NCBI GenBank assembly: GCA_026874595.1
Contig: CM049307.1
Coordinates: 55,695,870-55,759,869, forward strand
DNA from: Sipunculus nudus
Taxonomy: Eukaryota; Annelida; Sipuncula; Golfingiida; Sipunculidae
Direction of reading: 5' to 3'
Length of the DNA stretch: 64,000 bases
Shown: positions 1 to 64,000 of the stretch, piece by piece
Position numbering within the stretch: the first letter of the stretch is position 1
How the letters are laid out: every line of letters begins with the position of its first letter
Program-made: the position numbers and the translations under genes
Notes under the pieces: model-generated
Database searches by the model: none
The model's input: only the letters and a program-made list of their open reading frames with translations
Told to the model about the DNA's origin: nothing

Positions 1-740
1 AGAAAAGTTTTTAATTAACAAATAACTTCACCTTTAAATACATGATAATTGGAAAATACTAAAATTCAGAATACTTTATACTACAGACTAGCCAGAAGCA
101 GTTACTTCAATTTGGTAAGCTACAGGTCAAAACATTTCAAAATTTGCTAATCATTTAATGTTTCAACAAAGGAAGAAGAAACCAAAGTTTTTGTACTGTT
201 TTCCTCCACTAAAATAGAATAACCATGCTGCTAATAAAGATAACGCTTCGTTGTGTGATCATCTTGCACAGAGGATTGGCTTTAGCTGGCTGCACCTATG
301 AGGCCTGAAAAGAGAGTGCTGCATTTTCAGCTCCCGGGAAGTCGCCACCTGAGCTGTCAAGCAAACCTGTATGGACTGTACATACATACCATTCATCAGC
401 TCCTGACCTCCAAGCATAGGAGACCATGCACTAGATGACCTTGCCCGGTCATGTGACATGATCACGTGGGGTGGCAGGGCTGATGTTTCCGCTGTGTTAG
501 TAACCATTATGTACTGGGATTCTTCAAATCACATATTTTCACTCTCATCACAATAGGAGTGATAGAAACAGCTGTGAATGCTTATACCAGACTTGCAGAA
601 GTTTCTTTTTGGTTGACGTCACCTGTTTTTGTTATCTATGTGTTATCTTAATGACTGTCTGGAGATAACAGGTAAGGTCTCCTGCCGGACAGGTCTGCTG
701 TGAATATGATGTAAGCAAGGACACCAAAGTCACATTCTTA

Positions 741-11912
<11,172 letters not shown>

Positions 11913-12600
11913 TATCTGTCACAAAAAAAAAGTGAATGTGAAAAAGCCTCTGTTTATGTACGTGCAAAGTCCACTGCCTTTGAAATAGATTACGTTTTCA
12001 AGCCCAGGTTTCTTAAGTTTTAAAAGTGTTTTATGTCCTTTTTTTTATTTGCAAATAGAAAATTTTGCAAAATTGTCACTTTCATTTGAATAATTTATTA
12101 TTTAATGCTCCAAAATGCATAAGTACCCTTGTGTGCACACACGGTACATATTCCTTTATGGTTAAGATATATTTTATTTCAATACCCCTGGTTTTTTTTT
12201 GCACTTGCATTTTTTTTAAAAGAAATTAATCTTAAACCTGTCCATTACAAACTTGTGCATCCTTAGCCTTGGTCATAACTCACAACAAAATAGTGAGAAA
12301 AAATTATGTCACAAAAGCATGTCTATTGTGTTAAGAATGAGGTGTGCAAGGTCCCTGATATTATTCTCACTGTATAAGATATACCAGATCAATGACAGTC
12401 TTCTCAGCCATGAAAGACTGGTACAAGTACAGACCAGTCCTACATTTCAATCTGGCATATATAGCTCTATTTCAACCAGCTTAAACTGTCTAATAATTTT
12501 GTGTAAGCCATTTAAATGCTATTAAATGACAGAAATACAATTGTATTCCCTTCCTGTCAATAACATTTGGACTTTTACATAGCAATAGGGCGCAGTCTAA

Positions 12601-15600
12601 AAACAAGGGACCTATGGGTCACATCGCTCAGCTGAATTTAGGAAAATATTAGTAACTGCAAAATATTTTTGTTTCTTTTGGTTTTTCCATGTTTATTACC
12701 ATTTGAAAAGCTAAGAGAAAATGGCCCACTTAAATGAAACTCTGTAAATTATAGAATAATGGACATGAGCTAAAGCATATGGACTGTGTAATAAATGAAA
12801 CCTTTGGCCTGAAACCATTTAGTGATGCACCAAGGGAAAAAATGGGCTTACGGTAAGTGTCATATAAAAGTTCCATTTCATAAACAAATAATGTGTGAAG
12901 GTAATTAATTTTTCAAAAGTTAAATATATGGCCACATGAGTTAAAAATTAATCCCACAAAGTTTGACCAATATTTCTAATTTTAAAAACTAGATAACTAG
13001 GCCCCACCAACTTTAAGAGATATGAACGAAATGCTACAAAGTATTTATATCTTCTTAAATCTTGTCAGTTAGCACTTTCATTAGGTCCTAATATTTTACC
13101 ATATATGAATATTAGGATTAAATTCCTGAACATTTTTTTCTTTAAAAAAAACATCAAAATTGTCCAAGTCTCAACAAAAAGATTTTTTTAATATTAAAAT
13201 TATCAGCTTTGTCTTGTATATTAGTCCTGTGTATCGAAGGTCTCTGTTGTTACTGTTCATCGCTGAAAAAATGTGAAATTATAAGATTCATCTTGTTTAG
13301 AGTACAGGTCTGTCAACAGAATGGGGTGGGGGGGGGGGGGAGAGAAAGGCTCCCTGTGGTATTTATGCTGGCAGCCTGATCAAGCTCAACAAGAGAGAGG
13401 GCTTGCCGGAGTGATGGGATTACATAACAGCCTGGGGAGCATAGAGAGTTGCATTGAATGACCTACAGTGACCTCAGTGGACTGCTTGACAATGTAAGGG
13501 AATACAACAAGAGCCTCCAAACAAATTCAATAACTAGCCTAATTTTGCAGCTTTTATTTTTCATATTTAAGATTTTAATAGATTTAATCCTTATGTGTAC
13601 ATGCTGTGAAAATAACATCCACAGTACTTGCAGGAAAAAATTGTGCTGTGGCCAAAGTTGGGCAAAATTTAAGGTACTGATTTTATATTTATGCTAATAA
13701 CTTAAAAAAAATTGCAAATTTCAGATCTAATTTTCCATATACAATTGAATCTTGATTAAATGATGTTATATTCCTGATAAAAAGTCTCAGCCATTCTTAT
13801 GTTAAGTGAGTAAATATATATCCTGATTTTTTACAAAGTGCATTATGTTTGGGCCTATAACTTCAACAAATTATGCCATACTGACCTAAATTTTGGTATG
13901 TACATAGGAAATGTATGGAAGAATATGAATATTTACAATTACATCTAACATTATGCCAATTTTTGGATTACCAGGTAAACAAAAGTAGGGTCATGATGCT
14001 AGAAAATACAAATACATTAAGTCTTCTAAAAAACTTCAATAGCTAGACTATTTTTTAAGCTTATACTTTCAAATTCAAATTCATCAGATTAAATCCATAA
14101 ATCCATATGTAAACTGGCTGTGAAAATTAAATCAAATGTACTTATAAGAAAAAAAAGTGGCATGGACAAATTTAGGCAAAATTTAAGGTACCAATTTTTT
14201 ATATTTTCTAATATTTTTATAAATTTAACAGATTTTGATCCAATTTTGGGTATACAATTTAATTTTGATTAATAAAAGATATATTACTGGAAAAAAGTCC
14301 ATAGCTTTAAAATGTTTTGTGTTAAGTGATAAAATTTTTTTCTGATTTTTTACAAAATGCATCATGTTTGAGCCCATAACTTTTTTTAAATCATATAATA
14401 CAGACCTAATTTCTGGCATGTACACAGGAACTATATAGAGAAATATTTATGGTAAATATGAGGAAAAACAGGTGAGTGGTTTCGTAATTAGGCTGTCCTG
14501 AAATGTGAAAATAGGTTTTTAATAAAAAATTGAGGTTTTTCCTTAATTTCTCAAAGGAACAAAGTCGCAAAGACCCAGTTTTTGGCTTGGTAGGAGATCT
14601 TGGGGACATCTAACATTATGCCAACAACCTTGGGAGCATACAGAGCTGCACTGAATGACCAACAGTGACCACAGTGGACTGCTTGACAATGTAAGGGAAT
14701 ACAACAAGAGCCTCCAAACAAATTCAATAACTAGCCTAATTTTGCAGCTTTTATTTTCAAATTTCAGATTTTAACAGATTCAATCCTTATTTGTACATGC
14801 TGTGAAAAATAGATCAACAGTACTTACAGGAAAAAAACGTGCCATGGTCAAAAACTGGGCAAAATTTAAGGTACCAATTTTTTATTTTTGTTAATATTTT
14901 TAAAAATTTAAAAGATTTTGATCTAATTTTTGGTATACAATTTAATTTTGATAAATTAAAGTTATATTACTGGAAAAAATTCCATAGCTTTAACATGTTT
15001 TGTGTTAAGTGTTTAAATATCTTTCCTGATTTCTTACAAAATGCATTATGTTTGGGCCCATAACTTTTTTAAATTATATAATACAGACCTAATTTCTGGC
15101 ATGTACATAGGAACTATATAAAGGAATATTCATGGTAAATATGAGGAAAAACAGATGAGTGGTTTTGACATTAGGCAGTCCTGAAGTGTGAAAATAGGTT
15201 TTTAATAAAAAATTGAGGTTTTTCCTTAATTTCTCAAAGGAACGAAGTCGCAAAGACCCAGTTTTCGGCTTGGTGGGAGATCTTGGGGACATCTAACATT
15301 ATGCCGAATTTTGGATTCCTAGGTCTTACGGTTTCAAAACGTGCCACATCTACATTTAACAACATAAAACAGGGCAAACAAAGCCTGATCTCAGATTCTG
15401 CTGAGGCAGGAAAATAATGAACAAATATTTGTATTAAATCCTGATTTTTTTATCACATCAATTATTTTCTAATTTAAGTTTATATTTCTATACATTTCCA
15501 ATATAACATATATATCTGAATATAAAAGTTGATTCATAATTCTCAATTGCATCATCAAAAATCCCAATCTTGTCAGATAACACCACATCATGCATACAAA

Positions 15601-16757
15601 TGTTTATTTATTTTTTACCACAAAAATATATCTTTTAAATCTGCAAAACAAAAAATATCTAAAAAAAATACTTGATTTAGATTTCACAATTTTTAATTGT
15701 CTTTATTTATCAATAATGTGTTTCATATTTTATAAATTTAAGCATACGGATGGGTTCATTTATATTTGTTAAAATCATTTAAAAGAAAATTGATTTCTTT
15801 AAAAATGCTACATTACATTACACAACATTGCATCTTCTGGATTACACCTTGAATTACTTTTTCAAGGAATGTTTTTGCATATCGGAGTGGAAAGAGCTAA
15901 CAATTAAGGAGATACAGTGAAAACAATAACAATTACTGCATAACACTTGGTGAGTTGGGTTTGCGGGGGGGGGGGGGGGGGGGGGGGGGATTGGGATGGT
16001 GTGGAGTGGGACCTTGCATCTGTAATCAAAGCAAATGACTACAATAAAGAAAAAATCAATAACTAGCTTAATTTTCAAGCTTTTATTTTCAAATTTCAGA
16101 TTTAAACAAATTAAATATTTATGTTTACATGCTGTGAAAATTAAATCAATGGTACTTACAGGAAAAAAAGTGCCATGGTTAAAGTTGGGCAAAATTTAAG
16201 GTACTGATTTTATTTTAATGCTAATAACTTAAAAAATTTACAAAATTCAGATCTAAATTTGGGTAAACAATTGAATCTTAATTAAACATAGTTATATACT
16301 TGGGAAAATAGACTCTAGTTTCAAAATTTTTCATGTTAAGTGAGTAAATATTTTTCCTGATTTTTTACAAAGTCCATTATGTTTGGGCCCATAACTTTTT
16401 AAGAATTTATACTTAACAGACTTAATTTCTGGCATGTACATAGGAACTATATAGAGGAATATTTATGGTAAATATGAGGAAAAACAGATGAGTGGTTTTT
16501 GATATTAGGCAGTCCTGAAGTGTGAAAATAGGATTTAAATAAAAAATTGAGGTTTTTCCTTAATTTCTCAAAGGAACGAAGTTGCAAAGACCCAGTTTTC
16601 GGCTTGGTAGGAGATCTTGGGGAAATCTAACATTATGCTGAATTTTTTATTCCTAGGTCTTACGGTTTCAAAACAAGCCACATCTACGGACGGACAGAGG
16701 GACGAAGGACAATGGACCACGACTATAGCTCAGATGACTTATAGTCAGCCGAGCTAA
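12601..16757. repeat. interspersed element copy 2 with four modules
   Basis: Same opening (AAACAAGGGACCTATGGG) and closing (AGTCAGCCGAGCTAAAA) as copy 1. Modules at about 13508-13975, 14030-14620, 14706-15345 and 16045-16756; the 80-bp joining segment occurs at 13428-13507 and 14625-14705. A 25-base G run lies at 15965-15989. The modules carry a recurring minus-strand ORF of 60 to 67 residues, which I treat as chance coding inside conserved repeat DNA. It lies in the inferred first intron of U2AF2. Confidence 0.75.
15965..15989. repeat. 25-base poly(G) run
   Basis: The longest G homopolymer in the window, immediately before module 4 of the element above. Confidence 0.95.
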
Positions 16758-17492
16758 AACGTATCAGTTTCCGCAAGCACTCTGCACGACACTCTGGACA
16801 CACTCCTTTATTCCAAAAACGTGATTTAAAATGCATCCGCATCCATACCACATAAGTGGACATGTAGCTTTACTTCTCGATTACATGAATTCTAATCATC
16901 ATATTGTCTGTCAGAAATAACTATTATAACTATAAGCCCATTTGGCCCAAGTATAGAATTCGGCCTACATTTCATATGATTAGTCAAAAGTGACTGGACA
17001 ATCTGATATAAGTATTAATCAATATAAGCCATAACATGCCTGATGATATGGCATCGACATGCCTCTTACTTCTTCATTACATGAACCCTAAACATTACAT
17101 CCGTCTGTATACACCCACAACCTCGTCCATGTAATGATGTAGTTCGGATTCTATACTCGCTCAGCACATTGCAGACAGTGCGTGATTCTATCGTCGCAAC
17201 TAAACACTATCATAAAGAATGAAAGCCGATTCTGGTGGTAATAAAACGAACCTTGATACAGATATTACGTGACCACATGTTCAACATTACAACATACAGC
17301 AAACAGAGTCAGCAAAAACGGAAGCAGAAAATAATGAAGCCGGTCTAAAACAAGGACTTGGCCCTCGAGGTTGTTCACATAATAAACGTCAGAGCCACAT
17401 AATTCTAGTATCATTTGTTCCAGCTAATGTATGCATGAAAAGATTTAGCGGCCTTTCGACCATGTTTCTCCACGTTTGCACCAATAAATTAC

Positions 17493-17580
17493 CTGCGTCT
17501 GTTTTTAGATGTTTGTGCGCTGCAATAGTCTTCTTATTGATGCCTCTGTTTGGTTTTCCAAGATGGCGGGCAAGCGTGGT
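17493..17580 (-). promoter_or_regulatory. candidate U2AF2 first noncoding exon and promoter
   Basis: The U2AF2 start codon lies only four bases inside its exon, so a noncoding exon must lie upstream. On the minus strand a good donor (CAG|GTAATT, exon edge 17493) is preceded by a GCCATCTTGG element at about 17560. This is the reverse of the YY1-type motif AAGATGGCGG that often sits just inside transcription starts of housekeeping genes. The surrounding 17.2-17.6 kb is less AT-rich than the introns. The assignment is inferred; there is no TATA box and no direct transcription evidence. Confidence 0.35.
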
Positions 17581-17797
17581 CAATGTTCCTAGTTTAGTTT
17601 CGTATAATATTCATATCTTTACTAAAGTATGTTTCCTTCATTAAATATATAAAAATAATTATTCGTTATATATATTCCAGTACAAAATTACGATTATGGT
17701 CACTATGCTTGGTGTAAACAGGTGTTGAATGAAACGGATTTATATGGCCATGCTGCCCTCTGGTGAACATGTAAGGAAACAATTTCTAAACTGTCGG

Positions 17798-17932
17798 TGT
17801 AACAGGCCAGATTATCCCCCCTGCCAAGTTTATACCCGGGTATAAAACAGCCTAGGCCAGAATATACCCCGGGGTATATTCCGGCCTGGGCTATTTTATA
17901 CCCCCCTAGGCCAGATTATACCCCCACATGCA
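17798..17932. repeat. left terminal inverted repeat of the Ginger1-type element
   Basis: About 135 bp built from repeated, internally palindromic blocks: TATACCCGGGTATA, CAGCCTAGGCCAGAATATA, TATACCCCGGGGTATA. The right repeat is made of the same blocks with at least one extra unit. Such repeated blocks may be transposase binding sites (inference). Confidence 0.85.
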
Positions 17933-18413
17933 ATCAGGTTTCACTGTTATTTAATGTATCAAAGTTGATATAATAACAAATTTTAATGTTATCCATAAAA
18001 TGATATAGCTGATCTGGTTAAACACATGTACTCTCATGCATTTTCAATCACAAACACACACCCAAGGGTCACACACATACACATATATATGTAATTGAAT
18101 AGAAGCCTCGTTATTTTACATATTTTTTGTATTTATTGATACTATAAACTGAGAAAAACTGATTTAAAATGTTTCCTTGCACATGGAATAATGACAGCAG
18201 ACTGAGAGGATAATTCTCTATAATTATAATCTTCTTAAATTTACAAATTGAACAGTTTTTGTAATGCCTGCTGTTAGCACTCATAAACCAACTTTCTGTT
18301 ACATTAACCTTATATTGATATAAGTCCAGTATAAGGCCTTAACTGAATTGTTACAATTGTAACGTCAACATTATTTTTCCAGACTAAAGTGCATGATATT
18401 TTTTCCTGAATGT

Positions 18414-20106
18414 TCACACCACTGAGATGACTGCATTAAAATGACAACCGGTATTTTCTAAATATATCGCTCGTTCGGTTTTTCTCTGGAGGTCGAAGGA
18501 CGCAGGATAAGTGAGCCACTGCCATGAATTTACCGACCTTGGAGTATACAACCACATCCACCCCAAGCAATGAAGCAGTGGCAAGAATTTCAGCATCAGT
18601 TGCCCAAACTCCGTCTTGATACATGGGTGTTTGTTCCATGTAGGTTGACATTCTTTGGCTAAGATAATTTCTCAGTTTTTGGTTAATTGTGCAGCACATG
18701 TGGTTCACGACATTGTCTCTGATTTGCTGATGATTATCCTCAGTCCCTGACAACATAAAACTGATGCATCTGAAATAACAATTTCCGTCGCCCTTGGTAA
18801 TCCTTTTCCTTTTCGGTTCTGTGAGCGAACCGCTTCTCCCGAAATACAGCGGCTTGCAGTTCTTCAAGTCAAAGATTGTTGAGTACAACTTTCTCATGGA
18901 TGGTTCTATTGGATGAAACCTCTCTATTGTCTTTTGTCGTTTAGCCACTGGTACGAATGTTGATTCGGAATTATCAGTTTGGTCCGGAGCTGGGTCGTCT
19001 AACCTTTCCAGGGCTGTATTATCTGTTTGGTCCGGAGCGGGGTCATTTGAATTTTCCAAGGCTGGCTCATCAGTTGGTTCCGGGGCTGGGTCAAATGACT
19101 CTTCTGGGAGTTGATCATTTTCTTGTTCAGATGTTCTTGGAACGAACACTTTAAGATTTGCGGCGTGGTATGTGTTCTTCAGTTTTTTCCCGGATGAACA
19201 GTTCTGTAATCTAATTCGACCTTTGGATAATGTCTCGCATACAGTGTATGGGCCAGTCCAAAGCGGTTCTAATTTCGAGCCCATTCGATGAACCCGTCGG
19301 CCGTTCTTCACATAAACTTTAGTGCCCACTTCAATTTCTTTATCACTGTTATGGTGGCGGTCGTAGTTGTGTTTCTGTCTTTCCTGTGCTTTCAAAATGT
19401 TTGTGGCCGTCTTGGTTTTTATGTTCTCCCTTATGTCCTGCATCGTATGTAGAAGATCAGTGTTCACGGTGGATTGTTCGTCAGCAGGAGAGGGGTTGGA
19501 AGTGGCGTCTCCTGGCAGCCTAGCTTTCCTGCCATACATCACCTCAAAGGGTGTACATTTTGTAGATGCGTGGACAGAGGTGTGGTGTGGTAGGCGAACA
19601 AAACACCAGGCAGAAGTGTATCCCAGTTGTCACGCTCTTCCGAAACTAGCTTTGCTAGTGCTGTTTTTAATGTCCGGTTGTCGCGTTCTCGCTGACCGTT
19701 TGTCTGCGGATGATAGGCCGACGAAATTCGGTGGTCCACCCCAAACTTGTCAAGTAAATGGTCCTTTATCTGGTTAACGAACTCGCGACCTTGGTCACTC
19801 AGCAAAGAATCCATGCATCCCATTCGACACACAACGCTATAGACAAAATCTGCGACGCTTTTTGCATTTTTATCAGGAATGGCAGAAGCTTCTGTCCATT
19901 AGAAAAATGATCGGACATGGCAACAATATACTTACTCCCAGGGGTGGTTTCTTGTAAAGGTCCTACCAAATCGATGCCAACCATGCTCCAGACCTTCCTT
20001 GGTACCTGAATCGGGTTAAGTGGTGGTGCCTCCTTCGGAAGTTTTGGGTTATGCTGCATACACTTTGGACAAGAGTGTATGTAGTTCTGCACATCAGATT
20101 TCATAC
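18414..20106 (-). pseudogene. Ginger1 transposase main exon: integrase core, GPY motif, OTU protease; frameshifted
   Basis: Minus strand, acceptor TTTCAG at 20107. In order: the CPKC half of the HHCC zinc finger; the integrase core with first Asp in GIDLVGPL, second Asp in SDQGREF and Glu in NGQRERDNR, exactly 35 residues after the second Asp (D35E); the GPY motif WTGPYTVCETL; an acidic linker with three imperfect DPAP..TD repeats; and an OTU cysteine protease with GDGNCYFR (catalytic Cys) and GCHFNAVI (catalytic His) near the end. Three frame breaks are visible: a base lost near 19897 (before TEASAIPDK), a 5-bp tandem duplication (ACACC) near 19580, and an extra base near 18528 just before the OTU His segment, which is read in another frame down to 18414. 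Not functional as sequenced. Confidence 0.88.
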
Positions 20107-20234
20107 CTGAAATATAAAAAGAGTATTAATAAGAATGTTTGATGGTTATACTCTAATTGCAAGTTAATGAATATATGTCAATTCACTTTATATGTGTGCA
20201 TGATCTCTTTCTCTCTCTCTCTCTCTCTATATGT

Positions 20235-20500
20235 GTGTGTATATATATGGGTGTATATATATGTATGTGGAATATTTGAAACTCTTAAAGTCCAGCTTCA
20301 CCTGATTGCAACCAATTACAGGTGATGTCCTTAATTGTCCCTGCTAATTACCCCTACCCTTGTCGGCCGGGGGGACGACAGTCTTTGATGTGCATATACC
20401 CATGCATGAGAGATAACCAGATTAGGACTGCCTGTTAATTAATTCCAAAACTGACCGGCCCATCAGACTCAGTGACTGATTGTTTGCCTGAGTGCTTAAT
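20235..20500. repeat. direct repeat, left copy, inside the Ginger1 intron
   Basis: About 260 bp, closely matching 23310-23580 in the same orientation, with shared blocks such as CAATTACAGGTGATGTCCTT and GTCGGCCGGGGGGACGACAG. The copies lie 3.08 kb apart on either side of the foldback element. No ORF. Confidence 0.85.
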
Positions 20501-21100
20501 TATATAAAGATTATATATATATTTTTAACAAAATATGACAATCTATTGGAACATACAAAAAAAAACCATATTTTGTCCTGAAATGTTCAATACATCCACC
20601 TTGGAAATTATATCCCTTAGCCCTTGTTCCATGAAAGTAAAGTTCCTGAGTTTAAATTCCAGAATATTTTCCAGTTCGACACATCTTAAATATTTTTGTC
20701 CAGTGAACGGCATTTGCAGTGAATATATGTATTGAATGTAGGATGATTGTATGTACAATTTTTATTTATTTATTTATTACAACTATATTTTATAATTTTG
20801 CATATACATTTTTTCCATCAGAGCAGATCATAGAATATATGAATAGAATGAGATGAATAAGAACTACAATGTGTATACTGCATGAGACATAAATGAAATA
20901 TTAAAATATTAAAATCCTACATGATACTTTAACGATTCCAGCGAAACATGAATTAAAAACAATCACATGTATGTGAAACATGTACATAGTCCACAATATT
21001 AAAATATCGGATAAATATTCATATTCAAATTTAGAGAGGGAGATTTAATATACATCTAAAAGCCACCAGAGCCAATCATCAAAATTGCTTATATATATAT

Positions 21101-23232
21101 GTCAGAGACGAGATTGAAATCCAGGCGGATTTTAAATTCGCCTAGACGAGATTGCGATTGTGATCTCGCCTAGGCGAGATTGCAATTGTGATCTCGGCTA
21201 GACGGATTTTAAACTCGCCTAGACGAGATCACAATCGCAATCTTGCCTAGGCGAGATTAAAATCCATCATGGAGCAGGCCAGGATTTTAATCTCGCCTAG
21301 GCAAGTTTAAAATCCGTCTGGTGTCATCCAGGCGAGTTTAAAATCTGCCTGATATTACTTAGACGAGATTAAAATCTGCCTAGGCGAGATTAAAATAGTG
21401 ATCTGATCTAATTTCCCAATAAATTATGCATTGTAATTGACATATGAAAGATGTTTTCAGTCGGATTTTCAATATTTTAACACTGAATGGTTATATATAG
21501 TTAAAAGGTAATATATTTATTAATATTTACAGAATATTATAGTATTTATGTAATAATTAACTTTTTTACAGTAATGTAATAATTATTCATGTGATAATTA
21601 ACATTAATTTTGGAAACAGAATTATGAAATAGATATTTGATTATTATTTGCACCTTTGATGTGTTTCATGTGGTCTACAGCATCCTTATCATACCAATTA
21701 TTTGCTAAACATTAATTAATCTTTATTTTTTTTCTCCAGTTTTCTTAACAACCTTGTGATTGTAAATATCACTAATAATTTTTACAAAAAAATAATTAGT
21801 AATTGTATTTAAATATATGGCACTTAGAGAGTAACAAGAGGTATATTGAAGCACACTTATGAGATATTATGTAGAGCAAATCTGGGGGAAAAAGTCATCC
21901 ACTTGCATATTGAATCAATCATAGATAGATAGATAGACAGATAGATAGATTAGTCTAGATAGCTATTACTTCACTATTTAATGAGTATATTACACATTAA
22001 CATAAACAATCATCCTATTTGATAATTCTTACAGGACAAACAGAACAAATTAGTTGGTTGATCTAGTTCAAATGTTTCTTTTCACCCAGGTATTCAACAC
22101 TCAATAGTCAAAACATGTACACTTATGGTACAAAATATGCAGGGTTTCAGTATTTATGAAAAGGTAAAAGTTGATATACAGATGTATGCATGTGAATATT
22201 TCTTTGTCTTATTTAGTCTTTTCTTATAGTGTATATAATATTCTTCTGAAGTTTTTTTTACATGTTTTGTGAGGAATTTTGTGAAGCTTCAATATTTATG
22301 TAGACTGTGTTACAAGATAACTGCCTTTTTTTGGACAGTATTATATCATATCAGAAAAAAATATGATTTCTAGATTCATAGAGTAATAGATCATTTATGC
22401 ATGTGAACATGCATTAAATTATATTGATAAAAAATAAATGACCTATGTAGCTTGTCTTTTTAAAATACTACATTACTAATATTACTATTACCAGTTTCCC
22501 TTCAAATTAATATTGACAACAAAATTATTATGTAAATAATCAGCAGCAGCCAACATCATATATCATTTGAATATGCCATATACAATACCAATGTAAGTTT
22601 CTTATTACCTAGTTTATGAATAAAAATATAAAATTAAAAAAATTAATGTTAATTATTACATAAATATTATAATATTCTGAAAACATTCTTAAATATATAT
22701 TACTTGTGAACTATACATAACCATATTAATAAAAAATATATAATATAAAATATTCCATTTCCAAAATTAATGTTAATTATTACATTAATAATATAATATT
22801 CTGTAAATATTAATAAATATATTACTTGTGAACTATACATAACCATTAAGTGTTAAAATATTGAAAATCTGACTGAAAACATCTTTCCTAAGTCAATTAC
22901 AATGCATAATTTATTGGAAAATTAGATCAGATCACTATTTTAATCTCGCCTAGGCAGATTTTAAACTCGCCCAAGTGATATCAGGCAGATTTTAAACTCG
23001 CCTGGATGACACAAGACATATTTTAAACTCGCCTAGGCGAGATTAAAATCCTGGCCTGCTCCATGATGGATTTTAATCTCGCCTAGGCGAGATTGCAATT
23101 GTGATCTCGTCTAGGCGAGTTTAAAATCCGTCTAGCCGAGATCACAATTGCAATCTCGCCTAGGCGAGATCACAATCGCAATCTCGTCTAGGCGAATTTA
23201 AAATCCGCCTGGATTTCAATCTCGTCTCTGAC
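21101..23232. mobile_element. foldback element with arms of about 0.5 kb
   Basis: Starts GTCAGAGACGAGATTGAAAT and ends with its reverse complement. The outer 300 bp of each arm is made of repeated palindromic blocks (CGCCTAGGCGAGATT, GGATTTTAAACTCGCC, GATCACAATCGCAATC). The inverted match continues through AT-rich sequence to about 21620 on the left and 22757 on the right. The centre is AT-rich and noncoding, with a GATA run. The flanks are (TA)n, so any target duplication is ambiguous. It lies in the intron of the Ginger1 transposase. Confidence 0.85.
21928..21955. repeat. GATA microsatellite
   Basis: Repeats of ATAG/GATA in the loop of the foldback element. Confidence 0.85.
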
Positions 23233-23309
23233 ATATATATATAAATAATCGCCGTATCTTGCACTTACCAATTTAGACCATGTGAAGATTTCATATACAT
23301 ATATATAAG

Positions 23310-23580
23310 TGTGTGTATATTATATGTATGTGCATGGAATACTAGTATTTGTAACAATTAAAGTCCATGCAGCTTCAGCTAATTGCGCCCAATTACAGGT
23401 GATGTCCTTAATTGTCCCTGCTAATTACCCCTATCCTTGTCGGCCGGGGGGACGACAGTCTTTGATGTGCATACCCACGCATGACAGATAACCAGATTAG
23501 GACTGCCTGTTAATTAATTCAATCACTGACCGGCCCATCAGTCTCAGTGACTGCTTGTTTGGCTTCATGAGTGCGTTATG
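23310..23580. repeat. direct repeat, right copy, inside the Ginger1 intron
   Basis: Second copy of the repeat at 20235-20500. The high identity suggests a recent duplication or two insertions of one small element. Confidence 0.85.
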
Positions 23581-24105
23581 AATAGTTAGAGTCCTCATGA
23601 TCACAGTGTCACTAATTTGTTCTCAAACTTTCTTTAGCAATAAATGAGCACGCTTTACTAATATATAAGTGAACTGAACATATATACATTATGGATGCAA
23701 AAATGTACAATGTAATATATAATAAACTAAGACATGTCAATTAATTGTCTAAAATGATTTATAAGTTTATCTTTTTGTTCAATCTCACTGTGTCTTGCCG
23801 TTTTCCCCAAATAATACCAAATAATAATTTACTAAATTTCTAGATTTCTAAGGGGGGGGGGTATAACTTTGGGGCATATATTCACATGGGCTCTTATGAG
23901 AATAAAATTGACCCAAAAAACCCTTTTGAAATGCTTTAACCTTTTCGGACGATAAAATATATTTTACTTTTTAATCTCAAATAACGGTATGTTACACAAG
24001 CACGCCTTATATCTTTTTTTGCACTTCAGTATAAGAAGATAACTTTCATGGCTATATGACTGCATTTCAGACATCAAATAGACTGCATGCAGGTGAAGGA
24101 GTTAC

Positions 24106-24187
24106 CTTTCCAGTAATAACGCTCTGAAATTTTTGCCAACGTCTTGTCTCGTCCGAAATGTCCTCCATTGGCCCAAACAATCATTAT
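24106..24187 (-). pseudogene. Ginger1 transposase upstream exon, HHCC zinc-finger segment
   Basis: Encodes ANGGHFGRDKTLAKISERYY followed by WK and a donor (AAAG|GTAACT). The phase joins exactly to the acceptor at 20107 to give WKGMKSDV, the usual sequence between the two halves of the integrase zinc finger. The preceding residues, including the first His, are not visible, so the N-terminus is missing or in an unrecognised exon. The implied intron is 4.0 kb, enlarged by other repeats. Confidence 0.75.
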
Positions 24188-24451
24188 AATTATTACTTGC
24201 ATGCATGAGATCATGCAGCCATAATGAAGTTATTTAGGTTCATACAAGACAAAACTTACAAGTATACATACTAACATAAATGCCGCAAATAGAATTAATC
24301 GCTCATAACAAGAAAACTGAGTTTTAGCTATATCGTTAAAAAATAGTTCTTATTTTATCAGACACGATGACTAAGTCCATATAAAATTAACTATTGTGTT
24401 AAGCATAGCTGTTTTTTATTGATATATATCAAAGATATTAGAAGCAACAAG

Positions 24452-24610
24452 GGGGTATAATCCAGCCAAGAGGGGTATAAAATAGACTGGGCTAGATTAT
24501 ACCCCGGGGTATAAAATAGCCTAGCCCGTTTTATACCCGGGGTATATTTTGGCCTAGGCCAGTTTATACCCGGGTATAGAATAAGGGGGGGGTTATTCTG
24601 GCCTATTACA
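24452..24610. repeat. right terminal inverted repeat of the Ginger1-type element
   Basis: Read inward it repeats the left end's block order with an added block containing TATACCCCGGGGTATA; about 160 bp. Confidence 0.85.
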
Positions 24611-24614
24611 CCGG

Positions 24615-27056
24615 GAATATATGTTGGTTCAGAACCTTTTTTTCGGTATTCACACTAGTAGCAGTGGTAGCCGCCGACGCAACAGATTTCAGGTTTTCAC
24701 ATTCCGTTAGTCACTAAAAAAAAGAAGCAATTGAGGAGTCAATTCTTATGGGCTAAAGCAGTGGTAGTAGTAGTAGTCGTGGTGGTGGAGTGGTACATAT
24801 AAATTAAATTTTATCTAATACTTATAAAAGGAATTCGGTTCACGTCTGTTCGCAATGTTCTCTAAAACCGCGTTGTGTACAATACTGTGCCATACATCAT
24901 TTTAATGGTTATTATCCCTGCAGTGACATAGGCGATATGAGAATAAATAATTTTTAATGTATATATAATTTTATGGGGTTTTTCCGTTTTTACTGACCTG
25001 CACGGTGGTTGGACCGCGCACAGCCGAACTTCCTTCGTCAATGACCGGACTGCGTGCAGTGTGGTCACTCAACCTGTAACACTACTATTGTTCATATGAA
25101 TAACGCTTGCTTTCAGTGAGGGATTTGAGGTTCTCACCCACGTGTGTGGTCAATAAAAGAGAAAAAAAAACCGTGTTTCTCTCTTTATCAAATGGAGAGT
25201 TCAACCCAGGTGGATTGACACAAAAACGAATTCAAGGTCCCAATTTCAGGAACAGACGTGGGGTGGGGTGGAGTGGTGCCGGGGGTTTCAGGCCTCATGA
25301 TTTGTCTGGATATGATGAAAAAAAGGTTGCTGCGGCTGAAAAAAGGGATACGGACCCTATGCATGCATGGAGTCCCGTTGGGTCCGCTTCTGCTATACTT
25401 ATACGAGTAATGCATATTTCTGTTTCCTTCTTCAGGAACACAGGAACAGTTTCTTTGCAACGTACATATGATAAATCTTTCATGTGTTCCTCACATTAAC
25501 CTTATCTTTATACGTCCAACGATAGAATCCAGTCAAATATCATCGAAAAAACGTGAATGCCCCCGCATCTCATTCCAGTTCGCAATGTAAACATCACTGA
25601 CCAGGTCTTCAAGGTAAACATACCGGGATATGAATTTCTTGCCACGAGGACAATTAACCCACAAAATTCCCACTGGAAACCTATATATTTTCTGTTAACT
25701 TTTAGAATAAAAATTGAGCCAACAGTCCACATCTCAGTTAATATATCTCCCCAACCCCGGTAACTATCCCGGTATACCGGGTTTATCAGCTAGTGTAGAA
25801 ATATATACATGTTAAGAATACGAGGTAGTATTTGTTAAACATTTGTTTATTTAAAAAATAAAATGTTTCACGGATAGATTTGAAAACATCTGTTATTCGT
25901 TTCACAACAAAATGATTTATGGGCGAAAGAATTCCTGATGGTTTATCTTTTTTTATGAATTTATAAATATGTATATTCCCTTTGGAGCATTATGGTACGA
26001 TATGCCTTTATAATTAAGAAAATATGTGATAGTATTTTATATACATGTTTCACAGTGTTTTATTTCGCTTGAGTGGTAGTGAATGCTAGATTTAAACAAC
26101 GTTATAGTTTTATAACGGAAATAAAGAAACATTTTTTTTTTCAAAATGCATTATATTGAATATGCATGAGCATTGATAACTAATTATAGACCTATCAGGT
26201 AACTTCTATAATGAGACGCATATAGTTAAATTTACCAGTCTTTAATATCGAACAATAATAAAACGGAATTTGTAAACAGGTAAATCTCTGAACTTAAAGC
26301 TTAAAAACATGCACTCGCTTATACAAATGCGTGCATGGAGAATTGAGCAGGCGAGACAAAGAAAAATAAGGTGCAATACCAATTCGGCGCGCGCATTAAA
26401 AAATGTCGTGCATTTTTTAATCCAGATGAGGACCAGGACCTTGGCAATGTCGCTAGTTGGTATATTCTTGCCTTGATTCCTTAAAACATTTCTTAAACAA
26501 ATGGAAATTGACTGTGTGTTGATTTTAAAGATGTGCATCATTTCAATATTTGATGAGAATTTTTGTATTTTTCTGGGCAATCTTGCACAAATCCACATAT
26601 TTTTTTTCTGCGCCTTAACCTAAAATAGAACCATAATTTTTTTGTTCTAAGAGTCCGCGAAACGATTCATATTTTTTTTGTGCGGCCTCAAATGAGTTTG
26701 TAATTTTTATTTGGTACCTGTGTGAGTACGTTACTGCATACAAGTGCGTGAACATTGCAACACAGATTCCTGGCCTGCCGAATGACGCGCTCTTTAAGCG
26801 TTTTTTTTTTCGGGGATGGGATGGGGTGGGGGTGGGGGTGGGGGGGGGTCTATAATAGATCGATCCACTTTTACTCTCTCCTGTACCACAGGCGCTTAAA
26901 TTGCTATTAGTGTAGATGTCGGTTTAATTTGTTACTTTTCAGCTTCATTTCATTATAGCTATTACTTATCTGACATTTACCTAGCGTTTTTCGCACTATA
27001 TGGTCCATCTCTTTATTATTTACTTAATATTTGAGATAGGCAGGCAAGAATTCATC
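24615..27056. other. intergenic stretch without recognised gene
   Basis: AT-rich. It contains a short copy (24699-24760, AGCAATTGAGGAGTCAATTC) of a repeat also found inverted near 63635-63690, a GTA/GTG-rich run at about 24755-24795, and a G-rich run at about 26814-26850. The ORFs here lack domain signal and overlap each other on opposite strands, as expected by chance. Confidence 0.6.
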
Positions 27057-27256
27057 ATTGTTAGACCCGACAGCCATGGCATAGCAACTGAGGACGCACT
27101 TTCTGATTGGTTGATATGTCTACTACTAAACTCCTTGCTACTACTGGAATCTTCAGATGGTGACACCGCTGGCGTAACAATGGTTCAGCCAATCAAGCAT
27201 GTGCTCCAAACGTAGCCTGAAACCGATGTGCCATTGCTGTCGGGTCTGACAACGGG
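27057..27256. mobile_element. small inverted-repeat element (MITE-like)
   Basis: The left end TTAGACCCGACAGCCATGGC is inverted at the right end (TGCCATTGCTGTCGGGTCTG). About 200 bp, noncoding; no clear target duplication. Confidence 0.65.
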
Positions 27257-27531
27257 GGGCTTCTTGCCACAAATAGCAATGTACACAAATAGCAATTCAA
27301 GCGCCTGTGCCTGTACAAATCACACATATACATTATATACGCAGTTTACGCACACGTGTCTTATTCATACGGCGATTTAGTGAAATAATGCGTGATACAC
27401 ATTCCAGGTGTTTAACAATAATTTATATACAAATATCTAAAATTGATTGTGCCATACATTTAATATACATCTGCGATTAATGTACCCAGACTTGCAAATT
27501 CCCAGTCCTGTAAACTGCGTTATATGTTGTA

Positions 27532-27534
<3 letters not shown>

Positions 27535-27573
<39 letters not shown>
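27535..27573. repeat. (TA)n microsatellite
   Basis: Uninterrupted TA dinucleotides. Confidence 0.95.
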
Positions 27574-27575
<2 letters not shown>

Positions 27576-27829
27576 CATTACAAAAAAATTCTGGGTTAAG
27601 AAATAAAGATTCAAACACATATTTATAGGCGTGACTTTATAGAGTTTTTATGCTCATTTCACAACAATATACAACTAGAATACGGGCATTCGACAAGCGA
27701 CAACATGTATCCGCCAAATCACACAGGCATTGATAAAGTAAGGCATTGAATTTTCCTGACATGACATGCCTACAAATTTTTGGCATCAGCGATGCCAGTT
27801 AAACTCCTCATATATATCAATTGTCATCA

Positions 27830-28510
27830 AAAACAGATCTACAGATGGATACACCATGCAAAATTTCAGGCCGAGACATCAAACCACCAATGAGCAATAG
27901 TGCATCAATCTTTTCTATAAAAAGGAACAGCAGGTGGCGCCACCTGTCTGATCCACAACAAAGCTTAGTCTCTCCAACAGACGCCAGGTGCCGCTACCGC
28001 TCTTGCACCAGTACTGGTGCAAGAGCGGTAGCGGCACCTGGCGTCTGTTGGAGAGACTACAACAAAGCTATCAAAGACGGATAAACATGCAAAATGGCAG
28101 GCTGATACATCCATTCAGTCCTGAGATTTGAGCGATTTTTACCCAAAGCAAACGGACAGATGGACGCCGCGAGAAAACAATTGCAGATGGCGCGACCAGT
28201 CTTTAGTACGTAAGAGATGGAGGTATCCAAGATCTATAGACATGCACAATTTTAGCCCAATACATTGAAACAATCACGAAGACTAACAGAAGGCAAATGC
28301 ATGGATGGACGATACGCGAAATGATTGTAGGTGGCGCCACCAGTCTCGAATTCGAAATGGAGTGATCCAAGATCTATGGACATGCGTAATTTCAGCTCAA
28401 TACATTGAACAACTATGTCTAAGCCACTCCTGAGATACGGGCTGTCATCACAAAGACATCCGGATTTACTGTACATAAATGATTGCAGGCGGCGCCTCCT
28501 ATCTTTCTCA
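27830..28510. repeat. degenerate tandem array, unit about 150 bp
   Basis: A palindromic landmark GGTGGCGCCACC or a variant recurs at 27933, 28186, 28330 and 28488. The spacings are 253, 144 and 158; the first becomes 149 once the 104-bp palindrome insertion is removed. Other shared words include GATCCAAGATCTAT and ACATGC(A/G)(A/T)AATTT. No ORF covers the array. Confidence 0.6.
27956..28069. repeat. perfect 94-bp spacerless palindrome flanked by 10-bp direct repeats
   Basis: Arms 27966-28012 and 28013-28059 (47 bp each) are exact reverse complements with no spacer; the centre is CCAGT|ACTGG. The palindrome is bracketed by CAACAAAGCT at 27956-27965 and 28060-28069. Removing 104 bp restores the 150-bp spacing of the surrounding array, so it behaves as an insertion with a target duplication. 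A sequencing or assembly foldback artefact is an alternative. Confidence 0.9.
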
Positions 28511-31500
28511 CGCACAACTACACAGGTGAGCGAATAACTATGCCAGGTTTTGGAAAGGTCGGTCCAAGGGTCTCAGAGGAGTTCTCCAGGAAACGGACGA
28601 GGCGTATACAATCGTTTATGATCACTAACACAAAAATGCCACAAATTCAAGTATTTATTTTGTGGTCAGCATATAGATATAAATATATGAGACCTTGCTA
28701 AGCAGAGCTCAAAAAAAGTATTTTTTTGCACCAACAAAATCCGTGATGAGCTTTTGTGTTCGATGAACATGATGTTGGTGTTCGTATGGTCCTAACATTT
28801 TATTATGCCAAAGCGAAAAATTTACATTTCACGTTATATCACAGTTTATTATAATAAGACGAAACATGTAATTTAGTCCTGAGACATAAGCGTATTACGG
28901 TAAAAAAAAGTGTAGAAGTACAAGGTGTTGGGGGGGGGGGGGGGGGGCAAGTCGCAAGACATCTAGGCATATGAGCCCATACTAGATGATCAAATGGATG
29001 TTTTTAAAAATTGATCTAGAAGGCTGAAGCTGAGGTAAAATTCCTTTCGATAATCTCTATCTCGATGCTATATATACAATAAATGATAAGAAAACAGAAT
29101 TCCAATAATTTTAGTAACGATATTACAAAATAAAAATAGTTTGCTCTTATGCAACAGAAAATGCATGTTCTTGCCGGAAGGCTATCAGTTGATCTCCATT
29201 TTATTATCTGTTTGCTAGAGACGGAATACCACTACAGCACCCGCTTATGTGGCGTGTGTCGGCGCCACGCCCACTCCCCTGGGGGACCAGCATATGGTGA
29301 CATCTGGTAGCCGTCGCCCACATTAATTAACAGCTGCTCTCATTCAATCCCACCGCTTCGATATCAAAGGTCTGAAAAAAGGTTGCCGGCTCAGAAAGAA
29401 TACGGTAGGTTTACTTTAATAATGGCCATACAAAGGTACTTATACATATACAAACTTACAAAGGGATCATATTTTACTGAGAAATGCCCGTCAAACGTGG
29501 TACGGATGATGTTGTCCGTGACTAATGTGATTATGAGCGATAATAGGAGTAAATGGGCCTCACTTTTTGACAGCTGACTGGGATTATGCAACCGGGACCT
29601 GTTGCCTCTGAGGCTGTGGATGAAAAAATTACTATTGCTTAGTTGGATTTATAGTTGGAACATCTTCAGGTCCTGGGTTAAAGTATGAGTACTCATTAAT
29701 TTATCTTTTACTATGGCATCAAGACTGAAATATATGCACTCATTTGTTTTATTAGCTTTGTAAAATGTGCATTTTTTGCATAACTTATGAGTAATGTATG
29801 CTGCAGATAATGGGTTATTGATATGCTTTGCATTCAGTCTGGAAAGGCACTTATATATGGAGACCACGACATGTAATGATACTGCATGCTTTGATTCTTC
29901 TACTGGCTTGCAATCTTTTAAAGGGACATAATCAGGAGCTTAATTATGGCTATTCTTTCACACTATCAGTTCAGTTTTGCTTTATACAAATGTTTCCCAG
30001 CAAAACCATCCCAGCACATGGCATCATTTCCTTGCATGTGGCTGTTTAACACTATGTTAAGGCTCTGCATGTTAGTAAACACATTTTGTTTACCCTAACA
30101 AGGCCGCGTGACCGGAGGTCCCACACGAAGGACAACACGTTAGGTTTCAGCCAGCAGAAACATGTATTACATTTTTTGGGCCAGAGCAGACCGAGCATCT
30201 CCTGATTGACACGTGTTTTGGTTCAGTGATGCACACGGCCCCCTGTGCTGTGTTTAAGCTGACACCTTTCATCATCCCCAGTCCAATGTTTTTAACATTT
30301 ATTTACAGGAAAAAGCAAACGGTTTCAGGGCAATATTTTGGCAGGTACATATTTATTTCAAAGGGAAGAATCTATTTTTCATGTTAACTCAACATGCTAT
30401 ATAGATGATTGGGCCCCTTTAATCTGTGGCTCCAAGTCTGTGTTTATTTTGAAGGGCTCAGATTGGAGATCTTATTACTACCAAATGTTTTATATATACA
30501 CAACTGGAATTATTTTAACTCTACCAACTCATGCAGTCAGTCAGGCTGTCTGTATGTTCATTAATGAGGCACAAATCAAAACTGTTATAGCCACAGACCT
30601 GAAATTTGGCTTGTAATTAGTTAGGCACAAAATCTCTATTAGTACTTGTAAGGTCACTGTGAGGTTGTTCATTAAGAAATTAAGTAAATTACTGTTGTTT
30701 TTCATAAAAAAAATCTATTGTATTTCTTCTTCTCCTGTCATAACCAATGGGGCTTCATTCCTCCAAATCAGTGAACCTAGGTTCTTCTTTATAATGTACA
30801 ATTTCATTCAGATAATTAGGATGGTATTTCAAGATTACCAGAAGTAACACTAGACTGGAACAAAATGTACCTTGTGAAAACAAGGGGAAAGATAAGTGTA
30901 TGCTTATAATTTATGCTTTTGAAATAACAGAGCTCTGCCACTTTTTGTTTAAACTGAGGTGAATACTTTCTATAATTTTCTCACAAATTATTTATAAATT
31001 TTTCATACAGTGTAGAACATGATTCTTTTTATGTAAAACCTTTTGTCTCTGCTTTCATATCATGCACAATTTACAGATTTCAGATTATGTTTTAAAATAT
31101 GTAAGCTCTGTCACTTAACATGACCAGTTCCAAATGAGAATATATTATGATTATATCATACTCAATACTCATACTTGGGCAAGACTGACCTGGAGTCACC
31201 AGAAGTGCTACCTTGGCTTTTATGTGATTGTCATTATTTGCCAAACTGAAGGACATATTTTATAAACCATATAAAATAAAGCATTGTTATGGATAAACAG
31301 TGATTGTAATACTTTGAAATTTTCACCTTTCAGATGGAAAGGCATTTATACAGGTGTGCCTTTCTGCAGAATAAAATTGCCTTTCCGCTGAAGATGCATC
31401 CTATGTTCATATTAAACTTTCTGTCACACTTCGCTAAATGATTCTGCCATATTACATGCCATCCTACATGCACACTTGCACGCAAGAAGAACTGAATGTT

Positions 31501-31950
31501 TTCAGTAATTACACTGTTATATCAAGGAAATATAAGAAAATATATATACACCACATGTGAACTATTTCGTTTCTATTTCATGTTTGTTACTACATATCAG
31601 GTTCTCATGTGGAAAATATCTTGGTGTTCACGTTTCCAACTGATTGGTACAAAATAAACAATGCCTTTCCTCGCACTTGTTTGCCCATCTGAGACAAGCA
31701 GAAAGGCATTATTACGACCCCTGGATTAACTGTTTTATGGACGGTTTACAGTATTACTTTGGTTTAGAATTTTGATCTTCATAAATCTTATTCTTTTATA
31801 TTAAAAAATATATTTGAATTGAAAATCAAGAACTAAAAAATTAACGATTTTTTTTCAGTTGTGTTGTCAGTGTCACACTGTTAGAATAAAATGTTTTGAG
31901 TTTGTTTTGTCTTATATTAATAAAGGCAGAATGAAAATTTTACAAATTAT
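28511..31950. other. upstream region of ANKRD40 without recognised coding exon
   Basis: Contains a poly(G) run at about 28931-28947 and a less AT-rich stretch at about 29215-29410 ending in a donor-like ACG|GTAGGT near 29404. That could be a noncoding first exon for ANKRD40, whose start codon lies just inside an exon with an AG acceptor at 32858. This is weak inference. Paired GGAAAGGCA/TGCCTTTCC words near 31335 and 31663 suggest another small inverted-repeat element. No convincing protein-coding sequence. Confidence 0.45.
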
Positions 31951-31956
31951 ATATCT

Positions 31957-32300
31957 ATTGTCTAGGGGTAGAGATCTATGGTCTAGGAGTATAGTTCTAT
32001 GGTCTAAGGGTAAAGATCTATAGCCTAGAGGTAGAGATTTATGATCTAGGGGTAGAGATCTATGGTCAAGGGGTAGAGATCTATGGTCTAGTTTTACAGA
32101 TCTATGGTCTAGGGGTAGAGATTTATGGTCTAGTTGTACAGATCTATGGTCTAGGGGTAGAGAGCTATGGTCTAGGGGTAGAGATCTATGGTCTAGGGGT
32201 AGAGATTATGGTCTCAGGGTAGAGATCTATGGTCAGGGATCTATGGTCTAGGGGTAGAGATCTATGGTCTAGGGGTAGAGATCTATGGTCTAGGGGTAGA
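31957..32300. repeat. 21-bp minisatellite, about 16 copies
   Basis: The unit begins GGTCTAGGGGTAGAG and ends ATCTAT, with variants (GTTTTACAG, GTTGTACAG, one short unit). The last unit runs directly into a tRNA-like SINE head beginning with the same words. Confidence 0.92.
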
Positions 32301-32580
32301 GCACAGGACTCAAAGGCAGGAGATAGTGAGTTCAAATCTCCAATGAAGCAGTGAGATTTTTCATGCTTGGTCCCTGTAGTTGGCACTCTGTAGGCTAAAT
32401 GGGAAGGTTCTACTCCATAGCCAAGTTCCACTCACAAATGAGTGCCTCTTTCAGGGGTGCCTTGGTGTGTTTCAGCAAGGAGGCAAATTACACACCCACG
32501 GGCCCCAAGTGTGGTTGTCCTGGGACCTGGTTAACAAGATAAAACTGAAAGGAATTATTTGCTACCGCCCTGTCGAGTAG
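32288..32580 (+). repeat. tRNA-like SINE candidate
   Basis: Begins GGTCTAGGGGTAGAGCACAG, then GGACTCAAAGGC (anticodon-arm-like) and GAGTTCAAATCTC (close to a B box, GGTTCRANTCC). These are spaced as in a tRNA-derived pol III promoter. The 220-bp body continues through ATGCTTGGTCCCTG and GGGGTGCCTTGGTGTGTTTC. A functional tRNA is excluded because the arms do not close into a cloverleaf. No end or target duplication is defined. Confidence 0.5.
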
Positions 32581-32866
32581 TCCAAAACTTGGATGGAATT
32601 CTGCAGATGTATATACTTAAGATAGCATTAGAAAATGGCAAAGGATACCTCCAAAAAATATACATGTATTAAAAAAAAAATTTGTTTAACATAAAATTTT
32701 AATTCCATACATAAAATGAGAATCTATTGTACAGGTATATCATCAGACAAACATTTCCCGATAAATGCTCCCAGCTGTTGTTTCTAAACTCCGCCAGTGA
32801 GAATTGTAAAAATGATTGGCATGATGAGGAGAACTCAGTGAATTTAGATTTATTTACAGCTCTTTC

Positions 32867-35800
32867 ATGGACCCCATCATGGAGCTAGAGGAGAAGTTGC
32901 GAGAGGCTGCATCCATCGGCGATGAAGACAGCATAAAAAATCTGGTCCACAAAGGAGTTAATGTCAACTCACAAAACAAAATCAATGGATGGTGAGTGGA
33001 CTTGTAATTCAACTACTCTGGGATGAGAATAACTCTTTGAGTCAATGGTTGTTTAATTTAGCTGACTGTAGGTCATCTGAGCTATTGTTATAATCTATTG
33101 TCCATCTGTCTGTCCTTCCTTCCAACTGTCCATCAGACTGGCATGTTTTGAAACCATTAGATCTACAAATCCAAAATTCTGCATACAGTTACATGTCCTC
33201 AGGTTCTCCATTCAAACCTAAAACTGGGTAACTGCAACTTTGTTCCCTCAAGTGATTGATGAAAAACCTCAATTTTCCATTGAAACTCTGTTGTTACTTT
33301 TCAGGACTACCTAATATCGAAACCACATCTGCTTTTTGTTTGTGCACATGCACCTCAATAACGTTTGGTGGAATATTTCATATTTTGACATCACTTTCAC
33401 TCTTGCTTATAAAAATTGAAATAGCTGCACAATTAGAAAAAAAGTCACAAAGAAATTTCTGATTTTGTGACATTTTCTTGTGACCTTTTCCAACCCATTT
33501 GATTTTCAACATTTATTTGCATGTTTATTAGTAATACAATGCTGTCACTTCCAGTGGCTCACTTTATCTTTCAGAGTGGGGGGGGGGGGGGGAAGGAAGA
33601 CCCAAACACACACACACAAACACAATTATATATATCTTAGCATCTGTATGACATATTTTAAATGTATATACTTAATCACATTTCAGTATATTACAATTAA
33701 GGTTTTAAAAATAAGGTAATTTGTTTCAAACCAGGTTTAGATAAAATTTCATTGGAGGGGGGTGATTTCATTGACCATCTGCCCCCCCCCCCCCCCCCCC
33801 TTGCCAGAAAGTGTAGGGGGGATACTGTGGTCGCTTTTTGTTCGCCAGGGTTTCAAATTCACGATGTTCGCGAAAGTGAATTTATCGCGAAAATAAAACC
33901 TTCGTGAATAAGAGACCCCCTCGTCGAAGGCAATTCAAGGTTGATATTATAAATAATAATTGATCCTATACATGTTATCTTTAACCTAAGATGGTTATCA
34001 TTAATAATCATTATTACATTTTCTGCCAACAATAAACAGTGATTTCTTCTTATGCGACAAAGGGTCCCTGTGCATTTTTTTAAATTTTGTGCACATATTA
34101 CTTTGTATAATTAATTCATAAAATGATCGATATACTCTGTGTAGAATATTGTATGGTAAGATCGTGAAAATTGAACCCTCGCGAAACCGTGAAAAGTTTA
34201 AAATCGCGAAATGTTAACCCTTACGAATATGAAGCCAACCACAGTATATACCCCTATTCACCCCTATATTTATGCCCTTGGTCACTTCTGTGCCTAATGT
34301 ATTTCATCAGGTCTGCTCTCCACTGGGCTGCCAAACGAGGGTACGCCAATATAGCCTACCTGCTGCTACAGAGTGGAGCTGATAAAAACCTACAAAACAA
34401 CAAGGGGGAGACTCCACTGTCTGTGACGTCCGACGAGAAAGTCTTCACCATGTTAGGAGGCCAAGGTGGGTTACATACAGTGATAATGCAGTGGTATAGG
34501 TGTTCAGTATTATTTGTCTATGTAGTTAGTCTGGCAGAATTTATTTATATACAGTTAAACCTGTGTTATGAGACCACTGATGGGACTGGCCAAAAGTGGT
34601 CTTATTTCACAGGTGGTCTTATTTGACAGGCTAGTTATAACCAATGTGAATGCTTCTGGTTCACCCAAGGGTGGTCTTAATAGACTGGTGGTCTTAAAAG
34701 ACAGGAGGTCTTTCAAACAGGTTCCACTGTAACAATATATCAAATGGTGCATGAGGTCAAATATGTTACTAAAAAAATAAGAACAATTTGTATGAACTTG
34801 TACCAGTGATAGAACCTTCTTTGTATACTAGTATATTTGATCTGATCAGTATAGAATTCTTTAAGAGAAGACATTAAGAGTCTGTCAGGGTAATTTTAAG
34901 TAAATGAAATTCAGATGAAATCTCCAGCACCTGCCTTGGTCATAATCAGTTTTTACAATCATTAACAGAGATTACATATACTTCTTGTCACAAAAATGTA
35001 AAAATTAGATGGAAATGTATCAGGTTGCTGAACCTGGACTAGTCAGTAACTTGAACTTTATTCTAGCAGTCAGCCCTTATCGTTGTTGCAGTTGACTCTG
35101 ACCAATTTAAGATAATGATCAGAACCATGGGTACAACAGCCTGGAGCTCCAAACTGTTTTAATCACTTGATTATAGCTGATTTGGAATAAAGAATTACCT
35201 GTTGTAGGAAGCCTGACTTCCATGTCTTCACTCACCTTACCAAAATGTTGGCTGATCACAGCAATTTGTGTTAATTTGGTGATGTTATGATGTTCCCATT
35301 TAGTCTCTTTTATGTGACATATAGTCGTGCCATATATTACTTTGAACAAATGTTCTAGACAGTTTGATAATGACAGGTAATTGTTTAAACATATTACATA
35401 TTCTATATACCATAGAATATATTTGCAGTAATATTGGATAATGGATATTTAAGAATACAGCAGTGTTGCTGACACTTTTTCATCTGCTGCTGAAGGTTCT
35501 TTTTTCACCGTGGTTGCTATTTGGTGTACTGTCTTACATGTGTTTCTCATTGAATTGAAGTGTTTATCTCCAGGGAATATCAATTCTTTGGATGTGCATA
35601 CTACATACATAATCATATATAATCATTTGTGATCATTTGTAAAAAAATGCAGTCAGTATATGTTAAAAAAAGACCAGTTTTCAATATAATGGATTAATCA
35701 GCACAACACTAGAAATTATGACAAGGACTTGTGGTAAACTGTGCTCTGCTTAACTTGACCCACACTCAACTGGAGATACCATAGATGGGCTTTACTGAGA

Positions 35801-38800
35801 TCTAGTAGAAGTTCTGACCCTGTGCTGGAAGACAAAACTTTTTACCAGCCAAGTGAGGAATACACGAAGCCAAAGTTGTTCATTTCATTTTGAGTGACAG
35901 CTCATCGCCCCGGCATCCATTTGAACAGGCCACAGGCTCAGAGAGAATTGCCCCACCGTGGTTTCTAGATGGAGGCTGATTCCTCTCGAGTGTTTGTTGA
36001 CTTGCATTTGGATAGCTGCTGGTCACATCAGCATTTTTTTTCAGTAGACAGGGGCAGGTGCACCACCTGGTGTTTAAGTGCATCATAAAAGGTCAAAGCA
36101 GGTGGCTAGAAAATCAGTGGCTTCTTTAGAAGCGCAAGATTTCCACTGCCTCGGGAGTGTAGTTTGCTTCAGTTTTCATGGGTTATCTTCAAGAGAACTT
36201 CATTTGGGTTATTAATGTCATGGTTTTCATTTCAAATCTGACTGTAAAAATAAAAAAAAAGATCCAAGTCCATATCAGTGTATTATTACCACCACTGAAA
36301 ATGTTACTTTCAGAGTAATTTGGGCATGATTGGGATTAACTCTACAAAAGTTACTGATGTTTGCATTGGTAATCAGACCATACACTTCCTTAATGCAAGC
36401 TGTGAATAAGGAAAACATGATGAGCCATAGGATCTCAGTGGATGGAATCAAGAGGACTCTCTAAACTCTTCAAATGTTGTTTCTTCAACATATTTTAAAA
36501 ACAACTAATTTTAAGCAGACAATTCCATTTTTATTATAATTTAACAATAAGATTTCTAGTGTCTGGATGGTATAAAACTGAACTGAAGGAACAGCAAAAT
36601 GGATTATTACTGGAACTAAGTGTCTATGATATTGACAATTTTGCTGTTTCCCAGGCAAACAATGGTTGTAAGGGCTGGGTATCCATCAGTTTTTTTCAGG
36701 TACAATAAATATTGCAATATACTTAACACAATATCCAATACATTTTGACAATAGGCTTCATTTTTCTTTTTGTATCATTTCTGATTAAAAGCCTTGTGGA
36801 TAAAATAGTTCGTAAACAAATAAACAAGAAAGTAATATTATTCCACCAGTGTCATGGAAAATACCAAGAACTGCATATGCATTCCTTATCCAGTTGATCA
36901 TATGAAAATATGTGATCTTATTTAAGTCTAAGAAGGTCAATTAAAGAAATAAATAGCATCTTAAGCCTAATAAATAATTCAGATTATAATTAGCTTAGGG
37001 TTGTATGGCTTGAATTTATATTTGCTAGCTGTTTTTGCATTTCATCGATATGACGGTACATCATATATAACATACCAGTAACCATTATGATGTAAGGTAT
37101 CGATATGTATTGATATATCAATATATTGATACAGCCCTAATGGTTTTACTTATCAGCTGGTAACATTGATGATTACAGAGTTCTCTGCTTGATTATCAGA
37201 TCTTCCATTTCATAAACAACACTAGATATCTGCATTCCAGGGAATCAAAGGTTCTGCCATGTGGTAGGGGAGGGGGCTCCTATTGTGGAATGCTCCCAAA
37301 CCTGTGTTTGCATTAACTAATTCAGCCCATATTCCAAGGTTCATTTGTGCATAAGTGACTGCACATCAGTGGATATTCCTATATGACGTTCCAAAAATCC
37401 AAATCATATGCTTGATCCACAACAGTATCTTATTCCCAAAATTACTTGAAAATTTCATGAGATTCCATTCATGATCTTGTGAGTTATATTGTGAACAAAC
37501 AAACAGAAGCAAAACACACACGAGTGGGGCTGAACACACGTCCCCTTGGCGGAAGCAACAATAACTTTTACTAGTATGCTGAATAATTTTGTTCCCTTTC
37601 ATCCAGAGGAAGAACTATCTGGCTGACTGATGATCAGAATTTCAATGTGCCATTACTCTTTGAGTAAATACTTACCATTGTATTGACATGTTATGGGGGA
37701 AAAAATATTGTATTGCATTTCATGTAAACCAATTGTATAAATGGTTGTGTTAAAAACATTAAAAATAAAACACTGCCACCTAAACCAGTTCTGCAGTCTG
37801 ACACATGATGTTGACTTCTTGACAGTTAAATAAGGAATAATGGACTTTGAAACCTATACATCTATATAAACCTAGTAAGTTAATTCTGAATAGACTATTA
37901 GTATCAAACTGCACATGGTACAGAAACTTTTCAACCTGTCAACGTGGAAGGTACCTACAGAAATATTGATATCAGCTTTTTGAAGATCTTACATGACATG
38001 AGCAGAAGACTGAAAGATATAAATTTCTTGTTGAAGGTTTTTGCCTTCAGGGAGACTTAGAGAGTCTGTCCCCCCAATTTTAAGCTCAGCTGACTTATAA
38101 GTCATTTGAGCTATAATCATGGTCCTTTGTAGATCTTTGCTTGTCCAGTCGTCCATCCGTTAACAGAGCACGTTTTAAAACCGTTAGCCCTACAATACCA
38201 GAATTTGACATAGAGTTAGATGAACCTAAGTTCTCTTAACAAACCTGAAACTGGGTAACTGTGATTTTGTTGCTTTGAGAAATTAAGGAAAAACCTTTTT
38301 CCATTAAAAACGTATTGTTACTTTTCAAAACTGGCCACTATGAAAACCACTGTTGTTAACCTATTCATATTGGATGTAACTATTCCTGTATATATTTTCC
38401 TACATACATGCATATATATTTCCTATGAAATTAGTCAATACTTTGTAAATCTTTGAAGTTATGGGCCCAAACATATCCCACTTTGTAAAAAATCAGGAAA
38501 TATATTTACTCACTTAACATGATTAATTGTTTAGCTAGAGAGCTTATTTCAAGCATATATCTATATTCAATTTACTTTTTATTGTATACCAGAAATTAGA
38601 TCAAAATTTTGTAAAATTTTTGAGTTATTAGTATAAATGTAAAATTATTACCTTAAAATTTGCCCAAATTTGACGATGGCACTTTTTTTCCTGCCTGTGC
38701 ATTTGCTTTCATTTTCACATGATGGGCAGATAAGGTGTTGAGCTAATAAAATCTTAAATTTGAAAGGAATTGGTGAAAGAGGGTAGCTTTTATTTTAGTT

Positions 38801-41800
38801 TTCATACACCATGTCATGTGATGCAGCCCTCACCTATGTTATGTAACTGCTTCACTCCAGGCATCTCCCTTGATTTGGCTTAGTTGGCTTCCCCTCTGTC
38901 CCCCCCCCCCCCCCTTCATGGACAGGATGCATAAACTAGATGAATGTAACAATTTTGAATTTTCTATATTCAGTTCATTCTCATTCTAGACTATTGCAAC
39001 ATTTTGAATTGTGTATTGTATCACAAGGGGTTACAATGATGTGCACATTTAATTGTGTCCTCGGAGTGATGTTTTGCTGTTTAAGTGTGGATGTTCATAA
39101 TATGAGAGATTCCTTACTTCAGAAAAGTAAAAACTTGGGTTCTTTTTAAACATGTGTAAAATTGAATATTAATTTGAATATTAAATTATAGTTGAGACAT
39201 TCATTAGCAAAATTATATTGTTTTTCCCTCATCCAACCAGCAGTATGTATACCTGATTTGGAAAGGAAATTTTTAATCAAATTTACTGATCTTTTATCAA
39301 GTCAGTAAAATTAAGCATGTACTGAAAACTCCAATGTACAAAACTATTTTTGGAATAATGATTAAAAAAATAATCTCCAAGATAACATATTGTGACAATA
39401 TGTTTTAAGTAATATTTTCTTTTGAAAAATCTTTTAAACTCAGTTTTAACATTTTATGATTAAAAAAATAATAAAATATATATGTATGTATAATCTGACT
39501 CGATGTTACAAATAAATAATGATGCAACTTATAATTTTCAAATAACTTATATTTTTTTACGTAGTCTATAAAAGCGCACAGTCAACACAACCACTAGGAT
39601 TTGATATAAATATTCTCAGAATCAATTTCAGCTGAACCCAGTGACCCACAGGTCTCTTGTTTTTCCTAAAATATTTTATATAGAAATAAATCTGTCAACC
39701 CCTTAAAGGGTCCTTTCACCACAGAACCACAGAGAGAGGCTTCACAACACAGTTAAATGACATAACTTGATGTACCTTAATGTTACTGAGAAAGAAGAGA
39801 ATGCGCACAAGCTTTCCAGTTTAAAGGGGATTGAAGCCTTGTAATTTGATACCCACTTAATGAATGTCACACCAAAAGAGTCGGCTAGGTGCATTCAAAA
39901 TCTTCTTCTGAAGCTTTGAAGTCCATTTATTTCAAGTCAAGATTGCAGTAAGAAAATGAAGAAAAATGGATCAGGGGTCATGTTATGTAGGTTCATGTAT
40001 GGTTCAGGAATCTGGTGCCACATTCAGACAGTTGAAATGTTTTATTATCATTCTAAAATTCCTTTATGAACCTTTAAAATATGGTACACTAGTACTTCCT
40101 GTTAAAAGCCTCAGATCTCTCTTTATATGTAAAATTCAGTCAGTGACATAATTCACTGAAGGAATCCGAGCACATACTTTTGCCAAATATAAATGACTTC
40201 AAGTTGCAGTAAGCTCTCTGTGTATTTTGCAACAGAGGTATTTATTCTTTGATATGTTATTTGATTAAAACAGTGGTGCAGTTGACTGAAAGGTTCAAAT
40301 GCAGAGAAACTGAGGAAAGGCCAGTCTCATACACATATATTCTTAATTTAAAGTCGCACCTTTTTGTCACATCTTCAGATTACTAGGAAAATTTTTTCAG
40401 TAAAAATAATAATAATAATTATTATTAAAATCATTATAAAAAATAATTTAACAAATATATGTTAAAGTGAGGAAGTTGAACTGAGGAAACAGGCCTAATT
40501 GCCTAGCAACCATTATAACATCACAATCATAATTATCTCCTGGGTGTAAATATATGTCAAGTTCAGACCAAAATGCTGCATCTGCACACTAAGTTGTAAT
40601 ATCTATATAGTTCCTATATATGTATGGGAAAAATGGAAAAGCTGTTGAATCTATTTAAATTCCTAATAATCGATAAATGGACTTTAGGATTAATTCACAT
40701 TTTGAAACCAGTAGATTTTCTTGCATGCAACATGTTCTGTATTCAGTATGTTTTCATCACAGATATAAAATTTGTGTCGTTACTATGGTAATTAGAGTAT
40801 TTGTCAGTTATCTTTTAATTTTATTTTTATCTTCTATCATGCATGAAATTAAACTAATTGCACACATTATTAAACCAAATATAAAAAATTCAAGGTGAGC
40901 ATATAATCGGGAGATAGCATGACATTGAGTCCTGAACTTTTGGTACTAAGAGTTTAAAATGTCCACCTTGAAATTTTATTTTATTTCTCCCTAATTAATT
41001 TTACTTTTTAGTCAATTTATTTTTTATTCAATAGGCTCCAAAGTAGCTGGGCATAAATGTTTCATGATAAAATATAAATTTTTCAGGGATTACAACAAGT
41101 GCAGAAAATAGCATTATGAGATATTGTGCACAATACAAGCAAAAACATGTTGTTATAAAATACGCATGAGGTTATCATTCATTAGTTATTAATTATCAGG
41201 ATTGGCAGTGATATAATTCATCATTAATAACACGTAGGTGACAAGTTGGTAACACGCGCGACTGAGCTTTCCTTTGTTGTTGTATAAAGTTTACCCGGTG
41301 CGGGTGAATGCCCTTGGCGGTCAGGGTTCTCAGAAGCTCATTAAACCAGTGGCGCCTCATAGTCTGAGGTCTGTGAGTCTGCGCAGACGGATGCGCGGTG
41401 GTCGTCTGGCCGAGGAAAGTGTGTCAAGTCGTCTGGGCCTGGAAAAGCTTGCCCAACAGGGGCTGGTGGGCTGTTGCTGTCAGCAAAGCCACCATGCAGG
41501 CCCACGACATTTTAAAGAGGGACTTGGATGACAGTGACGCCAGCGAGCATGACTTGTCTGGGTCATCTTCTAGGAATAATAGTCCCCCAAACAAGCGGCC
41601 TAAGTTGGAGCGCACTTTCGTGCCCGCCTGGCTTGGCCGCTACCAGTGGCTCCGTTACGACAATGACCGTAACATGATGTTCTGTGAACTGTGCGTGAAA
41701 CACCGCAAATCTAATGCCTTTACGGAAGGCTGTCAAAATTTCAGAAGAGACAATTTAAACAAACATATCAACACGCAAGACCACCGGGCTGCCGTGGAAC

Positions 41801-44800
41801 AGGACACTGTACTGGTTATATCAGCTGCACCATCATTGCCCCCATTATCGCCCGCTCTGCCTACCTCCACTCTTGGTACCATGCCTCTACCTCTGACGAA
41901 TGGTGTGGTTCATCTTGGTAAGACCCCTTTCTGCTTTGACAAAAGTCAGCCTGGTGATGTATGCCAGGGATTTTTGTGGATGTCTGCTGCTGAAATAGTA
42001 TTTTGTAAATGTGCATATCCAGGACAAGAGGCAACTGTTGACACTTGTTACAAGGTGTTCAAGTGTGTTTAAGTGCCATTGACGTTATCATTTCAGGTTC
42101 AGATGAGTACTAGGATGAAATAGTAAATTATATTAATCCGCTAATGATACTATAAGTGTTAATGTAAAGAAGTTTTTAGAATTCCATTTGAAACAGTTTG
42201 AAACTTATTAAAAGTTGTGAAAATGTGTTTAATTAAAATTAACATAAAACATTGATAACACCTAATATTCTTGAGTACTTGAACTACTTCTTTAAAATAT
42301 TAAAGTAATGTCAAAACTCTAAAAATTGATATTTTTAAATTATTACTGTAAAAATAATATATAAAACTAATAAATGTGGTTACAGATTTGTTTGTATTAA
42401 AATACTTTTACATGCAAATACTTTAACAACATTTGTAGAAATTTCTCTTGAGAATATGCTGCTCAAGATTTTTCAAACATTGTAAGGTGAAGAAATTGAA
42501 GGGGAAAAAATCAGGAAAAAAATTTAAAACTTCTCCCTCTTGAATAACCTAATTTGCAGCAAAATTCAGAGGCTTTTAATTATAGAAATATGAATCACAT
42601 TACCCAGTCCAGATATTCAAACTTTAAGGAAAAGTATTAAACTGCATTAAACTTTATTCATACCATATATTTTTCAGCAGGGGATGTCACAAAGTTTATG
42701 ACTGAAATGTATTATAATTACTGAAGCCTTTTGTGTGTTTTGAAAATTTGATAAGGGACAACATTTTAATTTTCTAAAAAAGCAACTGATTTTCCCACTG
42801 CCTGCTTTGGCTATTTATGATACACTTAGACACCAGGTGGTGGTTCGTTGTCTGCTGATAAAAAAAGTGTTTGATGTGACAAGCAGGCAAACAGATGCCA
42901 GTTAACAGACACTCGACAGGCATTCTGGCTCCACCCATAGCTGCGCTTCAAGTGGCGCTTGATGGCAGTTCATGGTTGAATTTTTATTGCTACCTCTGCA
43001 TCATCGACCGAGTCGATTATGACATTACGACTATGTTAGCGTAACAATATATCTGTTGTCTGCAAAACTGAAACCAGCCAGCGAGGTGTGCACAGAGCCT
43101 TTGTTGTTACATTTCATTTGAATTACAGCTCACTGGCCGGGCATCCTATGTGCCCAAGGCCCTAAGCAAACCATGTGCGGGGTTATTCTCTCTGAGCCTG
43201 TGGCCAGTTCAGACGGTTGCCGGGGCGATGAGCGGTCACTTAAAATGAAATGAACAACACTGGCTCCTTGTATTCCTTGCTTTGCTGGTAAACTGTTTTG
43301 TCTTCCAGCACAGGACCAATCTGATTGGACAAAAATGCAGTGTTCCCCTCTGGTGTAGCGATTCAGGACACTAGGTCAAAACGAACAGCGCTTACAATAT
43401 AGGTAGTTGGCCTTTAGGTAAAGTGCTGTGTAAAGAGCGTACTCACAAGTTCTCAGTCAGGGATCTTTTCTGTAAAAGCAGTTATTTATTTAGTGTGGTT
43501 AATAGTTCCATGTGAAACAAGGCATCCATTGTCACTTGCAAGATGGTGCTGCTGTTTCCCCACTGAACAGTTACTTTTCTTACCAGTGTACTAGAGCAAT
43601 AAAAGCACAGTTTGGAATTGATGTTATCCCTGTGATGATGCTCAAAACTGTGTAATAAACAGATCAAAGGATTTGATCCATACTTATGATGACCCTAGAA
43701 TCCGTGCAGAATAAACAGCTGCTGAAATAATGGTAGCACATCACCCTTGCCTAAAAGAAACCATTTACCACAGATACTTTTAACTCAAGTTTGGCTGCAC
43801 AGAGCACATCACTCTAATCGATAGTAATTAAGACGGAAGAAACCTGGGTAAAACCTACTTCACCCAGATTAGGTTATGGGTAAAACCTATGCAAACCCTG
43901 TTCAGGAGTAGAACTTTTCGCACAATTTTTGGACAGAAAACCTGCCTGAAACTGAATTGGTTTACAACCTTTTTTGATTGATCAGTTAAGCAATGAAATT
44001 ATTAGCATTCAGTACTAAAAGTTGTCAGTCTAATAATAGCAGAAGACCTGTTTGATTATTGTGCCTTGTAACAAGCATACATGCATCCTTTAATTAGTTC
44101 ATTTACCATGTTAATAGTTCATGAAATAGTAAGCAGACTGGCCAGATTCCTGTTATCGTGATACCATTATATGCTTATTTGTCTACAGTTTTGGAACACA
44201 CACATGCCCTTTTAGGGTTAATACAAAAAGATTATGACATGACCAGGGTCTTTCTGTGTTCAGAAAATCATATATTTTCAAGGATAACATTTATCTTAAT
44301 ATGGGTGTGTTCAAGATGCCAGTGGTGAACAAACTGACAGAATCACATTCTCTGAAAGTATGTAGCAATATTTTTGCCCACTGAGTATTGGATAGATGCA
44401 ATATGAATGTTCTTTTGTAAGTTCAAGAAAAATTTTTGCACAAAGACACAATTAAGATAAATAAATAGCTTCATATATTTGTTTCTATGTCACGCTGAGT
44501 GTGGTTAATCTTGCAGGTGATCCCACGCTACAGAATGGGGACATCAAAACAACACTGCCAATCACACCTAACTACCTGGCCAGTCCACCATTTCCATACT
44601 TATCACAGCAGAACCTGACTCCTCATATTGATGTGCCAATGAATCTGAAGGTGACACCCCCTGACAGCCGTGATGGACTTATCCGGTCACCTGACAGACA
44701 ATCCCCACCAAAGCAGGACAACCATGCCTCATCCAGTGTTGACAGCCCCAAGTCTGCCAGCCACTCACCAGGTGTCTCTAGCAGTCCCTTGCCTCACATG

Positions 44801-46605
44801 TTACAGACTGCCTCACAGCATGGTCTAGATGAAAACGGTGGGTGTAATGTGTTTTTTATTTATCATTCATATCCCTACTTGCTTTAACAATTTCTTATTC
44901 TGCCAACAATTTCAACTTAATGTCTGTCTGTTCGTCACCCAATCTGAATAAGTGCATGCAGCTCAAGTTCTGTACTCATGTACTTGGTTTAGGATCTCTC
45001 TCCGCCATATTACCTCAGAAAAGCCATTTTAAAGTTCTTGGGATTCATAGAACACCGTACCATAGTCAGAAATACAGTTTGCTCCAGCAAATTGACCATC
45101 AGGTTTTGGTGGATGTCCTTACCCTATCCTCTGTTATAATATTTTCCTCAAGGCCCAGATGTTGCATTTTTTATAAAGTTTAAATGGCTTTAATCCAGAA
45201 CCTGTAATTGCAAAAAGAAGAAAGGGAAATTGAACTTTGCTTGCACAACCGCCTATTTAACTGTTATAAATGCATGGTGAATATGGAATTTTATGTACAG
45301 TATGGAAGTACAGTGGAACCCTACAATTATGACCACCTTGGGGACTGGCCAAAGTGGTCATAATTTGGGGGTGGTCGTATTTGTGAAACTTAAATTACCT
45401 GGATCATATATTTGGGGCCAAGAAAAGTGGTTTTAATTGTGGGGGTGGTCGCAATTGCAGGGTGGTCGCTAGTGGTGGGCTGATCGAGTTTTATCGAAAG
45501 TCAGTTGGTCTGCTGCCACTTTCAAGCGCTCGATTACCAAAGGCAATGATCGATTACATCATAATCATGATAATGAGTCTGTGTTCCCAAATGACTTCCT
45601 TATGTTACTGAGTATGACACGGTAGATGCGAGAACGGAGGATTTAATAAACCTCTGTGAACTGGCAGGGAGCTGCAGAATTAGCGGGGAGTTTTGTAACG
45701 AGATGTACCTTGCACAATATGGGCTGTATGGCGTTAAAATGCTCCATAAATTATCTGGGTCTATGCAGCAAGTAGATGTCCTGGATTGTCGTTTAATTCT
45801 TGATTATTATAAATAATTAAAATGAAACTTTTAAAAGCATATTTTACCAATAACAGGCAAATATGAAAAAAGGCAAAAACTTCTTTTTTTTGCATTTGGT
45901 TAAGAAAGTACAGTTTCACAGATAACTGCAAGTATCTTTATATTTGCCTGATCCAATTATTAATCAATCATCAATTAGTTTGCTCAAACCGATGATCAAT
46001 TATGAAAAATGAACCAACTCCCACCACTAGTGGTCGCAAGGCCAGGTTCAACTGTACATGAACGACGGAAAATTTCTATAAACAAAATTAAACCAAGGCT
46101 TGGAATCAAAACTGGAATACCATGTGAATGGTATTTCAAGGGGTTTATCATATTGTTGGGGAAGAATTGAAATCCATCAAAGTGCATGGTAGCGCACCCA
46201 AAACTGGGTATATATCTTGTTAACCGTAGTATTGTACATCATAATTTCTGGTTTATCTTTACACAGTTTCTTATCTAGATATATTTTCTTTCAGAATTAG
46301 TATTGAAGATCAGAGCAGCAAACACAGAGGAGACAGACTTCATTGAAGTGGAGTTAGACAAAGGGCACCTCACTTTTGATAATTTACTGACACTTATGTG
46401 CACAGAGCTCAAAGTGGACAGAAAGCTAGTGCAAAAAGTTCGCAAGCTTCCAGATACAATACTTCGCAAAGACAAAGATGTAAAACGTTTGCGTGATTTT
46501 CAGGAGCTCGAGCTGGTTCTGAGTTCTAGAGCTGTGATAGAAAACCTGAGAACTCAGGCCACTCAAGGAATCTCTCCGCGTAATGTTGGAGTGGTGCTAT
46601 ACTGA
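32867..46605 (+). CDS. ANKRD40: ANKRD40, ankyrin-repeat protein, four coding exons
   Basis: Exons 32867-32991, 34311-34465, 44517-44837 and 46295-46605, all with GT-AG borders and matching phases, give 303 residues (human about 368). Residues 9-41 and 42-74 form two ankyrin repeats (EKLREAASIGDEDSIKNLV; SALHWAAKRGYANIAYLLLQ). A proline-rich middle follows and carries LPITPNYLASPPFPYL, matching the vertebrate LPFVPNYLANPAFPF block. The C-terminal domain from residue 201 has ELVLKIR, DFIEVEL, KVRKLPDTILRKDKDVKRL and DFQELELVL, close to vertebrate ANKRD40. The start follows an AG acceptor (32858-32859), so an upstream noncoding exon is expected. Molecular function is poorly known. The 10-kb second intron holds an alternative zinc-finger exon and many repeats. 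Confidence 0.95.
33057..33470 (-). repeat. fragment of the AACAAGGGACC/TCAGCTGAGC element
   Basis: Reverse-oriented closing end (AGCTGACTGTAGGTCATCTG) followed by GTCTGTCC repeats and module sequence (AAACCTAAAACTGGGTAAC). Truncated; in ANKRD40 intron 1. Confidence 0.7.
33577..33592. repeat. poly(G) run, with a poly(C) run at 33782-33800
   Basis: A G run and a C run about 190 bp apart in ANKRD40 intron 1. Transcribed RNA could pair them. Confidence 0.9.
33822..34249. mobile_element. inverted-repeat element with CGCGAA-rich ends
   Basis: The left end ATACTGTGGTCGCTTTTTGT is matched by the reverse complement of the right end (TATACTGTGGTTGGCTTCAT). Both arms carry TTCGCGA and GGGTTCAA-like blocks. 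About 430 bp, noncoding, in ANKRD40 intron 1; it ends about 60 bp before exon 2. A similar end occurs at about 63503. Confidence 0.7.
34550..34731. mobile_element. palindromic small element, family A
   Basis: Ends TACAGTTAAACCTGTGTTAT and CAGGTTCCACTGTA, with repeated GGTGGTCTTA blocks inverted against AAGTGGTCTTATTT. Related in plan to the TACAGTGGAACC elements at 45309 and 58286. Confidence 0.65.
35805..36085 (-). repeat. dispersed repeat, minus-oriented copy
   Basis: Reverse complement of 42826-43330 with interruptions. Shared words are CACCAGGTGGTG, TTCTCTCTGAGCCTGTGGCC, GCCGGGGCGATGAGC and GTTTTGTCTTCCAGCACAGG. The two copies lie in opposite orientation in ANKRD40 intron 2, on either side of the zinc-finger exon. 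Confidence 0.8.
36662..37147. mobile_element. hAT-like nonautonomous element with 8-bp target duplication
   Basis: Ends AAGGGCTGGGTATC and GATACAGCCCTA are inverted, flanked by ATGGTTGT (36662-36669) and ATGGTTTT (37140-37147), a 7/8 match. An 8-bp duplication is the hAT signature. The interior is AT-rich with ATCGATATG-type palindromes and no ORF. Confidence 0.6.
37270..37640. repeat. dispersed repeat, copy 1
   Basis: Shares CCCATATTCCAAGGTTCATTT, TGTGCATAAG and TTTCATGAGATTC with 48300-48535 in the same orientation. Confidence 0.7.
38090..39668 (-). repeat. interspersed element copy 3, reverse orientation, single module
   Basis: Begins with the inverted closing end (AGCTCAGCTGACTTATAAGT) and ends with the inverted opening end (GACCCACAGGTCTCTTGTTT). 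It carries only one 600-bp module plus the body segment also present at 9180-9930 of copy 1, including a poly(C) run (38900-38914) that corresponds to the G run near 9764. Confidence 0.8.
41240..41493 (+). promoter_or_regulatory. CpG-containing promoter/5' leader of the zinc-finger exon
   Basis: A GC- and CpG-richer island (ACACGCGCGACTGAGC, GCGCAGACGGATGCGCGG) inside an AT-rich intron, directly upstream of a strong start context (GCCACCATGC). Upstream ATGs exist: an overlapping uORF (41274-41531) and an in-frame ATG at 41398. They suggest either translational control or that the transcription start lies downstream of them. Confidence 0.5.
41494..46605 (+). CDS. TTF/BED-like zinc-finger exon predicted to splice to ANKRD40 exons 3-4
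   Basis: First exon 41494-41917 starts at a near-perfect Kozak ATG and ends CTTG|GTAAGA in phase 1, the phase of ANKRD40 exon 2, so joining to 44517-44837 and 46295-46605 keeps frame (351 residues). Residues 1-40 are acidic then basic (NKRPKLE, a possible nuclear signal). Residues 42-100 hold a TTF-type zinc finger: FVPAWLGRYQWLRYD, C64-x2-C67, NFRRDNLNKH with H91, and H97. Residues 110-141 are Pro/Ser-rich. From 142 the protein would share the ANKRD40 middle and C-terminal domain and lack the ankyrin repeats. TTF/BED fingers are common in hAT-type transposases and proteins derived from them, so the exon may be domesticated. The exon itself is convincing; the splice to ANKRD40 is inferred. 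A separate nested gene is the alternative. Confidence 0.6.
42826..43330 (+). repeat. dispersed repeat, plus-oriented copy
   Basis: Longer partner of 35805-36085, with about 200 bp of extra sequence in the middle (about 42930-43160). Confidence 0.8.
45309..46056. mobile_element. palindromic TACAGTGGAACC element, interrupted
   Basis: Left end TACAGTGGAACCCTACAATT; right end GCCAGGTTCAACTGTA after the insertion. GTGGTCGTAATT-type blocks run in both orientations. A full-length relative lies at 58286-58466. It is split by a hAT-like element at 45470. In ANKRD40 intron 3. Confidence 0.75.
45462..46037. mobile_element. hAT-like nonautonomous element with exact 8-bp target duplication
   Basis: GTGGTCGC occurs at 45462-45469 and 46030-46037. 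Between them the element (45470-46029, 560 bp) has inverted ends TAGTGGTGGG and CCCACCACTA, as in hAT elements. The interior has GATCGATTACAT-type palindromes and no transposase. Confidence 0.85.
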
Positions 46606-49600
46606 GACCTGCTGTAGTAAGGTTATGCAAGCCAGTGTTGGTATGCAACTAGCGGTGTCAATTTCAAGTCTCATCACCAGGGATTCTTTGTTCGTGTGTG
46701 TGTGTGAGGTATTTTGTCAGTGGTTGTCTTTGTTAATTAAATGCTGATATGTGGTGCAGAACTTTATCAGATACAGCAATATGAGAAATGGTTGGATGGC
46801 CATACTGTTTGATTGGTCTTTTAGTTTGTTCTCAAACATTGTATATGATTATCATTTGAAAATTATTGATAGGTATATGAAGAAGGCAGCCAATGTCTTA
46901 GGGGAAGATGTCGCGTATCTCTATTTGATCAGCCCCTTGATCCTGTGAATCAAATATTTGCAGAGCACAAGAGTTTTGCCAAGTATCGTGGATTTATATC
47001 CCTACATTGGTGATGAAGGCCATTACATTTTATTTATTTATTTAAAAAATGTTCACTGCAACATTTTATAGGGCAGCCTGCACCAGACTTTACCTCTGTG
47101 GTTAGTAGAGCCCTGTGAGTGTGATAAGCCACATGCAGCAAATGTTATGGGCTACATGAAAGATCAGTGCTATACATAAAAGCAAGGATGGGTAATTGTA
47201 GTGATATCAGAAGATAGAGAATACAGTGAGACGGAATTATAAAGTACATTGTAGACCTAGCACTGCAGCCTGATGCTGATCCTGGTAGGTTCCAACAAAG
47301 ATGTTTTGAGAACACTGAAAGCTGAAGTTTATGCAAATTCAAGAGCACAGAGTTCCATCATATCTTTAGTGTACTTTAAAGGTCCGAGGACAAACCAGAA
47401 TTTGCCTTCATGTATTATATCATGGCAAAAATCAACTGGGTCATGTCAGTCATGTTGGGTTAAATATGGGGCATTGACAGTAACAGGCCTGTATTGGGGG
47501 ATATACTTGAGAAGTCTTCCATCACTTATTATTTTGTCAGGGATGCCAAGGATCTGCTGCTGCAGTAGTTTAGTGAAGGCTTTCTGTGTAAACTGCTGCT
47601 TTATATAACGCCATATAAAACATGTTTTATACTTCATTATTTCACACGTGTAAAAAAACTTCAATTTTATAAAAGAGAATTGGGAGTTTACAGCTGATGG
47701 TTGTAGTAAGAAATGGTTGTCTGTGTTAAGTTAAAAGGATGTTGGTCATGTTGTTAAAATTTGGTAGCTCATGACAATGTCATGCACAGACACAACCCAC
47801 AGGAATTTTAATAAGATTGGCAGTCATATAACATTTAAATTGATGATAATAACAATAATGGCTGTAATCTGTTGTGAAACAGATTTAAGTGATAAATCAA
47901 GCTATATATGGCAGCCATAGTTTCAGATGTGAGTGGGGTTATGAAAAAAACGGGGCAAATATGGTACAAGTAACCCTCCTGACCTTAGACTGGCGTTGTC
48001 CATTCTTCCATTTCCAGTGAAGTTGTTTATTCTTAATAAATGTAGATGAAATTTAAAGTACAGTGAAGCCCTAAACATGGTACTGACATTGGCAGTGTAG
48101 ACAGAATGTTATGAGGATTTGGCCTAAGGGTTCCACCAAGAAAAGTGAAATTTCAAATTTGCATGAACGACACAAAAATGTACAACAGTTCTGGAAAAAG
48201 TGCATTTGACAAATTTTATTCCATTCTTTAAATTCACAGCTATTTTTGAAGGCCCAATAACAAAATTAAACCATGGGTAACTAGAAATATGCATTCTAAG
48301 GAATGCAAGTGTCCACCACCTGGGGGTCCCAAACCAGTGCTTGCATTCACTTATTAGGCCCATATTCCCAGGTTCATTTGTGCATAAGAGACTCCAATGG
48401 CTTCAATTTTCACAGGCCTCTTCCCAAAATGCCCTAAAAATTTCATGAGATTCTGTTCATGATTGTGTTAGTGATGATGTGAACAAACACAAATTGGGAT
48501 TAATACATACCCTCCTGGCCGAAAAAAATAGGAATGAAATTTCGGTAGAAACACTTTTTTTGTGGATGTGGATGTGTGGATTAATTATCAAATCTTGTAT
48601 AGAGTTTATCTAAACTGCTTTTTTCCCATACAAATAGGTGGTTACTAATACTAGAAAACTTCACAGGGCTTCATAGAACAATGCCAAAGGTACACTTCAC
48701 CCACCCAGTTATGTTGTCTTAAAGATTTGTGTGATTGCATGAAGTTGTGTTCAGATTAACCTGGTACAAGTGTAAATCTATATAAAGAATATTGGTAACA
48801 GATCTTTTTTTAAACCATTTTGTTGTGGATCATGAATGTAAAACACTGGTTGATTACTCCCATGCACCTGTTTCATTTATATTTCTAAAGAAAAGCACAA
48901 GTCCATCAATTTTTCCCAGACTTGGGAGCATATATTAGGTTTATTTATGTTTAAGCTTTATGATTTAGTCTGTATTATATTATATTTTGCAGCTGATGTT
49001 TGTATAAGGGTCTGTTATAGATAAGAAATGACTTTAATGTGATGGCTCCCATAAATTGTGTGTATAAAGTATGATGCATTTGTTAATGATTCACATTTAT
49101 AGCATGTTCAGCTCCTACAACAATCACACAAATCACAGGAGCGAGTGGTTAATATGGCATGCACAGTTCATGTGGAGTATGTATGGGTTGTGTGAAATTT
49201 GATAAGTTGGGGCTCTGTAGAGCACATACCTGTACCAAGGTAAAAAAAACCCTATTGAGTCTCCCCTTTTATATGCAGTTCTACACTAGAATAAGTAGTA
49301 TTTAAAGGGGTCTTCCTTGCTCATATCCCACTCTCCTGCAGAGCTTTGCTGAATCAGGAACATTTGTTAATACATGCTAACAGACAAACAAACCGACACA
49401 GGTAAAAACATAACCACTTTGGTGGGATGACAGGAGTTTTGATAAGAACTTGGATATTGGAAAGGTGTATTTTGAATTTTGATTGATTAATTATGTTGCT
49501 ACATCACACTTTTCTACCAATGGATGTATTAATTTTTTTTTTTCCAGATAGTAAAAAAAAATGTGTCAAATTACCCTTTATTTCTCGAGAATGGAAATCA

Positions 49601-51810
49601 CAGCTGTGATAGACGGCACATACACAACCTACGAAATCTATTATGCTTTCTTTCAGATGTTCTCATTCCATAGATGGTACACGCAACTCTTATTAAAACA
49701 AAAGTCTGTGATGTCACAAAATATTTAGAATAATCATTCATGAAGAGACGCAGAACATTTGTATTTATCATTTGCAATTACAGCTTTTTATATTTTTATA
49801 CAATGAATTCTGTGTTATCAAGAAAAATGTTTTTACCACCATGTGTATCTGAATGCAAGACACAAAACCCTTTTGGAGTATGGTATGCAGTGTCACAAAG
49901 ATTTTTTTCCCCATAAACAGAACACCAAAGGATTTATGCTTGTAATAGGCCACATATTTTTTGCTGTTTCAGGGTTATATCAGCTCTCATTTTACTGGTT
50001 ATATTGGTACTATGTACTCTTACTAGCTTTGATTGTTTTGCTTCTTGTTCAGTTTATAGGAATATGCTACTTATAAATATATGCCAGTGAGATATAAATT
50101 ATACACACAACTATGTATTCATGTACAGTCACGGCCAGGTAGCTGCTTGTCAGAGTTCTCTTTTTAAGTATTGTTCGTAGAATGTACAGAGTAGCATACT
50201 GTATGTTACACCTTTTTATTTCCTGTAGGCAGCATGTGGCATTGAGACCTCTTTGGAGAGACTATAAAAATTTCTTCATATATACGGCATGTTTTATATT
50301 CACGTGGAGTTTGACCTCATGTATCATGTTGCATTCTGCTATACTCACTTTTAAGCGGGTTTTCTTTCATCCCATTTCATCTGTGTTGCATGATATTTTC
50401 TCCAGAGCAGCCCTTGATGGTATAGTGTTATCTATTTATCCAGTGTTACAACATTCACAGTCAGAATTAGGGTGTAAACGAACACTTAAAAATCATGAAT
50501 ATAATTTCACTTAAAAGTAAGCATACACTTAATTGCTCTGCAGTCTTTTTCTTACTCCTGTACATACACAAACATAAAACAGTTGTTCTTCATTTCTCTT
50601 TTGTGTGTTTATGGAAGACATGAATTTGTGTTTTACTTTTATATGATCATGTACAAACACCTCTCACAGACTTCCGTTTTGTAAACACACAAACGTCAAA
50701 ACACGTCTTTCATAAGCTCCCCAGCTTGTTCACGCATTCACACAAACTCATGTCAAAACAGAAATCGTCCTGAAAGTTCCATTGTATTTATTTCTGCGCG
50801 CACACACAGAAATATAAAAATGCAAATCCTTCACATCTCATTTGTTCAAACAAGCACATTTTTCAATCTCTTTCACGGAAACACACACACACACAGGGAG
50901 AGTGTCATAGGTCAGTTTGTATGTGTTAGACAACTTGAGATGTAACACCAAAAAGTCGTTAAATCAAATTTGATCCAGTGAGATTACAAGGAAGTGGCTA
51001 GTGTCTACGACATGGTATTTGCTTTGATCACTGTTAGTTTGATGATTTTCACTCACTTATATAAAACGTGCTCTGAGTGGTATAAGCTTGTTAAATGATC
51101 TGGGGACACTGCAAGACTTTGCTGTGTTTGTCTTTTGTTCGAATGAAATGCATCAATGAGACTTCAGTCGAGACTTGTAATGAGCTGTCGAATTAAGTCA
51201 CAATTTGGAGGGACATTCAGTCAGTCCTGGCCCTATTGACTTTCACTTAATCGGAATTTAATGACGTAAAAGTTATTAAAAACAGTACCTAGGATTAGAC
51301 AGGGTTTATCGTCAGCTCCTGTAATGAGTAGGATTTCTGAACGTCACATCCAGTTGACGCTGGCGGAAGAACCTTCAAAAATATGAACAGGTGTCGCATG
51401 TAATACGTTCTGTTCACCTGTCCTCATCTCATCTTACATTACAGTCTATACATCCAAATCTGTGTATCACTTTGTCCTTCTGTTTGTTATGACGATACAA
51501 TCTTAATTGTTGATGCAGGCCTTTAAAGACTTGTTTGGTAATTAAACATGCAAATAAATGTAATGTAGGGGGAAATTCTCGCTTTGACAAATGGGTAGCT
51601 ACAGGATCACCATGGACATTTGCAAACATTTGTAAAATAATAAAAAAAAAAAAGTGTAACGAAATACATGATGTTACGTTTCTAGGTGTTCTTGACTTGA
51701 ATGGCGAGGAATTTGATTTGAGCATACGCATTACTTATGTATATGTTTGGTGAGTATGCCTGGAAATTCTCTGAATACCATTTGCTTTTGAAGAGTTAAA
51801 ACAATTTAAT
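46606..51810. other. ANKRD40 3' UTR and downstream intergenic DNA
   Basis: After the ANKRD40 stop the sequence is AT-rich, with possible polyadenylation signals (for example AATAAA near 48035), a dispersed repeat at 48300-48535 and short CA runs at about 50885. ORFs to about 110 codons lack domain features and look fortuitous. The 3' end of the transcript cannot be placed. Confidence 0.5.
48300..48535. repeat. dispersed repeat, copy 2
   Basis: Second copy of the 37.3-kb repeat, downstream of ANKRD40. Confidence 0.7.
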
Positions 51811-51814
51811 TTTT

Positions 51815-53523
51815 ATGCCCCCGCCACAAAGTGTGGGGGCATATAGTTTTACCCATGTCCGTCCTTCCGTCATTCCGAAATCAAACAGTTGTACGGACTT
51901 TTTTTCGCAATGCCTGCAGATATTGGCCTGATTTTTGGTGTGTGGGCAGATAATGACCAGTTACAGATCGAGTTCGGGTTTCGTCCCGGTTGACCTATTT
52001 TGACCGTTTTACGGCTCCTAAACTTAGAAAATTTCATGAAAAATAGAAATTTTCATGGCAAATACACGTACGGACTTTTTTTGCAGTGCCTGCAGATATT
52101 GGCCTGATCTTTGGTGTGTAGGCAGATAATGACCAGTTACAGATCGAGTTCGCGTTTCGTCCCAGTTGACCTAATTTTGACCGTTTTACGGCTCCTGAAC
52201 AGAGAAAATTTCATGAAAAATAGAAACTTTCATGACAAATACACATGTACGGACTTTTTTTCGCAATGCTTGCAGATATTGGCCTGATGTTTGGTGTGTA
52301 GGCAGATAATGACCAGTTACAGATCGAGTTCGCGTTTCTTACCGGTTGACCTACTTTTGAACGTTTTATGCCTCCTTAACTTAGAAAATTTCATGAAAAA
52401 TAGAAATTTTCATGACAAATACACATGTACGGACTTTTTTTTTGCAGTGCCTGCAAATATTGGCCTGATTTTTGGTGTGTGGGCAGATATAGACCAGTTA
52501 CAGATCGAGTTCGCGTTTCGTCCGGGTTGACCTACTTTTGACCGTTTTACGGCTCCTGAACATAGAAAATTTCATGAAAAATATGAACTTTCATGACAAA
52601 TACACATGTACGGACTTTTTTTCGCAATGCCTGCAGATATTGGCCTGATTTTTTGTTTGTTGGCAGATATTGACCAGTTACCGATCGAGTTAGCGTTTCG
52701 TCTCAGTTGACCTACCCTTGACCGTTTTACGGCTCCTTAACATAGAAAATATTTCATGAAAAATAGAAATTTTCATGACAAATACACATGTACGGATTTA
52801 TTTTTTGCAATACCTGCAGATATTGGCCTGATTTTTGGTGTGTGGGCAGATAATGACTAGTTACAGACCAAGTTCAAGTTTTGTCCCAGTTGACCTGCTT
52901 TTGACTGTTTGATGATGCTCTAACATAGAAAATTTCATTAAAAAGTGCACATGTACAGACTTTTTTTCGCAGTGCCTGCAGATACGGGCCTGATTTTTGG
53001 TGTGTAGGCCAATAATGACCAGACCGATCGAGTTCTTGTTTTGTCCCAGTTGACCTACTTTTGACCATTTGACTGCTCCTGAACATAGAAAGTTTCATGA
53101 AAAATAGAATTTTTCATAACAAATGCATATGTACTGACTTTTTTTCCTCAATGCCTGCAGATACCACCCTGATTTTATATGTATGGGCAGATAATGACAG
53201 TTACAGATCGAGTTCGCGTTTTGTCCTGGTTGACCTACTTTTGATTGTTTTACGGCTCCTAAACATAGAAAATTTCATGAAAGACAGAAATTTTTATGGA
53301 AAATGCACATGTATGGACTTTTTTTCACAATGCCTGCAGATACTGGCCTGATTTTTGGTGTGTTGCTTGATAATGACCCGTTACAGATCGAGTTTGCATT
53401 ATGCCCTTGTTGACCTACTTTTGACCATACGACACCTCCTGAACTTAAAAAAATTTCAAAATTTAACAAATGTTTCTCATTTGCCCCAGGCGGGGGCTAT
53501 CGTGTCGTTCCGACACATCTAGT
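51815..53523. repeat. GC-ended element with eight to nine tandem units of about 180 bp
   Basis: Opens ATGCCCCCGCCACAAAGTGT GGGGGC and closes CCAGGCGGGGGCTATCGTGT, so the ends are inverted CCCCCGCC/GGCGGGGG. Inside are repeats containing TGCCTGCAGATATTGGCCTG, ACCAGTTACAGATCGAGTTC, CCGTTTTACGGCTCCT and AAATTTCATGAAAAATAGAA. Later units diverge more. Short ORFs within reflect the repeat. Confidence 0.9.
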
Positions 53524-54779
53524 TGAATATGTAATTTAAGTACATATCCCTGTCATTTTAGAAAATGTTTACAGAATATTATCTTTGAAACGTTCATATA
53601 ACAGGTAAAATCATGCAAAAAAAGCTTTAAAAAAGAATTATGAGCTGCAAGTTTTGACGAACCCCGGTATTAGGAAAACCCAAGCAAGATTCATAATGTC
53701 ATTTTAGGATGTTTTATATCGTGGAAAAAATAATGAAAATGCTGATCTTCAAAAAATGTAAAGCCCATTCCTGACATATATACCTTTCGTTCTGTAGGAA
53801 TTAATGCAACCAAGTAAGATTGCTGTGCAAATCTCTAACATATTATATATATGTGTGTGGTTGTGTGTGTGTGTGTAGTTAGCTTGATATAAATATATAT
53901 CCCCAGGTTGAAGGTGCAGAGATGTTTGCCAGGACTTCAGTACCGTTACCCCGCGCTGTAGAAACTTGCAAGCGAGATAAAGTCATTGTTTTATTTTTCA
54001 AATTTACTTCTTCAAAATAGTTTCTTAGTTTAATTCGTTTCCTTAAATTGTATGTGTATGAATGGTGCAGTTATATAGAACTTCTTCACCGTGCCAATAC
54101 TTTTTGAAAAGAACTAACTGAGCTGTTGAAACAACCATGACAGGGAAATCCCCCGTGACTAAAAAATTCCGGATCTCCTCAAACGCTTAGTATTTCTGAC
54201 ACTGCCAGCCCAAAATTTTCAGGGAAGAATAAAAACATGTATTACTAGATTTAAGTCGTTTCTAAATTTTGCCTGTGACGTCACACTTTGCACCAGCCAA
54301 TTACATCAGGGCCCATGCAGTCTGTGGTTTGGATCCATGCACGTTCCACCAAGTGCTACTATAGGTTTCCTAAGGAGTCTTGGTTTACCTATCTACAGAC
54401 AAATCAAAATGCCGAAGGCCAAAGACTTGTCAGTGATAGTGATATTGAGAGTTTGCAAGAAGATGTAAAGATGCAATAAAAAATGTTTAAAACTATGCCA
54501 TGTTACCTCTTAGTAGATACTATAGTAAAGTATCACCATATTAATGGAAATGCGGGAAGTGGATGAAAATGAAGCTTTAAATACTTTCGGCGAAGTATCC
54601 TTTGTTTTACAACTAATTACAGATTTGGCCATGTATTCTATTCTAGATTACCAGCTTAGGTATTCATATACAAATTCACTAAATAAAACCAACATGTATG
54701 TGATGTATTTGCAGAAATGATCAAAAATCGTGTGTCGCATCAACTGGATCTCCATTGATTTACTGAACACATAAATTCT
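53524..54779. other. intergenic stretch without recognised gene
   Basis: AT-rich with a TG run (about 53845-53875). A plus-strand ORF at 54288-54479 has a plausible amino-acid mix (WIHARSTKCYYRFPKESW) but no recognised family, splice context or conservation evidence. Confidence 0.4.
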
Positions 54780-55274
54780 CTGTTGTCATGCCATTTAACC
54801 TGAAAATTCTCATAATATCGCCCAGGTTGCTGCGCCATTCGCATCGATTTTGTTGGCAAATACGGCAATCGGACAGTCCTTGGCAATGCCTGCGAATTCA
54901 AAGGGGAATGGTAAATTACAAAAAAATCGTCATCTAGCAAACAAAACGACGTGACATAGTAATAATAACAAGGCAATATAGTAACATGAATATGGCATGA
55001 ATATTACATTGAAATTAATTAACTCATTTGTTTTGTATGTGTTTTACCCATTTCATTTTACTGAAAATTATTCATCTTTCAGACATATTTAGCTTCATGA
55101 GAGAACTTACAAAGAATTGGGCCAACTACAGTTCAATAGCGCCAATTTAATTTGGTGATCTGATTCAGAGTAGCTGTTTGGTCAAAGAATTAATGATTGC
55201 ATATTTGGTCTCCATTTTGACTTTTTGTACATAATTGTAAGAGTTTATACATAATTATGTATGTATGTATACAT

Positions 55275-55330
55275 ATATATATATATAAATATATATATAT
55301 ATTTATATATATATATATATATATAATATA
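55275..55330. repeat. (TA)n-rich microsatellite
   Basis: TA dinucleotides with few interruptions, directly before a 22-23 bp minisatellite. Confidence 0.85.
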
Positions 55331-55475
55331 GATATGCAAGTCTATAAAATATACATATGCAAGTTTATAAAATATAGATAAGAAAGCCTATAAAATATAG
55401 ATATGCAAGTATATAAAATATAGATATGCAAGTCTATAAAATATAGATATGCAAGTATATAAAATATAGATAGGC
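55331..55475. repeat. 22-23 bp minisatellite, about six to seven copies
   Basis: Unit GATATGCAAGTCTATAAAAT plus ATA, with AGT/TCT variants. In a pseudogene region. Confidence 0.9.
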
Positions 55476-56598
55476 CATACATGCGGACCATGCAGGTCTG
55501 TAGCTAACATTTTAAGGTTCGTCCTCCGTATGGTTAAACAGGACTGTTATATATATGAGCGGTCAGCAAGACAGGAAAGTATACATAAGCATGAGTGAGA
55601 ATAAACCTTACCGTTAGTTCCGCGGCTGACTCTTTTAGCTTCTCTTTCTCCGTTACGTAAACCAGGAAAACGATACCGTTCGCTTCGGATGTGTATCTTT
55701 TCCACTCACGACGGGCTGCATGTAAAGAACAAAATGAAAATTCTCAATAAAACACACACATACATGTATCAGAAAACATCTGCCTTTAAAACAGAAAATC
55801 AGGCGAAAAGATTTCTTTAATGAATATTGAACACTTAAAGAACAAAGTGTCTTTCTTTTAAAAACCCACTTGGTTCCATCTGTTCAAGTTTAAATAGGGC
55901 AGAGGATATTTTTATTTACGAGAGAACATCTAACTACACTATAGAATTTGTACAATAATGCTTATGCATATATACAAAGTCCCTATGGTTGGCATGTTTA
56001 ACTTCTCGTAACTTGTTAAGTAGTCGGAAAAAATCCATCACACAAAAAAGAGAAGAAATAAGTATTACAGAATATGCTATGGATATATACATTTGATGGA
56101 AATAACAAGCAGTTTTCTTAATATTTATGATAAACTTAAGAAATACTATGGAACTTTAGATGTTTAAGACATGTTCAAATATTTACAATATATTTATACC
56201 AGCCGTTGTTTGATATTAGCATTTATCTTATAAATGTTAATACTTTTATATAACTCTGGTTCAAATGAGCAAACTACCGTCTATACCATATACATGTCCG
56301 CCAGTATCATACGTGGTGAAAGTCTTCCCTTCAATTTGCAACGACTACGTATTTGTTGAAAAAGCAATGGAATGGAAACAAATACGAAAATTCAGATTTT
56401 ATGAAAGATAAGGCAAGCGCGTGGAAAATATCGTTCAGTATGTATAGCATATAAATATATTTTCCATATAAAACAGATATAAGCAACACACACCAAATCA
56501 CATAATGTTCTATCTCTGTCACCATGTTATATGACGTCAACACTTCCATCCCGACATGGTTTTTAACTAGCAAAATAGCTATTGAACTCTTGAAAGGA

Positions 56599-56934
56599 TT
56601 AAAACCTAGCATTCCAAATTATATATGCGTAGGCAGTACGTATGCGTATGCAGCTAAAACGGACGCCTGTGATTCCATAAAAACGTACGCGTATACGCAG
56701 CAACATCGGGCTTATAATATGGAGCTGCATGAGTGTAGAGAAGTCATCTACCATAATAATCTGGCACTGACGTCAAAGTTTGGTTTTTCCCCATCCGTTA
56801 CCATGCGTGTGCGTTTTCAATAGCAACCCTGAGCGATCCCAATGAGAGAATATAATGTATGCAATGCCTATCTGCATACGCATACGTAACGCATACACGT
56901 ATATTGTATACGCATAAATGGAATGCCACCTTAA
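56599..56934. mobile_element. small inverted-repeat element with TTAA flanks
   Basis: TTAA lies at 56599-56602 and 56931-56934. Inward, CTAGCATTCC and TACGTATGCGTATGCAG at the left are inverted as CTGCATACGCATACGTA and GGAATGCCACC at the right. 328 bp, noncoding. TTAA duplications are typical of piggyBac-related elements; attribution is inferred. Confidence 0.6.
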
Positions 56935-57679
56935 CATATATTATTAGAATTACTGTACGTTAATACCGTAAACGGATAAAAAAACCACTACATTGGTCGA
57001 GATGTCCGAGTTGTCAGCCGGTAAAGCAAGGGCGTTTTTAGATGTTAGAAACATAGTCAGAACAGCCAGGCCGTAACGTAGACATGCGTACCATAAAATA
57101 TGTATGATAAAACGTAATTCCATGCCTAGACAGGTGTCCACGACTTAATCCGGAACTTCTACGATGGTCAGAGAACCATGAGTTAATTATGTAATTTGCC
57201 GCTAGGTGGTAATACCCGTCGAAGGTGTTAATATATGGCCAGAGTAAGTCTTATAAGCTCTACCGACTGAGCCAGTCTAAAACATCTCTACTTATACATG
57301 GCCGCATGGTAGGTAGCGTCTGTTTCAAGATGCCTGTCTTCAGTTTGTGCTGCAGGGTCGTGTTGAAAGTGAAGTACAAGCAGAAATACGATCACGTGAA
57401 AAAACCTGGTTGAGAAAATAAATTGAGAGGACCGCCTTCCAAAAAAATGTTCAAAATTAAGTGTGCAACAATCAAGACCAACACAGTGACTAGCAAATAC
57501 AAGGTAACAAAGCGCCTGACTGGTAACGACAACCGCAAAAGCTGTAAAACTCTACAGATAAAACATTATATATAATGCACTTGCTTTTTGAAGTTGCAAA
57601 CTACTGTGTCGATGCTGAGAAGAAGGCGATGTACCAAAAGATACGAGAAATGTCAATATTTCACAGTCCATCAGAGACT

Positions 57680-57890
57680 CCATAAGCGTAGAGATCGAAC
57701 CTACCACAGTACGGTTTTCACGCTGACAGATCAATAAAAGAAATATAGGTCTATCTGAAATGCAGAGAACATCAACACCCTTCTCGTTATCATTTATTGA
57801 TCTGACAAAAGCTTTTGATCTTGTGAGCAGAAACAGGTCTTTTAAGGTTTACCTCAGTTGGGTTGTCCACCCAAGCTTCACTGATGGTAT
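57680..57890 (+). pseudogene. non-LTR retrotransposon reverse transcriptase fragment
   Basis: FIDLTKAFDLVSR (from 57793) is the reverse-transcriptase block carrying the first catalytic aspartate in LINE-type elements. Upstream, LPQYGFHADRSIKEI matches the preceding LP.x.GFR.xRST block in a different frame. Downstream, LPQLGCPPKL matches the following block after another frame shift. Ends are not defined. It lies between the two SAR1-like copies. Confidence 0.75.
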
Positions 57891-58285
57891 GTTGACTGAG
57901 TTCAGCATCATGCCTCAGTATTCGAAGAATCAGAAGTAAACAGCGGATGGAACGAGATTGTGTCCACCCAACAACCCTCATCAGATTCCTTTTTTTATTG
58001 ATGCACATACTCGCCTCTAGGTTTGACGGCAAATTTTTAATATTTAGGAAGTGCTCATGATGGATATACCCTTTCTCGGCACACTCTAAAACAGAACTCG
58101 AGTTCTTGAATGAACCCTTACAGCACACATTGCGACCTCTTTAGCAACACTAATTCACACAGCTCTATGTGTTCATACGTTGCATCCTAGAAATCTCGTT
58201 GAAATGCAAGGTCGCCAACATCGAGGTCTTTCAAAAGCAGATATATCTTCTAAGTGGTCATCCTACAACGCTAACGTCGATCATA

Positions 58286-58466
58286 TACAGTGGAACCCCG
58301 CCTTGCGACCACCCCGCAATTGCAACCACCCGCACAATAACGACCACTTTTCCTGGTCCCGAATATACGATTCACGTAACTTACTGTTTCACAAATACGA
58401 CCACCCCTAAATTACGACCACTTTAGTTAGTCCCCAAGGTGGTCGTAATTGTGGGGTTCCACTGTA
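58286..58466. mobile_element. palindromic TACAGTGGAACC element, intact copy
   Basis: 181 bp with inverted ends TACAGTGGAACCCCGC and GGGGTTCCACTGTA, and internal GACCACC/GGTGGTC blocks. The uninterrupted relative of the element at 45309. Flanked by TATA, so the target duplication is uncertain. Confidence 0.8.
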
Positions 58467-59801
58467 TATATATGCGCTGGTTCGGTCATTTTCTTGATGG
58501 GAGATGGAATACCCTTCCGCTAGAGGTCGTTTCTACTCGAAACGAATCCCTTTTGTTTGGCTGTGTGGGACGGCCGGGATAACTTTACTCAACTATAAAA
58601 CTTTAAAGTCAAAATTTGTTACAGTTCAAGGAAACACCTTCTGTTTACATTCCATTTATGCATGCTTACAAATATTACTTAATTAATAAAGTCCTTACAT
58701 TAAAAACACCCATGTTTATGTAATTTGCCATGAAACACTTGAACGGACTATATTGTCGACTTCACCACATTTTTACCTACGCCGCTGGTGAATTTAGAAG
58801 CCCCGGTCCATTGTTGGGGTCAGATTTTGAACAGCAGTCGTAGTCATATGGGATCGAGTCTGCGCAGTGTGTATGGGGGGTTACCATATACGACATAGAA
58901 ACAGAGACGTTACACTTCAATTAGCCACCGATAAAAAACGAAAGAATCATAAAAGCTGGACTTTCAGCCTCGGGCCAACCACAACAAGCACACACGTACT
59001 AACAAACACGCACACACAGATGCACCAATTTTCTAATGTCAAGGTTGCCATCGTGTACTAAGATCCCGCAGTGGATAGTGGATATCACTATCTCTCTAGA
59101 CGATGTCAGTCACCTAAATAAGGCAGCCACAACATGGCACAATTCCGTAGTCTTAAAAGGAAGTAGATTGCCAACCATGCATGCATATTTTTAAAAAAGA
59201 CATATCGAATGTTTACACATGCTGTGAACAACCTTTTGCATTCATTACACAGATATCTTTATCAGACAAAATATAGGCCTACAATATTGGGAACTACTGT
59301 AAATACAGGTTAAATAAAATGCTTACCCATGATTGATCCCCTCAAAGTCCAAATAACTTCACTACATTCATGTGCCACTTGCACTGTCCGCTCGCCCGCG
59401 TATAACTGTTATTTAAAATAGTTCTGTTCTATTGCGGGTCACATTTCGGTTTCAGTTTTACATTTGTTACACACACACACATACTCGCTTAGGTCTTTTT
59501 TCTCTTTCCCATTTGAAATAAAAACATATATATTCTTATATGATTTAACAAATCAACACATAAATTTGATAATGAAACAATAAATGTGTCCAATAATGAA
59601 AATCATTTAAAATATGTATACCTGTATTTAAAATTATTTGATCCACATTTACATATATTTTAATATGTTTATCACAGTTTATGAATAGTTACACGTTTTC
59701 TTCGAACCACATGTCAACGTTTGTAACCAAGGGTGGCTTGGATGTTACTGAACAAAAGTTCGAATTCAACATCATATCCTTCTTCATGTCAGTCCGTTTG
59801 G

Positions 59802-62989
<3,188 letters not shown>

Positions 62990-62999
62990 TTTAGGACTA

Positions 63000-64000
63000 G
63001 CAGAGGTCCCGTGTTCCTTCAGTAAGTTATTTTCGTTTCTGAATGTAAAATAATGGCACGTTGGGGTTATATACCCATTACGTGTACATGAAAATGCTGT
63101 GTCGTGGACATGGTTGGCAGGGCACACTGATGTCAACAAATACACGTGGAGGAAAACACGTCCATTGACTATGTCGCCCTCTAGTGGCACTTAGGGGAAC
63201 GATAACACAATACTCCGTACCTCCTGTTCAACCCTCTGTCAACTTGTCAACTGCATTTCACTGGCCTCAAGAAGTATGTCCCGGTAAATAGTTTGACATG
63301 AGTGAACGGCACATATATAGATCTGTTCTCAGGTCAAATATTGCACCAGCATATAATCTGTGTATTATTTTGTGTTGTGTCCTGCATGTCGCTAGTGTCG
63401 CCAGTCTGACTAGAGGAACCCGAATTATATGATTAGCCCTAAATTCTTCACTCACACGAAAGGCTAAACTCATTACTGTATATCAAAATTTACAAAATTT
63501 ATACTGTGGTTGGCTTTTTGGGTGTTCCTCCGTGAATATAATTACAGTTCAACAGTCGTTCATATATACTGTGGCCGCACTGGTGTGTCATGTACGTTAT
63601 ATGTATGTTTATATCGACGCAAGTCAAAAGGTAGCCCATAAGAATGAACTCCTCAATTGCTTTTTTTTTTCAGTGACTGACGCATTGTGGAGTCCATAGA
63701 TTGCACCTGCAGTTAACTGTGATTAAAACACTCCATACACAACTGTGAGATTTAACATATATCCATTGATTAATGTTCAGTACATCTATGTGTATTGTAT
63801 ATTTGACCACTAGAAAACATTACTGTTCTCTTCTCAGCCCTATTTTGCACCAAGGAAGTTAAAATATGAACATAATAGTACACAGGCCTAAAGCCTTATA
63901 CAGGACTGCCACCAAATGCAAGATGTCTACCGGGGCTGTTAATGCTTCAATTCTCTCTGGACAAATACTATCAGTTGTTGATGTTACAGGTGCTTCATGC
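63000..64000. other. upstream region of the SAR1-like gene
   Basis: The promoter should lie here, but no TATA or clear initiator stands out. It contains an end of the CGCGAA element family (ATACTGTGGTTGGCTTTTTG at about 63502) and, at 63633-63690, an inverted copy of the short repeat at 24699-24760. No coding sequence recognised. Confidence 0.45.

Follow-up and report, generated by a model that had tools for sequence, protein, structure and literature searches.

The locus raises the question of how a zinc-finger exon in the second intron of an ankyrin-repeat gene is used: as an alternative first coding exon of that gene, as a gene of its own, or in some other way. The window, i.e. the whole stretch of 64 kb that was analysed, corresponds to C2:55,695,870-55,759,869 of a genome of 1.43 Gb in 153 contigs. 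From the sequence, we consider it an even call whether the ankyrin gene uses the finger exon as an alternative coding start. The features on which the argument turns are collected in Table 1.

Table 1. Coordinates of the ankyrin gene, the intronic finger exon and neighbouring features (window positions)
Feature	Position	Strand	Remarks
Ankyrin gene e1, first coding exon	32867-32991	+	ATG at 32867
Ankyrin gene e2	34311-34465	+	phase-1 donor; finger exon would replace e1 and e2
CpG-rich putative promoter/5' UTR of finger exon	41233-41493	+	CpG list, motifs
Zinc-finger exon	41494-41917	+	141 codons and one base, phase-1 donor; in ankyrin-gene intron 2 (34466-44516)
PF25431 zf-C17orf113 finger	41641-41805	+	C-x2-C and H-x5-H intact
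In-frame extension to stop	41918-42072	+	intron if spliced, protein end if unspliced
High-copy repeat, ~670 bp	42772-43441	.	between finger exon and e3
Ankyrin gene e3	44517-44837	+	phase 1 at both ends
Ankyrin gene e4	46295-46605	+	C-terminal part and stop

The ankyrin gene comprises four coding exons on the + strand (32867-46605, e1 to e4) with a frame of 303 aa that ends in a TGA stop codon. Its N-terminal repeats match Ank_2 of the Pfam database with an E-value of 1.1e-12; ankyrin repeats alone lie above cut-off in this protein, and the C-terminal part is without a model match. The name ANKRD40, given in the initial annotation, is kept here as a tentative label that does not come from Pfam, and the ANKRD40 C-terminal domain is a putative one. 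All four exons are CpG-poor, with observed/expected ratios of 0.48, 0.47, 0.21 and 0.50 for e1 to e4. A genome search with the ankyrin protein, in which the best 130 of 500 candidates were scored, gave at least 122 matches. Four of these are the exons in the window and 118 fall within query residues 5-103, i.e. the ankyrin part; e3 and e4 had self-matches only. Among solved structures, exon 4 matched dynein regulatory complex subunit 4 (E 0.0087) and troponin C (E 0.65-1.2), both taken as chance matches. Upstream of e1, an acceptor candidate before 32860 (-0.5 bits) would make an additional 5' UTR exon possible. About 0.6 kb 5' of the first coding exon there is also a 21-bp minisatellite of 17 copies (31953-32301).

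The finger exon begins with an acidic, serine-rich part, followed by the basic stretch KRPK (residues 34-37), the finger itself and a proline-rich tail reaching to the donor. The initial annotation had spoken of a TTF/BED-like finger. An intact zinc finger is indeed encoded, but it is better stated as PF25431 zf-C17orf113, which it matches with an E-value of 5.3e-20 and 71.5 bits against a curated Pfam cut-off of 29.5 bits, whereas no BED profile was listed for the exon even at E<=10. The PF25431 match is far beyond chance. In a genome-wide search with this family, the window finger stands at the top of at least 49 matches listed at E<=0.01 (73.4 bits), 42 of which exceed the cut-off. All four metal ligands, intact in the window finger, are kept in 19 of 21 aligned fingers as judged by eye, these fingers having been taken from 21 of 30 fetched PF25431 loci. 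The finger exon had no relative among solved structures at E<=10, and none was found in the prokaryote and viral contigs scanned. The product had also been called nuclear-looking, a label that KRPK makes fair as far as a motif can.

The genome provides a large family for comparison. Finger DNA had no second match in the 1.43 Gb, and the finger protein gave 51 matches at E<=1, the self-match included; identity in the remaining 50 is 24-43%. The 30 fetched loci, of which 27 were inspected, comprise sequence ending 1.5 kb after the finger. Near-identical ORFs are formed by L037 with L038, L040, L044, L048 and L053, and by L051 with L035 and L036; in these two groups as well as in L033, L049 and L054, the sequence after the finger looks hAT-like. 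When L030, L033, L037, L039, L049 and L054 were compared with Pfam up to 1.5 kb past the finger, the finger was the only match. At C12:74.89-74.90 Mb, the loci L027, L028 and L029 belong to open frames of 1098 aa, with two listed PF25431 fingers, and of 633 aa, with one. Of these frames, stretches of 588 and 563 aa were scanned with Pfam and gave no transposase match, and the loci possibly represent a host gene or a pair of them. In the tree of the 21 fingers, the window finger groups with 12 others, including the three C12 fingers; most forks of the tree are open, so that it does not decide on the origin of the window finger.

Exon capture from a transposon, as suggested by the initial annotation, found no backing in these searches. 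In addition to the missing second copy, the family ORFs gave no indication of a larger element: 15 of them, taken from the 30 loci and ending 1.5 kb after the finger, were compared with the whole window, and 11 of the 15 matched, exclusively at 41467-41847, with no family ORF sequence elsewhere in the 64 kb. As to a flanking inverted repeat, the best 22-mer is no better than chance, being reached by 37 of 100 shuffles. A recent transposon insertion of the finger exon was rejected because no second DNA copy was found in the genome and the other protein matches are as distant as given above. The finger family is shared with transposon-like genes, and a capture at this locus, if any, would be old and traceless in the searches run.

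Other parts of the window hold repetitive and coding-like sequence as well. On the - strand, 18439-19898 contains part of a retrotransposon-like integrase (an rve match with E 8e-06 that stays below the cut-off), after which an open frame of 397 aa in another frame carries an OTU-like cysteine protease domain (E 1e-08) preceded by a weak Tf2-1 SH3 match. A tandem array with a 180-bp unit and 8.6 copies extends over 51890-53426, and its translation shares words, by eye, with the open-frame tails of L040 and L053. At 3670-4814 on the - strand, codon usage pointed to coding-like stretches that are interrupted by stops.

With regard to the joint itself, the claim of the initial annotation was borne out: the donor after 41917 is in phase 1 like that of ankyrin exon 2, and splicing to 44517 would be in frame. 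Finger exon, e3 and e4 together encode 351 aa and read to the normal stop of the ankyrin gene. Since the donors of the finger exon, e2 and e3 are all in phase 1, the finger exon could also be joined directly to e4 in frame. A phase match alone has a chance of 1 in 3. By a weight matrix, the donors of the finger exon and e3 score 3.4 and 3.6 bits, those of e1 and e2 6.3 and 5.8 bits, and the e3 acceptor is weak (0.9 bits). Only 1.53% of the GTs in the window reach the score of the finger donor; when the bases of the 579-base ORF are shuffled, 42% of the shuffles yield a donor of at least 3.4 bits. Possible partners were compared behind 109 acceptors in 42,000-60,000 that score at least 0.5 bits and leave no stop at the joint. 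The longest phase-1 frames are those of e3 (122 codons) and e4 (102 codons), followed by 78, 62 and 59 codons. Nine ORFs of this genome (5452 codons), several of them transposon-like, served to train a codon-usage scan for segments above 22 bits, which is partly GC-driven. On the + strand beyond 35 kb it picked out e3, e4, the finger ORF together with a frame overlapping it, and a GA simple repeat, and nothing else. The proposed exchange of the ankyrin repeats for the finger would be in frame, with e3 as the best downstream partner found; an unspliced rival also fits.

Several other arrangements were rejected. Insertion of the finger exon, from ATG to donor, between e2 and e3 breaks the frame, and no phase-1-compatible acceptor in 41200-41494 scores above -2.4 bits. 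A second exon in the GC-rich sequence at 42.8-43.4 kb was dismissed, as this is the high-copy repeat of Table 1, for which at least 40 further copies with 84-87% identity were found on 14 contigs among the matches listed (best 40 of 4923 candidates scored). Retrocopies were of no use as evidence of splicing, since genome searches with the finger DNA and the ankyrin protein gave no spliced retrocopy with the finger-exon junction, a result that counts against the alternative first exon.

The 5' side of the exon is marked by a block of CpGs, of which 4 are located in 40400-41232, 35 in 41233-41897 and 2 in 41898-42845. The drop in density, from 35 CpGs within 665 bases to 2 within 948, comes about 20 bases before the finger donor. 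The observed/expected ratio of the finger exon is 0.74, above that of the CpG-poor ankyrin exons (0.21-0.50), which fits a start site. In the oyster, DNA methylation is described as lying mostly within genes, with CpG islands on some predicted promoters and first exons (PMC3985014, passages on this topic), a pattern by which the CpG block at the finger exon likewise fits a start site. The exon had been called CpG-rich, and by these counts it is; this richness is not specific within the 64 kb, since 14 other listed 500-bp windows hold 20-30 CpGs and the one at 41251 is second with 28.

The block contains a TATAAA at 41283 and two ATGs ahead of the start, at 41308 and 41391; from the latter, a frame of 46 codons is open that is out of frame with the finger exon and overlaps its start. 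This second ATG would speak against an alternative first exon, as it would hinder translation if transcription begins before it. It would be avoided by a later transcription start or by an acceptor before 41484, where an acceptor-like site scores 0.6 bits, near the value of the e3 acceptor. The start context, earlier described as optimal, is not quite so: gccaccATGc has C, not G, at position +4. Within the supposed 5' UTR, an out-of-frame ORF on the + strand (41274-41528) is coding-like in its codon usage (24.7 bits); as a coding frame it was rejected because it has no Pfam match.

If the finger exon is an alternative first coding exon, transcription would start in the CpG-rich block at about 41.24-41.48 kb, and splicing would join the end of the exon at 41917 to e3 at 44517. 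By its reading frame, the product would carry the PF25431 finger and the basic KRPK in place of the ankyrin repeats and keep the C-terminal part. This finger form would likely bring the binding partner of the C-terminal part to nuclear DNA, or else compete with the ankyrin form. That a single gene uses two promoters, one for an ankyrin form and one for a nuclear form with the PF25431 finger, both sharing the C-terminal part, is a tentative proposal, and we see it as falling somewhat short of an even chance.

Beyond the donor, the frame of the finger exon continues for 51 codons to a stop at 42072, so that 192 aa are encoded from the ATG at 41494. Past the donor, 50 open codons occur in 2.9% of base shuffles, and a 51-codon opening follows 170 of 8000 overlapping intron starts and 26 of 2404 GC-matched intron starts. 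With a chance of about 1-3%, this opening favours an independent, unspliced gene nested in the ankyrin intron with its own promoter and poly(A) site. AATAAA/ATTAAA hexamers follow the stop at 42207, 42232, 42299, 42369, 42396, 42636 and 42646, though they are common in AT-rich DNA, and in the C12 relatives L028 and L029 the last finger is also located near the end of the open frame. However, the CpGs cease ahead of the donor and not at the stop codon, and the 155 bases of the extension contain none. The codon score per codon is still mildly positive past the donor (0.16), compared with 0.11 in the finger, 0.23 in the linker and 0.23-0.27 in e1 to e4, which speaks against the alternative first exon. 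Past the donor, period-3 asymmetry does not reach significance (P 0.24), in contrast to the linker before it (P 0.002), but this test is weak and does not decide: it also misses exon 3 (P 0.24) and picks out the supposed 5' UTR at 41313-41493 (P 0.0075). Such a nested gene, which would be an ordinary intronic zinc-finger gene, appears unlikely, if by no means negligible.

The exon may also be the first of another transcript with unrecognised later exons, or may follow an upstream non-coding exon under the ankyrin promoter. The acceptor-like site before 41484 agrees with splicing of this kind, and short exons would escape both the codon-usage and the acceptor scans. Yet, once e3 and e4 are set aside, none of the acceptors compared up to 60 kb opens a phase-1 frame of more than 78 codons, the + strand has no further coding-like segment above the threshold, and the CpG block would be left without explanation; we regard this alternative as distinctly improbable. 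A relic without function, left by a domesticated or transposon gene and open by chance, would have parallels in the broken family copies of this genome (L031, L032, L043), but the frame and the metal ligands are intact and no PF25431 match listed in the genome scores higher, and a relic is accordingly very improbable in our judgement.

Should the finger exon indeed be joined to e3 as an alternative first coding exon, a little-studied gene would alternate between an ankyrin adaptor and a product that likely binds DNA, and the binding sites of the finger would reveal what the C-terminal part serves. Should the two promoters exist, the intronic finger exon would, through the choice of promoter, make a DNA-bound regulator out of an adaptor, and a finger type shared with transposon-like genes would have been joined to an invertebrate host gene. 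The term 'C17orf113' was not found in the literature searched, and no finger-ANKRD40 fusion is named in the surveyed titles of the literature mentioning ANKRD40. The phrase 'domain-containing protein 40' is absent from the top literature matches of a combined-term search. Promoter choice that swaps N-terminal domains is a known arrangement; the pairing of this finger with the domains of the ankyrin gene would be new as far as searched.

ANKRD40CL is a C-terminal-only relative of ANKRD40. The finger form would resemble it in having the C-terminal part without ankyrin repeats, but unlike in ANKRD40CL, the repeats would be swapped for the finger exon within one gene and not lost in a duplicate. 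With ZNF862, whose ZnF_TTF fingers we assume to belong to PF25431, the window finger, for which this family was computed, would have the finger family in common. ZNF862 combines ZnF_TTF fingers with a hAT dimerization domain, as described in the passage on this protein in PMC8856651, whereas neither this domain nor other transposase sequence was found at the window locus. The CGGBP and ZBED proteins are described as DNA-binding proteins from hAT domestication with a zf-BED finger and, in the CGGBPs, also a Hermes DNA-binding domain (PMC8097297); the window finger differs from them in being PF25431, with no BED profile listed. Host-transposase fusion genes include KRABINER, SETMAR and CSB-PGBD3, and a model has been put forward in which a transposon inserts near a host transcript and is then exonized via splicing (sections of PMC12062965, citing Cosby et al. 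2021). Unlike these fusions, the window finger is without transposase, terminal repeats or sister copies, and the putative joint, as an alternative first exon, would leave out the host N-terminal domain. As the transposon origin examined here was not borne out, the locus is not classed as a host-transposase fusion. What it would share with KRABINER, SETMAR and CSB-PGBD3 is the splicing of host exons to a type of DNA-binding domain found in transposon-derived proteins.
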